DNA of 64,000 nt, taken from positions 1-64,000 of the forward strand of contig JAJFKA010000035.1 in the NCBI GenBank assembly GCA_021773555.1, written 5' to 3'. The position numbers and the translations under genes were made by a program. Positions 1 through 64,000 of this stretch are shown piece by piece. The notes below the pieces were generated by a model. It made no database searches, was not told where the DNA came from, and was given only the letters and a program-made list of their open reading frames with translations. Positions within the stretch are counted from its first letter, which is position 1. Each line of letters starts with the position of its first letter. The stretch is from Gammaproteobacteria bacterium (GTDB taxonomy: Bacteria; Pseudomonadota; Gammaproteobacteria; Pseudomonadales; Azotimanducaceae).

Positions 1-1325
1 CGTTCACTTGGGACACCGATGACCGCGGCCTCGGCCACCGCACCAAGTTGGTAGAGCACATTCTCTACCTCAGCCGGGTAAACATTCTCCCCGCCAGAAA
101 TATACATATCCTTCCAGCGATCAACGATGTACACAAAACCCTCTTCATCACAGCGCGCAGCATCTCCCGTCAGGAGCCAGCCCTCATGGAACGATTTTTC
201 AGTCGCTTCCGGATTGTTCCAGTACCCCGGCGTGATGTTGGGACCCCTGATCAGCAGTTCTCCGACCTCACCTTTTTCCACCGGTTGCAATGCGTCATCG
301 ACAATCTTGATTTCCGTGTGTAAGAGTGCCTTGCCGGAAGAGCCAATTTTTCGTAGCGCATCCTCGGCATCAAGCGCCACACCGCCCGGGCTTGTTTCCG
401 TCATGCCCCAGCCCTGGATTAACGGCACACCCCTGCCGATCCATACCTTCAGGATCGCCTCGGCACAAGGCGCTCCACCGACACCGGCAGCCTCCAGACG
501 ACTGAGGTCTGTTGTACCGAAATCCGGATGTTGCATCATAAACTGGTACGGCGCGGGTACCGCGAAGAAGTGAGTTACCCCGAGATCGGGATCACCGAGG
601 ATCGACAGCGCTCTGCCCGGCTCAAAATCCCGCATCAGCAATATTCTCCCGCCTGCATGCAGAATCGGATTAGCGTAACAATTTAATCCACCAGTATGGA
701 ACAAGGGCAAGACAACCAGTTGAACCGTTTTGGTCGTGATGCCAGCGGGAATACCAAGATTGACACAATTAAAGAATGTCATGCCGTGGGTGATCATTGC
801 CCCTTTGGGATGCCCTGTGGTTCCCGATGTGTACATGATCATGGAGACGTCGTCATGGTCACTCTCGACACTGACATAAGGCGCAGCCGCGCCAACGGCC
901 GCCTCGTAACTGCAACCAGCATCACTGACATCAACTTCCAGAGTTTTCTTGATGCCACAGTTTTCCTTCAGAAAATCTGCTACCTCGCGGAAGCTGATGT
1001 CGTGAATTAGAACGGTTGGCGTTGCATCGTTCACAATGTATTGAAGTTCCCTGGCCGTCAATCGCCAGTTCAGAGGCAGGCAGATGGCCCCGGATTTGGA
1101 ACAACCAAATTCAATTTCAAAAAACTGCGGGCAATTCGGTATCAACACCGCCACCCGGGCCCCCTTCTCCACGCCGTTAGCTTGCAGCCATCCGGCGAGA
1201 AAACCCGCCCGGTCATCCAATTGCTTATAGCTCAGCTCGAGACCTGTATCCAGATCCACGATGGCGATTTTATTAGCGCGCATTTCCGCTTGATGGGCAG
1301 TCCAGTCATAATGTTTTAAGGTCAT
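1..1325 (-). CDS. AMP-binding acyl-CoA synthetase (C-terminus cut by window edge)
   Basis: I translated the minus strand from an ATG at 1325; the frame stays open to base 1, about 441 residues. It belongs to the adenylate-forming (ANL) family, which activates a carboxylic acid with ATP and joins it to CoA. The P-loop motif YTSGTTGHPKG lies near residue 168, GWGMTETSPGG near 303, and the hinge region with TGDAARCDEEGF and DMYISGGENVYPAEVE near 385-410. The final catalytic-lysine motif lies outside the window. AGAGAG sits 8 nt before the ATG. Total family length is usually 500-550 residues, so roughly the last 15-20 percent is missing. It reads away from gpsA. The acid substrate (medium- or long-chain fatty acid, or an aromatic acid) cannot be told from sequence. 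Confidence 0.9.
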   Translation of the reverse strand, partial: MTLKHYDWTAHQAEMRANKIAIVDLDTGLELSYKQLDDRAGFLAGWLQANGVEKGARVAVLIPNCPQFFEIEFGCSKSGAICLPLNWRLTARELQYIVNDATPTVLIHDISFREVADFLKENCGIKKTLEVDVSDAGCSYEAAVGAAAPYVSVESDHDDVSMIMYTSGTTGHPKGAMITHGMTFFNCVNLGIPAGITTKTVQLVVLPLFHTGGLNCYANPILHAGGRILLMRDFEPGRALSILGDPDLGVTHFFAVPAPYQFMMQHPDFGTTDLSRLEAAGVGGAPCAEAILKVWIGRGVPLIQGWGMTETSPGGVALDAEDALRKIGSSGKALLHTEIKIVDDALQPVEKGEVGELLIRGPNITPGYWNNPEATEKSFHEGWLLTGDAARCDEEGFVYIVDRWKDMYISGGENVYPAEVENVLYQLGAVAEAAVIGVPSE

Positions 1326-1476
1326 TCTGGCACTCTCTTTTTTATATCTATTTGATGGTTTTCAACTGAACAAACGTCAGCGGCTTAACGGATCGTCCGT
1401 CTCGATACCAGCGATCGACTTCGGCTCAATGTATACTCAACAACCTGCCGACACAAACGCGCTTGTCCAATCCGGG

Positions 1477-1500
1477 CACTGGGGTAGTATGTACCCAGTG
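1477..1500. promoter_or_regulatory. Palindrome between acyl-CoA synthetase and gpsA
   Basis: CACTGGG at 1477-1483 is answered by CCCAGTG at 1494-1500, and the TA steps just inside the arms also match. It lies 28 nt before the gpsA ATG, in the divergent spacer shared with the acyl-CoA synthetase. The form fits a dimeric repressor operator, for example TetR or FadR type, but no regulator gene adjoins it, so the role is inferred. Confidence 0.35.
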
Positions 1501-1528
1501 TGATTCCGAAAAATAAGAGTGTAACAAT

Positions 1529-2530
1529 ATGGAATTGAATGTTGGTCTTTTGGGTGGAGGAAGCTGGGGAACTACCGTTGCTTCGCTGGTAGCCCGTAAT
1601 GCCCCGATTACGCTATGGGCAAGGGATGCTGAGGCGGTCCGGGAAATTAACGAACAGCACACAAACAGCAAGTATTTGCCAGATGCCACCCTGCCGCAGC
1701 GACTGAAGGCAACAAATGAACTGGAGCAAGCGGTACGGAACATGGATGTCATCATTATGGGCATCCCTTCCCAGAATTTTCGCAGTGTCCTGAAAGACAT
1801 CAAACCCTACATTCGACCCTGGGTACCCATTGTCAGTCTCAGCAAGGGCCTGGAACTTTCCACCGGAATGCGCATGACTGAAGTCATCAATCAGGAACTA
1901 CCAGAACACCCCAGGGGCGTACTCACCGGCCCCAATCTAGCCCGCGAGATCATGTCCGGTTATGCTGCGGCGAGTGTCATGGCAATGGAAGACCAGGTCA
2001 TTGTAAAAACTCTGCAGAAGCTTTTTCACAGTGGTCTGTTCCGGGTTTATACCAATCACGATGTGATTGGTTGTGAACTCGGAGGCGTGCTCAAGAACAT
2101 CATCGCTATCGCAGCGGGTATGGGCGACGGTCAGGGGGCTGGCGATAATACTCGATCTGCGGTTATTACTCGCGGTCTTGCAGAAATCAGTCGGCTGGGC
2201 GTTGCCATGGGAGGCGAGAGACAGACGTTTTCGGGACTCACCGGCATGGGAGATCTGGTGGCCACCTGCACGAGCCCGCAAAGTCGAAATCGAAGTGTGG
2301 GATTCGAACTGGGTAAGGGCCGATCCATCGACGAAATCATCAACGAAATGTTCATGGTCGCCGAGGGCGTTAAAAGCGCGCCTGCAGTCATGGACCTCGC
2401 TAACAAATACAATGTCATAATGCCTATCGCTACAGAGGTATTCGAAGTCGTCCAGGGTCAGAGCAGCGCTAAGAAGGCTTTTCGTGGGCTGCTTCGCGCC
2501 GGGATTGGCTCGGAAGCTGAACCTGGATAA
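1529..2530 (+). CDS. gpsA: NAD(P)-dependent glycerol-3-phosphate dehydrogenase
   Basis: GpsA reduces dihydroxyacetone phosphate to sn-glycerol 3-phosphate in the cytoplasm, the backbone for phospholipids. The 333-residue protein has the usual family length. The N-terminal Rossmann loop reads GLLGGGSWGTT (residues 6-16), followed by the family stretches VSLSKGLE and LTGPNLAREI, the LKNIIAIAAGMGDG segment with the catalytic lysine near residue 190, and the C-terminal domain with GLTGMGDLVATCTS. The gene stands alone on the plus strand, divergent from the acyl-CoA synthetase, with 30 nt to the next gene. The ribosome binding site is weak. Nothing in the protein looks abnormal. Confidence 0.97.
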   Translation: MELNVGLLGGGSWGTTVASLVARNAPITLWARDAEAVREINEQHTNSKYLPDATLPQRLKATNELEQAVRNMDVIIMGIPSQNFRSVLKDIKPYIRPWVPIVSLSKGLELSTGMRMTEVINQELPEHPRGVLTGPNLAREIMSGYAAASVMAMEDQVIVKTLQKLFHSGLFRVYTNHDVIGCELGGVLKNIIAIAAGMGDGQGAGDNTRSAVITRGLAEISRLGVAMGGERQTFSGLTGMGDLVATCTSPQSRNRSVGFELGKGRSIDEIINEMFMVAEGVKSAPAVMDLANKYNVIMPIATEVFEVVQGQSSAKKAFRGLLRAGIGSEAEPG

Positions 2531-2560
2531 CAATCGCTAATTTTTCTGGAGGTCCATTGA

Positions 2561-3202
2561 ATGACTGATCATCGAGACGTAAATCTAATTACCACCCTGG
2601 CTGCGCTCGAAGCAATTAACGGTCGCGCATCAAAAAACACCATGGTGAAGAAGCTACCACGCCTTGAAAAGCACTCCATCGACTTCCTCGAGCGTTCTCC
2701 TTTTGCCATTCTGGCGACCTCATCGGCTGACGGTACTGATGCTTCACCCCGGGGGGATGCGCCGGGATTTGCCCAGGTACTCGATGATCGCACTTTGCTC
2801 ATCGCCGAGCGGCCAGGGAACAGAATCGCGGACAGCCTGCGGAACATTGTGGCCAATCCGGATGTAGGGTTATTGTTTCTGATTCCGGGTATGAACGAAA
2901 CATTGCGGATCAACGGGCAGGCTTATATTACGGATCACGGGGACTACCTGCAGCGCCTGGTCCATCGGGATAAGACGCCGAAACTCGCACTTCTCATCGA
3001 AATACAAGAACTGTATCTGCATTGTGCAAAAGCGTTTATTCGGTCAGCCTTGTGGAATCCTGAGAAATACATGGAGCGTTCTGAACTACCCAGCCTGGGT
3101 AAAATGATTCTGGAACAAATTACCGGTAAGCCAATCGAAGCTGAGCAACTGGCAAGGATCGATGCGGATCTTAAGGTAGATTCGGAGTCCAACCTGTACT
3201 AG
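2561..3202 (+). CDS. Pyridoxamine 5'-phosphate oxidase-like flavoprotein
   Basis: This 213-residue protein has the split-barrel FMN-binding fold of the PPOX superfamily: FAILATSSADGTDASPRGD near residues 48-66, then LIAERPGNRIADSLRNI and VGLLFLIPGMNETLRINGQAYI. That pattern resembles the large group of uncharacterised PPOX-type proteins rather than PdxH, whose PLP-binding residues I do not see. The family usually binds FMN or F420 and acts on unknown substrates. TGGAGG lies 8 nt before the ATG, a strong ribosome binding site. It follows gpsA by 30 nt on the same strand and may be cotranscribed. It converges on csrA. Confidence 0.85.
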   Translation: MTDHRDVNLITTLAALEAINGRASKNTMVKKLPRLEKHSIDFLERSPFAILATSSADGTDASPRGDAPGFAQVLDDRTLLIAERPGNRIADSLRNIVANPDVGLLFLIPGMNETLRINGQAYITDHGDYLQRLVHRDKTPKLALLIEIQELYLHCAKAFIRSALWNPEKYMERSELPSLGKMILEQITGKPIEAEQLARIDADLKVDSESNLY

Positions 3203-3303
3203 TCCGGACCCCGGTCAGGTAGGCGCTGACTTTGAAACCAGGTACAACGAGATAACAGGAGGGGGACAGACGGCAGGAGTGCTCGACAAATGTTCTAAAA
3301 TCG

Positions 3304-3504
3304 TTAGTCGTTCGTACCCGCTTTGACGTTAGCATTGGCCTCTTCGTTCTGGATTCGTTGATAAATTTCTTCTCGATGAACGGAGACTTCTTTCGGCGCA
3401 CTGACCCCAATCCGCACCTGATTTCCCTTTACGCCAAGCACTGTAACGGTAACGTCATCCCCAATAATCAGGGTTTCACCGACTCGCCGGGTCAAAATAA
3501 GCAT
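3304..3504 (-). CDS. csrA: Carbon storage regulator CsrA/RsmA
   Basis: CsrA is a small dimeric RNA-binding protein that represses or activates mRNAs by binding GGA motifs in leader hairpins. The sequence [12 protein letters not shown], then [15 protein letters not shown] and [16 protein letters not shown], is nearly invariant in gammaproteobacteria. I start it at the ATG at 3504. An in-frame ATG two codons earlier (3510) abuts AAGGGAG directly, leaving no spacing, while 3504 gives 6 nt. The start at 3504 also gives the family's normal N-terminus. It lies downstream of lysC and alaS, the standard order. No tRNA-Ser follows it, unlike in Pseudomonas. Confidence 0.96.
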
Positions 3505-3567
3505 TCCCATCTCCCTTGTTTAATCATTCCCCCGGCTACGCTTGCTGGCGAAGGGACTAATACCTTG

Positions 3568-4806
3568 TCAGGCCAGATTTCCATTCTCAACCGAAAGCTC
3601 AAATGCTGTATGCAAAGTTCTTGCGGCTAACTCAAGATACTTCTCATCTATAACGACCGAAATCTTGATTTCTGAAGTAGAAATCATCTGGATATTGATA
3701 GATTCCTTGGCCAGTATCCTGAACATTCTCGTCGCTACACCCGCATGAGACCGCATTCCCACGCCTACTAGCGACAATTTTGCAATTTTATTGTCCCCTG
3801 ACACCTCTCTCGCATCAATATCTTTCGCGACTTTTTTCAATATGTCCATTGCTTCCTGGTAATCATCGCGACGAACCGTAAAGGTAAAGTCGGTACTTTT
3901 ATCCGCAGCGACGTTCTGGACTATCATGTCTACTTCAATATTGGCGTCGCTGACCGGACCCAGTATTCTCGAGGCGATTCCCGGGATATCCTTGACCCCC
4001 AGTACCGTCAGTTTGGCCTCATCCCGCGTAAAAGCGATACCGGAAATGACTGGTTGTTCCATTTTTGGGTCCTCATTGGTTATAAGCGTACCGGCACTCT
4101 GACCAAAACTGGATAAAACCCGTATTGGCACCTGATACTTACTGGCGAACTCCACGGCGCGAGAATGTAACACGCGGGATCCCAGGCTCGCCAGTTCAAG
4201 CATTTCTTCGAAGGTAATCCTCTCAAGACATCGCGCACCTTCAACGATTCTCGGATCTGTTGTAAATACACCCTCCACATCCGTAAATATCTGGCACTCA
4301 TCGGCCTTAAGCACGGCTGCGAGCGCAACAGCCGTGGTGTCCGACCCACCTCGCCCAATTGTGGTGATTTCACCGCGCTCATTGACTCCCTGGAATCCCG
4401 CCACCACCGGTACAATGTTCGCCTCAATATCGGCACGCAGATTCTGTGTTTCCACTTCCAGGATCCGTGCACGCGTGTGCGCATCATCCGTGAGGATGCG
4501 GATCTGACCCCCGGTGTAGGATTTAGCCGCGCAACCCAGTTTCATCAATACCATCGAGAGCAGCGCAATGGTCACCTGCTCCCCGGTGCTCAGCAGCACA
4601 TCAATTTCCCTGCGAGCTTCACGCTCATAAAAATCGACTTCCCGGGCCAGTGCATCGAGAGTGTCTGTCTGCTCTCCCATCGCCGATACCACTACGACCA
4701 CATCATGGCCTTCGGCTTTCGCCGCGATGATCCGTTCGGCAACTTTCTGAATGTGGCTCACAGAAGCAACGGAGGTACCGCCAAACTTCTGAACAAGTAA
4801 AGCCAT
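3568..4806 (-). CDS. lysC: Aspartate kinase
   Basis: LysC phosphorylates aspartate, the first step toward lysine, threonine, methionine and diaminopimelate. The 412-residue protein is the monofunctional type. The N-terminus has the kinase motif VQKFGGTSVAS, followed by TTIGRGGSDTTAVALAA near residues 168-184 and FTTDPRIV. Two C-terminal ACT domains begin near residue 265 (LTVLGVKDIPGIASRI) and 345 (LSLVGVGMRSHAGVATRMF), the usual site of feedback inhibition by lysine and threonine. It lies 32 nt downstream of alaS on the same strand and 63 nt upstream of the csrA start, so the three genes are probably cotranscribed. Confidence 0.97.
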   Translation of the reverse strand: MALLVQKFGGTSVASVSHIQKVAERIIAAKAEGHDVVVVVSAMGEQTDTLDALAREVDFYEREARREIDVLLSTGEQVTIALLSMVLMKLGCAAKSYTGGQIRILTDDAHTRARILEVETQNLRADIEANIVPVVAGFQGVNERGEITTIGRGGSDTTAVALAAVLKADECQIFTDVEGVFTTDPRIVEGARCLERITFEEMLELASLGSRVLHSRAVEFASKYQVPIRVLSSFGQSAGTLITNEDPKMEQPVISGIAFTRDEAKLTVLGVKDIPGIASRILGPVSDANIEVDMIVQNVAADKSTDFTFTVRRDDYQEAMDILKKVAKDIDAREVSGDNKIAKLSLVGVGMRSHAGVATRMFRILAKESINIQMISTSEIKISVVIDEKYLELAARTLHTAFELSVENGNLA

Positions 4807-4838
4807 TTAATTAACACCTGCCTGAATAATGAGATCGG

Positions 4839-7436
4839 CTATAGTCTGCCTTTGATGAATTCAGCGACACCATTGAGTGCCGCCGGAAGCGCCGTTGCGT
4901 CCGTACCACCCGCCCTGGCCATGTCGGGTCTACCCCCGCCTTTACCGCCGACCTGCATGGCGACAAAATTCACCAGTTCACCGGCGTTAACTTTTTCCAC
5001 TAAATCCTTTGTCACTCCCGCGATGAGTGAGACTTTTGTCTCATTCACACAACCGAGCACAACAACACCGGAGCCAAGTTTGTTTTTTATGCGATCGAGC
5101 ATATCCGGAAGTGACTTCGAGTCGGCACCGTCAATAATTTGTGCTATCAATTTGACACCATTAACTTCGATTGCTGCATCAGCCAGATCCGTGCCTGCAC
5201 CACTGGCCAGTTTCACTTTAAGCTGCGCCACTTCCTTTTCCAGTTTCTTGCTGCTCTCAATCAATGTCTCCAACTTTTGTAAATAATTGAGCCGATCGGA
5301 CTTCAACAACTCCATTGACTGACGGATAAGATCTTCCTGATCCTCAATTCGCGTCAGACAGGCAAGACCCGTTATCGCTTCAATTCTCCGCACCCCGGAT
5401 GCGATTCCCTGCTCGGATGCTATTTGAAATATCCCGATATCTCCCGTACGTTTTGCGTGCGTACCCCCACACAACTCGATTGAATAGCCGTCTCCCATCG
5501 TCAATACGCGAACTTCCTCTGAATATTTTTCTCCAAACAGTGCCATGGCACCTTTTTCTCTCGCAGCTTCGATGCCCATGACCTCGGTTCTTACTTCTGT
5601 ATTCGCACGAACCTGATCGTTCACCAGATGTTCAATGGTGCGCAATTCTTCGGCAGTTACGGCTTCAAAGTGGGAAAAATCAAACCTCAGGCGTTCGGGT
5701 TCAACCAGCGAACCGCGTTGGTTCACGTGTTCGCCAAGCACCTCGCGGAGCGCCGCATGGAGCAAGTGTGTTGCTGAATGATTCAGGACCGTGGCTGCAC
5801 GCAAATGACGGTCCACTTCCGCCTGCACAACAGCGCCAACGCCAGGCTCTCCTTCGAGAACAACGCCCTTGTGCAGGAAACTATCACCCTGCTTCACAGT
5901 ATCGAGTACATCAATCGTGATGCCGTTGGCGTGAAGCTTTCCAGTGTCACCCGCCTGTCCACCGGACTCCGCATAAAATGGAGTCTTGTCAAGGACTACC
6001 ATCACCTGCTGACCCTCGAGCGCGGTGGCTCCCATCTGCTGATCAACGATCAGCGCAACGACCTTACCCTCCGCCGACAAATTCTCATAACCGATAAACT
6101 CTGTCACAAAGGGCAGGTCGAACCCTTCAAGATCCGCCGTTCCGAACTTGCTGGCTGCCCGCGCACGCTGACGCTGGGCTTCCATTTGTCGCTCAAAACC
6201 GGACATATCCAGCGTCAAACCTCTCTCCCGCGCGATATCAGCGGTTAAATCCACAGGGAATCCATAAGTATCGTACAGTTTGAAAATCAATTCACCCGGC
6301 AGCTCTGTTCCATCCAGCTTGCCGATAGCCTCACCAAGGATTTTCATACCCTGATCGAGGGTCACTTCAAATTGCTCTTCCTCCTTCAGCAGTATCCGCT
6401 CTATCTGGGCCTGGGTTATTTTCAGAATCGGATAGGTATCACCCATTTGTTCGGTAAGTGTCGCCACCAACTTGTGAAAAAAAGGGCCGGTGGATTGCAG
6501 CTTGTGTCCATGACGCAACGCTCTGCGGATGATGCGACGCATCACATAACCCCGACCCTCATTGGATGGAAGTACACCATCTGCAATCAGGAAGGCGGTG
6601 GAACGAATATGATCTGCAATCACTTTCAACGATGCGCTGGACTCATCGGTGCAGTTGAGCAGTTCTGCACTCCTGCCAATCAATGCCTTGAACAGGTCGA
6701 TATCGTAGTTGCTGTGTACATGCTGCATCACCGCAGCCAACCGCTCCAGCCCCATACCAGTATCGACACAAGGTTTGGGAAGCGGCGTCAGCGTTCCATC
6801 AGCACTTCGATCATACTGGGTGAAAACAAGGTTCCAGATCTCCACGTATCGATCCAGTTCGCCTTCCGGTGTTCCTGGCGGTCCCCCCGGAATGTCTTCA
6901 CCATGGTCGTAGAATATTTCAGACGACGGTCCACAGGGGCCCGTGTCGCCCATGGTCCAGAAATTGTCATCATCCCCGAGTCGGGTCACGCGTTTGGGAT
7001 CAATCCCTATTTCATTCACCCAGATCGATTCGGCTTCATCGTCATCCAGATGGACGGTGACCCAGAGTCTTTCCGGAGGCAGCTTGACAACCTCGGTCAG
7101 ATACTCCCAGGCAAATTCAATCGCCTCGCGCTTGAAATAGTCGCCGAAACTGAAATTCCCAAGCATTTCGAAGAAGGTATGATGGCGGGCGGTGTAACCC
7201 ACATTATCCAGATCGTTGTGCTTGCCACCCGCACGCACACATCGCTGACAACTGGCCGCTCTCGTGTACCCCCGGTTTTCCCTGAACGCAAGCGCTTCCT
7301 TGAACTGCACCATACCCGCGTTGGTAAACAACAGGGTCGGGTCGTTGTCGGGGACCAGTGATGATGAGTCCACGATGTGATGGTCCTTGCTGGCAAAATA
7401 GTCCAGAAATGACTGGCGCAGCGCTTTACTGTCCAT
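4839..7436 (-). CDS. alaS: Alanyl-tRNA synthetase
   Basis: AlaRS charges tRNA-Ala and edits mischarged serine and glycine. The protein has 865 residues, close to the family norm of about 875. The N-terminal class II core shows [19 protein letters not shown] and [14 protein letters not shown]. The editing domain has [13 protein letters not shown] near residue 560 and [13 protein letters not shown] near 665, which supply the zinc-site His and Cys residues. The C-Ala domain ends with [14 protein letters not shown]. The gene starts the alaS-lysC-csrA run and follows recX after 111 nt. The long open frames on the opposite strand are shadows. Confidence 0.98.
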
Positions 7437-7547
7437 GCTTGCACTTACCCTGGGTGATGCGATTTCAAAGACCGGTAAAGATACAGAAAAACCACTGAAT
7501 ACTAAAGGAAACAGCAGTTAATTGTTGTCGGCCTTGCTTACCCTGGT

Positions 7548-8039
7548 TTATTCGACAAATCGAAGGTTGATTTGATCGAACTCGAAGCCGCGCTGTTGCA
7601 GAAATCTGATACGCTTCATCCGGCTCTTTGGGTCATCCGGGAAATCGTTACCGAAGCGTTTTGCAGACACCTCTCGAACAAGCCTGACCCAGTCAACTTC
7701 TGCAGCCTTGATGGCGACCGAAATCTCGCTGTCATCAAGACCTCTGGCACGCAGCTCAAGCCTGATTTTGACTGGCCCCTGGCCGCGATTCACCCGGGAA
7801 CGAATAAACGATTCTACGAAGCGTTCATTGCTTTGCAGACCCTCGCGCGTCAATTTCTCGACCTGCTCGACAATCAGTGCTTCACTATTGGAGAAACGCC
7901 GACGCAGTTTGTTCACCAGTTCCAGTTGAGCGTGTTCCCTGCGTGCCAGCAGATTCATCGCGGTGCGACGAATCTCAATCCCTGGCTTGTTGCGCTTCTT
8001 ATCGTCCAGCACGTCGTCGGGATCAGTCATTCCCGGCAA
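7548..8039 (-). CDS. recX: Regulatory protein RecX
   Basis: RecX binds inside the RecA filament groove and limits RecA activity. The 163-residue protein is mostly helical with three-helix repeats typical of RecX: LLARREHAQLELVNKL near residues 29-44, LIVEQVEKLTREGLQSNERFVESFIRSRVNRGQG in the middle (positions 54-88), and FGNDFPDDPKSRMKRIRFLQQRGF near the C-terminus. It sits 56 nt downstream of recA on the same strand, so it should share the SOS-controlled recA promoter. Confidence 0.93.
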   Translation of the reverse strand: MPGMTDPDDVLDDKKRNKPGIEIRRTAMNLLARREHAQLELVNKLRRRFSNSEALIVEQVEKLTREGLQSNERFVESFIRSRVNRGQGPVKIRLELRARGLDDSEISVAIKAAEVDWVRLVREVSAKRFGNDFPDDPKSRMKRIRFLQQRGFEFDQINLRFVE

Positions 8040-8095
8040 CTAATCAAACCACTTACAGCACGCGCACAAAGCGGGCGACTCATTGGCTGACCGAG

Positions 8096-9148
8096 TTAGC
8101 TTATCGAAATAGGCGTAACGTTATCTTCAACCTCGCCATCATCATCGCTCGGTTCGCCAAGTAACCTGACACGAATCTCTTTCTCAATTTCGTCGGCCAG
8201 ATGCATATGTTCTTTCAGGAAGTCGGCGGCATTTTTCTTACCCTGGCCAATCCGGTCCGTCTTATAGCTGTACCAGGCACCGGCCTTGTCGATCAACCCG
8301 AGTTGCACACCGAGGTCAATGACTTCACCCAGGCGGAAGATCCCTTTGCCGTACATGATTTGAAATTCGGTCTGTTTAAAGGGCGGCGCAACTTTGTTTT
8401 TGATAACCTTGACGCGGGTTTCATTACCGACGACCTCGTCACCATCCTTGATCGATCCAATTCGTCGTATGTCCAGTCGTACCGAGGAATAAAATTTGAG
8501 AGCATTCCCCCCCGTGGTCGTTTCCGGACTGCCGAACATTACCCCGATCTTCATACGAATCTGATTGATGAACACAACCAGCGTGTTGGAGTTTTTGATG
8601 TTACCCGCCATTTTACGCAGCGCCTGACTCATCAATCGAGCCTGCAGACCAACATGGTGATCGCCCATCTCACCTTCGATTTCAGCCTTGGGCGTCAACG
8701 CAGCGACCGAGTCGATAATCACCACATCCACTGCGCCGGAGCGAACCACCATGTCGCATATTTCCAGTGCCTGTTCACCGGTATCCGGCTGGGACACCAG
8801 CAGATCATCAATGTTGACCCCCAGGTTCTGGGCGTAGAGAGGGTCCAGTGCATGCTCCGCGTCTATAAAAGCGCAGGTGCCGCCCGCTTTCTGGCACTCC
8901 GCAATAACCTGCAGCGTGAGTGTTGTTTTGCCTGAGGACTCGGGGCCATAAATCTCGACGATGCGGCCGCGAGGTAAGCCGCCAATGCCAAGTGCGATAT
9001 CCAGCCCAAGGGATCCGGTAGAAATGGAAGGTATCTTTTCATGAGGAGAGTCGCCAAGTCGCATCATGGCGCCTTTACCAAATTGCCTTTCAATTTGCGA
9101 AAGCGCGGCTGCAAGGGCTTTGTCCTTATTAGTATCGATATCTGCCAT
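8096..9148 (-). CDS. recA: Recombinase RecA
   Basis: RecA forms filaments on single-stranded DNA, drives strand exchange and triggers LexA self-cleavage. The product is 350 residues with the Walker A motif GPESSGKTT, Walker [11 protein letters not shown], the L1/L2 loop regions, [24 protein letters not shown], and an acidic C-terminal tail. I place the start at 9148 ([12 protein letters not shown]). A frame extension up to 9196 would run through the LexA box and promoter, and AGAGGA lies about 9 nt before 9148. No intein is present. recX follows 56 nt downstream. Confidence 0.98.
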
Positions 9149-9168
9149 GGAAAATCGTCCTCTTCGGT

Positions 9169-9215
9169 TACTGGTTATTTGTACAGTATTATGCACATTT
9201 TGAGCGCTGGGCCAA
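9169..9215 (-). promoter_or_regulatory. LexA (SOS) box and promoter of recA
   Basis: On the minus strand the core reads CTG-TACAAATAAC-CAG inside the 20-nt site at 9169-9188. It matches the gammaproteobacterial consensus CTG-N10-CAG with the flanking TA on both sides. It overlaps a likely sigma-70 -10 element TAATAC (9186-9191), with TTGGCC (9210-9215) as -35 after an 18-nt spacer. LexA bound here would block RNA polymerase. The site lies 20 nt before the recA start chosen above. Confidence 0.88.
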
Positions 9216-9403
9216 ATCTTTTTTTCAGGATCTGCCAGAACGCCGTGTCATCGGGGTCAGGTTTGAAATGCTTTTTGGTGTTGATCGGTACATAACTCAC
9301 ATTTTCACGAAATCAGCGGCCAAAACATCCGCCAATGACTGAAAACTTCGAGAGAAAAACATGATTGTTTCTGGCCGATGGTGATCAGCACCACTGTGTC
9401 TGT

Positions 9404-10411
9404 TTAACCATTTCTGAGCTCGCTAAGGATCCGGTGAACCTGCGCTTCAGGCAGGGAACCAGCGTTAAAAGCGGTCCGGTCAATGAGGTCGCCATACCGT
9501 TGCAGCACTTGCCCTGCCACCGATTCTGGTTCTGCAACCACCGCAAACGTATGCAAAATATCATCGTCAATCAACGCTGACATCTCCTCCGTCCGATGCT
9601 GCTTCATCAGAAAATTCAATTCAGTCTGCAATTCTCCCCAGCCATGTAATTCCAGCACCGCACGATATCCCGGTGTCGATCCATAGAATGCGATCCGGTC
9701 GCGCACTTGTGCGATGGCCCTGTCCATCGCTTCCTGGTTTGCTCCAGTCGCGATCATTGGGGCAAAGTCGATTTCAAAATTTTCGAGTGTCTCATCAACC
9801 CGGGTGAGCCCCTCGATAATCGCGGGCAGGTTAACTTCCCTGATGTAACGTTCCGTTGAAAACGGGTGCATGATCAGGCCGTCTGCAGTTTCTGCTGCAA
9901 CTTTGGTCATCAGGGGACCGGTTGCCGAAAGCACAATGCGCGGTCGACCCGAGCTGACATTGGTGGGTGAAAAGGTTTTTGGCATGAGCGTGTGCTGATA
10001 ATATTCACCCTCGAACGCCAGCGGCTCACCGTCATACCAGCAATCGAAGATTGCCTGCAGCGCATTGATAAACTCACGCATCTGCCGCGGCGCCTTATAC
10101 CAGGGCATGCTGAATCGCCGCACGATATGAGGCTGGACCTGGGTCCCAAGTCCGAGCACAAATCGACCCTGGCTGAAGGCGTTCAGATCGTGAGCGATAT
10201 GCGCGAGAGACATCGGGTTTCGCGCAAACGCGACAGCGACAGAAGTAATCAACTCGATGCGCTCGGAATGCTCGGCTGCGATCGCCAGCGGCAGGAATGG
10301 ATCGTGATCCAGCTCAGCAATGCGGGCACCGTCATAGCCGAGCGCTTCCAGCTGTTTGACCTGACCGGCAACCGTCGCCATGTCCGCGCTGAGGCCAGCA
10401 TCAACCTTCAT
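9404..10411 (-). CDS. LLM-class (luciferase-like) flavin oxidoreductase
   Basis: This 335-residue protein folds as a TIM barrel of the luciferase-like monooxygenase family, which uses FMN or F420. Typical stretches are EALGYDGARIAELDHDPFLPLAIAAEHS (28-55), ITSVAVAFARNPMSLAHIAHDLN, GRFVLGLGTQV near residue 87, and AAETADGLIMHPF. It resembles the F420-dependent LLM subfamily common in actinobacteria and in marine proteobacteria. The substrate is unknown. It lies downstream of a phytanoyl-CoA dioxygenase-like gene on the same strand, 37 nt apart, so the two may act on the same compound. Confidence 0.85.
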   Translation of the reverse strand: MKVDAGLSADMATVAGQVKQLEALGYDGARIAELDHDPFLPLAIAAEHSERIELITSVAVAFARNPMSLAHIAHDLNAFSQGRFVLGLGTQVQPHIVRRFSMPWYKAPRQMREFINALQAIFDCWYDGEPLAFEGEYYQHTLMPKTFSPTNVSSGRPRIVLSATGPLMTKVAAETADGLIMHPFSTERYIREVNLPAIIEGLTRVDETLENFEIDFAPMIATGANQEAMDRAIAQVRDRIAFYGSTPGYRAVLELHGWGELQTELNFLMKQHRTEEMSALIDDDILHTFAVVAEPESVAGQVLQRYGDLIDRTAFNAGSLPEAQVHRILSELRNG

Positions 10412-10448
10412 TTTCGTTACCCGGCGGGAATTGACCTAAAAACAAAAG

Positions 10449-11426
10449 CTACTGCTCGCCTCTCGGCATGGACTTTCGAACCTGCGGATCAAAACCTGAC
10501 GCGACCCATTCGCATTGCGCAGTGTTCCAGTGGGAGAAAAACAAACGCTTCTTCGCATCAGGGTGCAAGGCAAGGCGTTCTGGAAACAGGTTCCAGTTTG
10601 TGAGCACCGGTGACGGCGCGCGTACGTACTTGTTTGTCGTTGGCAAGGTACTGCGCAACCAGCCACCCCGAGCGTAGTATTGATGCCAGGTTCGCCTGGA
10701 CGCAATTCCGTCACCGTCAAGTCGGGTATGGAAGGTCGCGGTGTCATAGAGCACACAGGTTCCTGCGTTTCCGTATATTGGCGTCTCCTGATACTGATCC
10801 CCCTGGGCGTCAAATACCTCGCGCAACGTTTCAAAACGATTGCTACCTGGCACCACACAAAACGCCGGTGTTGTCGGTCCAACATCGCTGAGGTAGTGAA
10901 TCGCACACAGCCAGTCACAGGGCATATAGGGCTCACGGATTAACCTGTCTGCAGACACAGCATCATGATGAAAATTCATGGTGCCAATGCCGGCATTTTC
11001 CGGCGTCTCACGAAAATTGAATTCACTGAATCTGACTCGCTCAGCACCGCCTAAAATCTGTTCAACCAGCGGATAGGACCCGGGGTGCTGGGTGAACCTG
11101 TCCAGTTCCGGATAATCCAGGAGCGGCTGAGAAAATATCAGTCCCTGGTTGCGGTGGTGCGGTTTGCGTCGCGCTCCCAGACCCCAGACCTCCGGGCTTT
11201 CCCGCTGTGTCCGGTCATAAAAGTTATTCAACGTGGCAAGGTCATCCGACGGCAGGCAAGCTTTGAGCACAACGAAGCCATTGTCAGTGAAAAAATCACA
11301 AGCTGCGTCCCGGTCTGCTTCAGGGTCGAATTCTGGCGGCCGCTGGTCCGCGATTCGTCCAAATCCCTGCGTGGCGAGCGCTTCATCCCCGGATTCATTT
11401 TCCTGACGAGTTAGCTTTACATTCAT
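10449..11426 (-). CDS. Phytanoyl-CoA dioxygenase family protein
   Basis: The protein belongs to the Fe(II)/2-oxoglutarate-dependent PhyH family. The HxD part of the iron-binding facial triad is in MNFHHDAVSAD near residue 160, the distal His is in TATFHTRLDG near 242, and a following Arg in SRRTWHQYYARGG suits 2-oxoglutarate binding. I choose the ATG at 11426, which has GGAGA 7 nt upstream, over a GTG ten codons earlier without a ribosome binding site. The product is 325 residues. The family includes hydroxylases of lipids and natural products, so the substrate is open. It precedes the LLM oxidoreductase and may form an operon with it. Confidence 0.87.
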   Translation of the reverse strand: MNVKLTRQENESGDEALATQGFGRIADQRPPEFDPEADRDAACDFFTDNGFVVLKACLPSDDLATLNNFYDRTQRESPEVWGLGARRKPHHRNQGLIFSQPLLDYPELDRFTQHPGSYPLVEQILGGAERVRFSEFNFRETPENAGIGTMNFHHDAVSADRLIREPYMPCDWLCAIHYLSDVGPTTPAFCVVPGSNRFETLREVFDAQGDQYQETPIYGNAGTCVLYDTATFHTRLDGDGIASRRTWHQYYARGGWLRSTLPTTNKYVRAPSPVLTNWNLFPERLALHPDAKKRLFFSHWNTAQCEWVASGFDPQVRKSMPRGEQ

Positions 11427-11600
11427 CGCGTGTCTCCGTATCCGTTTGATACCCACATGTGAAATAGCCGCAGCCTACCGTGCCGGGTCGCAGCCACGCA
11501 ATATCTTAACGCGCTTTGCGACAGCACGCATGACTCGGCATGGACGAAACAGACAAAAAGCGTTAAATTGATCGTCGGAAACGGTATCCCTTGCGGACCG

Positions 11601-11699
11601 GCGGGAGTCACCCCCGCACTATCCAGCAAACCTCTATGTAAGGTATCTCTCCTTAAGGTTTATAACCCTATCGATGAGACCAGTGGGATTCACCCCCAC
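11601..11699 (+). promoter_or_regulatory. Twin-hairpin leader before the cyclase-like gene
   Basis: The roughly 300-nt spacer before the cyclase-domain gene has no credible gene. It contains GCGGGAGTCACCCCCGC (11601-11617) and GTGGGATTCACCCCCAC (11683-11699). Each folds into a 5-bp stem with a 7-nt loop, AGTCACC or ATTCACC. The second base pair differs compensatorily, C-G versus T-A. A third weaker hairpin, TAAGG-TATCTCT-CCTTA (11639-11655), lies between them. The last hairpin ends 29 nt before the ATG, and GGAGG follows. I match it to no known riboswitch. A protein-binding or CsrA-type leader is possible because GGA is present in both stems. Confidence 0.5.
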
Positions 11700-11728
11700 C
11701 ATAAACACCAAAAAAGTGAGGAGGACTT

Positions 11729-12256
11729 ATGTCCACACCATCCCATGAACTACCTTCACGCCTGTCTGAAAGAAATGTCATTCTGGCCCATCTTGATATC
11801 CGCGGGTTCCTGCATATCATCGAACAGTTGGAAAACCAGATTGCTGTTACTAATTTCCTCGACGGGTTCTATGAAATCTGCTCCACGCAAACTGGTGCTC
11901 ACGGCGGCGAAGTAATCAAATATATGGGCGACAGCTGCCTATCACTGTTCGCCGATACAGACGCCGAAAACGCCATCGCTGCTGTCGCGAAAATTCGTGA
12001 GGCTTTCTCGCAGTTCTGTATCGACAGCCAGGTAACCCCAACAGATATACGGGGGGGCCTGCATATTGGTGACGTGATTGTCGGACAGTTCGGTCCGGAG
12101 GGTTTCAAAGATGTCATTGGTAAGACGGTAAACACACTTTTTTTGATGTCTGGAAATGGCATCACCATTAGTGAACAGCTTTACCGAAAACTACCCTCCG
12201 ACAAACGCAGCCCCTGGCGGAAGCAGAGCGGACATGTTGTCTATGTGATGAAATAG
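11729..12256 (+). CDS. Stand-alone class III nucleotidyl cyclase domain protein
   Basis: The 175-residue protein is a single adenylate/guanylate cyclase homology domain with no attached sensor. The metal-binding aspartates are present: D23 in LAHLDIRGF and D68 in KYMGDSCLSLF. GLHIGDVIVGQFG and FKDVIGKTVN follow, with the base-contacting Asp and transition-state Asn in place. The catalytic Arg expected four residues after that Asn is Leu (VNTLFL). The protein may therefore be weakly active or a binding domain, but I cannot decide from sequence. AGGAGG lies just before the ATG. The gene is isolated: a REP-like, homopolymer-rich stretch follows it and the leader hairpins precede it. Confidence 0.8.
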   Translation: MSTPSHELPSRLSERNVILAHLDIRGFLHIIEQLENQIAVTNFLDGFYEICSTQTGAHGGEVIKYMGDSCLSLFADTDAENAIAAVAKIREAFSQFCIDSQVTPTDIRGGLHIGDVIVGQFGPEGFKDVIGKTVNTLFLMSGNGITISEQLYRKLPSDKRSPWRKQSGHVVYVMK

Positions 12257-12265
12257 CTTAACGTC

Positions 12266-12376
12266 GGGGGGGGGGTTTATTTGGTCTGTTTTTTTTTTCT
12301 CGGTATTTTAATCCCGACCCCACCGATCGCGCCCCCACCGATCCGTTTACTCCGGCACTTTACCCCGACCCCACCA
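12266..12376. repeat. Homopolymer tracts and degenerate REP-like repeat
   Basis: The 122-nt spacer after the cyclase-like gene has a run of ten G (12266-12275), a run of ten T (12289-12298) and three copies of CCCCACCRATC (around 12317-12327, 12332-12342 and 12367-12377). At 12346-12372 it carries TTTACTCCGGCACTTTA followed by CCCCGACCCC. This is the right half of the REP-like palindrome found at 21.2-22.3 kb, with one changed base (ACCCC for ACTCC). The left half is missing. It abuts the stop codon of the DUF3604 gene. Confidence 0.65.
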
Positions 12377-12378
12377 AT

Positions 12379-14430
12379 CTAACTCAATGGGACATACCAG
12401 ATGGGCGATGACCAGCTGCGTTCCTGCAGCGTGGGATGCAGATTCGGTCGTGGCGGCACACCAGCGCGCAAGGCATCCCAGGTGGACCATCGGCACGTCG
12501 GGTTTTCGAGTACTCGTACATAATAAAAGGCCTGCTGGGTTGGCTCAAACTGTGGATCCTGCCAAAGCGTTTTGAGTTCAGCCGCACCACTGTTGGCCGA
12601 AATTGCACAGGTTGCGAGATCAACTGTTGCACCATTGTCAGGGCACCGATGTGTCAATGGGTCGACGATGCCACCATCAGAACACGCCACATCATAGACC
12701 TGCTCGTGCGATACGCCTGCGTCCAACCAGCCCTTGACCACCTGCAGTCGTTGCAGGGGTGCGGATTTGGAATCCCGTGCCGCCCATACAATGAATGAAG
12801 GGGTCAGGTCTTTCTGACCAATCAGGTCTGAACCCATTGATACGCCATTCGCATAGGCCTGACTTAGCATGTCGCGTGCACCCAGCAGTGCTTCGTCGAA
12901 GCCGTAACCGGCAAAAAAACGGACCGGTATACGGGGACCGGAAGTCGCAAACGTTTCCTTGCGCCGAAATGCGTCATAGATCGCACCTCGTTCATTTTCT
13001 TCCGCCCAGACACCGGTAAGCCCGGAGGCACTCCAGGTCTGTGCGGCGACGACACTGTAGGTTCTCCCATCGAGATCTTCCGTTTGTCGTGCGATGACCT
13101 CAGTGGCGTCGGCTGCCGCTTGCGCCTCTTTCGCCGCTGCCGCGGCAGCCTCGCCGAGTGGTACTGAACCCCGGAGCGATGCGGTTGCATCCAGAAGCCC
13201 AACCTTGCCGAACCAGTTCGATTCGTCATCAGAGATTGCACCAGTGTGTGTATCCGAGGAACCGATGAAGCCAAATTTGAATGGATTGGTGATACCACGA
13301 TCCGTGAACGCCATGCCGTTCAGCAGGGCTTCACGCGCGTATGAACCCTTCGGTTCGCTATAGAGCATGGTCGCAATGCGATAGGGCATGATTTCAAAAT
13401 CCGCCCATTCATCTGTCTCGGACAGGCTCGGATGCGTCTCGGATGTCCCCTTTATCTGTGTAATTTCAATCAGCGGCTCATTGCGCGAACGCAGGCCAGC
13501 GTACTCATCATCCAGGGGATCGCCTGCCCAATCGACCAGTTTGAACATCTGCCCGTTCGAACCGTTGGAATTGTGCGGAATAGCCAGGGACTCAATACCC
13601 TGTCCGCGCAGGTCATCCATCCAGCGCCACAGACCCTCGGGGTCCTGGCTATGGAAACGAGAATAAGGCATGGCGGGTAGTTTATCGGCACCGCGAAAGA
13701 TGACATTACGGTGCAGGTTGCCACGGTCATCCGACGAGGTGGTGTACTCGTAGGCGACAAAGGTGGTGAATTTACCGGGCTGATTGAATTGTTCCGCCGC
13801 ACGAATCGTATCAGCCCAGGCGGTACGGGAGATGTCATAGACCTCCTGGACCTTGACCTCACCACCAGTAATCGCGGCCAGTGTATCTCGCAGGAAGGTG
13901 CCAAACGCAACGCCCCGACCCGGCAAACTGTCGATGTTCAGGTTTTCAGGCGCGTTGAGATTGTGCAACCTCTCAACGTAACTGTGTTTGGAGAACTCGG
14001 TGCTGGTATCAGCGGCCGCTGAAACAGTACCCAAAAACATGGCGTGGTCGGTCACCGCATAGAAGTCGAGCGGCTCTCGTAATTGTACGTCAAAGCCGGC
14101 CGGATGTTTTATCGCCTCACCCCTGGCATAGCGGTAGGCATCATACGGTGTGGCAAGTGTGCCGAAGGCGAAGGCGTCAAATGAGTAGGCGGTGTGTACA
14201 TGCAGGTCGCCGAAATAGGCGTTGCGGTTTGCGTTGACTGCTGGATGCGCGATGAGAGTGTCTTTGGGCATCGGCAGGCGGGCGCCGCCAAACCGAGACG
14301 GTGTGGCCGCAGCAACCGGTTCGTCAGCAGCGGCGTCTGTTGCAGGTGGTGTCTGGTCCTCGCCCGAACAACCGAAGAGCCCCAGCGCGAGAATGAGGAG
14401 GATTGATCGACCCACTATTCCATATTGCAT
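12379..14430 (-). CDS. DUF3604 domain lipoprotein
   Basis: This 683-residue protein starts with a lipoprotein signal (ILLILALGLFGCSGE, Cys near residue 21), so it is probably anchored to a membrane facing the periplasm. The mature part carries the DUF3604 signature YFGDLHVHTAYSFDAF near residue 72, DFYAVTDHAMFLG, and a C-terminal HTGAISDDESNWFGKVG. These histidine-rich motifs recall PHP-type metal phosphoesterases, but the function of DUF3604 proteins is not established. They are frequent in marine proteobacteria. GGAG lies 8 nt before the ATG. Its stop codon adjoins the degenerate REP-like repeat. No operon partner is evident. Confidence 0.87.
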   Translation of the reverse strand: MQYGIVGRSILLILALGLFGCSGEDQTPPATDAAADEPVAAATPSRFGGARLPMPKDTLIAHPAVNANRNAYFGDLHVHTAYSFDAFAFGTLATPYDAYRYARGEAIKHPAGFDVQLREPLDFYAVTDHAMFLGTVSAAADTSTEFSKHSYVERLHNLNAPENLNIDSLPGRGVAFGTFLRDTLAAITGGEVKVQEVYDISRTAWADTIRAAEQFNQPGKFTTFVAYEYTTSSDDRGNLHRNVIFRGADKLPAMPYSRFHSQDPEGLWRWMDDLRGQGIESLAIPHNSNGSNGQMFKLVDWAGDPLDDEYAGLRSRNEPLIEITQIKGTSETHPSLSETDEWADFEIMPYRIATMLYSEPKGSYAREALLNGMAFTDRGITNPFKFGFIGSSDTHTGAISDDESNWFGKVGLLDATASLRGSVPLGEAAAAAAKEAQAAADATEVIARQTEDLDGRTYSVVAAQTWSASGLTGVWAEENERGAIYDAFRRKETFATSGPRIPVRFFAGYGFDEALLGARDMLSQAYANGVSMGSDLIGQKDLTPSFIVWAARDSKSAPLQRLQVVKGWLDAGVSHEQVYDVACSDGGIVDPLTHRCPDNGATVDLATCAISANSGAAELKTLWQDPQFEPTQQAFYYVRVLENPTCRWSTWDALRAGVPPRPNLHPTLQERSWSSPIWYVPLS

Positions 14431-14890
14431 ATCCGGCTCCAGTTTTTAACATTTCGGACCGAGCGTACCGTACTTTTAATCACAAGGCTAACCACAAGGT
14501 TTGTGGTTCTTGACGATGCTAATCAAGGTTCGATGGTGGTTCCGAGGCGAGTCAAACTCGTGTCTGCAAGATCGTTGTCCAGAGCCAACAGTTTGTGCTC
14601 GACAGGTTCAATTACAATTTTGCAATAAATATTCTCAGTTTATACCTTTGCCTACAATGCTACGGATAGCGCCTGAAGAAAGGTGTTTGGCGACAATTAG
14701 ATTAGTGTCATCTTAAAATGATGCAATATGACCGTATAAAGTAATTGGCGTTAAACAGAAACGCTTAACGACAAATTGATGCAGCGATCGGCTTTTGCTG
14801 AAACGGCGCCGATATTCTAACAACTGGATTGTTCTTCTTTTCGCTATGAAACATAACGCGGGACAAGGCACTTCATAAGCGGTTCTGGAG
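14431..14890. other. 460-nt spacer with a perfect inverted repeat
   Basis: No gene with a credible start and ribosome binding site is visible. AACCACAA-GGT-TTGTGGTT at 14490-14508 is a perfect 8-bp inverted repeat about 60-80 nt before the DUF3604 start, a possible operator or hairpin. On the minus strand a 38-codon open stretch ending with a stop near 14530 reads like protein (VIEPVEHKLLALDNDLADTS). It lacks a start and may be the tail of a decayed gene. The rest shows nothing recognisable. Confidence 0.4.
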
Positions 14891-16315
14891 CTAATCCAGC
14901 AATCCAAGCTCAACCTGCCTGGCAAACTGTAATCCGGCTATGATCTGGTTATTCATCGATGAAATGAAGAAACCCCCTGCCGGTGAAAGAAGTGCCAGCG
15001 ATGGATACAGCTGTCGTATCGCGTTTAGCTGCTGTTCGAACAAACTTTGATTTTGCCTGGTAGGTAACGTCAAAGCTTTTTTCAAATGTATCAGCGTTAT
15101 TCTGTCCGCGGATACTGGCGCCTTCAGCACACCCTTTTTTTGCAGGTCCTCAGTTAAGATCTTTTTTACTGTTTCTTCATCATCCATATCCCAATCGGCG
15201 AATTCCGCATTAACCTCCGCGATCATTCGATGTTCAGCACTATCATTATTGACGCAGATATCGTGGTTGAATATTCGATAGACAGGCGTGTCTTCATCCA
15301 CAATAAAGAGGGTGTGGCTCCGGTGACCAACTAATTCAGAAGGTACAGAAATCAGCGCAAGTGCGAGTGAGGTTCGATTGAATTCAGGATCGCTGCCCTC
15401 ATTACCGGTAGCTTCCAACAGTGAAGCATGTTGGGCGCTCCATGCCATTTTATTCGTGCTCAGTACCGTTCCGTCCTGCAACTCGAGCCTGAATTCATTG
15501 TTGTCATGTCTGAGTGTTTTTATCGGTTGCTGAATCAACGTGACACTCGGATCACGACGAAGTTGGTTCATGATCGCTCGGGGCAGAGCCCCTGCGTCCC
15601 CTTCGGTTGGAAATGAAAAAACAGTCTCATTAAGGCATTGAGGTGAATCGCTCCATTGACTCAGCAACGTTTCGGGATAGAAGAGTGGCGTCCAGGCAAC
15701 CCGGTGCCAGCGTGCAAGGAACTCACTATCCCTGGCACCTGTAATCTTTCTGGCAATTGGGCTAATCAGCAGATTGTGAAGAGTTGGACCATGGTTGTAG
15801 AACGCGGCTGTTTCATAATCCAGCTCATCATAGTAGCTGCTGAGTTTGTGCCGCGCATGCAGGTGACTCATCTTCTGCTGCAGAGAGGCCCTTAATTCCT
15901 CCTGGATGACTTCCTGTTCACCGGCTGTCAGGCCCCCTCTGAGCACTTCAAATTTATTGCTCTGCTCTAGATCTTCATAGACCTTGTCCCGAAATATCAT
16001 CTGTGGCGCGGACACTGGTTGGGTGGTAATGAATTCGTGTACGAAATTCTCAATATGCGAAGTAAATCGACCACAGTCGTTACGAACGTTTGTGTTAAAC
16101 GACAATACGTCCGCATGCTCCTGGTCGTTAAAGGAAGTGAACTCGTAAAGCACCATGCCAAGATCGAAATGTTGGCCGTAGAGATTTTGACCATTGAAAT
16201 AGCCGCCCCAATGGGGTGTCGGGTTTACAATGGTGCAAGGGATGCGGGCCTTCGATAGCTGCACAGCAGCCGTCAGCGCCGCAAGGGAATTACCAGCAAT
16301 AACAACGTCGGACAT
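14891..16315 (-). CDS. FAD/NAD(P)-binding oxidoreductase-like protein
   Basis: The protein of about 474 residues begins with a dinucleotide-binding beta-alpha-beta unit, MSDVVIAGNSLAALTAAVQL, and a C-terminal segment with LSPAGGFFISSMNNQIIAGLQFARQVE. That layout fits amine-oxidase or UDP-galactopyranose-mutase-like flavoproteins. The glycine signature is unusual: GxGxxG is replaced by GNSLAA, so two of three glycines are absent and FAD binding is uncertain. The middle part, with YYDELDYETAAFYNHGPTLH, is not diagnostic. I start at the ATG at 16315; a GTG four codons upstream is the alternative, and neither has a strong ribosome binding site. The substrate is unknown. Confidence 0.6.
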   Translation of the reverse strand: MSDVVIAGNSLAALTAAVQLSKARIPCTIVNPTPHWGGYFNGQNLYGQHFDLGMVLYEFTSFNDQEHADVLSFNTNVRNDCGRFTSHIENFVHEFITTQPVSAPQMIFRDKVYEDLEQSNKFEVLRGGLTAGEQEVIQEELRASLQQKMSHLHARHKLSSYYDELDYETAAFYNHGPTLHNLLISPIARKITGARDSEFLARWHRVAWTPLFYPETLLSQWSDSPQCLNETVFSFPTEGDAGALPRAIMNQLRRDPSVTLIQQPIKTLRHDNNEFRLELQDGTVLSTNKMAWSAQHASLLEATGNEGSDPEFNRTSLALALISVPSELVGHRSHTLFIVDEDTPVYRIFNHDICVNNDSAEHRMIAEVNAEFADWDMDDEETVKKILTEDLQKKGVLKAPVSADRITLIHLKKALTLPTRQNQSLFEQQLNAIRQLYPSLALLSPAGGFFISSMNNQIIAGLQFARQVELGLLD

Positions 16316-16366
16316 GAGGTTCACCACGATTGGATTCTGTTGGTCTGTAAAAGAGAGTAGTGAAAT

Positions 16367-16604
16367 CTACCCAACGCGAAATTGCCCCAGATCAAGCGCA
16401 TCGCGCAAACTGGCGACCGGTGGTCTGGTTATCTCATAGTCTGGAGTTTCAGCGAGTTGGACAGGATGAAATTTGACGGGATCGGTGTATCGTGCCGCGG
16501 TAACAACATCTACTCTTAATTTTAAAGCCAACCGGAGCTAATTCGATATTCAGGCCATTGAATGAATATCCCGTTAAAATTCCTATCCTCAAAGGGCGCA
16601 TCAT
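16367..16604 (-). pseudogene. Possible small frameshifted gene remnant
   Basis: Two overlapping minus-strand frames look like one broken small gene. From ATG at 16604 the first frame reads MMRPLRIGILTGYSFNGLNI, then LAPVGFK. In the neighbouring frame the sequence continues as KLRVDVVTAARYTDPVKF and ends with RPPVASLRDALDLGQFRVG at a TAG (16367-16369). The switch would occur in the A-rich run at about 16514-16527. Joined, the product would have about 78 residues. I do not recognise a family. It could also be chance open sequence or a sequencing slip. The rest of the 16316-16655 spacer shows nothing. Confidence 0.3.
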
Positions 16605-16655
16605 TCGCGGAGCCTGTCTGCCAAAAGCTACTGATGTTCCAGCGCAGGCAATATC

Positions 16656-18146
16656 TCACCTAAGTTCTCCGATTTTTGTGGATGTCTTACTCATCAAAAT
16701 CAGCGGTGTAAACATACTGGAATCGCGGGATTGTTCGCCCCGGATCAGCTCGAGTAAAAACTCTCGCTCGGTATCAACTCCATTAATCAAATCTTCAATT
16801 TTTGACTCAACGAAATAGTCGGGTCTGGCACCACCACGATTAGTGTTATCGAGCACAGCTATCTCATACCGCGTAAATGGAAGTGTTACCCTAACGCGGC
16901 TATTGGGAAGGCTTACTATGCGAATTTGGCCGGCGTTGTCACCCTGATATCCACCTCCACATTCTTCACCCACAAGTTTTACGCGCCCGGTACTTTGCGA
17001 AAATGCGCAGAACTCGGCAGCCGTAGAGGCCGACCCGCCATCAACCAGCGCATAAACAGGTCCTGTGTATGCATTACGCTTTGGTCTTTGGAATTTTAGG
17101 CCAGGGTGCCACCTATCCATAAAGCGTAAGAGTCCGGGTCGCAGGAAAAGTCGCGACAGCGAGTCACCAGTTGCATACTCCAGGTAAGATTGACTCTTTA
17201 GCGTCGTTGCAAGCGTTCGAAAGTAGCGAAATGGTTTGTGGGCAATGTAGCGCATTAACAAAATCGCATACTCGTCAAAGCCACCGGAGTTACCCCGGAG
17301 GTCTATCACCAATGCCTCACTATTCTGCTCCGATATAGCGCTGAAACTTTTCTTAAGAAAACGAGGAAAGTTTGTAGTTCCCGATAAAAAAGTGGGTAGC
17401 GTGAGAACAGCGACATTGGGATCAGTCAAAAACTCTAGGCTAAGTGGGCGGGAAAGATCTCTTTCGCGCTTTGAAATACAGGCGCCAATTTCACCCGAGA
17501 TACCCGCGTTTAGACGGATGTATTTTTCTTCGGCATCATATTTTCGATATCTAATGTCAAAGGCATCCGTATTTCCCAAATATCGCCAGTAGCGTGATGC
17601 GAAATTTCGCTCGAGGGTGCGATACTTATGGCTGCGGTTTTCTCCATCTGCCGAGCCGTGAACTACAAGTTTTCGAATAAGTGATATAGCACTGTCGCCA
17701 TTTATAGAGAGTATCTCGGCCCCTGTCAGGGTACCCGGTGCCTGACAGGAATCGCGCACCCAAAGACGCTCGTTTAACACCTTTACCCTCAGCGGAAACA
17801 GGCGCGCCTCGCTATTCTCGAAGGCAACCAATTTATTTGAACCCAGCAATACCGTGTGCACACACTGAACGCCCGTTACGACCGGCGACAGTACGCGCAA
17901 AAATTCACGTTCTGTCATATTGGGCTGCACAGACGAACCAGCGTTGTCGAACAGTTGTTCTATTTCAGCTGCAGGTCGATAGCGATATAATCCCGGATGC
18001 ACTTCTTCATATATTTTTTTGAGCACCGCAATATCGCTGTGCAGCTCCCTGGCACTATATTTAATGTCCACATTCCATGGATCACACCTGGCAATGGTGG
18101 GCGGCCCCACTGCAAACAAGGTAAGCATGGCAAATAGTGCCTTCAC
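16656..18146 (-). CDS. S41-family secreted serine peptidase
   Basis: The 496-residue protein has a signal peptide (MKALFAMLTLFAVGPPTIA) and should be exported. The tail-specific protease (S41) core is in the second half: VIDLRGNSGGFDEYAILLM near residues 295-313, and the nucleophile region VDGGSASTAAEFCAF near 372-386. GGARPDYFVE near 450 fits the substrate-flanking strand. The N-terminal half, with HSDIAVLKKIYEEVHPGLY, is typical of the S41 group that includes uncharacterised exported proteases. The start overlaps the stop of the upstream membrane-protein gene by 4 nt, so the two are translationally coupled. A ToxR-like regulator is divergent from the pair. Confidence 0.85.
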   Translation of the reverse strand: MKALFAMLTLFAVGPPTIARCDPWNVDIKYSARELHSDIAVLKKIYEEVHPGLYRYRPAAEIEQLFDNAGSSVQPNMTEREFLRVLSPVVTGVQCVHTVLLGSNKLVAFENSEARLFPLRVKVLNERLWVRDSCQAPGTLTGAEILSINGDSAISLIRKLVVHGSADGENRSHKYRTLERNFASRYWRYLGNTDAFDIRYRKYDAEEKYIRLNAGISGEIGACISKRERDLSRPLSLEFLTDPNVAVLTLPTFLSGTTNFPRFLKKSFSAISEQNSEALVIDLRGNSGGFDEYAILLMRYIAHKPFRYFRTLATTLKSQSYLEYATGDSLSRLFLRPGLLRFMDRWHPGLKFQRPKRNAYTGPVYALVDGGSASTAAEFCAFSQSTGRVKLVGEECGGGYQGDNAGQIRIVSLPNSRVRVTLPFTRYEIAVLDNTNRGGARPDYFVESKIEDLINGVDTEREFLLELIRGEQSRDSSMFTPLILMSKTSTKIGELR

Positions 18147-18844
18147 CTCGTTATCGTCTGCCTGCGGGAATTGAATGACTCTGTTTGCAGGTAATAAAAC
18201 GCTATGGGAATTAGTGTGTAAATTACGTTTACAGGTTCGACACCCCGACTGGCAATATTAACCGTAAGGATAAATGTATTCACAAGCTCCGCCAGTATGG
18301 GCGTTATCCAGATGGACAAAAGCGCACAACCGAGCCATCTGGGTGCACCGGCTTTCGTCAGTAATATTATCAGCGCCACCACGCCATAGAGATTGTCCAA
18401 TACGGTGTGTCCGACCCAAAATGACTGAAGTGCACTGAGCGACAATAGCGTGGCAACTGCGTACAGCACAAAACACGAAACCGGTAAGTAAACAGCCATA
18501 AGTTGCCAGCTTTGTGTTTTCGCGCGCGTCATAGAAAGAGCCGTATGCAACAAAAATGCCTGGGCAAACGTACCGGAAACAAGCAGGTAGGGAACATAGG
18601 TGAGATTTTGGGATTCAAAGTGTATTGGCCCACCCCAATGCAAGGACTGGCACATCAGGTAAGCAGCTATTAAAACACTTTGTGCAATTCTGGGCCGAAC
18701 AAAGGTATCAACTGCCGCCACTAGAAAAGCAATTCCGACAAAACCTAAAACAAGCGCAAACCAAAAGTCCTCGGCTTGCCACAGAGCAACCGCTCTCCAG
18801 ACAACAACCCCTGTCGCACCCGCAAGGAATAGCAATCTCACCAT
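18143..18844 (-). CDS. Multi-pass membrane protein of unknown function
   Basis: I do not recognise the family. The product of 233 residues (255 if a TTG at 18907 is used) is strongly hydrophobic, with about seven predicted membrane segments, such as LLFLAGATGVVVWRAVALW, FALVLGFVGIAFLVAAV and YGVVALIILLTK. This recalls seven-helix sensor or 7TM-type input modules, but there is no soluble output domain. The start is uncertain: ATG at 18844 has no clear ribosome binding site, and the TTG alternative adds a polar N-terminus. It overlaps the S41 peptidase gene by 4 nt and is divergent from the membrane-tethered winged-helix regulator. The three may form one regulated unit. Confidence 0.6.
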   Translation of the reverse strand: MVRLLFLAGATGVVVWRAVALWQAEDFWFALVLGFVGIAFLVAAVDTFVRPRIAQSVLIAAYLMCQSLHWGGPIHFESQNLTYVPYLLVSGTFAQAFLLHTALSMTRAKTQSWQLMAVYLPVSCFVLYAVATLLSLSALQSFWVGHTVLDNLYGVVALIILLTKAGAPRWLGCALLSIWITPILAELVNTFILTVNIASRGVEPVNVIYTLIPIAFYYLQTESFNSRRQTITR

Positions 18845-18942
18845 TTCGATTTGCTCGTGATATGATTGGCGCGGCCTCGAAGCGCGAAAGCCATCATTTG
18901 TTCTCAATGTTTAAAGCAATGAAATGTTACAGCCAGCGCTAC

Positions 18943-18961
18943 GAAACTTAACTTAAATTTC
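18943..18961. promoter_or_regulatory. Near-perfect palindrome in divergent spacer
   Basis: GAAACTTAACTTAAATTTC (18943-18961) is a palindrome with two non-central mismatched pairs. It lies in the spacer between the membrane-protein/S41 operon and the winged-helix regulator, 44 nt before the regulator ATG. ToxR/CadC-type regulators often bind such A/T-rich repeats and control the divergent operon. That link is inferred from position. Confidence 0.4.
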
Positions 18962-19005
18962 TCTGAATAAGCCTTATTTTTTACTGATTTTGCCGGAGAA
19001 CGTCG

Positions 19006-19473
19006 ATGCAAACACTCAAATTCCTGAAAGACACAACTCAGAATCTTGTTCGATTTAACGGCTATGAGCTCAATTTAGACACCGGAGAGCTTCACCACAA
19101 AAGTCACATGGTGCCGCTACGACCAAGGGCAACCCGTTGTTTGCAACTCCTTGTGGGCCGCGCCGGACAGATGGTTACTTTAGACGAACTACGACAAGAA
19201 TTATGGGGCGATATCGTAGTGGATTGGCAAGCCGGTGTGCACCAGCTAATACGTCAGATCCGACTGGCACTAAAAGATGACAATCACGAATTGGTGGTCT
19301 CGGTACCACGTTTGGGGTATCGGTTTTCGGCGGAGGTGAGCAATTTTTCATACGTAGGATCAGCCGCTGTCCAAATGTCCAGGATAGGAATGCCGGGCGT
19401 CTATCTTGCGGGATTTGCCACGCCCTGTTTACTCGTTATTGGTTTTTTCGCCTGGTGCGCCTCACTCGCATAG
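19006..19473 (+). CDS. Membrane-tethered winged-helix regulator (ToxR/CadC-like)
   Basis: The 155-residue protein has an N-terminal OmpR/PhoB-type winged helix: FNGYELNLDTGELHHKSHMV, then LRPRATRCLQLLVGRAGQMV and QLIRQIRLALKDDNHELV, ending with VPRLGYRF near residue 108. A single membrane segment at the C-terminus (about 128-154, VYLAGFATPCLLVIGFFAW) is followed directly by the stop. ToxR and CadC normally have a periplasmic sensor after the helix; here there is none. A partner would have to sense the signal, and the divergent seven-segment membrane protein is a candidate. GGAGA precedes the ATG by 8 nt. This architecture is clear, its regulon inferred. Confidence 0.87.
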   Translation: MQTLKFLKDTTQNLVRFNGYELNLDTGELHHKSHMVPLRPRATRCLQLLVGRAGQMVTLDELRQELWGDIVVDWQAGVHQLIRQIRLALKDDNHELVVSVPRLGYRFSAEVSNFSYVGSAAVQMSRIGMPGVYLAGFATPCLLVIGFFAWCASLA

Positions 19474-19647
19474 ACAGGTCTATTTCAGGCTATTCCAAAG
19501 CGCGAAAACACCTCTCGCCCAGCACCACCAATCTCGACATCGACGGAAATAGCACACTAAATCGTCGAGATTATTGACAGTTTTCCCAGGACAATCCGAC
19601 CGCGCTCCCTGCAGATAGCCAGAAAGCACTGAAAAATAAGCATAATT

Positions 19648-19670
19648 CGATTCGTGGCACGAATCGTGCT
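19648..19670 (+). promoter_or_regulatory. Sigma-54 promoter overlapping a 19-bp palindrome
   Basis: TGGCACGAATCGTGCT (19655-19670) has GG and GC ten bases apart, as sigma-54 (RpoN) requires, and differs from the consensus TGGCACGRNNNTTGCW at one base. It overlaps CGATTCGTGGCACGAATCG (19648-19666), a perfect odd palindrome. The element lies 91 nt before the PEP-CTERM gene start. In other bacteria PEP-CTERM genes are known to be under RpoN with the PrsK/PrsR two-component pair, which fits. Confidence 0.78.
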
Positions 19671-19761
19671 GAGTGTTCTTCTGCGCTCCTGGGAAACCGG
19701 ACAACGACCACTGCCCGACGGAAAAACTGGGTCCGCCCATACTCATTCAGAGGGTGTGCTG

Positions 19762-21246
19762 ATGCAGAAAGACAAACATGCCACGAGACTATCCGTCTCA
19801 CTGGCGTTCACGACGCTAACTTTTTTTTCATCAATGACAGCCAACGCGGTCCCACTGGACCTGTCTTTTTTTGAAACCTTTGGTCGGCCCGACACGACAA
19901 TCGCTGAAGTTAACATCGCGACCATGCAAAGCCAGTGGTCGCTTGCCGCTGGTGCGCGTACGGTGGCCGAACCCGCCATTAACAACAGCGCCAACCTGAT
20001 TAACGCGTTGCACGCGAAGGTGCTTGTGCTGGACCTGGCGCTACATCAATTGGATGCTGTGTTCGCGGTCGCGCCAACTGCTGCGTTAAGTGTTGTCAAC
20101 GGTGCTACCGCAAATATCAATGACGGCGATCTGGCCGCTGCGGAAGTCGCGATACTGGAATTGGATATCGCCTCCGGCAATCTCGGCGCGGTCGCAGGAC
20201 TCGCGCTCACCCCTACCGCGGATCTCTCCAACGGTGTGGCACTTTATGCCGACGTTCGTTCCGATGCTCTTGTCGCGCAGGCGGCAATTGTCGCTGCGGT
20301 TGGTGAGTTTGGAAGTACGCTGGCGAGCGCAGTCGATTTGAATGCAGACCTGACAACCCTACTCGCTGACCTGCAGGCCGTCATCGTCCGTGCCAGCGCC
20401 GCGGGTGCGCAACTGATTGCGGAAGCACCTAGCCTGGGTGCCGACAGCGCCGCGGTGAATGCAGCAGGCTTGAATCTGCTGCACGCCGCCGACAATTTAC
20501 GTGATATCCCGAGCGTATTGCTTGGTGGTTCTGCCGCTGCGATCTCGTTGTCGAGCGCAGCGACGTCGCTGTTTACCTCGGGTGCCGATGCATTGACAGC
20601 ATTTTCTGACGCACTTGCGAATCCTCTGGTCACGGTCGAATACTCGTTTGCTGCCGCCGAACCCATCATAAGCTCTGAATTCGATTGTGGTTTCATTGGT
20701 TCCATTACGGGGAATAACAGTTCCACGCTTGGGCTCGGGGCGCTGGAAAATGACATCGTCGCAACGTTCGGGCTGGAGTTGACAGAACTTGCGGCTGACG
20801 CCACTGGGGTTTGCAACGAATCAATTTTCGTTTCTGCGACTCGAACCATATCAGGTGTGCCTGAATTGGGTGAAGTGGTAAACACCGGTGTGGCGGCAAT
20901 CGACTTCAGCTATCTCGTCTATCCCAACGAGCCTTGTGCTATCGCTTTTGAAGGCTATACGGACGGGGAAACCGGTGAAGAAATCCCGCCTGTCTGTTTC
21001 GAAGAGTTCCACATGCCGCAATTTGGGCTTGAACTTTATGTCGATCCGCTCGTGGGCGCCACCGCGACTTTCGGCATCACTGGCTCCATTGGCTCGCCGT
21101 TCGAAATTACCGGCATTGTCCTCGGGAATGGTGAGAACGGCTTTGACGGATTCTTTGAAGTACCCGTGAGTGTCCCTGCCCCACCAACCTTGCTGCTGCT
21201 ATTGCTCGGGCTCGCAATCCGGGGTCGGAGTAAAGTGCCGGAGTAA
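19762..21246 (+). CDS. PEP-CTERM sorting-domain protein
   Basis: The exported protein has about 494 residues. It starts with a signal peptide (LSVSLAFTTLTFFSSMTANA) and ends with a PEP-CTERM tripartite signal: VPAPPTLLLLLLGLAIRGR, that is, a Pro-rich motif, a short hydrophobic helix and basic residues. Such proteins are sorted and cleaved by an exosortase and usually go to the surface or exopolysaccharide. The centre is Ala/Leu/Asp-rich and helical (about residues 40-290), with no known enzyme motif. I choose the ATG at 19762, which has AGAGGG 7 nt upstream. The last codons and the stop lie inside a REP-like palindrome, so the repeat supplies the C-terminal SKVPE. No exosortase gene is in the window. 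Confidence 0.85.
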   Translation: MQKDKHATRLSVSLAFTTLTFFSSMTANAVPLDLSFFETFGRPDTTIAEVNIATMQSQWSLAAGARTVAEPAINNSANLINALHAKVLVLDLALHQLDAVFAVAPTAALSVVNGATANINDGDLAAAEVAILELDIASGNLGAVAGLALTPTADLSNGVALYADVRSDALVAQAAIVAAVGEFGSTLASAVDLNADLTTLLADLQAVIVRASAAGAQLIAEAPSLGADSAAVNAAGLNLLHAADNLRDIPSVLLGGSAAAISLSSAATSLFTSGADALTAFSDALANPLVTVEYSFAAAEPIISSEFDCGFIGSITGNNSSTLGLGALENDIVATFGLELTELAADATGVCNESIFVSATRTISGVPELGEVVNTGVAAIDFSYLVYPNEPCAIAFEGYTDGETGEEIPPVCFEEFHMPQFGLELYVDPLVGATATFGITGSIGSPFEITGIVLGNGENGFDGFFEVPVSVPAPPTLLLLLLGLAIRGRSKVPE

Positions 21247-21293
21247 AGAATCAAGGCTGGCCACTACTTACTCCGGCACTTTACTCCGACCCC
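21221..21293. repeat. REP-like palindrome with 26-bp perfect arms
   Basis: The 26 bases at 21221-21246 (starting GGGGTCGGAGTAAAG) are perfectly repeated in inverted form at 21268-21293 (ending TTACTCCGACCCC), with a 21-nt spacer. The stop codons of the converging PEP-CTERM gene (21244-21246) and unknown gene (21264-21266) both lie in this element, so it may act as a bidirectional terminator or RNA-stabilising hairpin. Related copies are at 21945-22004, 22248-22308 and, as a half, 12346-12372. Confidence 0.88.
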
Positions 21294-21899
21294 AATATTC
21301 AGCCAGGCGGCTAGCGCTATAGTCCGTTCTTCCTTCGTCCAGTTGGACGCCCCGGGGGGTTTTAGCGTCTTCAAATAATCATCACAGGCAGACCCAGTCA
21401 GTCGCAACCGTGTGCTGGCTTCGGGTAGCACGCTTTTCTCATCATGATCTACCTGGTCAATATTCAATGCAGTCAGCGCCGCTCTGCAGGCGTCCCGAAT
21501 CGCCTCTCCCTCGGCTACATGAATCTGGGTATGGGACGCCAGAATATGTTCGAGATCAGCCCCGTGCCTTCCCCGACCCGTCAGCACCACCGCCCGAATC
21601 CATGCCAATCCAATTTGCTTTAATTCTTCCCGGTAGCTGGCCAGTTCGATCCTCGCCCGTGCTGCCTGTTTACGGCGTCCTCGGCGCACAACACTCTCAG
21701 GATTACCGGGGCGTGGAATACGTTCGAGGCCCTGCCATCCACCAGCGACGTGGTACGGTTCACTGAGTTCGCGATCGGCACCTACACTCAGTTCAAGCCG
21801 CCGGACATTAAGCGGCAGCGGGTTTTGTTTGTCCGCGTCAATCGCCACGGCGTTGATCCATCCCTGGTGAGCTTTAAATGCCACACATACGGATATCAT
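21264..21899 (-). CDS. Conserved unknown protein between REP-like repeats
   Basis: The 211-residue product starts MISVCVAFKAHQGWINAVAI and contains RRLELSVG, SEPYHVAGG, VRRGRRKQAARARIEL and ILASHTQIHVAEGEAIRDA. I recall similar uncharacterised proteins with a KAHSGWAA start and a HxxxHKAEG-type motif, but no function is known to me. The alternating strand/helix pattern could be a ribonuclease-H-like or related nucleotide-binding fold; that is a guess. Start 21899 has GGAGAGG 7 nt upstream; the frame extends further upstream only into repeat sequence. The last nine codons (GVGVKCRSK) are read out of the REP-like palindrome. It is bracketed by copies at 21221-21293 and 21945-22004. Confidence 0.75.
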   Translation of the reverse strand: MISVCVAFKAHQGWINAVAIDADKQNPLPLNVRRLELSVGADRELSEPYHVAGGWQGLERIPRPGNPESVVRRGRRKQAARARIELASYREELKQIGLAWIRAVVLTGRGRHGADLEHILASHTQIHVAEGEAIRDACRAALTALNIDQVDHDEKSVLPEASTRLRLTGSACDDYLKTLKPPGASNWTKEERTIALAAWLNIGVGVKCRSK

Positions 21900-21944
21900 C
21901 AGCAGACCTCTCCGGGTACCTGTCTCGGAATAACACAACAATAC

Positions 21945-22004
21945 GGGGTCGGAGTAAAGAATCAAGGCTGGCGACTATTTACTCCGGAGCTTAACTCCGA
22001 CTCG
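21945..22004. repeat. REP-like palindrome, diverged copy
   Basis: GGGGTCGGAGTAAAG at 21945-21959 is followed by the shared core AATCAAGGCTGG and by ACTCCGGAGCTTAACTCCGA at 21981-22000. It matches the element at 21221-21293 with several changes and a shorter left arm. It lies 45 nt upstream of the start of the unknown gene, completing the bracket. Confidence 0.8.
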
Positions 22005-22247
22005 AATAGCTCTTGAACCAGTTCAAGCCGAGCCAAACTTCGAGCGGCAGGGAGAACACTTCTCATCACTGCGTCTGACAGTCACGACCGAAAAATTATT
22101 CACGACAATCCATCTGACAGGGTATTCACGGTGCCGGGAGTTGGACTGCCTTCACATTACCAGTGATAGCCATATATCAACTAAAAGACAAAGTTACCTA
22201 ATCGCCGGATCAACCAGCGGCAGGGCTAGCACAACAGCACGGTCTTT
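22005..22247. other. Spacer with short decayed fragments of the unknown gene
   Basis: No intact gene is visible. CAGTTCAAGCCG and AGCGGCAGGG within 22019-22054 resemble the stretch of the unknown gene near 21789-21820. Read on the minus strand with one frameshift they give LPLEV and RLELV, like LPLNVRRLEL in the intact protein. GCCGGATCAACCAGCGGCAG near 22204-22223 is a weaker third match. These may be remains of duplicated copies left between repeat elements. The similarity is short and by eye. Confidence 0.35.
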
Positions 22248-22308
22248 GGGGAGGGGGGTAAAGAATCAAGGCCAGCCACTATTTACTCCGGCACTTTACT
22301 CCGACCCC
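22248..22308. repeat. REP-like palindrome, third copy
   Basis: The left arm is eroded (GGGGAGGGGGGTAAAG from 22248). The core AATCAAGGCCAGCCACTA and the right arm, TTTACTCCGGCACTTTA plus CTCCGACCCC ending at 22308, are intact and nearly identical to 21247-21293. It abuts the promoter of the LuxR-type gene. Confidence 0.8.
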
Positions 22309-22310
22309 AT

Positions 22311-22338
22311 TTGCTTGGCTCGAAATTATCGCTATATT
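22311..22338 (+). promoter_or_regulatory. Probable promoter of the LuxR-type gene
   Basis: TTGCTT (22311-22316) and TATATT (22333-22338) are spaced by 16 nt and form a fair sigma-70 promoter. It begins two bases after the REP-like copy. Transcription would start near 22345, which supports the translation start at 22369 over any upstream extension through the repeat. Confidence 0.5.
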
Positions 22339-22368
22339 GTGGTGATACCCGCTTCCGGTTCGCGACCG

Positions 22369-22794
22369 ATGAAAATGTTGTTCCACGGAAAATCGACGTT
22401 GCTCTACGGCAGCGCAACCGCAATCGCTGTTTTCGCGCTCCAGTGGCTCGAATATCAATATGCCGTCAGACTATTTTCCACTGAACTTTATATCGTGCTG
22501 GTTGCCATCCTGTTCACTGGAGCTGGCATCTGGATTGGCACTCACCTGGGACGACCGCAGACAACCGAATTCCAGAAAAATGAGCGAGCCATCGAAACCC
22601 TGGGACTTACCAATCGTGAAATCCAGGTCCTGGAACTGCTGGCAGAAGGGGACACCAATCAGCAAATTGCCGACCAATTGTTCGTCGCGCCGAGCACCGT
22701 CAAAACTCACCTGGTCCACCTTTACCAGAAGCTTGATGTGCTTCGGCGTACCCAGGCCATTCAAAAAGCGAAACACTTGAAAATCATCTCCTAG
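22369..22794 (+). CDS. Membrane-anchored LuxR-type transcription regulator
   Basis: The 141-residue protein has two membrane segments (about residues 11-27 and 35-54, with IAVFALQWLEY and YIVLVAILFTGAGIWIG) and then a LuxR/GerE helix-turn-helix: LTNREIQVLELLAEGDTNQQ, IADQLFVAPSTVKTHLVHLY and QKLDVLRRTQAIQKAK. There is no receiver or ligand-binding domain. I start at the ATG at 22369; the frame is open to 22141 but runs through a REP-like repeat, and the promoter lies after that. A DUF4199 membrane protein follows after 107 nt; I recall this pairing from other bacteria. The signal and target genes are unknown. Confidence 0.8.
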   Translation: MKMLFHGKSTLLYGSATAIAVFALQWLEYQYAVRLFSTELYIVLVAILFTGAGIWIGTHLGRPQTTEFQKNERAIETLGLTNREIQVLELLAEGDTNQQIADQLFVAPSTVKTHLVHLYQKLDVLRRTQAIQKAKHLKIIS

Positions 22795-22901
22795 TGTCAA
22801 CCAGAAGATTGAAAACACACAAATCAACCTTTTGGTGGATGACCTTTTCTCCAGAATAGCCAGGCTAGGCGCTGGGAAAAACCACAGGAGCAATTATAAC
22901 A

Positions 22902-23414
22902 ATGCGACGAATCATCCTGATTTACGGAACACTGGCCGGTGTCATCATCATTACTACCAACACGCTTAATCTGGAATTAGGTCAGGGCCAGGTGTGGCTG
23001 GGCTTTCTTGTCATGTTTATCGCTTTCAGCAGTATTTTTGTCGCCGTCCGGCAACACCGGGACCAGCACCTGGGTGGCGTCATTACATTTTCCAAAGCGC
23101 TCCAGGTCGGACTCGGAATTTCTGTAACCGCAGGATTCGTGTATGTGGCTTTGTGGGAGTTGTACCTCGCGCTGACCGACTATCAGTTCATCGATCTTTA
23201 TGTGGAGTCTGCTGTAGAGGCCATGCGCCTGAACGCCGCTGGTGAATCAGATCTCGTGGCTGCCACGGCAGAAGGTGAACGTCTTCGCACGCAATACACC
23301 AATCCGCTGATCCGCCTGCCAATGACGTTCGTTGAAGTGTTTCCCATTGGCCTGGTGGTTTCACTGGCATGTGCAGGGACGCTGCGCAATCACGTCAACC
23401 GGTCCCAGGACTAA
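22902..23414 (+). CDS. DUF4199-type membrane protein
   Basis: The 170-residue product has four likely membrane segments: ILIYGTLAGVIIITTNTL near the start, WLGFLVMFIAFSSIFVAV, VGLGISVTAGFVYVALWELY, and PIGLVVSLACAGTL at the end. The order, with a charged loop QHRDQHLGGVITFSKALQVG between helices 2 and 3, is the pattern of DUF4199 proteins, whose function is unknown. It lies on the same strand after the membrane LuxR-type regulator, and the two probably act together. GGAG precedes the ATG by about 11 nt. Confidence 0.75.
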   Translation: MRRIILIYGTLAGVIIITTNTLNLELGQGQVWLGFLVMFIAFSSIFVAVRQHRDQHLGGVITFSKALQVGLGISVTAGFVYVALWELYLALTDYQFIDLYVESAVEAMRLNAAGESDLVAATAEGERLRTQYTNPLIRLPMTFVEVFPIGLVVSLACAGTLRNHVNRSQD

Positions 23415-23433
23415 CGAGTTTGTGCGGACGCGT

Positions 23434-24024
23434 TCAAACCTGTGTCGCGCGACGGTACGCCTCGCGATTCCGGAGGCGGGCAAGATAGACCCGTAGATTC
23501 GGATAATCGTCGAGTAATCCGAACTGCTCAATGAGCACCAGTGAGTAGCCCATCATGATATCTGCCGCACCAAATCCGGCGTCAAGCAGGTATTCACGAT
23601 CTGACACGGCTTGCTCCACCACCGCCAGGCAATCCCGGGTTTTTAGCACGGCAACCTCAGACATTGATTCCTGTTCGCCACGCAGGAGCCGGTTCAAACC
23701 CAGGGGACGCACCAGTGTTGCCTCGCTAAACCAGCACCACTGATGGTGGAGCGCACTTTGACTTGTTCCGGGCGGCGGCTGCAAACGACCCTCGCCATAA
23801 CGCTCCAGGATGTAATCGATCATCGCGCCAGATTCAAACATGGTCAGGTCGCCATCAGTCATCACCGGTACTTTCCCTGCAGGACTGATCAATCGCCACT
23901 CGGCTGAATCACGATAGGACTGAGAGAAGTCGATGAGCTCAATCTCAACAGCCAGGTCGAGCTCAAAACACAACCAGACGGGTCGCAATGAACGAGTACC
24001 GGGTACATGAAAAATTTTGAGCAA
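23434..24024 (-). CDS. Glutathione S-transferase family protein
   Basis: The 196-residue protein has the thioredoxin-like N-terminal domain of GSTs: FHVPGTRSLRPVWLCFELDL at residues 5-24, the cis-Pro motif SPAGKVPVMTDGD near 47, and the glutathione-contacting ESGAMIDYILERYG near 64. The helical C-terminal domain has the N-capping region LLDAGFGAADIMMGYSLVLI. GSTs conjugate or reduce substrates with glutathione; the substrate here is unknown. It is divergent from mutS across 249 nt in which I see no further gene. Confidence 0.87.
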   Translation of the reverse strand: MLKIFHVPGTRSLRPVWLCFELDLAVEIELIDFSQSYRDSAEWRLISPAGKVPVMTDGDLTMFESGAMIDYILERYGEGRLQPPPGTSQSALHHQWCWFSEATLVRPLGLNRLLRGEQESMSEVAVLKTRDCLAVVEQAVSDREYLLDAGFGAADIMMGYSLVLIEQFGLLDDYPNLRVYLARLRNREAYRRATQV

Positions 24025-24273
24025 TCTGACCTGCCGATTGAAGCCGGATCAAAAGCATAGCAGCTCTTACAACTGCAGCAACCCGCGACGGATAGGTTTC
24101 CGAAACCTCACAGTAAGGCACTGACTTTACTTCACATTCAACGTTGATAGCGCTTAGTATGGTGTTTCGAGATCCATACAGTCCCGTAAATAAAACATGA
24201 ATCCTGGCGGTTCCTGGTCACGCTGTTCATCCGTGTAACTATTTGAATTTAAAGCAAATATATTAGAAGTGTA

Positions 24274-26835
24274 TTGAAAGAAAAACCTGCCACCCAGCAC
24301 ACACCGATGATGCAGCAATACCTCGGTATCAAGGCGAAGCATCCCCACGAGTTGCTGTTCTATCGTATGGGCGACTTTTATGAGCTGTTCTTTGACGACG
24401 CCAGGCGTGCGGCTGAATTGATGGACGTCACCCTTACCGCCAGAGGCGCAGCAGCAGGTGAGCCCATCCCCATGTGCGGGGTGCCGTTTCATGCTGTGGA
24501 TACCTATTTGGCCCGGCTGGTAAAGTCGGGCGTATCTGTCGCAATCTGCGAACAGATTGGTGACCCGGCGCTGGCCAAAGGACCCGTTGAACGTAAAGTG
24601 GTGCGTATCGTCACGCCGGGTACGCTCACCGATGAGTCATTACTGGATGCCGGCCGGGATAACCTGATTGGCGCGATCTTCCAACAGGGGGAAACCTGTG
24701 GGCTTGCATCACTGGATCTCGGTAGCGGTCGCTTCGAAGTACTTGAAGTCAGTGACGAGGATTCACTGATCACCGAGATCCATCGTCTCGCACCAGCGGA
24801 ACTGCTGATCGCGGATGACCATGGATTACCCGCCGCTATCAGCAATCGACCCGGTGTTCGTAAAAGAGCGCGCTGGTTATTTGACTACGATGAAGCAGTG
24901 ACAGCGCTGACGAGGCAGTTCCGAACCAGGGACCTGACCGGTTTCGGTTGCGCTGAACAGCACGCGGCAATTTGTGCGGCAGGATGCCTCCTTGACTACG
25001 TAAAGGAAACCCAGCTTTCCGAGCTACCCCATATCCTCGCGCTGCATACGATTAGCCGCGACGAATCGGTCATCATCGATGCGGCATCCAGACGCAACCT
25101 GGAACTGGACACTAACATCAGTGGCGGAACTGAAAATACGCTGTTTCAACTGCTCAACAGAACCTCCACAAGCATGGGCGGGCGGATGCTGAAACGCTGG
25201 ATCAACAGACCTGTCCGCAGCCGCCAGGTACTTAATTCACGATTAGATTGCGTCGCCCTGCTGGCAGAGAGTTATCACTACGAAGCGTTGCAGGTCGACT
25301 TAAAAAAAATTGGCGATATCGAACGGATCCTTGGCAGGATCGCACTAAAGTCTGCCCGACCAAGAGATCTGGCGCGGCTTCGGGATGCACTCACCCTGCT
25401 GCCAGATCTCGGCCAGACCCTTTCACAATTTGAGACAACCCGGTTGACCGAGCTTAAGCAGGGCTGCGCACCGTTCCCGGATCTCTGTGCTCGCCTGACC
25501 GCTGCCATTATCGACAATCCACCCGTGGTGATTCGCGACGGGGGGGTCATCAGTCCCGGCTACGACAGCGATCTGGATGAACTGCGCGGAATCAGCGAAA
25601 ACGCAGCAGGATACCTTCTGGCCCTTGAACGTGAGGAACGCGAGTCGACAGGTTTAGGTACGCTTAAAGTCGGTTACAACCGCGTCCACGGATACTACAT
25701 CGAGATCAGTCGGGCGCAGTCAGACCGGGCACCAGCGCACTATGTGCGAAGGCAGACGTTGAAAAACGCAGAACGATTTATTACCCCGGAACTCAAAGAG
25801 TTTGAGGACAAGGCACTGAGCAGCAAAAGTCGGGCGCTTGCACGCGAGAAGGCGCTCTATGACGAGCTGTTGGATGAACTGCTCGTTCACCTGGCGCCGT
25901 TGCAGCGAACCGCCGCCGCGCTGGCAGAACTCGACACCTTCGCTAACCTCGCCGAGCGTGCCGTCAGCCTGTCGTTGACCAGGCCACTGTTAACAGAAGA
26001 CGCTGAGATCGAGATCACTGAAGGTCGCCACCTCGTCGTTGAGAGCATGTTAAGTGATCCATTTGTGGCCAACGATCTCACCCTGAACCAGGAACGGCGT
26101 CTGCTCATTATTACCGGCCCGAATATGGGCGGTAAATCGACCTATATGCGCCAGACAGCAATCATCGCCTTGCTCGCCCACATCGGCAGTTTTGTTCCCG
26201 CACGAACCGCGCGGATTGGCGAGCTTGACAGGATCTTTACCCGCATCGGCAGTTCTGATGACCTCGCCAGTGGTCGCTCGACCTTCATGGTGGAAATGAC
26301 CGAGACCGCGATGATCCTGAACAATGCTACCGAACACTCGCTGGTGCTGCTCGACGAAATCGGCCGGGGAACTTCCACGTTTGACGGGTTGTCGCTGGCC
26401 TGGGCGGTGGCGGAACACATTGCCCTGCACCTGCGTGCTTTAACACTTTTCGCAACTCATTATTTCGAATTAACAGCACTGCCTGAGGTATTGCCCGCCA
26501 CATTGAATGTCCATATGACAGCACGGGAACATGAAGATCGCATTATCTTTATGTACTCAGTTAACGATGGCCCCGCCAGCCAGAGTTACGGCCTGCAGGT
26601 CGCAAAGCTGGCAGGAGTTCCGGCTTCAGTCATCGCACAGGCACAGCAAAAATTACTGGAGCTTGAAGAAAACGAGATAAGGCGCGCGCCGCAGCAGTCA
26701 GACCTGTTCGTCCCGCCCCAGGAGGAGCCTGATAAGCTGCGCGAGGAAATCAGCAATCTCAACCTCGATGACCTGACCCCCCGGGAAGCGCTCAGCTTGC
26801 TTTACAGCCTGAAAGCCAATGTTGTTAAGCCTTAA
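24274..26835 (+). CDS. mutS: DNA mismatch repair protein MutS
   Basis: MutS recognises mismatches and recruits MutL. The 853-residue protein has the mismatch-wedging FYE in [14 protein letters not shown] near residue 30, the lever and clamp domains, and the ATPase motif [13 protein letters not shown] near 615, [14 protein letters not shown] near 693 and [13 protein letters not shown] near 729. The start is most likely the TTG at 24274, because no ATG or GTG is in frame before it and the family has about ten residues before HTPMMQQYL. fdxA follows on the same strand, as in Pseudomonas. Confidence 0.97.
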
Positions 26836-26903
26836 AAAGCTGATAGAATGCGTTCTTTCTCCACCTCAACACCCGCATTAAACAGTAAAAAGGATCCGGC
26901 AGT

Positions 26904-27227
26904 ATGACGTTTGTAGTCAGTGACTCTTGCATCAAATGCAAACACACAGATTGTGTTGAAGTTTGTCCCGTGGATTGCTTCTATGAAGGTCCTAACTTTC
27001 TCGTGATCCATCCGGATGAATGCATCGACTGCGCACTGTGTGAACCCGAGTGCCCAGTCGATGCTATCTTCTCCGAGGATGAACTCCCCGAGGCTGAGCA
27101 GGTATTCCTTGAGCTGAACGCTGAACTTTGTGAGGTCTGGCCGAACATAACCGAGAAGAAAGATCCTTTGGCAGACGCTGAGGACTGGGCTGAGGTCAAG
27201 AACAAACTCGACCACCTGGAACGCTGA
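26904..27227 (+). CDS. fdxA: Seven-iron ferredoxin FdxA
   Basis: The 107-residue protein carries a [3Fe-4S] and a [4Fe-4S] cluster. Cys residues are in [20 protein letters not shown] at the N-terminus and [19 protein letters not shown] near residues 38-56. The C-terminal extension, [20 protein letters not shown], is typical of FdxA. It is a low-potential electron carrier whose partner is not known here. It follows mutS by 68 nt, with AAGGAT as ribosome binding site, and converges on nlpD with 8 nt between stops. In related genomes rpoS lies next to fdxA; it is absent here. Confidence 0.95.
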
Positions 27228-27235
27228 CACTCACG

Positions 27236-27946
27236 TCACTGTGACGCTGGCAGGTACCCCAGAGGGTCGACCGGCTTTCCATCCCTGCGAATCTCGAAGT
27301 GTAATAGCTCAATGTTGGTCGAGGTCACGCCAACCTCGGCCAGCTTTTGTCCGGCCTTTATTGTGTCCCCTTCCTTAACCCGTATGGACCGGTTGTTTCC
27401 GTAGGCACTCAGGTAGTGTTGGTCATGCTTGACGATCACCAGTTTGCCATAGCCACGCAGATTGCCTCCGGCATAAACCACGACCCCCGGTGCCGCCGCC
27501 AGAACGTTTGTGCCTGCCTTGCCGGCAATATCGATGCCCTTGTTTACCTTACCCTTCAGGGAAAATGACTGAAGAATCTCACCACTGACTGGCCATTGCC
27601 AGGTAACGGACCCGGAATGCGTGACTGGCTCGGGTTTAATCACCGGCTGCTTGCGCTTAATGACTTTTACCGCAGAAGCCCGGTTGTTCCTGCCGGATAG
27701 CTTGCCACGTAACGCTATTTTCTGACCCGCATAGATAGTGAACGGTGCGGATATACCATTGGCCGATGCAAGACTGCGATAGTCTTTGCCGTATCGAAAG
27801 GCGATGGAATACAGTGTCTCGCCAGTACGTACAATATGGTATTTGCCGCGCTCACCTACATTGCTGACCGGCGAGCCAGGATTCTGGCAGCCGGTCAAAA
27901 GGATGCCGAGCATCAGAACCAGGCGCGCTCGAACCGGAATCCACAT
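27236..27946 (-). CDS. nlpD: LysM/M23 lipoprotein NlpD
   Basis: NlpD is an outer-membrane lipoprotein that activates the cell-division amidase AmiC. The product from ATG at 27946 is 236 residues. It has a lipobox (GILLTGC, Cys near residue 20), a LysM domain (YHIVRTGETLYSIAFRYG near 36-53) and a C-terminal M23 fold (GIDIAGKAGTNVLAAAPGVV near 140). The zinc ligands are degenerate: NKGIDI instead of HxGxD, and LLHFE instead of HxH. This is the known state of NlpD, an activator and not an enzyme. The start lies 2 nt after the DUF368 stop, which supports it over a start 26 codons upstream. rpoS does not follow. Confidence 0.92.
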   Translation of the reverse strand: MWIPVRARLVLMLGILLTGCQNPGSPVSNVGERGKYHIVRTGETLYSIAFRYGKDYRSLASANGISAPFTIYAGQKIALRGKLSGRNNRASAVKVIKRKQPVIKPEPVTHSGSVTWQWPVSGEILQSFSLKGKVNKGIDIAGKAGTNVLAAAPGVVVYAGGNLRGYGKLVIVKHDQHYLSAYGNNRSIRVKEGDTIKAGQKLAEVGVTSTNIELLHFEIRRDGKPVDPLGYLPASQ

Positions 27947-27948
27947 GC

Positions 27949-28890
27949 TCAGCGAACCGCAGCGTGGCCGGGACGGGTATACCAATCCATCGCTAGCACC
28001 AGTATGGCGCCGCCAAGCGCACACGCGAGCGCGAGCAATATGTCAGGCTCCTGCCCGGTCAACTGGTGATACGCATCCGGCAGAATCGGTTCCTGGACCA
28101 ATGGTATCTGGCTACCATCCTCGCCCAGCTGATAGCTGATGGTATTTTTCCACGGCCACAATTTTGCCAAAGACCCAAGCATGAATCCGGTAAGCATCGC
28201 CAGGGTTTCGTTTCTGTAATGCCTGAACAAACGCGCCAGCACCTGTGAGAAACAGACGATACCAACGGCACACCCCGCCGCGAGAAATGCCAGGTCGGCT
28301 AAAGCAAACGTCTTGATCGCGTTAATCACGAAGGCATACAAACCCAGAATCAACAGCACAAAGCTGCCAGACAATCCCGGCAATATCCAGGCACAGATGG
28401 CAACTGAACCACCCACAAATAACATCAATGGAGTCGGGCTCAGATTAACAGGCACGAGTTGGGTAATAACGATCCCGATGACAAGACCGATGGCCGTTGC
28501 CAGTGCAATATCGAAACCAAAGCTCGATATCTGTCGGGATACGATCAGCGACGAAGCAAGCACCAGGCCAGAAAAAAACGACCACAGGGCAATGGCCTCA
28601 TGTTGCAGCAAATAGCCGACGCCACTGGCAAAGATCAGAATTGAGATCAACATGCCTGAGAACAGGACCAGCAGAAAGCTGGCATCAGTCTTACGCCATA
28701 CGGCTTTAATCCCCACATTTCTCAGCTCAACCAGCACGTAAGGTGTGAACTGTCGGATCGCATTGATCAGTCGTTCATATATTCCGGAAATAAATGCAAT
28801 CGTCCCGCCGGATACGCCCGGTACAATCTCTGCGGCACCCATCAACAAGCCAATGACGCCAACCCGGACAATCTCCCGCAGTGTTTTCAA
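27949..28890 (-). CDS. DUF368 polytopic membrane protein
   Basis: The 313-residue protein has about nine membrane segments and begins with [20 protein letters not shown], the DUF368 signature. A second [15 protein letters not shown] motif lies near residue 172. DUF368 proteins have been linked to carrier-lipid (undecaprenyl phosphate) handling in some bacteria; I infer but cannot show that here. The gene lies between pcm (4-nt overlap) and nlpD (2-nt gap). Confidence 0.9.
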
Positions 28891-29552
28891 GATTTTCCGC
28901 CGAGCAATGGTACGAAACGCACCAGTTCCAGTACTTCCGATGTGATTCCCTCTTCTGACTTGCAGATCAGCCGGAGTTCCTGATGATTTGACTGGCCAAC
29001 CGGAACAACCATACGACCTCCGGGGGCGAGTTGGGTCAGCAACTCATCAGGAACGACTCGCGGGGACGCAGTCACCAGTATGCCATCGAACGGGCCACGA
29101 TCAGGCCAACCCATGGTTCCATCAGCATGCCTGCTCTGGACATTGCGCAATCCAAGCAGCTTAAACCGGGTATTGGCGCGCTCCAGCAGCCCGGCAATTC
29201 GCTCCACGGTATAAATTTTTTCCACCAGCGGCGCCAGGATCGCGGTCTGGTAACCCGATCCGGTGCCCACTTCCAGTACGCGTCTGAGTGGTCCGGCGGC
29301 AAGCAATACCTCGGTCATGCGTGCGACGATATACGGCTGTGAAATGGTTTGGTTGAAACCGATTGGCAGGGCAGTATCTTCATAGGCACGATGCGCCAGT
29401 GCTTCATCGATGAACGCATGGCGAGGCGTCGACATAATGATGTCAAGAATGCGCTCGTCCACAATGCCCTGGTCGCGCAACCGCTGCACCAATCGGTCAC
29501 GTGTCCGCTGTGACGTCATGCCGATACCCTTGAGGTTCATTTCTTCACTCAT
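28887..29552 (-). CDS. pcm: Protein-L-isoaspartate O-methyltransferase
   Basis: Pcm methylates isoaspartyl residues so that damaged proteins revert to aspartate. The 221-residue protein has the SAM-binding motif [17 protein letters not shown] near residue 87, [20 protein letters not shown]-type substrate loop (here [20 protein letters not shown]) near 58-77, and [15 protein letters not shown] near 148. It overlaps truD upstream and DUF368 downstream by 4 nt each, so it is within a translationally coupled operon. surE, which normally lies between truD and pcm, is missing. Confidence 0.95.
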
Positions 29553-30490
29553 GCCTTCGGACCCGTTAGGGTGAGGACTTCGCGCAGCAGGCTGGTTGCA
29601 AACGCACCGCTGGTCAGGAAAAAAGTCAGTTGCAGTTTTTCGCCTTCATCATCACTGGAGAATCGGAACTGCAACTCTTTTGGTTTCAGCTTCAGGTTAC
29701 GACTGCCAGATTTTACGCGCAGCGACTGCAAACCATCGCACCAGCCGGTGCATTCCAGTGGCATTTGTTTCTCACCCGGTCTTGGATCTCTGGACATGCC
29801 GTAAAGCGGGCCTTCTTCCATACCGGATATGTCGTCCCAGCCACCTGTGCTGATCCGGTTCGATAGAAAGTGATTAAACATGTACGAGCGTGCGGCAGAG
29901 AGGTAGATGTCGCGATTACGTTTACCGGAATTCTGGCTCGTTAGAATCTGGTGTGCATGTTCCAGGTTACCAAGGTCACGACCAAAACGCTGTTCACCGA
30001 AGTAATTCGGAACACCTGAATCCCGAACCCGGATCAACCGCGCTTCGATATCCGGGCGGTTCTGTAAATTGCGTATCGTTAACTCAAATCTGTTTCCCTT
30101 GAGGTCCCCTTTACGTAATTTTCGCCCATGACGTTTCACCTCAAGCACTTCAACACCTTCAGCCTCGAAAGCTGACCAGTCCAGATTGTTGGCACCGTCC
30201 TTCGTGTCCGGCAGATAACAGCTGAACCATTGATCGGTGATCGCGTGCCGGTCCTTACGCCCGGCAAATCCTACATCGTTTTCCGCGATCCCGGCGAACT
30301 CAGCAATCTTTGCAGCCACCCAGGCAGTGTTCGCCCCGGATTTGCGAACGCTAAGATAAACATGCTCGCCACTGCCTTGCGGCACTGCTTCGGAAACCTC
30401 AATCACCCTGAAGTCCTCAAGTCGATGCCGGATGCCACCGGCGCCAGCAGGCACCCCATAGGCGTGGGTGAAATTCAGGCTAAAGCTCAC
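29549..30490 (-). CDS. truD: tRNA pseudouridine synthase TruD
   Basis: TruD makes pseudouridine 13 in tRNA-Glu. The 313-residue protein has the catalytic-Asp motif [17 protein letters not shown] near residue 76 and the family stretches [12 protein letters not shown] near 160 and the TRUD-domain insertion, followed by [19 protein letters not shown] at the C-terminus. At 313 residues it is slightly shorter than the 349-residue E. coli enzyme. It overlaps ispF and pcm by 4 nt each. Confidence 0.95.
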
Positions 30491-30981
30491 GAATCTGCCT
30501 CGAGTAAAACAATTGCCTGCGCCGCTATACCTTCACCCTGGCCCAGCTCGCCCAGTCCCTCAAGTGTCGTTGCTTTAATGCTGACCTGAGTTGGCAGAAC
30601 ATGCATATCCATTGCCAGGACCTCTCGCATTCGCATGCTATGCGCCGCGACCCTCGGTGCTTCAGCAAGAATCGTTACATCGGCATTGCCCAATCGAAAA
30701 CCCTGACCAAGCACCTTGCTATAAACCGTGCGCAAGAGCTCGCGACTGTCAATGTTGGCAAACGCCGGATCACTGTCCGGAAACAGCTGGCCGATATCAC
30801 CAAGCCCGAGCGCACCGAGTAAGGCATCACACAATGCATGAATCACGACATCGCCATCGGAATGTGCTTTGAGCTCACGATCGTGGGAAATCTCGATGCC
30901 ACCCAATTTGATAGCGAACTGGCCGCGCACATCCGCGAACCTGTGAATATCATACCCCTGTCCGATCCTTAGGTGATTCAA
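30487..30981 (-). CDS. ispF: 2-C-methyl-D-erythritol 2,4-cyclodiphosphate synthase
   Basis: IspF forms the cyclic diphosphate in the non-mevalonate isoprenoid pathway. The 164-residue protein has the zinc-binding GYDIHRF motif (GxDxH) at residues 9-15, ELKAHSDGDVVIHALCDALL near 37 and DIGQLFPDSDPAFANIDS near 61. It overlaps ispD by 4 nt, the enzyme two steps earlier in the pathway, and truD by 4 nt. Confidence 0.97.
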   Translation of the reverse strand: MNHLRIGQGYDIHRFADVRGQFAIKLGGIEISHDRELKAHSDGDVVIHALCDALLGALGLGDIGQLFPDSDPAFANIDSRELLRTVYSKVLGQGFRLGNADVTILAEAPRVAAHSMRMREVLAMDMHVLPTQVSIKATTLEGLGELGQGEGIAAQAIVLLEADS

Positions 30982-31661
30982 GCGGTTTTTACCCCGTCGA
31001 GATCCAGAATCTGTCCCGCCAGAAGCAGATCTGTTTCAGTGGTGATCTTAATGTTGTCAGCATGGCCGCTCACCATGAGCGGGGCCAGTCCGATGGCCTC
31101 AACGGCCGAAGCCTCGTCAGTGTGAACACCTTGTTGATCCAGGGCTCTGCGCAGAATGCCATAGCGAAACATCTGCGGTGTTTGTGCGAGCCATAAATCA
31201 GATCGATCCACGGTCGCAACCACGACTCCATTCCGCGTTCTTTTCACCGTGTCCGAAACCCGTAATCCAAGCAAACCTCCTACCGGATGATTATAAATCG
31301 CTGAATACAATGCCAGTATGTCCTCGGCACGTATACAGGGTCGAACTGCGTCATGCACCATCACCCAATCCTGGTCTCCAATGTCCAGGTGTGCAATTGC
31401 ATTACGCACTGAATCAGCGCGCTCAAGCCCACCCGTCACAATCGTGCAGTCCTCAAGGCCCGGCAGATTTTTGTAATGTTCGTCCGAACGGGAAACCACC
31501 ACGACCAGCTCGCGTGGATCCAGGCACCTTATTTTTTCAATCGTATGCTCAAGAATGGTCTTTCCGTTAAGGGTAAGGTATTGCTTGGGCTCGCTCGCTC
31601 CCATTCGCACCCCAACTCCAGCGGCTGGAATGACAACACAAACTTCATTTAGTGATTCCAC
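30978..31661 (-). CDS. ispD: 2-C-methyl-D-erythritol 4-phosphate cytidylyltransferase
   Basis: IspD joins CMP to methylerythritol 4-phosphate. The 227-residue protein begins with the nucleotidyltransferase loop VVIPAAGVGVRMGASEPKQYL near residues 9-29, followed by WVMVHDAVRPCI near 100 and AQTPQMFRYGIL near 155. It lies 14 nt after ftsB and overlaps ispF by 4 nt, the usual ftsB-ispD-ispF order. Confidence 0.96.
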   Translation of the reverse strand: MESLNEVCVVIPAAGVGVRMGASEPKQYLTLNGKTILEHTIEKIRCLDPRELVVVVSRSDEHYKNLPGLEDCTIVTGGLERADSVRNAIAHLDIGDQDWVMVHDAVRPCIRAEDILALYSAIYNHPVGGLLGLRVSDTVKRTRNGVVVATVDRSDLWLAQTPQMFRYGILRRALDQQGVHTDEASAVEAIGLAPLMVSGHADNIKITTETDLLLAGQILDLDGVKTA

Positions 31662-31675
31662 CAGAAGTCACACGA

Positions 31676-31951
31676 CTAAAGTACGAGAAAAAAGGTTTCA
31701 CCTTCTTTGACCAGGCCGAGTTCGCTTCGTGCTCGCTCCTCAATCGCATCGAGACCGTCACGCAAATCCAGAATTTCGGCCTTCAGGATTGCATTACGTT
31801 GTACCTTACGCGCGTTCTCGCTCGCTTGCCTGTTAACTTCAATCGCCAGGCCACTCACATGTGCAAAACTACCTTCACCGATCCAGAGGCGAGTCTGCAA
31901 ACCGAGGGTCAGCAGGATGAACGTCGCCAGAATGATTCGTTGATAGGTCAT
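31676..31951 (-). CDS. ftsB: Cell division protein FtsB
   Basis: FtsB is a small bitopic membrane protein that forms the FtsQ-FtsB-FtsL complex at the septum. The 91-residue protein has one membrane segment near the N-terminus (IILATFILLTLGLQTRLW), a coiled coil in the middle (residues 30-70, with VQRNAILKAEILDLRDGLDA) and the typical C-terminal ERARSELGLVKEGETFFLV. It lies between eno and ispD with 12- and 14-nt gaps, the conserved location. Confidence 0.93.
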   Translation of the reverse strand: MTYQRIILATFILLTLGLQTRLWIGEGSFAHVSGLAIEVNRQASENARKVQRNAILKAEILDLRDGLDAIEERARSELGLVKEGETFFLVL

Positions 31952-31963
31952 CTGATTACCTGA

Positions 31964-33325
<1,362 letters not shown>

Positions 33326-33338
33326 CTACCTTTTATGA

Positions 33339-34163
33339 CTACGGGGTTACATTGCTCTGTTTAACCACCTGATCAATCCGTACCAGCACAGATAGCAGGT
33401 CTGCCATTTCTGCCAGCGGCCAGGAATTTGGACCATCGCTCAGGGCTTCATCCGGGTTTGGATGCGTTTCCATAAAAAGACCGTGCACGCCCACACCAAT
33501 AGCGGCGCGCGCAAGCACCGGAACCATTTCTCGTTGCCCACCGGACGTCGATCCCTGCCCTCCGGGGAGTTGCACGCTGTGGGTCGCATCAAACACAACC
33601 GGGCAGCCGAATTTTCTCATCACCGCGAGCGAACGCATGTCAGATACCAGATTGTTATAACCGAAGCTCGCACCGCGTTCGCACACCATAATGTCATCGT
33701 TGCCGGTTGCGCGCGCTTTCTCGATGACATGTTCCATGTCCCAGGGCGCGAGAAACTGACCTTTTTTGATATTCACAGGCAGACCCTGGGCAGCCACGTT
33801 CTGGATAAATCCGGTTTGCCGGCACAGGAACGCCGGAGTCTGCAAAATGGATACAACCGCGGCCACTTCATCCAGTGGCGTATCCTCGTGAACATCGGTA
33901 AGAATCGGCACACCAATCTGGGTTTTCACTTTCTCCAGTATCTTTAAACCCTGGGCAAGGCCGGGTCCGCGGTAACTTTCGTGGGACGAGCGATTCGCCT
34001 TGTCGAAGGAGGATTTGTAAATAAAGGCAATACCAAGATCTGCACAAATCTCCTTTAAGGTTCCTGCAGTGTCCAAAGCCAGTTGCTCTGACTCAATCAC
34101 ACAGGTACCTGCGATCAGGAAGAATCCCGAGTTGTCCGTTATTTCATGGCCACACAGATTCAT
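33339..34163 (-). CDS. kdsA: 3-deoxy-8-phosphooctulonate synthase
   Basis: KdsA condenses arabinose 5-phosphate with phosphoenolpyruvate, the first step to the Kdo sugar of lipopolysaccharide, so the cell is Gram-negative. The product from ATG at 34163 is 274 residues, starting [10 protein letters not shown] as in relatives; a TTG ten codons upstream is the alternative. Key stretches are [20 protein letters not shown] near 14, [21 protein letters not shown] near 46-66, ILTDVHE near 88 and [17 protein letters not shown] near 201. Confidence 0.95.
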
Positions 34164-34238
34164 TGCCGCTACCAGTCCTTTTTCAGGTGTCAATTATAGT
34201 GCCTTTAGCCCGTTGATTACCCGCCAATGGCGCCAATC

Positions 34239-35864
<1,626 letters not shown>

Positions 35865-35971
35865 TTAGCTCCCATCTGAACGACCACACGGTCGCAAGGG
35901 CACGACCAAGATGGGATTCTAGGGTAACATCTAAGCTGAACCCGCTCAATCGCTAATCCAGAAGAATTCCC

Positions 35972-37423
35972 TCAACCAGCCGTATGATCGACCCGGTCCT
36001 GCACATGAAAACCGAATCCGATCCCGGCCCCGGGGCCCACAGCTCGCACCTCTGGACTGACCAGGGCAGACACATGCCAGGCAGGGATTGCAGGGACGGC
36101 AACAAGTCGGTCCCCTTGATATATCAGCGGTACGTGATCCCGAAGCCAGGACGGAACGCCGTTCTCCTGGAACAGGTTTTTAAGGCTGCGGGTTTTGGAC
36201 AGCATGAGCTTTTCACCACCACGGCGAAAGCGCAGACTCAGTTGTCCGGCTAGCTTAAGATCGATGCCCGACCCCGCCGCAATGCCCTGCGCTGAGTTCA
36301 TCGGGAAGCCCACAAGCCTGCCGACTCCAACGCCGATTTCGAAGGCAGAGCCAAGTTTGGCAGAATCAATTTGAATGGTGACATTGAAGGCGTCTGGCAG
36401 GTCTCTCACCAGGAACAGGCTTTCCCGATACTGACTGAAGCTATAACCTTGCCAACTGATCAGCCGCGTGCTTTTGACTTTATCCACGATCATTCGAGCG
36501 CAAAGCTTTAGTTGTTTTGTACCCGGGAGTGGCACCCCACAATCCTCAGCCAGGCAACGCAGCAGCATCACGATTCGGAATGGATCAAATTCACGCAGGG
36601 CTGTAAGGCTCAGACCAATGGAGTCCCTGGTTGACTCAGCGAGATCCCGCCGGGTTCCGACATCGATAACCCGTTGGTACTCCCGGTCGCGGCTATCTGC
36701 ACGCAGGATCGCGGCGTCAGCGGCAGCAAAGCGCTCCCGGATCCGTGGCAACAGATCATGGCGGAGGAAATTCCGGTCGAATCGGAGGTCTTGATTACTG
36801 CCGTCCTCAATCCACTTCAACTGATGGCTCAGGCAATAATCCCGGAGAGCGTCCCCAGACACAGCAATCAGCGGTCTGTAGAGCCAGGCGGACCCAATCC
36901 TGCGTCGATCTGGCATACCCCTGACCCCAAACGCGCCACTGCCACGAAATAAGTTAAACAAGATCGTTTCAACCTGATCATCAGCGTGATGCGCCAGCAA
37001 CAATAAATCTCCGGTCTGAAGAATTTGTTCAAACGCCGCATAACGTGCGGCACGCGCATTGCCTTCAAGGCTGCCATTCCGGTCAACCTTCACCGTCATG
37101 CAGCTAAACGGGACGCCAAGCTCAGCACACCAGGTCTCACAAAAACACTGCCAGGCGCCTGCCTCATCGGCAATGTCGTGGTTAATATGCAAAGCCATCA
37201 GGGGCTTTTTAATCGAGGCCTGGTTCAGTTCATGCACCATCGCAAGGAGCGCAACGGAATCGGCACCCCCGCTTAAGGCAACCACCAGGCGGGAAACCTT
37301 CTCAGACGCAAGCTCGTTAACCTGGCTTTCTTCTAACAGAGTGTTCAAGGCGCCAAACCTATACGTCTGATTTTTGGACTTCTCACCAAACGATTCATTT
37401 TGAGCAGCCCATCGTACCAACAC
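35972..37423 (-). CDS. tilS: tRNA(Ile)-lysidine synthase
   Basis: TilS converts the wobble cytidine of tRNA-Ile2 to lysidine so that it reads AUA. The 483-residue protein has the P-loop motif LVVALSGGADSVALLAM near residues 46-62, the family pattern LALHINHDIADEAGAW near 75, LLAHHADDQVETILFNLFRGSG near 140, and a C-terminal domain ending near the characteristic VPSWLRDHVPLIYQGDRLVAV. The GTG start at 37423 is uncertain: it lies 15 nt after dnaE and has no clear ribosome binding site, and a TTG at 37345 is also possible. accA, often found next to it, is absent. Confidence 0.92.
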   Translation of the reverse strand: MLVRWAAQNESFGEKSKNQTYRFGALNTLLEESQVNELASEKVSRLVVALSGGADSVALLAMVHELNQASIKKPLMALHINHDIADEAGAWQCFCETWCAELGVPFSCMTVKVDRNGSLEGNARAARYAAFEQILQTGDLLLLAHHADDQVETILFNLFRGSGAFGVRGMPDRRRIGSAWLYRPLIAVSGDALRDYCLSHQLKWIEDGSNQDLRFDRNFLRHDLLPRIRERFAAADAAILRADSRDREYQRVIDVGTRRDLAESTRDSIGLSLTALREFDPFRIVMLLRCLAEDCGVPLPGTKQLKLCARMIVDKVKSTRLISWQGYSFSQYRESLFLVRDLPDAFNVTIQIDSAKLGSAFEIGVGVGRLVGFPMNSAQGIAAGSGIDLKLAGQLSLRFRRGGEKLMLSKTRSLKNLFQENGVPSWLRDHVPLIYQGDRLVAVPAIPAWHVSALVSPEVRAVGPGAGIGFGFHVQDRVDHTAG

Positions 37424-37438
37424 AAAATTAGTGGTGCG

Positions 37439-39643
37439 TCAGGAATAGTCAAGATAAACCTGGTCAGAACCATATCGATCTCGCAAGCTCTGGATCAGTA
37501 CGTCGTCCGGTCGAACCCTCCACGCATCACCGAGCAGTACTTCCGCTCTGGCATCGGGTCCAGTGTATTCAAGCGCAACCAGACACCCATCACCATCAAA
37601 GCCTTTAAATGGCAGGAGAATCGCGGCCAGTTCTTCACTGAAATCTTCATCAATAGTGCTCGCGAAAACATTTAGCTTCAATTTGCTTAGGCAATTCTGT
37701 CGCGCGTCCACCACATCAAATATTTCGGTGGCACGAACGCGAAGTCCACCTGTGAAATCGTCGCTCGCAGCACTGCCCGTAACCACAATCACAGAATCTT
37801 TCTGAAGCCTCTCGCGATGTTTATCAAGCAAGTCCGCAAACACCGAGACTTCCACACGACCGCTACGATCATCCAGCGTCAAAAACGCGATCGTCTCTCC
37901 CTTCCGACTCTTCATGGTGCGCAGACCAACAATCAGCCCCGCGATCGTTTGCTCTTCCTTGATCGCCCGGAGATCAACGATCCGCGTCTTCGCGAGAAAG
38001 CGCAGTTCGCTTCTGTAGACATCAATCGGATGTCCGGTCAGATACAGTCCCAGGGTCTCGCGTTCATAATCGAGCCGTTCCTTAAGCGTCAGGCAGCGCA
38101 ACGAATCAAGATGGTTGTAGCTGTTACCACCCGTTTCTCCACCCAGGCTGACCTCGCCAAACAAATCTGTTGAGCCACTGTCCGCATTCCTCGCTTTTTG
38201 TTCAGCGAGCTGAACAGCGTCTTCCAGGTTGGCATAGAGCAATGCGCGCCTGTAACCAATCGGATCATCGACTGAATCTGCTTGCTGTGTTGGGACCAGC
38301 GCATCAAGGGCGCCACTGCCTATCAACGCGTCAATCGCCTTCCTGTTAATTTTTCGCGCATCGACCGCCTCACAGAAATCAAAAAGTTCTGTGAACTGGC
38401 CGCCAGAATTTCGGGCGTTCACGATCATCTCAACCGGGCCTTCGCCCAGACCCTTGATGGCGCCGAGACCGTAAATAATCGTATTGGCACCGGACGGCAC
38501 AAATCTGAAGGCACCGGTATTAATGTCAGGCGGTCGCAGTTCAATACCCATGTCCCGGCACTCTTCAACATTGATCACCACCTTATCCGTATTCTGCATA
38601 TCCGCCGAGAGCACTGCAGCCATAAAATCTGCAGGATAATAGTGTTTCAGCCAGGCTGTCTGATAAGCCACAAGCGCGTAACAGACCGAGTGGGGTTTGT
38701 TAAAACCATAGCCGGCGAACTTTTCCATCAGATTAAATATGTGGTCCGCCTGGCTCTGGACAACGCCATTGGCGATGGCACCTTTGAGAAATACTTCACG
38801 CTGCATGGCCATTTCTTCCGGCTTCTTCTTGCCCATCGCACGCCGAAGCAGGTCCGCATCCGCCAGAGAATAACCGGCAAGCACCTGGGCGATCTGCATT
38901 ACCTGTTCCTGGTACAGCATCACCCCATAAGTACCTTCGAGCACATGCTTTAAGCTTGGGTGCAGATAATCTACTTCCTCGATCCCCTGCTTGCGCTTGA
39001 TAAAGTCGTCAGCAAGTTGGATCGGACCTGGACGGAAAATGGCGACCAGCGCGACAATGTCACCAAAGCGTCCCGGCTTCACTTTCTTCATCAGGTCCTT
39101 CATACCCCGGGACTCAAGCTGAAACACCGCCGTGGTCTTCGCCTCCTTCAGGTTTTCGTAGATTGCGGGGTCTTCCAGATTGATCTGGTTGATATCCACG
39201 GCTGCCCCGCCGGTACTCAACGCTCGTGTATTGATAGTCTTGACTGCATTGTCGATGATGGTCAGGGTGCGCAGTCCCAGGAAATCAAATTTAACCAGTC
39301 CGACCTGTTCGACATCGTTCATGTCAAACTGAGTCATCATTCCACTACCCGTGTCATCACAATAGGTCGGCGAAAAATCTGTTAACCGGGTCGGTGCGAT
39401 GACCACGCCCCCTGCGTGCTTGCCCACGTTTCGAGCAAGACCTTCGAGTTTGAAGGCCATTTCCATGATCTCTTGCGCATCAGCATCCTCCTCGATAAAC
39501 GCCTTGAGCATCGGCTCATCTTCGAGTGCTTTGGTGAGCGTCATCCCCGGCTCAAACGGGATCAGTTTGGATAGCTTGTCGGCCAGCCCATAGGGTTTAC
39601 CCTGGACCCTGGCGACATCCCGAACCACGGCCTTTGCCGCCAT
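37439..39643 (-). CDS. dnaE: DNA polymerase III alpha subunit, C-terminal part after in-frame TGA
   Basis: This 734-residue frame carries the remaining fingers, tau-binding and OB regions of DnaE. It begins MAAKAVVRDVARVQGKPYGL, which in intact DnaE follows directly on SQIITFGT. The third catalytic Asp is here in LVKFDFLGLRTLT near residue 118, and PHP-distal HAGGVVIAPTRLTDFSP lies near 77. An OB-fold near 590-640 (DRSGRVEVSVFADL) is visible. Only seven codons and a TGA separate it from the upstream part, in the same frame. On its own it lacks the other two catalytic aspartates, so it would need read-through or a corrected sequence to work. Confidence 0.93.
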   Translation of the reverse strand: MAAKAVVRDVARVQGKPYGLADKLSKLIPFEPGMTLTKALEDEPMLKAFIEEDADAQEIMEMAFKLEGLARNVGKHAGGVVIAPTRLTDFSPTYCDDTGSGMMTQFDMNDVEQVGLVKFDFLGLRTLTIIDNAVKTINTRALSTGGAAVDINQINLEDPAIYENLKEAKTTAVFQLESRGMKDLMKKVKPGRFGDIVALVAIFRPGPIQLADDFIKRKQGIEEVDYLHPSLKHVLEGTYGVMLYQEQVMQIAQVLAGYSLADADLLRRAMGKKKPEEMAMQREVFLKGAIANGVVQSQADHIFNLMEKFAGYGFNKPHSVCYALVAYQTAWLKHYYPADFMAAVLSADMQNTDKVVINVEECRDMGIELRPPDINTGAFRFVPSGANTIIYGLGAIKGLGEGPVEMIVNARNSGGQFTELFDFCEAVDARKINRKAIDALIGSGALDALVPTQQADSVDDPIGYRRALLYANLEDAVQLAEQKARNADSGSTDLFGEVSLGGETGGNSYNHLDSLRCLTLKERLDYERETLGLYLTGHPIDVYRSELRFLAKTRIVDLRAIKEEQTIAGLIVGLRTMKSRKGETIAFLTLDDRSGRVEVSVFADLLDKHRERLQKDSVIVVTGSAASDDFTGGLRVRATEIFDVVDARQNCLSKLKLNVFASTIDEDFSEELAAILLPFKGFDGDGCLVALEYTGPDARAEVLLGDAWRVRPDDVLIQSLRDRYGSDQVYLDYS

Positions 39644-39664
39644 GGTGCCAAAAGTAATGATATG

Positions 39665-40951
39665 TCAAACGGCAACACGCCCATACAATTCTGTCACTTG
39701 CTGGATGACCAGGTCGCGCCCGTCCATACAGAAATCGATATCAAAATCAGGCAGTGAGACCCGCTCCGGATTCAGAAAGCGCTCGAACAGGAGATCGTAT
39801 TTCAACGGATCGATGTCAGTAATCTTTAGTGCATAGGCAACCAGGGACGCCGGGCCGGAACCACGGCCTGGTCCAACCGGAATGTCTTTATCCTTGGCCC
39901 ATTGAATGAACTCCATCACAATCAGGAAGTAACCCGGAAATCCCATGCCGTTGATTACATTGAGTTCAAAGGCGAGGCGCTCATCATAGGCCTTGCGTCG
40001 TTCTGCAAAATCTGGCCCGGTGGTATCGAAGTTGATGGCCAGTCGATCCTCCAGTCCCTTCCTGGAAACGTCGGCGAGGTAGTCCTCGATTGGCTGATCT
40101 CCCGGGATCGGATACTCCGGCAGGTAGTACTTACCGAGATCAATGTGCACGTTGCAACGTCGGGCAATCTCCACTGAGTTTTCAATTGCTTCCGGCAGGT
40201 CATGAAAGAGGGCGGTCATTTCCGCCACGGATTTGAGGTACTGCTGCTCGGAATAGCGTCGCTCCCGACGAGGATCGTCCAGGGTACGCCCATCGGCAAT
40301 GCAGACCCTGACTTCATGGGCTTCAAACTCGTCCTGTTCGAGAAAACGCACATCATTGGTGGCAACCACGGCGCAATCCAGCTTGAGCGCGAGTTCCACG
40401 GCATGGAAGATATAGTCTTCCTCCCCGGCGCGACCGGTGCGATGCAATTCAAGGTAGAAATTCCCGGCGAAGGTCTGCAACCAGTGTTGCGTAAGTGCAG
40501 TGGCGTGTTCCTGGTTCCCGGCGAGCAGCGCCTTGCCGACATCCCCTTCCCTGCCTGCTGAGAGTGCAATCAGCCCTTCCGCTTTCTCGGTGATCCAGGA
40601 TTTTTTCAGCGTTGCCCTGCCAAGCACCTGGCCCTCGAGGTAAGCCCTGGATAATAATTCGGACAAATGGCGATAGCCTGTCTCGTTGCGTGCAATGAGT
40701 ACCAGCGGTGTCGGGTCCTCGTTCTCCCGATCAGGCGCAATCCAGACATCGCTGGCGACAATCGGCTTGATGCCTTTGTCCATCGCTGCGTTGTAGAACT
40801 TTATCAACGCAAACAGATTCGCTGTATCGGAAATAGCGACCGCCGGCATGGATCCTGCCGCAGTGGCGGCAACCAGCGGTTTAACCCGCACCACACCGTC
40901 AACCAGGGAGTATTCGGAATGCACTCTGAGGTGGACAAATGTGGGATTCAT
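39665..40951 (-). CDS. dnaE: DNA polymerase III alpha subunit, N-terminal part ending at in-frame TGA
   Basis: This 428-residue frame has the PHP domain ([20 protein letters not shown] at the start) and the palm with catalytic aspartates in [13 protein letters not shown] near residues 408-420. It stops at TGA (39665-39667) within LYGRVAV-stop-HIITFGTMAA, where other DnaE proteins read AVSQIITFGTMAAKA. The stop thus occupies a Ser codon position and the next residue is His for Gln, with no frame change. The start [11 protein letters not shown] is normal. An essential gene cannot be cut here without loss, so this is a sequence error, read-through, or a second dnaE elsewhere. Confidence 0.93.
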
Positions 40952-41128
40952 GAAGAGTCAGAGGCCTTTTTTATGGGTACTCAATAGTATACGAAGGCCG
41001 GAAATGGCTAAAGGGATAAGATCGCCGAACCCTTGATTTCAACACCCGGGCACCCTCGGACATAAGTCAATTTCGTCGTCATCACTTCGCCGTCGCCCCG
41101 AGCCCTTTCTATTCACCACCTTATTCAG

Positions 41129-41144
41129 GTAGCCTTTCGGCTAC
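41129..41144 (+). promoter_or_regulatory. Hairpin in the yghU leader
   Basis: GTAGCC-TTTC-GGCTAC is a perfect 6-bp hairpin with a 4-nt loop, ending 19 nt before the yghU ATG. No T-run follows, so it is not an intrinsic terminator. It may affect translation or transcript stability; nothing more can be said. Confidence 0.35.
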
Positions 41145-41163
41145 GCAACTCGAAGAGAATGTT

Positions 41164-41997
41164 ATGACTGAAGTATATACACCTGAGAAGGTCTGGACCT
41201 GGGACGAAGAAAGCGGCGGCCGGTTCGCCAGTATCAACCGACCGATCGCCGGGGCCACTCATGAAAAGGTCCTGCCTGTAGGTGAGCACCCATTACAGCT
41301 TTATTCACTTGGCACACCTAACGGCGTGAAGGTAACCGTCATGCTGGAGGAACTGCTGGCGCTTGGCCATAGTGGCGCTGAGTACGATGCATGGCTGATT
41401 AATATTGGTGAAGGTGATCAGTTTTCAAGCGGGTTTGTGGACATCAATCCGAACTCAAAAATCCCGGCGTTACTGGACGTCAGCACAACACCGGGAACCC
41501 GGGTATTTGAGTCAGGTGCCATCCTCATCTATCTCGCCGAGAAATTTGGCGAATTTCTACCCACCACTGCAGCGGCACGTGCGGAATGCATGTCCTGGCT
41601 GATGTGGCTGATGGGCAGCGCGCCGTACCTGGGTGGCGGCTTCGGGCACTTCTATGCCTACGCGCCGGAAAAGTGGGAATACCCGATCAATCGCTACGCC
41701 ATGGAAATCAAGCGGCAGCTCGACGTTTTGAACAGAAACCTTGAGCATCGTCAGTTCCTGGGTGGCGATGACTACACCATTGCTGACATGGCAACCTATC
41801 CCTGGTACGGACAACTTGTCCTGAAAGGTCTTTATGAATCAAGAGAATACCTTGATGTTGATTCCTACACCCACGTTGTGCGCTGGGCATCATTGATCCA
41901 TGATCGTGCCGCTGTGAAGCGTGGGCGACGTGTCAACCGTGCCAGCACCAGCGGTTTAAAGGAGCGTCATTCCGCGAGTGATTTTGATAGCCCTTGA
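41164..41997 (+). CDS. yghU: YghU-type glutathione-dependent disulfide reductase
   Basis: The 277-residue protein closely follows E. coli YghU: VWTWDEESGGRFASINRPIA near residue 10, HEKVLPVGEHPLQLYSLGTP near 33, NGVKVTVMLEELLALG, DQFSSGFVDINPNSKIPAL near 88, ESGAILIYLAEKFGEFLP near 119 and GGGFGHFYAYAPEKWEYPIN near 156. YghU is a GST-fold enzyme that binds two glutathiones and reduces disulfides and organic peroxides. It is divergent from dnaE and precedes the quinone-oxidoreductase-like and GST genes on the other strand. Confidence 0.93.
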   Translation: MTEVYTPEKVWTWDEESGGRFASINRPIAGATHEKVLPVGEHPLQLYSLGTPNGVKVTVMLEELLALGHSGAEYDAWLINIGEGDQFSSGFVDINPNSKIPALLDVSTTPGTRVFESGAILIYLAEKFGEFLPTTAAARAECMSWLMWLMGSAPYLGGGFGHFYAYAPEKWEYPINRYAMEIKRQLDVLNRNLEHRQFLGGDDYTIADMATYPWYGQLVLKGLYESREYLDVDSYTHVVRWASLIHDRAAVKRGRRVNRASTSGLKERHSASDFDSP

Positions 41998-42033
41998 GGT
42001 TTGCCTTTCAGGTTTGCCTTTCAGGTTTGCCTC
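41997..42033. repeat. 13-nt tandem repeat after yghU
   Basis: AGGTTTGCCTTTC occurs twice in full (41997-42009 and 42010-42022), followed by AGGTTTGCCTC. It starts at the last base of the yghU stop codon and lies in the spacer before the converging reductase gene. It looks like slippage or duplication with no apparent function. Confidence 0.8.
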
Positions 42034-42081
42034 ATGGGGGTTGCTGCGAGGTCGACCTGACGGACCCTGCACACCTCGCCG

Positions 42082-43104
42082 TCAGTCGCTTACCTTAATC
42101 ATCAACTTGCCAAAATTGTCGCCAGTAAACAGCATGCGAAAAGCCGAAGGAGCATTTTCGATTCCGTCCACTACTGTCTCCCGGTACTTCAATTTACCTT
42201 CTTTTATCCAGGTGCCCAGAACCCTCGCTGACTCCTCAAACTCGTCAATCCATTCTGTGACAACAAAAAATCGAGATTCGGGTGGATTATCGAGTTCAGC
42301 GAACACCACATCAGGTGTTTTGATCTCCTCGGTACTCGTCGCATTGTAGGCAGAAATAAATCCACACACTGGCACCCGCGCACCCTTGTTCAGCAGCGGC
42401 GCCACCGCGGCGAGCACATCACCGCCCACGTTCTCAAAGTAAACGTCAACGCCATCGGGACACGCCTTGGCTAACAGATTCGGGAAATCAGGATCTTTGT
42501 AGTCGATACACACGTCAAAACCCAGTTCGTCAACCACGTAGTCACACTTCGCCTTGCCGCCTGCGATACCTACCGCGCGGCAACCCTGGATTTTGGCAAT
42601 CTGACCGACCACAGAACCCACGGCACCAGAGGCCGCGGACACCACGACGGTTTCACCGGCAACAGGTTTGCCCACACGAAGCAAACCAAAGTAAGCCGTC
42701 TGCCCCGGCATGCCGGTGACCCCTACAGCGGTAGAAATAGGTGCCAGATCAGCATCAACCTTGAACAATCGATAGTCATCGGCTTTGCCGATGGCGTACG
42801 ACTGCCATCCATACATGCCGGTCACAATGGTTCCGACCGGATAATCGTCGATGTTCGACTCAACGACTTCGCTAACCACACCGGCAGTGATCACATCTCC
42901 AAGTGCTAACGGTTTGGCATAGGATTCTCGATCACTCATACGGCCACGCATATAAGGGTCAAGAGAAAGCCAGCGTGTTTTTAGCAACATCTCAGCCGTG
43001 CCGGGATTTGCTGCGGGGATGTGCTGAATTTCAAAATCATCATCCTGCGGCATCCCGTGAGGGCGCGACTTCAGGACGATACGGGTATTGATACGGTCAC
43101 TCAT
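42082..43104 (-). CDS. NADP-dependent MDR-family oxidoreductase (CurA-like)
   Basis: The 340-residue protein is a zinc-free medium-chain reductase of the leukotriene B4 dehydrogenase / CurA group. It has LDPYMRGRMSDRESY near residue 48, AVGVTGMPGQTAYFGLL near 126, and the nucleotide-binding loop VVSAASGAVGSVVGQIAKIQ near 153, then GVDVYFENVGGDVLAAV. Family members reduce C=C bonds of alpha,beta-unsaturated ketones and aldehydes with NADPH. It lies 41 nt downstream of a GST on the same strand, consistent with detoxification of reactive enones. Confidence 0.88.
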   Translation of the reverse strand: MSDRINTRIVLKSRPHGMPQDDDFEIQHIPAANPGTAEMLLKTRWLSLDPYMRGRMSDRESYAKPLALGDVITAGVVSEVVESNIDDYPVGTIVTGMYGWQSYAIGKADDYRLFKVDADLAPISTAVGVTGMPGQTAYFGLLRVGKPVAGETVVVSAASGAVGSVVGQIAKIQGCRAVGIAGGKAKCDYVVDELGFDVCIDYKDPDFPNLLAKACPDGVDVYFENVGGDVLAAVAPLLNKGARVPVCGFISAYNATSTEEIKTPDVVFAELDNPPESRFFVVTEWIDEFEESARVLGTWIKEGKLKYRETVVDGIENAPSAFRMLFTGDNFGKLMIKVSD

Positions 43105-43145
43105 CTGAACTCCACTTTAACTGACAGGTTAACTCACGGATTGGT

Positions 43146-43763
43146 TTAAGGTGCGGTGGCACTCGGTCTGGCAGCGACCTCGGATCGCCATCGCGCCAGA
43201 TGCTTCAGTTCAACATCAGGTTCTAAATCAACGAGCTGCTCAGCAAAATCAATGGTCACCATCGCCGTAATGTCGGCAATACTATAGTCGTCACCGGCAA
43301 TCATTTTTCGTTCTGCTAACTCATTGTCGAGTCGCTGGTAAAAATTGTGAACAAAAGCGTCGCTTTGCGCCTTCGCTTCCGGAATCTGAACAAACCGCCC
43401 CATCTTGCCAACAATGGGACCGTTAACCCAGGACACGCTGACATTGCGTCCCAGCAACAACTCAATCCGGCGCAGGTGCATATCAATTCGACCGATGTCT
43501 GCCGCCGCGTGACCAAACATGGACGGCTCTGGATGTAATGCCTCCAGATAACGGCAGATCGAAACAGATTCAGAAATAAAACTGCCGTCGTCCAGTTCAA
43601 GCACCGGAATCTGTCCATTTGGGTTTTTTTTCATAAAAGCATCGGATTTATGTTCCCTCTTGGCCATGTCAACATTGACCCGCTCAATCTCCAGGCCTTT
43701 TTCAGCCAGATAGACATGGACTCTTCGAGGATTAGGAGCGGTTGGATGGTCGTATAATTTCAT
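43146..43763 (-). CDS. Glutathione S-transferase family protein
   Basis: The 205-residue protein has the GST N-terminal domain, MKLYDHPTAPNPRRVHVYLA, the cis-Pro region KKNPNGQIPVLELDDGSFIS near residue 45, and SESVSICRYLE near 64. The C-terminal helical domain shows MIAGDDYSIADITAMV near 155. It is transcribed with the CurA-like reductase that follows by 41 nt. The catalytic residue class cannot be fixed by eye (a Pro-Asn start instead of a plain Ser/Cys motif). Confidence 0.87.
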   Translation of the reverse strand: MKLYDHPTAPNPRRVHVYLAEKGLEIERVNVDMAKREHKSDAFMKKNPNGQIPVLELDDGSFISESVSICRYLEALHPEPSMFGHAAADIGRIDMHLRRIELLLGRNVSVSWVNGPIVGKMGRFVQIPEAKAQSDAFVHNFYQRLDNELAERKMIAGDDYSIADITAMVTIDFAEQLVDLEPDVELKHLARWRSEVAARPSATAP

Positions 43764-43917
43764 GAAAATCCTATTGGTGATTATCTATTCCTGAGTAAAA
43801 ATTCGCTCATGCGAGCGCAGATAAGACCATGTTGTTAGTACCAGAAACAAGCACGGTCATCGGACCCGTCTGAATCCGTGCCTGTGAAGACTACTGCAGC
43901 GTGTGACTCATGGAAAA

Positions 43918-45090
43918 TCAGAAGGCGAGCAAATTATCCAGAAGTGATTCTATTTCCGCCGAGCCGGTGACTCGAGCCAGCCATTCGCCGGGAATACCAT
44001 TTTTACCATCAAAACCAAATTGCGCCCCACAAACGCCACCCAAAACAATCGCACGACCGCAATTGTCACCCGCTGCATAGATATTGCCTCTTATTGCATC
44101 GACATAATTTGAAGCATGCCTGAGGTTATGGATGATGCTGGGAACACCTGCACCAAGATCACAGTGCAAACCAAATTCCTTACTCACTTCTGCAAGCGAA
44201 GCGTCACTACCACGGGCGCGATTCAATACCTCCTGCGTACTGCCAGAGCCAGCTTCAACCGCACCACTTAGCGCCGATTCCATCGAAGCACCGTCAATTG
44301 ATGCTCTCAACAACTCTGTACAGACTCGCCCAAAGTCAAGCGCACGAGGTGCGTTGTTGGTCACCCTGATCGCTGATTCACTGATCTCAGTCAGCCGAGG
44401 ATCATCAACATGACACGCCACCAGCGGCGGCAGCTTGCTCACCGCAGGCAATTGTTCATCTATCGCCCCGGGATATACATCAGTACTCGAAAGGGCATCA
44501 ACCAACAACAATCCATAGCCAAGTGATAATTCTGGTTCAGGCATCGCCGACGCATACCATTGCACCCGGTCGCGAAGGGCCTGTCCTTCATGCTGTTTTA
44601 CCGCCGCCAGCACTTTGGTCAACATAGCAGCCTTGTCGCGTGGATTGCCGCGGTAGGGTATGGCGTTAACGGACTCGATCGCGTCATTCTCATCGCGATA
44701 AATTCGATCCAGTGTTTGCCGCGTTGGACGATCGATGTAGCCAGCGTACGCGCCGCCATAGCCAAAGTGCCGTCGAAAGGCTTCCGTGTAATGCGCCTTG
44801 TTGTATTTGCCTTCGTTTTCGGCAAGCGATCGCAACATCACAAGCATCTGCTCACCATAGTGAGACAGGTCCCCGGCACGCTTAACAGCATGCGCAAAAT
44901 ACCCAACCCCGCCTTCGTAGTCAGCTTCATCTGGCTGATGAAACTCAGGAGTTGCAGGACATAATTCAGCGATTCGTCGTTGACTATAAACCCAGTGCAG
45001 CCCCATGGACGCCGCATCAGCCACCAACGAACCCAGCACTGCGTTTTTTGCGCGGTTACGTTTCTCTAAATCCAGTTTATCTGTAGACAT
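43918..45090 (-). CDS. ADP-ribosylglycohydrolase-family protein, metal site altered
   Basis: The 390-residue all-helical protein begins AVLGSLVADAASMGLHWVYS near residue 17, like the ADP-ribosyl-(dinitrogen reductase) hydrolase/crystallin J family. The usual magnesium-binding triplet near the N-terminus is not evident: GDLSHYGEQMLVML stands where TDDT is expected. At the C-terminus, AAGDNCGRAIVLGGVCGAQF stands where DxDT-type motifs occur, so catalysis may be lost or changed. The family call rests on overall pattern. It lies downstream of an alpha/beta hydrolase gene with 30 nt between. Confidence 0.65.
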   Translation of the reverse strand: MSTDKLDLEKRNRAKNAVLGSLVADAASMGLHWVYSQRRIAELCPATPEFHQPDEADYEGGVGYFAHAVKRAGDLSHYGEQMLVMLRSLAENEGKYNKAHYTEAFRRHFGYGGAYAGYIDRPTRQTLDRIYRDENDAIESVNAIPYRGNPRDKAAMLTKVLAAVKQHEGQALRDRVQWYASAMPEPELSLGYGLLLVDALSSTDVYPGAIDEQLPAVSKLPPLVACHVDDPRLTEISESAIRVTNNAPRALDFGRVCTELLRASIDGASMESALSGAVEAGSGSTQEVLNRARGSDASLAEVSKEFGLHCDLGAGVPSIIHNLRHASNYVDAIRGNIYAAGDNCGRAIVLGGVCGAQFGFDGKNGIPGEWLARVTGSAEIESLLDNLLAF

Positions 45091-45120
45091 CAGTCACCTG
45101 TTCGATTACGCCGGACTCAA

Positions 45121-46134
45121 TCATGGATGTGAACCCAGATGTGCCAACAGTTTCGGTACGATCACATCCGCATGCGATGTCACCAGCCAGTGATCCCCAT
45201 CAAGTTCTACTTCTTCATAAGGCCCCTTCATGAACCTCACCTGACCCGCAACTGCCACACGTCCGGCGGATGCATCATTGTTGCCCCAGATGAAGAGTGT
45301 TGGCACGCTAATGTCCGGATTATTTCTCGGTCCGGATAGGGACGCTGCCATCATGCGATACCAATTCAACGCAGAAGTCAGCGCGCCTCGCTCAGAAAAC
45401 ACCGCACGATATTCTGCTTTTTGATCCTCGCGCATGTCTCCATACATTGCCATCAACAACGATTGATTATTAAAACTAAATAATGCTTCCGGGAGCCGGG
45501 GTGCGGTGAACAAAGCAAAATAGCGACTGCGAGCTTGTTGATCCGGGTCCGTTTGAAGCGCTTCTCCAAAGGCAACGGGATGGGCGATTGACAGCCCTGT
45601 CCAGGTCAGAATTCTTGATGGATTAGCCATCACGGCACTCCATCCAACGGCGGAACCCCAGTCGTGACCCACAAGATGGAACTGGTGCGCCCCTACGGCA
45701 TCCGCGACGGCAAACACATCACCAACGAGATTCTGGATCGTATAGGCATCAACCTCGCCTGGCCTCGCCCCGGGACTATAACCTCGCTGGTCGAATGCAA
45801 CGACACGAAAACCCGCCTCCTCTAGCGGCGTAATCAAAGGAATCCACATCGCAGAAGTCACCGGAAAGCCATGTAAAAGAATCACCGTGGCCGCGTCGCT
45901 AGTCGCTTTATCCATCCCGGCGACTCGTGCACGAAAGTGATATTCACCTGCCTTAATCAAAACAATCCCATCAGACAACTCGTCGAGCGATGGAAGCTGC
46001 TCTGTGGCCTCGGTATGCATGTAGCTATCGTCCAGGGACATGGATGCGCTAACGGTAACGAGCAAAGCAACCGCCAGTAGCAGGGCAACGCCAACACCCA
46101 CAATCCAAAAGAGTACTTTCATGGGAACTTTCAC
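45121..46134 (-). CDS. Membrane-anchored alpha/beta hydrolase, epoxide-hydrolase-like
   Basis: The 337-residue protein has an N-terminal membrane anchor (VLFWIVGVGVALLLAVALLV) and then an alpha/beta-hydrolase fold: the oxyanion region LLHGFPVTSAMW near residue 86, FDQRGYSPGARP near 115, and the nucleophile elbow LVGHDWGSAVGW near 155, where Asp replaces Ser as in epoxide hydrolases and haloalkane dehalogenases. A His in DGDHWLVTSHADV near the C-terminus fits the catalytic base. The substrate cannot be told. It lies 30 nt upstream of the ADP-ribosylglycohydrolase-like gene. Confidence 0.85.
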   Translation of the reverse strand: MKVPMKVLFWIVGVGVALLLAVALLVTVSASMSLDDSYMHTEATEQLPSLDELSDGIVLIKAGEYHFRARVAGMDKATSDAATVILLHGFPVTSAMWIPLITPLEEAGFRVVAFDQRGYSPGARPGEVDAYTIQNLVGDVFAVADAVGAHQFHLVGHDWGSAVGWSAVMANPSRILTWTGLSIAHPVAFGEALQTDPDQQARSRYFALFTAPRLPEALFSFNNQSLLMAMYGDMREDQKAEYRAVFSERGALTSALNWYRMMAASLSGPRNNPDISVPTLFIWGNNDASAGRVAVAGQVRFMKGPYEEVELDGDHWLVTSHADVIVPKLLAHLGSHP

Positions 46135-46207
46135 TCTGAATCACAATCAGGATCGTTATCATCGCACCGAATGAGGAATCCCGCACCAGATTTGGGAGTC
46201 CACCGCA

Positions 46208-46651
46208 TCAACCGGATTTATTGTCCAGATAGGTTTTCAACTGTTGCTCTAAAAAATAGGTCCAGCCAGCCAGACCACTCTCTCGTTTGAATTCTTCAAT
46301 GTCATCGTCAAAATCTTCCAGCGTCGTACAGGTTAATCGCACACTAGACGCCTGATCATCGCCTGATAGTTCAAAAGACGTGACGCTGTGTCCTTTATAA
46401 CCACCAAAGCGCCAGCCATAGACCAGTTTTTCTTCCTGGATTACTTCCGTGACATCCCATACGTGGGGAAATACGCGGCCAGCTGCGTCCACGTCAAACT
46501 CCACATGAAAACCCACTACTGCCCGGAAGTCCGGAATGTTGTCAAAGTACCATTCCAACATTTCATTGATATCAGTCAGGGCATTCCATAATTCTGATAC
46601 TGAACAATCAAAGGTCTGTTCGACCACAATAGGCTGTTCATCTACACGCAT
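46208..46651 (-). CDS. SRPBCC/AHSA1-domain protein
   Basis: The 147-residue protein has the AHSA1 subfamily pattern of the Bet v1-like fold: VVEQTFDCSVSELWNALTDI near residue 9, EMLEWYFDNIPDFRAVVGFH, then VTEVIQEEKLVYGWRFGGY near 86, and a C-terminal helix GLAGWTYFLEQQLKTYLDN. These are small ligand-binding domains of unknown ligand. It stands alone on the minus strand between the alpha/beta hydrolase and the divergent P450 remnant. Confidence 0.85.
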   Translation of the reverse strand: MRVDEQPIVVEQTFDCSVSELWNALTDINEMLEWYFDNIPDFRAVVGFHVEFDVDAAGRVFPHVWDVTEVIQEEKLVYGWRFGGYKGHSVTSFELSGDDQASSVRLTCTTLEDFDDDIEEFKRESGLAGWTYFLEQQLKTYLDNKSG

Positions 46652-46841
46652 AGTATTACCAGCAGCTTATTCAATGGCACGCACGCGCCAGGATAAAGAC
46701 CAATGAGGAATGTGATAAGAATTCCAACAATAATCTCAAAAACTGGTGGCATCAATACTTCCCCCTCGGAATCGCACTCCCCGCGATGGGAGTAGCCACG
46801 CTCAGCATTGAAATATATGCTGTTGGCCGAGGAGGAATACT

Positions 46842-48033
46842 ATGAAGCTCGCGACCAGAGTCAAACTGAAAACTGCCGAGATGCTTTTTGCCGGTATGGC
46901 TGGTATGGACAGGATGTCCTCGGGTATCAACATGAATTTGTTTGACCCTGCGCTTGCCAGGAATCCTTATCCCCATCTAAACGAACTTCGCACCAGGCAG
47001 CCTGTTTTCTACTCCCGGGCATTTCGTGGCTGGTGGGTAACACGATTTGACCTTGTGCAGGAAATACGAGAACCCCTCTATGCTGAGCCTTGACCCACCC
47101 GACCATACGCGGCTTCGAAAACTGGTTTCTCGTGGCTTCCTTTACAAATTCATTCAATCCCTTGAACCCAGAATTCAGGTAATTGTCGATGGCTGTTTCG
47201 ACAAGGTCGGTCGTGAGCCAGGATTCGACGTAATAGATTGTCTGGCGAAACCCCTACCCGTCATTGTCATTGCCGAGATGATGGGGCTGCCTGATTCTGA
47301 CCATAAACAATTTGAGACCTGGTCAGAGGTCATCATTGACAGGACAGGAACAAGTGATCCTGCCATACATAAAGCAGCCGACCAGGCCAGTCGCTCCCTC
47401 ATCCAGTATTTCCAGCGCATTATCGAGTCAAAGCGTGGCAATCCTGATGATGACCTGATCGGGCAACTTATTCTCGCCGAAGAAGGAGGCGACAAGCTTT
47501 CGTCTTATGAGCTCTACAGTACCTGTATGTTATTGCTGATCGCCGGGCATGAAACAACGACCCGGCTCATTGGCAACGGACTGGTTTCACTGCTTCAACG
47601 ACCCGGGCTGGCCGAGAAATTACGCGCAAATCCAGGCGCGATCCCAAATGCAATTGAGGAGATGTTACGTTTCGAGCCACCGGTACAGTCAACCGAACGG
47701 TTTGCGAAGCAGGACATGGAGTTCCACGGTCACCAATTCAGGCGCGGTGACCGGATAATCCTTAGTATCGCCGCGGCTAACCGGGACCCCGAAGCAAATG
47801 AGGTGCCGGAAGAATTTGATCCCTTCCGGGAAAATATCAGGCAGGTTTCCTTTGGTTACGGAATCCATCTTTGTCTAGGCGCGTCGCTGGCGAGATTAGA
47901 AGCAAAAATTGCGTTCGAAAGTTTGATTCAACGCTTTCCTGAAATGTCGCTTGCTGACAAGGAACCCGCCTGGGGAACGAATCCGTTTTTTCGTGGCCTG
48001 GATCGGCTACCAGTAAATCTGCGCGATCGATGA
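46842..48033 (+). pseudogene. Cytochrome P450, broken by deletion and frameshift
   Basis: The N-terminal frame (46842-47093) starts after GAGGAGG and has NLFDPALARNPYPHLNELRT and GWWVTRFDLVQEIRE. The C-terminal part is in another frame (from about 47070) and begins SMLSLDPPDHTRLRKLVSRG. It contains the I-helix AGHETTTR near 47545, the ExxR motif in EEMLRFEPP, and the haem-binding FGYGIHLCLGASLARLE near 47852. Intact P450s have about 40 more residues between the two parts. So a short deletion with a frame change has removed the B-C helix segment at about 47065-47085. The rest is uncorrupted, so the lesion is recent or an assembly error. Confidence 0.85.
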
Positions 48034-48097
48034 TTGAGTTAAGGCTTTTAAAAAGTGACCCATTTGTTCAGCAATCGTCGATCACAGGAGAGCTCAA

Positions 48098-48991
48098 ATG
48101 AAAACACAACTCGTTGCCAGTGAGTGCTACGCCGGACTCTTTCCCCAAAACACCCTGATGGGTTTCAAGTCTTGCCTGGAGCTGGGCGTGGATGGCATCG
48201 AATGTGATGTGCACCTTAGCCGCGACGGTCACGTGATTGTTCAGCACGACTATCGCCTCAATCCGCGTGTTACCCGCGAGCGCAACGGTAGCTGGCTGGG
48301 CCAGACCGGTGCGGCAGTTTGTGACCTGACGCTCGCCGAACTACAGCAATTTGATGTTGGCCGCTATGCGCCAGAATCGCGCGAAGCAAAATCTTATCCT
48401 GACTATCAGCCGGCCGATCAGGAACCAATACCAACACTCGAATCATTTGCCGACGCGTACCTGGGTGCACAGAGCGAGGCAACATTGTGGCTGGAACTCA
48501 AGACATCTCCGTTTGACCGAAATATCAGTTCAGATCCTGACAGGTTATTGCGCCGGGTTCTGGAAATTGTCGAAACCAACAACCTTGTAGCCAATACGGT
48601 GTTATTGGCATTCGAATGGGACTTATTGTTGGCCGCAAAAACGCAGTGCCCCGAAATTGGTACTGACTTCCTGACGATCAACGAGGCATACACCCGATCA
48701 ATCTACCGAAATCGACCTGATACAAACCCAGCCGATTTGTACAGCCGCTTTGACCCGAGAGACTTTGGTGGCAACATCGCTGCCGCTATTGCGGCCGCAG
48801 GGGGTGATTGGTGGGGGCCCTATGACAAGGATGTGGACGCAGCAGACGTGGCAGACGCACAGGCCAGAGGCGTAAAAGTCAACATCTGGGGCGGCGACAT
48901 GGATTCAGCTTCTGTGCAACACGCATTAACCCTGGGCGCAGACGCGCTGACAATCAGCGATCTGCGAATGGCTCACCGCAGCGAGTCGTAG
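48098..48991 (+). CDS. Glycerophosphodiester phosphodiesterase-like protein, His-Arg motif lost
   Basis: The 297-residue TIM-barrel protein has the GDPD pattern: AGLFPQNTLMGFKSCLELG near residues 12-30, GIECDVHLSRDGHVIVQHDY near 33-52 and a C-terminal GVKVNIWGGDMD. GDPDs hydrolyse glycerophosphodiesters. The usual HRG of AHRGxSG is missing; VASECYAGLFPQNT has Ser-Glu-Cys at that place. The metal-ligating Glu and Asp (ECD) and the second His (QHD) are kept. The general acid/base His is thus absent, so activity may differ. There is no signal peptide. It lies after the P450 remnant and may be independent. Confidence 0.8.
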   Translation: MKTQLVASECYAGLFPQNTLMGFKSCLELGVDGIECDVHLSRDGHVIVQHDYRLNPRVTRERNGSWLGQTGAAVCDLTLAELQQFDVGRYAPESREAKSYPDYQPADQEPIPTLESFADAYLGAQSEATLWLELKTSPFDRNISSDPDRLLRRVLEIVETNNLVANTVLLAFEWDLLLAAKTQCPEIGTDFLTINEAYTRSIYRNRPDTNPADLYSRFDPRDFGGNIAAAIAAAGGDWWGPYDKDVDAADVADAQARGVKVNIWGGDMDSASVQHALTLGADALTISDLRMAHRSES

Positions 48992-48995
48992 CGTT

Positions 48996-49973
48996 TTACT
49001 CCCCTCTCAAGCGCATGCCAGCAGCTTCATAACAACGATCAATCAGCTTCATCTGATTAACCGCATCGTCGGGCCCGGTCAACAATGATTCTCCCTTCTC
49101 AACCGCGTTTATAAATGCATCAAGCTGATAACCGTAGGTGGATCGTCGCGAAAAGGTTTCAATGGTTGTATCACCGCCAACGGTCAGTTCCAGACTATTC
49201 CAGTTCTGTGGGATCAGTGGATTATCCAGGCGCATTTGTCCATTTTCTGCCTTCACCGTAATGCTGGCTTCAAATTTTGCTGACGGCCTCATGTCACCTG
49301 ATGTTGACGCCTTGATCCCTCCGGGAAAAATCATTTCTGTTGCCAGGAAGACATCAACGTCCGGAGGTCCCACCTCGGCTACTGCCGTCACTTCAACTGG
49401 CTCATCACCTGTCAGGTGTCGCACCCAGGAAATGGGGTAGCATCCAATATCCATGGTGACACCGCCCCCTGTCTCATACTGCATTCGGATGTCGCCGGGA
49501 TCGATAACCGGCGCATGAAAGCGCGCAGACACTTCCCTGATAGTACCCAGCAAGCCACTTTCATATATCTCCCTGGCGCGATGGAAGATTGGATGATATC
49601 GATAGTGAAAGGCATCCATGAGCACCTGTCCCGTTTCCCGGGCAACTGCTGCCATTTCTTCGGCTTCCCTGGCATTGGCTGCGAACGATTTCTCACACAA
49701 CACATGCTTACCTGCACGAAGCGCCTTGATCGTCCATTCGTGATGGGCCGTGATCGGCAGGGGAATATACACGGAATTGATTTTTTCGTGCGCAATGACG
49801 CTGGCATAGTCATCCACAACGTGATTGATACCGTGGTGATGGGCGAAAGCCTCGGCCCTCACCCTTGATCTCGCGCCAACGACACTGATGAACGCGCCCG
49901 GTTCATCAATACAAGGATAAACAAGTGCACGGGGCGTAATTCGGGCGGTACCGAGGGTGCCAAATTTGATCAT
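48996..49973 (-). CDS. Gfo/Idh/MocA-family oxidoreductase
   Basis: The 325-residue protein has the Rossmann start MIKFGTLGTARITPRAL, where GTLGTA takes the place of GxGxxG, then YIPLPITAHHEWTIKALRAG near residue 69 and KHVLCEKSFAANAREAEEM near 89-107, the EKP-like motif with Ser for Pro. DIGCYPISWVRHLTGDEP near 175 fits the C-terminal substrate domain. Members oxidise sugars, dihydrodiols or inositol with NAD(P). The substrate is unknown. It converges on the GDPD-like gene and is divergent from mgtE. Confidence 0.88.
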   Translation of the reverse strand: MIKFGTLGTARITPRALVYPCIDEPGAFISVVGARSRVRAEAFAHHHGINHVVDDYASVIAHEKINSVYIPLPITAHHEWTIKALRAGKHVLCEKSFAANAREAEEMAAVARETGQVLMDAFHYRYHPIFHRAREIYESGLLGTIREVSARFHAPVIDPGDIRMQYETGGGVTMDIGCYPISWVRHLTGDEPVEVTAVAEVGPPDVDVFLATEMIFPGGIKASTSGDMRPSAKFEASITVKAENGQMRLDNPLIPQNWNSLELTVGGDTTIETFSRRSTYGYQLDAFINAVEKGESLLTGPDDAVNQMKLIDRCYEAAGMRLRGE

Positions 49974-50169
49974 GGAGTTGTTCCGTCTGGTTTAGCCATC
50001 GATCATAAAGTGTTGCCGGATTTGTTTCAGGTTCCTTTAGTTCACCATCGATATCACCGTCACCGCCTGACAGTCCGGTTATCCGGCAGCGATGGACGTC
50101 AGGAATGCAGAGCAAGTTGCAGATTTTTTGGCGAGGTCGGGAGATAATTGACGAGAGAAGTTTGAAATA

Positions 50170-50237
50170 CCGGTCGGACAACGTGCTTCACCTGCGCTGT
50201 TACCGGAGGCTGTTTCCGTACGACCATCAATTTTTTT
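50170..50237 (+). promoter_or_regulatory. Attenuator-like leader of mgtE
   Basis: In the 287-nt spacer before mgtE, CCGGT (50170-50174) can pair with ACCGG (50202-50206). Its overlapping neighbour GGTCG (50172-50176) can pair instead with CGACC (50221-50225), a few bases before seven T (50231-50237). The two pairings exclude each other, and the second resembles a terminator. The T-run is 23 nt before the ATG. mgtE genes are commonly regulated by magnesium; here the sequence does not match the M-box consensus I know. The stems are only 5 bp, so this is tentative. The rest of the spacer holds no gene. Confidence 0.4.
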
Positions 50238-50260
50238 AGCGAAATAAGGTTATCTGAGCT

Positions 50261-51613
50261 ATGGATATCGACACAAATACCTGGGACAGGATTCGCGGCA
50301 TTCTCGAGGCAGATGACACCGATGCCCTTGACGGCTACCTGAGCTCGCTCACGGGCAGTGAAGTGATGCGCGCTTTCTTTCGTCTTGACGATGAAGAACA
50401 ACGTAAGGTGCTGATGTCACTGTCACCAGCAGCAGCGGCTGAAATTATCGACGACGTTCCGGAATCGTTTGCAGCAGATCTGCTGGAGGCTTTGCCTTCC
50501 GAAGAGGCCGCCCAAATCATTCAGGAACTCCCCAGCGACGAACAGGCGGATGTACTGGCGGAGGTGGATGACGACGAAATGGATGCCATCCTCGAAGCGA
50601 TGGAGCCGGGATCGGCTGCAGACGCAAGAGAGTTGCTGAGTTTTGCGCCAAATTCCGCCGGTGGACTGATGATCCGGGAGTTTCTGGCGTTTCCGGCCAA
50701 GGTCACGGTGCGTGAAGCACTGAGCGAGATCACGAATATGGATGTGGACGCGTCGCGGTACGTCTTCCAGCACGTTTTCGTCACCACACGCGCGAAACGT
50801 CTGCTCGGTACGGTGCCGTTTCGCCGACTGATTTCCGCTGGCCGGGATCTCCGCCTCCGAGACATTATGCAAACCCCGATGATCGTCAATGTCGAGGCAG
50901 ATCTTGACCTGCTAGATCGGTGTTTCGAAGAAACAGCGATAGATGGGATACCTGTCGCTTCAGATCGTGGACATCTTCTCGGTGTGGTGCGGCGGCAGGA
51001 TGTTGAACTTGCCCTCAGTGACAAAGCCGCCGATGACCATCTCAAGTCACAGGGTATCGTTGCGGGGGAAGAGTTACGTTCATTGCCGGTGCGCGAACGG
51101 TCAAAACGACGTCTCTCCTGGCTCAGCATAAACATCATCCTGAACATCATGGCAGCCAGTGTGATTGCACTTTTTGAAGACACATTGACGGCGGTAATCG
51201 CGCTCGCCGTGTTTTTACCGATCGTCTCGGACATGAGCGGATGTAGTGGTAATCAGGCGGTCGCTGTCAGTATGCGAGAGTTGACGCTTGGGATCGTCAA
51301 CTCGCGCGACGTGCTTCGAGTCTGGTGGCAGGAGGTGAAGGTGGGTCTGATTAACGGCATCGCTCTCGGTTTAATGCTGGGCGCCGCTGCCTGGCTCTGG
51401 AAGGGTAATCTTGCTTTGAGTATGGTCGTGATGATCGCCTTGAGTACCAACACCTTGATTGCTGTCTCCATAGGCGGCACCGTTCCGTTGTTGCTGAAAC
51501 GCTTTAACGTTGATCCTGCAGTCGCCTCTGGTCCAATTCTTACCACGATCACTGATATATGCGGGTTCACGCTGGTGTTGGTCTTCGCAACGATTGCGTT
51601 ACCGTGGCTTTGA
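50261..51613 (+). CDS. mgtE: Magnesium transporter MgtE
   Basis: MgtE is a dimeric Mg2+ channel gated by its cytoplasmic domains. The 450-residue protein has the N-domain (about 1-130, with acidic repeats such as ELPSDEQADVLAEVDDDEMD), two CBS domains (about 140-260, with MQTPMIVNVEADLDLLD) and five membrane helices from about 275. The conserved pore motif region is FLPIVSDMSGCSGNQAVAVS near residue 318, and MRELTLGIV follows. AATAAGG precedes the ATG. A possible attenuator lies upstream. Confidence 0.95.
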   Translation: MDIDTNTWDRIRGILEADDTDALDGYLSSLTGSEVMRAFFRLDDEEQRKVLMSLSPAAAAEIIDDVPESFAADLLEALPSEEAAQIIQELPSDEQADVLAEVDDDEMDAILEAMEPGSAADARELLSFAPNSAGGLMIREFLAFPAKVTVREALSEITNMDVDASRYVFQHVFVTTRAKRLLGTVPFRRLISAGRDLRLRDIMQTPMIVNVEADLDLLDRCFEETAIDGIPVASDRGHLLGVVRRQDVELALSDKAADDHLKSQGIVAGEELRSLPVRERSKRRLSWLSINIILNIMAASVIALFEDTLTAVIALAVFLPIVSDMSGCSGNQAVAVSMRELTLGIVNSRDVLRVWWQEVKVGLINGIALGLMLGAAAWLWKGNLALSMVVMIALSTNTLIAVSIGGTVPLLLKRFNVDPAVASGPILTTITDICGFTLVLVFATIALPWL

Positions 51614-51706
51614 TAGGTTGCACGACGACAATCCAGTTTGTGATTGTGGAATGAACTCTCCGGGTATCAGGTATAGTCTCGGTTCTCCGATCGAACCTGA
51701 TTCCTT

Positions 51707-52156
51707 ATGAACATCTCGCTGCGCCCGGCACGACTTGCAGATGAACCCGTCATCCGCTCGATGATCCTGAAGAACAACCTGAATCCGTTCGCGATCGACT
51801 GGCGTAGTTTCACGGTGGCGTTCAATGAAAATGAGCCCTTTATCGGCTGTGGCCAGATTAAAAGACATGGTGACCTGGACGAACTCGCTTCCTTGATGGT
51901 GAAAGATGATTGGCAGGGCCGAGGTGCTTCCAATCTGCTTATGGAGTCGCTGATGAATGAAGGCGGCCGACCATTGTGGCTGATGTGCGAATCACTGTTG
52001 ACGGAATATTATGAACGTTACGGTTTCGAAGAGGTTCGCGACCCTTTTGGACTGCCGCTGTACTTTCAAAACATCTACTGGGTCTCAAGAGTACCGATGG
52101 GCTGGATGTATCTATTGCGCGGAACACACCTTGCGTTCATGGTGCTTCGAACCTGA
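51707..52156 (+). CDS. GNAT-family N-acetyltransferase
   Basis: The 149-residue protein has the GNAT fold: ISLRPARLADEPVIRSMI at the start, FIGCGQIKRHGDLDELASLM near residue 45, and the acetyl-CoA loop VKDDWQGRGASNLLMESL near 65-82 (QxxGxG/A). The C-terminal EYYERYGFEEV near 103 supplies the usual Tyr. It acetylates an unknown amine. It follows mgtE by 93 nt on the same strand and converges on the sulfatase gene. Confidence 0.87.
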   Translation: MNISLRPARLADEPVIRSMILKNNLNPFAIDWRSFTVAFNENEPFIGCGQIKRHGDLDELASLMVKDDWQGRGASNLLMESLMNEGGRPLWLMCESLLTEYYERYGFEEVRDPFGLPLYFQNIYWVSRVPMGWMYLLRGTHLAFMVLRT

Positions 52157-52177
52157 CACCGTTCAGGATCTGCCTCG

Positions 52178-53575
52178 CTACCCCTCAGATTCATGTGCAA
52201 GGAGCAATGCCTTCATTCCCTCCGCGGTGTCAGCATGCACAGCCTCGTTCACCAGGTTTCTTGTTTCACCCGGGTCATTGACCAGATCAAACAACTCACA
52301 GGCGGTTTCATTCTTCACCTGTGCTGTGAAACGGTATTGCTGGTCACGTATTCCTGCATAATTTCCAATACGGGAATGCAGGAAGTCACGGCCGGTTGGC
52401 AAACCCCTTAGCGCCGGAAGCAGGCTCACCCCATGACAGCCGTCAGGCGCTTGCGCACCACCGATATCCGCGAGCGTCGCTGTGACATCAGTCAATTCAG
52501 TTAGCGAATCTATGGTGGTTCCGTCCATTCCTCCTGGCGGGCTGACAATCAGTGGTACCTGAACGGAACCACGATAGAAATTCATCTTCGCCCAGAGGCG
52601 GTGTTCACCCAGCATCTCACCGTGATCACAACAGTACACAATCCAGGTGTCTTCTAACTGACCCAATGCCTTGAGGGTAGCCAACACCTCGCCAATCTTC
52701 TGATCAATCAGCGACACCATCCCCAGATAATGGCGAATACCAGAGCGGACGAAATCAGCATTCATTGTCTGCGCCTGGGAATGTTTATCGAGACCCGACA
52801 AATATTCGCCCCATACCTCATTCGGAATTTCTGCGGCTTTGAGATCAGGCACCTTGATATCCGCATCCGCGTAATACGCAGCCCAGTCCGGATCATCGAT
52901 CAAAGGAACATGGGGCTGAACAAACGCCAGCTTAAGAAAAAATGGTTGCTGCTTGTTGCGCGACTTCAGCCAGCTTGTTGCCTCATCAGCAAGAAAACTT
53001 GTCAAATCAAGTTCCTGAGGTAACACGCCGGTCTCACCGCGCCAGTGTGTTGGTGTTAGCCGGAATACATCTTTTATCTGTTGACGGTATGCAGCCAGCA
53101 TCCCTTGTTCCCGGAGGTGTTCCGTGTACGGCGTTTTTAACCGCGTGTGGACATGCAGATACTTATCAAATTCCTCCAGCACATAGTCCCAACCGAAAGC
53201 GCGAACGAAGTCGATCTGCTCACGCATGTCAATTTCTCCACCTTCCTGGGGCGCCTGATACGATTCGTGGTAATGAGTTTTGCCGATACTGGCAGTTTCA
53301 TAACCTACACGCTGCAGCTGCTTCATCACGGTCGGCCACTCAGGATCAAAGCCCCCGGTGTTGTGGATCACGCCAAGTTCATGCGCATATCGCCCGGTAA
53401 TCACACTGGCACGAGATGGCTGGCAGATCGGGCTTTGACACCAGGTGTTGGAAAATCGAACTCCCCTGCCCGCGATAGCATCGAGGTTTGGCGTTTGTAC
53501 CAGAGGATGACCGGCACAGCCCATGACATCGTGGCGGTGCTGGTCGCTAAAAATAAACAGAATGTTAGCAGGCAT
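52178..53575 (-). CDS. Type I sulfatase
   Basis: The 465-residue protein has the N-terminal alkaline-phosphatase-fold motif NILFIFSDQHRHDVMGCAGH near residue 4, and the formylglycine signature ICQPSRASVITGRYAHELG near 50-68 (CxPSR). The Asp-His metal ligands continue with DTWIVYCCDHGEMLGEHRL near 305. The Cys must be converted to formylglycine by a maturase that is not in the window. There is no signal peptide, so it may act in the cytoplasm. It hydrolyses sulfate esters, perhaps from algal polysaccharides or choline sulfate. Confidence 0.92.
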   Translation of the reverse strand: MPANILFIFSDQHRHDVMGCAGHPLVQTPNLDAIAGRGVRFSNTWCQSPICQPSRASVITGRYAHELGVIHNTGGFDPEWPTVMKQLQRVGYETASIGKTHYHESYQAPQEGGEIDMREQIDFVRAFGWDYVLEEFDKYLHVHTRLKTPYTEHLREQGMLAAYRQQIKDVFRLTPTHWRGETGVLPQELDLTSFLADEATSWLKSRNKQQPFFLKLAFVQPHVPLIDDPDWAAYYADADIKVPDLKAAEIPNEVWGEYLSGLDKHSQAQTMNADFVRSGIRHYLGMVSLIDQKIGEVLATLKALGQLEDTWIVYCCDHGEMLGEHRLWAKMNFYRGSVQVPLIVSPPGGMDGTTIDSLTELTDVTATLADIGGAQAPDGCHGVSLLPALRGLPTGRDFLHSRIGNYAGIRDQQYRFTAQVKNETACELFDLVNDPGETRNLVNEAVHADTAEGMKALLLAHESEG

Positions 53576-53727
53576 AGAATCGGACTCTACGTTGAGCTTC
53601 AGGTAACGAGGTAACCGCTATCCGGGATTGAGCTGGTAGTATACCCGGGTGGACAATCGGCAGCATTTGCTTGAATACGCCTGATTCGACCCAACATCAT
53701 TCCCGATACCCTCGGAGGATACCGGAT

Positions 53728-53958
53728 ATGGACGACGATGCCCTACAAAGCGTGATCTGGACCATGGCAGTCATTTCTATGGCATGGTTACTGTTCCGAG
53801 CGGTGATTTTTACCCGGACAAGAAAGTTTGACGCTCGACTGTGGGGCACGATCTTCGAATCACTTAGCCAGTATGTTCAACCCCTTGACCAAATCAAGGA
53901 ACCCGGTCAGGAAATCACCAAACTCAAGAAAATACCGGACGCGGACAAGGAAACCTGA
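53728..53958 (+). CDS. Small membrane protein of unknown function
   Basis: The 76-residue product has one membrane segment (SVIWTMAVISMAWLLFRAVI, about residues 7-27) followed by a basic and then an acidic tail ending in KLKKIPDADKET. I do not recognise it. The ATG at 53728 has GGAGG 9 nt upstream; a TTG at 53671 is the longer alternative without a ribosome binding site. It lies between the sulfatase (divergent) and the GFA-type gene (convergent). Confidence 0.55.
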   Translation: MDDDALQSVIWTMAVISMAWLLFRAVIFTRTRKFDARLWGTIFESLSQYVQPLDQIKEPGQEITKLKKIPDADKET

Positions 53959-53962
53959 GCCG

Positions 53963-54463
53963 CTAATCCAGGCCACGCATCGACCGATGCCGCGCCACGC
54001 TTGCAGCCGGCCAGTAGCTTTCCCGCGGGTAGTATCCCAACATCACCGGAATTGTCCCATCCAGGGCGACCCAGGGCTGTTTGCTCGAGGTGAAAATATG
54101 GATATCCGGAGGCAGCAGGTCCGGGTTATCGAGGGTGCCGACACGGATAAAATTCAGCAACTCACCGGCTCCGGCATAATTGCTCCAGACTGCCACATGA
54201 CACATGGGACACCGGTGGATAATCTGCCCCTTGCCGCTGGCCGAAGGCGTTACTACCGGCTCAGCACGACCCGCGGTGAGTGTTACCCGGTCAGCCTCAA
54301 TAAGTGCATTTAAAGCAAATGCCGCACCGGTCTCGCGCTGACACCAGCGACAGTGACAACAGTTCACAAACATCGGCGTAGTGAGAAGTTCATAACGGAG
54401 CTGCCCACAAGTGCAGCGGCCCTGGGCAAACGGTGTGGAACTGCTATTGCCCTGTTCAGACAT
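53963..54463 (-). CDS. GFA-family (glutathione-dependent formaldehyde-activating-like) protein
   Basis: The 166-residue protein has the zinc-binding Cys pattern of the GFA fold: GRCTCGQLRYELLTTP near residue 15-30, CCHCRWCQRETGAAF near 35-49, and a third pair in HRCPMCHVAVWS near 84-95. The family is annotated as formaldehyde-activating, though for most members the activity is unproven. I start at the ATG at 54463, which is 4 nt after the stop of the upstream enoyl-CoA hydratase gene; AGGA lies in that overlap region. It is probably translated in coupling with that gene. Confidence 0.85.
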   Translation of the reverse strand: MSEQGNSSSTPFAQGRCTCGQLRYELLTTPMFVNCCHCRWCQRETGAAFALNALIEADRVTLTAGRAEPVVTPSASGKGQIIHRCPMCHVAVWSNYAGAGELLNFIRVGTLDNPDLLPPDIHIFTSSKQPWVALDGTIPVMLGYYPRESYWPAASVARHRSMRGLD

Positions 54464-54467
54464 GTCT

Positions 54468-55352
54468 TCAATCCTGCTTTTTGTAGTCGTCCGTACCGCG
54501 ATAAGGCCCATCGCGCCAGGCGAGTGCATCCTTCAAACCATGTTCACGCATCTGGTCCTGATACTGGTAGGAGGATTGCGTGAACTGACCCGCTGCATCC
54601 AGGTCCGTGCTACTGCGCACTGACGAGTAAATACCCATATTTTCATAGAAACGGTTCATATTTACCTTCAGGATCGCCAGATGATCCGCCGACAGATTGG
54701 CTATTCGATCTGCAAAACTGATGGTGCGACGGTCCAGTTCGTCCGCTGGCCAGGCATAGTTGATCATGCCAATTTCTTCGGCTTCAGTTCCTGTGACATT
54801 CTCCCCGGTATAGTACAGTTCCTTGGCCTTCCTCATTCCGATCACCAGCGGCCAGATTACACCAGTCCTGCTCGTACCAAGCCCGCGCAAGCCCGGATGG
54901 CCAAGCTGCGCGTCCTCGGCGGCGACCACCAGATCAGCCATCATGGCGAGCTCGCAGCCCCCTGCAACCGCATAACCATGAACCTGTGCGATCGTAATCT
55001 TGGCCATGTTCCAGAAATACATATGGATATCGGTGATCTGCTGCATGCCGGTGCGGATTCCCATCAACAAACGGCGCTGTTTATGGTCCGTGGATTTGTG
55101 CCGACGCACCACAGCATCCGCCCCGCCACGCGCAGGCGTCAGGTCATAACCGGCGCTGAAGGTCCGACCTTCTCCTTTCACAATAATGACCCGGACATCA
55201 TCATCTGCCTCAAGGTCATGCAGGGCCTCGTTAAATTCGAACATCAGCTCCTGCGACAGCGCATTCATTTTCTCGGGACGGTTGAGGGTAATTCTCGCCA
55301 CTCGGTCGTCGGTGCCAACGCGGTCTATCAGCAGATTCTCAAAATCAGTCAT
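54468..55352 (-). CDS. Enoyl-CoA hydratase/isomerase family protein
   Basis: The 294-residue crotonase-fold protein has VARITLNRPEKMNALSQELM near residue 18, VIIVKGEGRTFSAGYDLTPA near 57-76 (oxyanion hole) and QVHGYAVAGGCELAMMADLV near 125-144. The family hydrates or isomerises enoyl-CoAs. GGAGAGG lies 8 nt before the ATG at 55352, which I prefer to an upstream start 11 codons earlier. The GFA-type gene follows 4 nt after the stop. The first catalytic Glu position appears as Asp or Leu here, so the exact reaction is uncertain. Confidence 0.88.
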   Translation of the reverse strand: MTDFENLLIDRVGTDDRVARITLNRPEKMNALSQELMFEFNEALHDLEADDDVRVIIVKGEGRTFSAGYDLTPARGGADAVVRRHKSTDHKQRRLLMGIRTGMQQITDIHMYFWNMAKITIAQVHGYAVAGGCELAMMADLVVAAEDAQLGHPGLRGLGTSRTGVIWPLVIGMRKAKELYYTGENVTGTEAEEIGMINYAWPADELDRRTISFADRIANLSADHLAILKVNMNRFYENMGIYSSVRSSTDLDAAGQFTQSSYQYQDQMREHGLKDALAWRDGPYRGTDDYKKQD

Positions 55353-55618
55353 AACTATCGCCTCTCCGAATTCAGTTTTGATCAACCAGAAGGGTCAATC
55401 CCCTCGTCATAATTAGCGGCACCGGGACCAGAATTGCGCCACTCGCGCCGGCCCTGCATTCCAACTGCCGGTACGCCAGCAGCGCGGTGCTGCAGACATT
55501 GTGTCAAATTGCCGACTGAATAAACATCCGGCTATCGGGTCATCAAAACAGCGCCGATTACGGCAAATAATCGCATTAACGGTTTCTTGTTGAGGAAAAA
55601 TCAGGTAAAACCCGCGCC

Positions 55619-56476
55619 ATGAAAATACCCAAGCGACTTCAACCATTAATCGATGACGGTCTGGTGGACGCCGTGATAAGTCGTCTCATGAGCGGTAAGG
55701 AAGCGGATGTTTACGTGGTTCGCTGTGGTGCGGAGCAACGTTGCGCGAAAATTTACAAAGACTCGATGAAACGAAGCTTCAAACAGGCCGTCACTTATCA
55801 GGAAGGTAGAAAAGTCAGGAACAGTCGTCGTGAGCGGGCGATGCAGAAAGGTTCTAAATACGGTCGAGCCCAACAGGAAGAATCCTGGCAAAGCACGGAA
55901 GTTGACGCGCTATACACATTAGCTGGAGCAGGTGTCAGGGTTCCGCAGCCTTTCGGTTGCGTTGACGGTGTGCTGCTGATGGAGTTGATTACCGATGAGC
56001 ATGGAGATGTTGCACCGAGATTAGGTGACGTTACGCTCGGCCGGGAACAAGCACTGCGCGATCACGCCATCATGATGCAACACATCCAGAAAATGCTGTG
56101 CGCCGGCCTGGTACATGGCGATCTGTCGGAATTTAACGTGCTCCTGGACGAACTTGGGCCAGTGATTATCGACCTGCCTCAGGTTGTCAATGCGTCGGCT
56201 AATAATAACGCCGAGGCAATGTTGTTACGCGACGTGCAAAACATCACCGGATACTACGGCCAATTTGCACCAGAATTACTGGATAGTCGATATGCCAGGG
56301 AAATCTGGGCGCATTATGAGAATGGCGAATTGCAGCCCGATACTCCCCTCACCGGCCTTTTTGCTGAAGATACGACTGCGCCGGATGTGGAGGCAGTACT
56401 TGAGGAAATCGCCGCAGTAGCGGCGGAAGAACAGGACCGGATCATTCGTCTTCAGGAAGCCGAAGACGCTGGTTAG
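55619..56476 (+). CDS. RIO-type serine kinase
   Basis: The 285-residue protein is a bacterial member of the RIO atypical kinase family. MSGKEADVYVVRCGAEQRCA near residue 24 provides the P-loop and ATP-binding Lys. The catalytic loop is LVHGDLSEFNVLL near 161-173, and the metal Asp is in VIIDLPQVV near 180. It lacks the long C-terminal helical part of eukaryotic Rio1. Bacterial RIO kinases are poorly understood; a role in ribosome maturation or protein phosphorylation is possible. The gene converges on the PhyH-like gene with 4 nt of overlap. Confidence 0.88.
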   Translation: MKIPKRLQPLIDDGLVDAVISRLMSGKEADVYVVRCGAEQRCAKIYKDSMKRSFKQAVTYQEGRKVRNSRRERAMQKGSKYGRAQQEESWQSTEVDALYTLAGAGVRVPQPFGCVDGVLLMELITDEHGDVAPRLGDVTLGREQALRDHAIMMQHIQKMLCAGLVHGDLSEFNVLLDELGPVIIDLPQVVNASANNNAEAMLLRDVQNITGYYGQFAPELLDSRYAREIWAHYENGELQPDTPLTGLFAEDTTAPDVEAVLEEIAAVAAEEQDRIIRLQEAEDAG

Positions 56477-57342
56477 GCATTCGCTTCATACGCCGACATA
56501 TCCATACCGGGGTATCTAAGGCCGACATCACGGACGGTCTGGTCATCCCAATACTCGCTGTCCGGCGCAGGAAAGCCAAATAATGATCGCTCCTGTGGCG
56601 TCATGCTGACCATGGTCGGACCCCAGTGCGGTGACAGGGCGTGATTTGCCCAGGCCATCTTGCCTGTCCATTGCCAGCCTCTGGGTTGAAAATCCACGAG
56701 CATCACGAATCGGGATCGGTCAGCACCAAGAAAATTCGACCCGCGGTGCAGGACGTCTGTCTTATAAATGAGCAGGGTACCTGCCTTACCAGTCACGGTA
56801 ATTTCCTGATCAAACAGCGTCCCCATCGGCAACTCCCGCCGGGCCAGGGGAATATCTTTTGATCTGTCCAGGGGAACGATTTTAGTTGGGCCGTCCAATT
56901 CGGTGACATCCCGCAACAAGATAAACGTCGTCATCTGCACATGGCTTGATGCTACTTTTGGTACCACCATGGTGTGGTTGCCATAATCCCGATGATGGGC
57001 CTGATCGTAGTCTGTGGCGCCCGCATACTTGGCCCACAATTCAACTTTATAAAGATCCAGGTCCCCGGTACCACAAAAACGTGTTGCTGCATCAACCAGG
57101 TCCGGATAAACCGCCAGCCGATTCAGTGCCCAGACCGGATAAGGGAACATACGCAGTCCCGCAAACTGACTCTTTGAAAACTGCTGCCGGACCGCCGGGT
57201 CGGCAAAATAGACCTCGGGCCGCGGAAACACCTCCCAGAGCGCTTCCTGTGCTGCAGCCAGTGTTTGCTGATCAATAAAATCCGGGACCAGGGTGTAACC
57301 GCGCTCTCGCACCTCGGACAATTGGACATCGGAAACTTTCAT
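56473..57342 (-). CDS. Phytanoyl-CoA dioxygenase family protein (second copy)
   Basis: The 289-residue product has the HxD iron ligands in YDQAHHRDYGNHT near residue 124 and the distal His in DVLHRGSNFLGADRSR near 200-215, with an Arg for 2-oxoglutarate. It is a Fe(II)/2-oxoglutarate dioxygenase of unknown substrate, less than clearly related to the copy at 10449-11426. The ATG at 57342 has GGGGGG 2-7 nt upstream, preferable to a start 13 codons earlier. It follows the PQQ dehydrogenase/cytochrome c pair by 111 nt on the same strand. Confidence 0.86.
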   Translation of the reverse strand: MKVSDVQLSEVRERGYTLVPDFIDQQTLAAAQEALWEVFPRPEVYFADPAVRQQFSKSQFAGLRMFPYPVWALNRLAVYPDLVDAATRFCGTGDLDLYKVELWAKYAGATDYDQAHHRDYGNHTMVVPKVASSHVQMTTFILLRDVTELDGPTKIVPLDRSKDIPLARRELPMGTLFDQEITVTGKAGTLLIYKTDVLHRGSNFLGADRSRFVMLVDFQPRGWQWTGKMAWANHALSPHWGPTMVSMTPQERSLFGFPAPDSEYWDDQTVRDVGLRYPGMDMSAYEANA

Positions 57343-57453
57343 ATCCCCCCTCGAATTTGTGCAGCGAGGCACTAGTTCCACCCATCAGGCGGATCCTCAC
57401 CAGTTTCAGCGTCAATCGAGGGCTCGATGTCCGTCGATTGACCGAATCCGTGC

Positions 57454-57798
57454 TTAACAATGTCGCTGGCTTCGCAGGTACGCCACCAGCTTCCAGATAT
57501 CCTGGTCGCCTTCAGGCAGTTTTCCGGCAAACCCAATCATGCGGGTTCCCATCACGCCGTTCGATATGGTGTTAAAGACCTCCTGGTCGGCGCCCCCATG
57601 GAGCCACGCGCAGTCCATGAGATTGGGCGCTTCACTGCCAACCGAGGTTTTGTGACAATAACCACCACAGGAACCGGTATACAATTGTTTGCCACGCTTC
57701 AGCGCAGCGGCATCCTGCAACATGACCTCAGCCGGTGATTCCGCTTCACAACCAGACAACAGCACTGCAAGCAGCGCAAGAAAACTGACCGCCTTCAT
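57454..57798 (-). CDS. Exported cytochrome c with CxxxCH haem motif
   Basis: The 114-residue protein has a lipoprotein-like signal (FLALLAVLLSGCEA) and one haem-binding site, TGSCGGYCHKTSV near residue 42, which is CxxxCH rather than CxxCH. The likely Met ligand is in TRMIGFAGKL near 86. It starts 1 nt after the PQQ dehydrogenase stop, so it is the probable electron acceptor of that enzyme in the periplasm. CxxxCH sites are known but rare, and may need normal System I ligation. Confidence 0.85.
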   Translation of the reverse strand: MKAVSFLALLAVLLSGCEAESPAEVMLQDAAALKRGKQLYTGSCGGYCHKTSVGSEAPNLMDCAWLHGGADQEVFNTISNGVMGTRMIGFAGKLPEGDQDIWKLVAYLRSQRHC

Positions 57799-57799
57799 C

Positions 57800-59575
57800 T
57801 CACTTCAAGGCAAAGACAAACAGATGGCCGCCTTCCGGTATATTCACCGGTCCGCCACTGAACGCTGCAAAGGTATTCCAGTTACCCGATCCAATAGCGA
57901 CATAACTCTTACCTTTTACCTGATAGACCACTGGCTGGCTGCGAACACCACCGCCCATCTTGAAGTTCCACAACACCTCGCCAGTCCGGCTATTCAGGGC
58001 GAGAGCATGACCTTGTTGATTGCCAGTAAAAATGACGCCGCCTTCAGTGGATGCCACGCCTCCCATCATCGGATCTGCATCCTGGTATCGCCAGCGTACC
58101 TTGCCGGTATTGTAGTCAATGGCGGAGAGATGGCCGTAGGATTTACCTGCTTCCACATCAAGCAACTCGGGTAAACCTGCCATATAGGGCTGTCCGGGAA
58201 TGAAAATATCCAGCCCTTTTTGAAAAGCCTGGCAGGCTTCAATGCTCGGAATGAATGCAAGTCCCAACTTCGCGTTTAACGCACCGGTCCATGCGCCATT
58301 CATACCACCCAGGTTACTGGGGCACGTCCTGAACGAACCGTCCTCCTTCGGCATTGCTTCTGGATTGACAATAGGCCTGCCAATTTCATCAATGGTCGCC
58401 CAGTTCACTTGTTCGACGTAGGGTTCCGCGCCCATAAACGCGCCGGTTTCCCGATTGAGAATGTAGAAATACCCGTTGCGATTGGCCTGGACAATGGCTT
58501 TTACGTCACGGCCGTCGCGACGAACATCAACCAGGAAAATCTGCGTGTTACCGTCATAGTCCCACACGTCGTGTGGCGTGAACTGAAAGTACCATTTCTG
58601 CTCTCCGGTCGCCGGATCAAGCGCGAGAATGCTGTTGGAAAAAAGGTTATCACCGGCACGCAAATCACCGTTCCAATCCGGTGAAGGATTGCCAGTCGTC
58701 CAGTACAGGGTATCGGTCGCTTCATCATAAGCCCCACTCGTCCATGCGGGTGCGCCGCCTGTTTTATAAGACTCTCCAGCCCAGGTTTCGACACCAGGCT
58801 CACCGGCAGCAGGCACCGTATAATGTCGCCAGCGGCGCTCACCGGTCTTCACATCATAGGCATCGAAAAACCCACGAACACCGAACTCTCCACCGGCGAT
58901 TCCAATTATCGCCAGGTCTTTAACAATCATCGGCATTGAGGTCGCGCTATGGCCCAGATCATAAGGCGCCAGTTCCGTTTGCCAGACGATCTCTCCCGAC
59001 AATCGATTGAAGGCGATGAGTTGAGAATCCAGTGTCGCCATCAGAACGAGATCACCGGATATGGCCACGCCGCGATTGACCGGTCCACAACATAGGCGAA
59101 GATCTTCTGGATACTGATGGTCATACCGCCAGTACAAATCTCCGGTCTCCGGGTTCAATGCAAACAGTCGGTTGTACGACGAACTGACATACATGATGCC
59201 ATCATAGATGGTCGGGCTGACCTCAAACTGACCCAGGGTGCCGGTGGGAAATGCCCAGACGACTTCGAGGTCCTTCACCGATTCGGGATTCAGATCGGTA
59301 ACCGGGCTATGCCGGTGGTTTCCATAATCTCCACCGTATAAAAGCCAGTTTGATGTGTCCGATAGTCCCCGGGAGAGATCAGCCTGCATCACAGGTCCTG
59401 CTCCGTTACCGATGGGTTGCGTGTTAATCCAGTGTGTCGGTAGTTCAGGAAGTGCTTCAGCCTCAGCATCCATCACCGCGGCATTAGTGGTTGCTGCTTC
59501 CGGAACTGCCTTATCGGGCTGCGAGCAGCCAGCCAGGACAATCGCCAGGACCACGAACAAATACCGATAGTACAT
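57800..59575 (-). CDS. PQQ-dependent alcohol dehydrogenase, lanthanide-type metal site
   Basis: The 591-residue lipoprotein (LAIVLAGCSQ) has eight-bladed propeller repeats and the adjacent-Cys pair LRLCCGPVNRG. Likely metal ligands are Glu in GGEFGVRGF, Asn in TTGNPSP and Asp in HDVWDYDG. The second Asp of WDYD, two residues after the catalytic one, is the mark that separates lanthanide-dependent from calcium-dependent enzymes. It oxidises alcohols in the periplasm with PQQ and passes electrons to the cytochrome c encoded next to it. I start at 59575, where GGGAG lies 6 nt upstream, instead of 64 codons earlier. No pqq biosynthesis gene is in the window. Confidence 0.9.
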   Translation of the reverse strand: MYYRYLFVVLAIVLAGCSQPDKAVPEAATTNAAVMDAEAEALPELPTHWINTQPIGNGAGPVMQADLSRGLSDTSNWLLYGGDYGNHRHSPVTDLNPESVKDLEVVWAFPTGTLGQFEVSPTIYDGIMYVSSSYNRLFALNPETGDLYWRYDHQYPEDLRLCCGPVNRGVAISGDLVLMATLDSQLIAFNRLSGEIVWQTELAPYDLGHSATSMPMIVKDLAIIGIAGGEFGVRGFFDAYDVKTGERRWRHYTVPAAGEPGVETWAGESYKTGGAPAWTSGAYDEATDTLYWTTGNPSPDWNGDLRAGDNLFSNSILALDPATGEQKWYFQFTPHDVWDYDGNTQIFLVDVRRDGRDVKAIVQANRNGYFYILNRETGAFMGAEPYVEQVNWATIDEIGRPIVNPEAMPKEDGSFRTCPSNLGGMNGAWTGALNAKLGLAFIPSIEACQAFQKGLDIFIPGQPYMAGLPELLDVEAGKSYGHLSAIDYNTGKVRWRYQDADPMMGGVASTEGGVIFTGNQQGHALALNSRTGEVLWNFKMGGGVRSQPVVYQVKGKSYVAIGSGNWNTFAAFSGGPVNIPEGGHLFVFALK

Positions 59576-59748
59576 CTCACTCTCCCATAATTGATTGTAG
59601 GTACGGCCGCAGCCTTTTAGACGATCATAAGTGAAGGTGCCGCAGAAGTAAGCAATTCGAACAAATAAAATACTAGCCCGGTAAACCCGAGAAAAAAGGG
59701 CTGTCCACCGCATGAATACAGTTTTACTATCAACGTGAATCTGGACCG

Positions 59749-60681
59749 GTGAGCGACGCGATGGCATGGCAACTAAGTGATTTAATCGATCAAAACGGAC
59801 GCACGATCGTGATAACCGGCGCGAACAGTGGCATCGGCTTTGAGGCAGCGAGCGCCTTGGTCAATAACGGGGGCAATGTTATTCTCGCCTGCCGCGATGC
59901 CGCAAAAGCGCAAATCGCCTGCGAGCAAATTGCCGCCGGCACTCCAGGTGGGTCGATTGACTACTGTGTTCTCGACCTCGCCTCCCTCGAATCTGTTAGC
60001 GCATGTGCTGACCAACTGAAAGCGCGCTGCGAGAAGCTGGATGTACTTGTTAACAACGCCGGTGTCATGGCCATTCCGCGCCGCGAAACCGACGACGGGT
60101 TTGAAATGCAGTTTGGCACTAATCACCTGGGACACTTTGCACTGACCGCTCAGTTGTTCCCGTTGCTGGGCGCGGGCGCAAGGGTTGTAAATGTTTCAAG
60201 TCTTGCCCACCAGTTTGGTTTTATCAATTTCGCCAATCTCCAGGGTCAGATGTTTTACGATCCCTGGATGGCTTACGGACAGAGCAAACTGGCCAATCTG
60301 CTGTTCACCTATGAACTCGATCGCCGATGTAATGCCGCCAATCTCGACGTCAGTGCTCTGGCCTGTCATCCCGGTGTGTCGTCAACGAATCTTGGCTACG
60401 CGGGGCCGCGAATGCTGAATTCTCCGCTTGGAGAAACCCTGGTGCAGTTCTACACCTCGATCATTGCCCAGTCTGCGGCAGCGGGAGCACTGCCGACGCT
60501 CTATGCCGGATTCTCAGAAGCAGTGGACGGCGGGGATTATATCGGTCCGGATGGACTGGGCGAGCTACGCGGTAATCCGCGCAAGGTTTCCTCCAGTTTT
60601 ATGTCCCGCTCGGAAGCAGTCGCGCGCCAGTTGTGGCAGGTCTCTGAAAAGTTGACCGGAATTCCGTTTCAGGTCGAATAA
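59749..60681 (+). CDS. Short-chain dehydrogenase/reductase
   Basis: The 310-residue protein has TIVITGANSGIGFEAASALV near residue 19-38 (TGxxxGxG), VLVNNAGVM near 99, and the catalytic Tyr-Lys in YGQSKLANLLF near 178 with an upstream Ser in NVSSLAHQ. The length and NNAG/YxxxK layout fit retinol-dehydrogenase-like SDRs. The GTG at 59749 is the first in-frame start; ATG at 59761 is the alternative. It is divergent from the PQQ dehydrogenase. The substrate is unknown. Confidence 0.88.
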   Translation: MSDAMAWQLSDLIDQNGRTIVITGANSGIGFEAASALVNNGGNVILACRDAAKAQIACEQIAAGTPGGSIDYCVLDLASLESVSACADQLKARCEKLDVLVNNAGVMAIPRRETDDGFEMQFGTNHLGHFALTAQLFPLLGAGARVVNVSSLAHQFGFINFANLQGQMFYDPWMAYGQSKLANLLFTYELDRRCNAANLDVSALACHPGVSSTNLGYAGPRMLNSPLGETLVQFYTSIIAQSAAAGALPTLYAGFSEAVDGGDYIGPDGLGELRGNPRKVSSSFMSRSEAVARQLWQVSEKLTGIPFQVE

Positions 60682-60697
60682 AGCATTGGCCGCACAC

Positions 60698-61948
60698 TCA
60701 CTTCTCCTGACTACTCTGGGAATCAACAACAGAGAACGTCATGCCCGCATTATCGCAGAGCCGTGAAATCAGGAAATCTCCCATCGCGCTTGCAGGTGTC
60801 AATACACCACCAGCGGAACTCAGCTCATCCTTCGCCAGGCAGACGGCCGTCTCTGCAAGCATTTTCGAGGTAGCACCATAACCGGGGTCGCGGTCACCGG
60901 TTACTGACACTTTGATTTGCTGGCGCGGATCATTCGCACATTTTCCCAGGAACTCGATATTAAAAGAACCGTTGCGAATGGTTTCACTGGAGGGGCCCTC
61001 TCCTGGTGCTGGCGCTATTTTACGTAACAGCGACCGGGTTGGACCGAATGCGCCCGCGAGCACCATCAGAATGGAACCACCGGCGATCATGGAGGCGCGG
61101 GTATAGCCCATCGGACCATCCCCCGCCAGCGTCGATTCACTGTAACGAAATTCCTTGCCGTAACAATATCCCTGCAAGGCATGGCTTCGGCGAACAACCC
61201 GCGTGTTGACACCGGCCATCACGAATGGCGCGGTCCACTGGTGGAAATCAGTGTCATACACAGCGCCGGTCTGATCATTGGTATCATCCCCTCTTGGCAT
61301 ATTCTGTGGATTGAGTGCGTAGGGATCGCTGAGTGTTTCCATGATCGTCGGGTCGGCGCGAACCTGCTCCATCATATGCATCATGCTCTCGACAGTACCG
61401 CCACTGACACCACCACTGAAGTTGACGACCCGGCAACTCACCGTGGATGCGAACTCGCCATGCTTTGCTTTCATCTCTCGCTGCAGAAAATACACACCCA
61501 TATCAAAGGGAATACTGTCGAAGCCACAGGTATGGACAATTCTGGCGCCACTCGCTTCTGCTGTTGCCTGATGTTCGGTAATCATTCGGTACATCCAGGG
61601 TACTTCACCCGTCAGATCACAATAGTGTGTTCCGGCCTGCGCACAGGCGCGGACCATTTCACTACCGTACAGGGCATAGGGTCCCACAGTCGTGCAGACA
61701 ACACGGGTGCGTGCTACCAGTTCATCGAGTGCCGCACCGTTGTTGCTGTCCGCTATGACAATCGGGATTTTATCGGCGTCGTCACCGGCGAACTGCTGGC
61801 GAACGGCAATCAGCCTGGCCTCATTTCGCCCCCCGATCGCCCAGCGTAACCGCTCTCCCGCACCGTATTTCTGGTACAAAAACTCCGCTACCAGCTTGCC
61901 TGTAAACCCGGTTGCTCCCCAGAGCACTACATCGAATTCCTGTTCCAT
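60698..61948 (-). CDS. Saccharopine-dehydrogenase-like NAD(P)-binding protein
   Basis: The 416-residue protein starts EFDVVLWGATGFTGKLVAEF near residue 4, the GxxGxxG nucleotide-binding loop, followed by TVGPYALYGSEMVRACAQAG near 87-106, DLTGEVPWMYRMI near 113 and HTCGFDSIPFDMGVYFL near 141. It resembles saccharopine dehydrogenase-family and trans-acting enoyl reductase proteins of lipid metabolism. AAGGGA lies before the ATG. It begins 14 nt after the TrkA-N/RyR/SLOG gene and may be cotranscribed, but I see no functional link. Confidence 0.87.
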   Translation of the reverse strand: MEQEFDVVLWGATGFTGKLVAEFLYQKYGAGERLRWAIGGRNEARLIAVRQQFAGDDADKIPIVIADSNNGAALDELVARTRVVCTTVGPYALYGSEMVRACAQAGTHYCDLTGEVPWMYRMITEHQATAEASGARIVHTCGFDSIPFDMGVYFLQREMKAKHGEFASTVSCRVVNFSGGVSGGTVESMMHMMEQVRADPTIMETLSDPYALNPQNMPRGDDTNDQTGAVYDTDFHQWTAPFVMAGVNTRVVRRSHALQGYCYGKEFRYSESTLAGDGPMGYTRASMIAGGSILMVLAGAFGPTRSLLRKIAPAPGEGPSSETIRNGSFNIEFLGKCANDPRQQIKVSVTGDRDPGYGATSKMLAETAVCLAKDELSSAGGVLTPASAMGDFLISRLCDNAGMTFSVVDSQSSQEK

Positions 61949-61962
61949 TATTCTGTGTTCCC

Positions 61963-64000
61963 TTAGTCCTGTTTCGCGCCTGAGTACTGGTGAGCAATGA
62001 CGACCGGCTGATCCGTAATCTTGGCACGAAAAAACTCAGAGCGGATCACATACTCGGGGTCGGCCGCACCGCCCTTTCGCCATTCAACCACCTGACCGGT
62101 ACCACCTGTACCGTGCGCTTTCTCGCCATCCCAAATCGCCAGCATTGCATCACAATGCTCAACGATGTAAGCACCCACCATAGCGTACTGTTTGTTACGC
62201 TGCTCGTTAGCGACACCACCAAGGCGCGACGCCAATTCCATCTGATTGCCGAAGCGCATTGGCAGTTCATAGTAAATCTCGGACTTGCCAACCAGTACTT
62301 TGAATTCCTCCACAGAATGAGTCGAGGTAAAATCAGTCTGGTAGAGTTCAAACGGAAGCGGTAGCGGAACATGCAATGCCATGCCAAATTTTTCCATGGC
62401 AATCCGGGCAACCAGCCGGTCAGCGCCTTCAGCGAGTGGTGACATGAGAATAAACTTCCGTTTCGGATTCGCATCAACCAGTTTTTGCAAAGCGCCTTCG
62501 ATTTCAGCTTTCAGCTTTTCATCGGAGGGGTTAAGTTTATGCAGACGATGACCGGTAATTCCGATGCAGAACTCCCGGGCGATACCTTTCTGAATTTTCC
62601 TGGCGATCAATGCAGCAAACGTCTTTATCTGATCAACCTGACGCTGTTGTTCCCCGGGATTGAGGTTTTCCCACTTGCCGATGACCGGATTGACCTTTGC
62701 GCTCTCAATTCTCTCCGGTCCGTATTGCCAGCCATGCGCTATTTTCTCCGCACACCATCGATTGTGTTCCATTCTTGCGAGCAATAGCGCCTCTTCATCG
62801 GAAAAGCTAAATTCCGTATCAACGGTATCAATGATGCGACAGCCAATGGCTCGCAGCTTCGTCGCCGAGTGGTCCGCACTTTGTCGATTGCTTGCTCGCT
62901 CTGGTTCGGACAACGCCACCCAATCGTAAAGCGTGGAATACAGACGGACATCTACATCAAGCCCACCGCGCTCCTCCAGATAGGTCTCATGAAATGCACG
63001 GGCCAGGACGTCCAGGCCATCAGCCAGCACATTCTCAAAATGTAAGACCTGATCCAGCATCCCGAACGGGTATAGACCGTCCGGAATTTCGGGGCCACCA
63101 AAATTCGACTCCAGTAATTGTGCTAATCCACTGGACTGCTCCATGTGCACGATGATCGGTGCATTGCTGTTTTTTTTGTTTAGCAGGATCGAACGCAACA
63201 ACAGCGCAAGATTCAGGTTGTCCTCATCACGCTCAAAGCACACCACATGTTCCGTCACGCTGCGCAGCAATTCGACGTAGATTTCATCCAGCATCTTCGC
63301 CTGCAGGACAGGAATCTCATAGAACTTGATGCTGCACAAGGACTCCAGATACGGATAAGTAGCCAGGAACGCCACACCTTTTGCGTTGGCATCCCGATCG
63401 AAAACTGAAAACCGAATCTGGCTTTCGTTCGCGTAGTGGCAGACCCTGATCGCTTCAAGAAGAATATGTTCGGCCTGCTGACCAAAGTTATACAAGGCGA
63501 TATGAACCTGGTTCTGACCAAAATAGTGGGCAAACGATTCCGGTGGATAATCCCTGAACAGGATCCTGGAATTTAGATGGTACACACTAAAAAAATTGAC
63601 TTGTGCCGAGGCAGAATCCGCGAAGAATTTCGGATAGTTCTCCAGCCGTTCTGCAATATGCGTGTTTTCGACGTGCATGTGCACGAGCAGTGGTTCACTG
63701 GCTCGTTCCCGCATATAACTGCGAGCTTTGATTGCCAGTTCAACATTGACGCCATCACTACCGGTAAACGCCACCAGATGTTTCGCGGCTGCCAGATTCA
63801 CCTGATCGAAAATTACCGGATCAAGGATGTCCCCGACGATCACTGACATTTTCAGTGCGCGTGCACGTTCAATGTAGGGATTATCAGGATTACTCTCCAC
63901 GATCACGAGTTTGTACGCGCCATGGCAGGACTGGACAAAATGCCAGGACAGCTTACCGAGCCCGGCGACAACAATATGATCCTGGCGCAACCTGACAAAC
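61963..64000 (-). CDS. TrkA-N / RyR / SLOG-like multidomain protein (N-terminus beyond window)
   Basis: The frame is open to the right edge and continues upstream, since FVRLRQDHIVVAGLGKLSWH reads through with no start in the window apart from a TTG at 63990. Domains in order, counted from that TTG: TrkA-N NAD-binding (about 5-120, with AGLGKLSWHF and VGDILDPVIF), a linker with a second TrkA-like half (about 170-290), a RyR domain (about 405-480, LARMEHNRWCAEKIAHGWQY), and a C-terminal SLOG-like Rossmann domain (about 485-670, FCIGITGHRLHKL, LMSPLAEGADRLVARIAMEK). Similar proteins carry an ion-channel or membrane unit before TrkA-N; I infer this but cannot see it. It is probably a nucleotide- or NAD-sensing channel or effector. 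Confidence 0.85.
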   Translation of the reverse strand, partial: FVRLRQDHIVVAGLGKLSWHFVQSCHGAYKLVIVESNPDNPYIERARALKMSVIVGDILDPVIFDQVNLAAAKHLVAFTGSDGVNVELAIKARSYMRERASEPLLVHMHVENTHIAERLENYPKFFADSASAQVNFFSVYHLNSRILFRDYPPESFAHYFGQNQVHIALYNFGQQAEHILLEAIRVCHYANESQIRFSVFDRDANAKGVAFLATYPYLESLCSIKFYEIPVLQAKMLDEIYVELLRSVTEHVVCFERDEDNLNLALLLRSILLNKKNSNAPIIVHMEQSSGLAQLLESNFGGPEIPDGLYPFGMLDQVLHFENVLADGLDVLARAFHETYLEERGGLDVDVRLYSTLYDWVALSEPERASNRQSADHSATKLRAIGCRIIDTVDTEFSFSDEEALLLARMEHNRWCAEKIAHGWQYGPERIESAKVNPVIGKWENLNPGEQQRQVDQIKTFAALIARKIQKGIAREFCIGITGHRLHKLNPSDEKLKAEIEGALQKLVDANPKRKFILMSPLAEGADRLVARIAMEKFGMALHVPLPLPFELYQTDFTSTHSVEEFKVLVGKSEIYYELPMRFGNQMELASRLGGVANEQRNKQYAMVGAYIVEHCDAMLAIWDGEKAHGTGGTGQVVEWRKGGAADPEYVIRSEFFRAKITDQPVVIAHQYSGAKQD

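Follow-up and report, generated by a model that had tools for sequence, protein, structure and literature searches.

The closest described relatives of the palindromes at this locus are TIRYTs and REPINs. TIRYTs are RAYT-like genes flanked on both sides by terminal inverted repeats; some share the motif GGGGWSAS, and the repeats occur in dimers and clusters, according to the relevant sections of PMC3733652. In the part of PMC6006769 used here, 20 of 26 TIRYTs belong to the HTH-bearing subclass 2.1, and Y---NP and HuH signatures are given. REPINs are defined in PMC3116915, whose relevant portion also reports clusters of near-identical REPINs.

The DNA analysed is a stretch of 64,000 nucleotides from a gammaproteobacterial assembly, referred to as the window, in which a gene for a 211-residue (211-aa) protein is surrounded by copies of a palindromic element. 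The original prediction was that REP-type mechanisms could move or duplicate such a bracketed gene, or that it could be a domesticated cassette. The features of the locus are the following:

8105-9148, minus strand: recA
12346-12372, minus strand: single 27-nt unit, an extra copy within the same 15-kb recA-mutS block
19654-21246, plus strand: convergent ORF, start uncertain, no Pfam match; its last residues GRSKVPE and its stop lie inside E1
21221-21293, no strand assigned: E1, an inverted doublet (73 bp) made of 27-nt units, containing the stops of both convergent ORFs
21264-21899, minus strand: 211-aa ORF with ATG at 21899, predicted RuvC-type fold, between E1 and E2
21907-21913, minus strand: GGAGAGG, resembling a ribosome binding site, 7 nt upstream of the ATG
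21945-22004, plus strand: E2, 60 nt, defective; 13 nt of the left arm gone, centre same as E1
22248-22308, plus strand: E3, 61 nt, defective; left arm shorter by about 12 nt, centre same as E1
24274-26835, plus strand: mutS

The 27-nt repeat family fits the published TIRYT/REPIN-type elements, and the behaviour of the palindromes here already has precedents in the cited portions of PMC3733652, PMC6006769 and PMC3116915. As in the TIRYT/TIRtron arrangement outlined in the relevant sections of PMC3733652, terminal inverted repeats with GGGG heads flank a RAYT-like Y1 gene, and the repeats occur singly, as dimers and in clusters as well. The GGGGTCGG heads in the window and in the transposase units on contigs C57 and C76 differ at one base from GGGGWSAS, the part-consensus in those sections; GGGGTCAG, at the right end of the C185 unit and in some relatives, fits this motif, which is common to part of the published TIRs only. 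Unlike most TIRYTs, which the cited part of PMC6006769 places in subclass 2.1, the transposases of 228-231 aa have no recognisable HTH-type C-terminus. The likeness to REPINs, as they appear in the portion of PMC3116915 used here, lies in inverted units around a short spacer that form a hairpin (E1), in related transposases within the genome and in local clusters. E2 and E3 are unlike REPINs in that they hardly fold better than shuffles, and the genome has about 31 units instead of hundreds. The family was not filed as classical REP/REPIN because the GTAG-type tag is missing and the ends read GGGG...CCCC. Lastly, derivatives of about 300 bp, apparently left by deletion within a transposase unit between its inverted ends, resemble the general class of MITEs; E1 differs from a MITE in being far shorter and in having no transposase sequence that could be seen.

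Element copies and their family in the genome

The copies had been described as one and the same palindrome. The shared centre was borne out, but only E1 is a true palindrome, since one arm is 12-13 nt short in E2 and E3. Read from the sequence, the arms of E1 are 26 nt long and 100% complementary, and they flank a centre of 21 nt. Its DNA folding energy is -31.5 kcal/mol against -8.4 in shuffles (z -10.9; 0 of 200 shuffles equal), and the folding of E2 and E3 is barely above that of shuffles (z -1.75 and +0.68, respectively). The third copy was correctly placed 244 nt beyond the second, from the end of E2 to the start of E3. The single unit at 12346-12372 had not been mentioned in the original prediction.

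With up to three mismatches, the centre, or spacer, of E1 is found at three places in the 5.2-Mb assembly, all within about 1.1 kb here and on one strand. In addition, the shortened left arm is common to E2 and E3, and a few flanking bases are common to E1 and E2. Because the spacer is common to all three copies and found nowhere else in the genome, E1-E3 appear to have arisen locally from a single insertion. The private spacer suggests that the element was copied locally and not that a gene was captured. A search of plasmids with E1 and a search of viral contigs with the exact spacer gave no match.

The 27-nt unit reads GGGGTCGG[AG]GTAAAGTGCCGGAGTAAA. Its 14-nt head, GGGGTCGGAGTAAA, occurs at 89 places in the genome (at most two mismatches), compared with 27 for a reversed-pattern control. 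E1 gave 63 match rows in its own genome, the palindrome being counted in both orientations, and a script run over 27 loci found 31 distinct 27-nt units with at most four mismatches. The units occur as singles, as short doublets and in the derivatives of about 300 bp.

The search for REP-associated tyrosine transposases found four Y1_Tnp genes in the genome, every one above the Pfam cut-off, and all four proteins score below the NCBIfam cut-off for REP-associated transposases (64.5-72.8 against 80). On C76 and C185 the transposase units are 859 and 857 bp long and are closed by inverted repeats with GGGGTCGG and GGGTCAG heads; these repeats share only the head with the 27-nt unit and continue differently. 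The only transposase unit that carries the 27-nt unit itself is the truncated, IS200-like tyrosine transposase unit on C57, one end of which is the window's unit with one change. Thus the REP-type character that had been suggested for the element is upheld, the unit being found, with one change, at the end of a Y1-transposase gene in this genome and at 31 places in the scanned loci. The translations from C76, C57 and C185 were read to contain HVH or HLH together with YIELNP, in agreement with the HuH and Y---NP signatures. The fourth transposase, on C117 (L017 940-1797), is of another type with 285 aa; no GGGGTCGG inverted-repeat ends were noticed at this gene (L017/L021), and its C-terminus is, we assume, HTH-like.

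Five inverted pairs of 297-344 bp, chosen by eye among the genome matches, have related interiors. The pair on C37, the only one translated, contains pieces that by eye resemble the transposase translations, YRWSSYAA and ILGTKKFRIQFEE. Because the pairs have related interiors, the C37 pair holds transposase-like pieces and the C57 end carries the unit, these sequences are read as a graded series that runs from the transposase unit through a putative deletion derivative of about 300 bp and a doublet of about 70 bp to the single unit. The family extends beyond this genome: of 77 other relatives, 12 have matches to E1 (E 0.001 or better), among them each of the four congeners, and short doublets of 55-84 bp are present in 6 of those 12 genomes. 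The spacers of the doublets read in five relatives (L112-L115, L118) differ from that of E1.

Gene ends encoded by E1

The final nine residues of the 211-aa protein, GVGVKCRSK (203-211), and its stop TAG (21264-21266) are read from E1, which confirms that the element encodes this C-terminus. On the other strand, the ORF at 19654-21246, whose end inside E1 had not been described previously, terminates in RGRSKVPE within the same element; we take its end to be PEP-CTERM-like. The aligned homologues of the 211-aa protein end sooner past a conserved AAW or AAWL, most within a few residues, and the E1-encoded tail is read as an addition because they stop sooner. In the structure model, residues 206-211 have a pLDDT below 50. 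An empty site for E1 was not found among the genomes compared, so that its insertion is deduced from the C-termini of the homologues.

Proximity to gene ends is not confined to E1. Among 30 units, 4 of them from the window and with units at most 200 nt from a locus end left out, 18 lie within 30 nt of the stop of an ORF of at least 100 aa, where 4.9 would be expected at random positions; with ORFs of at least 130 aa the count is 13 of 30 against 2.8, the ORFs in both counts being open frames and not annotated genes. Another ORF of this genome, C117:6568-7455 (L066 270-1160), presumably methyltransferase-like, is likewise bracketed by two 27-nt units, and it ends in the same element-encoded tail GRSKVPE as the unrelated ORF at 19654-21246. 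A terminator scan of 21100-22450 gave no site at E1 and a single site at 21410-21433 (1.2 expected), and a promoter scan found none (0.8 expected). Among published elements, REPs have been described beside convergent genes at their 3' ends, and some provide stop codons, as stated in the relevant sections of PMC3733652.

The 211-aa protein, its homologues and its setting

As predicted, the 211-aa gene lies between element copies, E1 and E2, and it has a good start and ribosome binding site, with GGAGAGG seven bases upstream of the ATG at 21899. The motifs KAH.GW and HVAEGEAIRDA, which had been singled out from the sequence, are conserved in the aligned homologues, and similar motifs presumably occur in a wider family of uncharacterised proteins. 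The protein has one match in its own genome and is thus single-copy there. Homologues were found in 11 of 145 relatives, the own genome included; searches with the protein in 369 genomes from the class and with the family profile in 398 from the phylum, both sets being samples of larger groups, gave the own genome only.

The homologues occupy 13 other distinct places, in relatives and in other genome contigs (L010-L012), with L010 and the match in G435 counted as one place, which they presumably are. Not all 13 are independent, since L086 and L087 (one genus) are alike in context, as are L029 and L033 (one genus). The homologues in G400 (contig C35, split in two pieces) and G389 (a fragment) are included among the 13 places and stand outside alignment A2, as does L029. 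The flanks scanned were usually 1.5-5 kb and shorter at contig ends. At 11 of the 13 places they contain no GGGGTC-type unit with one mismatch allowed. The two exceptions, L029 and L033, hold a distant paralogue in sister genomes with its own small GGGGTCAGAGTAAA palindrome slightly upstream (L033 1320-1352, L029 943-974). At the homologue places with ORFs listed, none of the window's neighbour genes was seen by eye. In six of the ten other gene-bearing genomes E1 was searched against the whole genome, with no match in four (G376, G383, G389, G400), 2 in G369 and 14 in G388, none of them near the gene. The homologues lie elsewhere, so that the refutation named in the original prediction, homologues at the same place but lacking the repeats, does not apply as worded. 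No sign of joint movement of the gene and the repeats was seen, and the gene looks like an ordinary chromosomal member of an uncharacterised, sparse family and not like a mobile cassette.

The block between recA and mutS (9149-24273) is 15.1 kb long and contains the gene and the repeats. In the congener G370 the corresponding gap is about 0.3 kb, and in the congener G369 the contig ends just inside recA, adjoining mutS. Because recA and mutS are adjacent there, the gene, the repeats and their neighbours are content that is absent from the junction in two congeners. Thus the comparison with relatives gave an empty junction for the neighbourhood as a whole, but none for E1 itself. In G371 an integrase-like ORF lies beside mutS (the integrase label of this ORF and the DUF4199 label are our own assumption), and G372 gave no mutS match. 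The neighbour at 22902-23414, used to follow synteny, has a match in G419 alone among 86 other relatives and provided no empty site. The G+C content of the block is unremarkable (0.519, compared with 0.520 and 0.532), and no tRNA gene was found as an island sign in the window or in L097. The repeats did not bring the block in, to judge from the units at 12346-12372 and 21221-22308, which lie away from its borders.

The model of the 211-aa protein is confident (pLDDT 92.6), as is that of the distant member L090 (pLDDT 91.8), which is 22% identical to it. RuvC chains top the list of structure comparisons for both (Z 12.9, rmsd 3.4, 147 aligned for the window protein; Z 14.3, rmsd 3.4, 152 aligned for L090), followed by other resolvases and then by other RNase H-like and actin-like folds. 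The best Foldseek match is RuvC (E 1e-4), with exopolyphosphatases also below 0.001, and the top named match in BFVD is a phage crossover junction endonuclease. The predicted fold thus resembles RuvC Holliday junction resolvase across the whole RuvC chain. Unlike the resolvase, a canonical copy of which the genome carries at C46, the protein shows no sequence-profile relation to RuvC, the family having been compared with nine RuvC proteins, and no match, PF02075 included, in searches of Pfam, NCBIfam and PHROGs. RuvC has catalytic acids on three elements: strands 1 and 4, with two of its metal ligands, and the last helix. In the window protein the segments for strands 1 and 4, residues 2-14 and 98-110, contain no D or E; E190/E191 are present at the last helix. 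At alignment columns 10 and 109 acids are kept in the distant members L033 and L090 and replaced in nearer members, which suggests, at the level of sequence, that a nuclease site was lost within the family.

Several further matches were set aside as chance. A Pfam scan of 11 family members gave 13 families with one member each (best E 0.016), and a PADLOC scan of the same 11 gave one member with one model (E 0.0017). A PDB sequence search with the family profile gave ribosomal protein L35/uL29 alone (E 0.84) and was likewise rejected.

Because a RuvC fold is predicted but two of the three catalytic elements have no acid, the protein is most likely a non-cleaving binder of branched or structured DNA, cleavage having been lost. 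A less probable reading of the same predicted fold, though one that deserves some weight, is a RuvC-like nuclease that is still active and whose altered metal site relies on conserved histidines. H11 and H50 belong to the positions invariant in 11 of 11 rows (with G13, W14, P48, Y49, G131, A137, W187 and A197), H123 and H127 are conserved in 10 of 11, and all 11 rows have an acid at column 190. The bare strands 1 and 4 and the absence of a profile relation to RuvC argue against such an enzyme.

Origin of the arrangement

The arrangement is probably explained by elements E1-E3 that derive from a resident transposase element, were inserted between convergent genes and were copied locally beside an ordinary gene of a RuvC-fold family. 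E1-E3 would be non-autonomous descendants of a resident TIRYT/RAYT-type terminal-inverted-repeat tyrosine-transposase element, presumably transposed by the resident Y1 enzymes. One 73-bp doublet would have inserted at the meeting point of two convergent genes and swapped the last few codons of each for its own in-frame codons and stops, an event that may have been tolerated because only flexible tails changed. The shortened-arm form would then have spread within about 1.1 kb, with one copy just upstream of the minus-strand gene. The bracketing of the gene would be a by-product of this local copying, a single insertion with later copies made nearby being the simplest account.

Of the other histories, the original one, in which E1 and E2 bound a unit that moves or duplicates the gene by a REP-type mechanism, has very little left in its favour. 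On its side, the gene is bracketed, its homologues are at differing places in relatives, and C117:6568-7455 also lies between two units. It is opposed by the single copy, by the 11 of 13 homologue places without a unit, by the 4 of 6 searched relatives without an E1 match and by the defective state of E2 and E3; in addition, E1 took over the 3' end of the gene, which the boundary of a carrier would not need. That three separate insertions came to surround the gene by chance, without any local copying, is highly improbable for another reason. Units are numerous and form clusters in other parts of the genome, as such a history would have it, but the shared centre is confined to this locus and E2 and E3 have the shortened arm in common.

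Selection could also have kept E1 as a functional two-sided gene end that supplies stops, a basic tail and a transcript-end hairpin. The near-perfect hairpin at convergent 3' ends, the 18 of 30 units near ORF stops and the published REPs often found at such sites, some supplying stops (in the cited sections of PMC3733652), speak for this; the absence of a predicted terminator-like site at E1 and the decay of E2 and E3 speak against it, and avoidance of coding sequence alone would yield the bias towards stops. This reading is accordingly improbable, and it is just as improbable that the repeat family as a whole is a portable two-sided gene end (stops, short basic tails and a shared transcript-end hairpin) kept for that role, although the tail GRSKVPE does end two unrelated ORFs of the genome.

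With local copying of an inserted doublet as the probable history, a striking bracketed gene is explained as two ordinary things meeting. The locus offers a worked example of how one transposase-associated palindrome can rewrite two gene products at their C-termini simultaneously. As the most interesting remainder, the protein provides a lead: its family is uncharacterised, is sparsely distributed and has a predicted RuvC fold.
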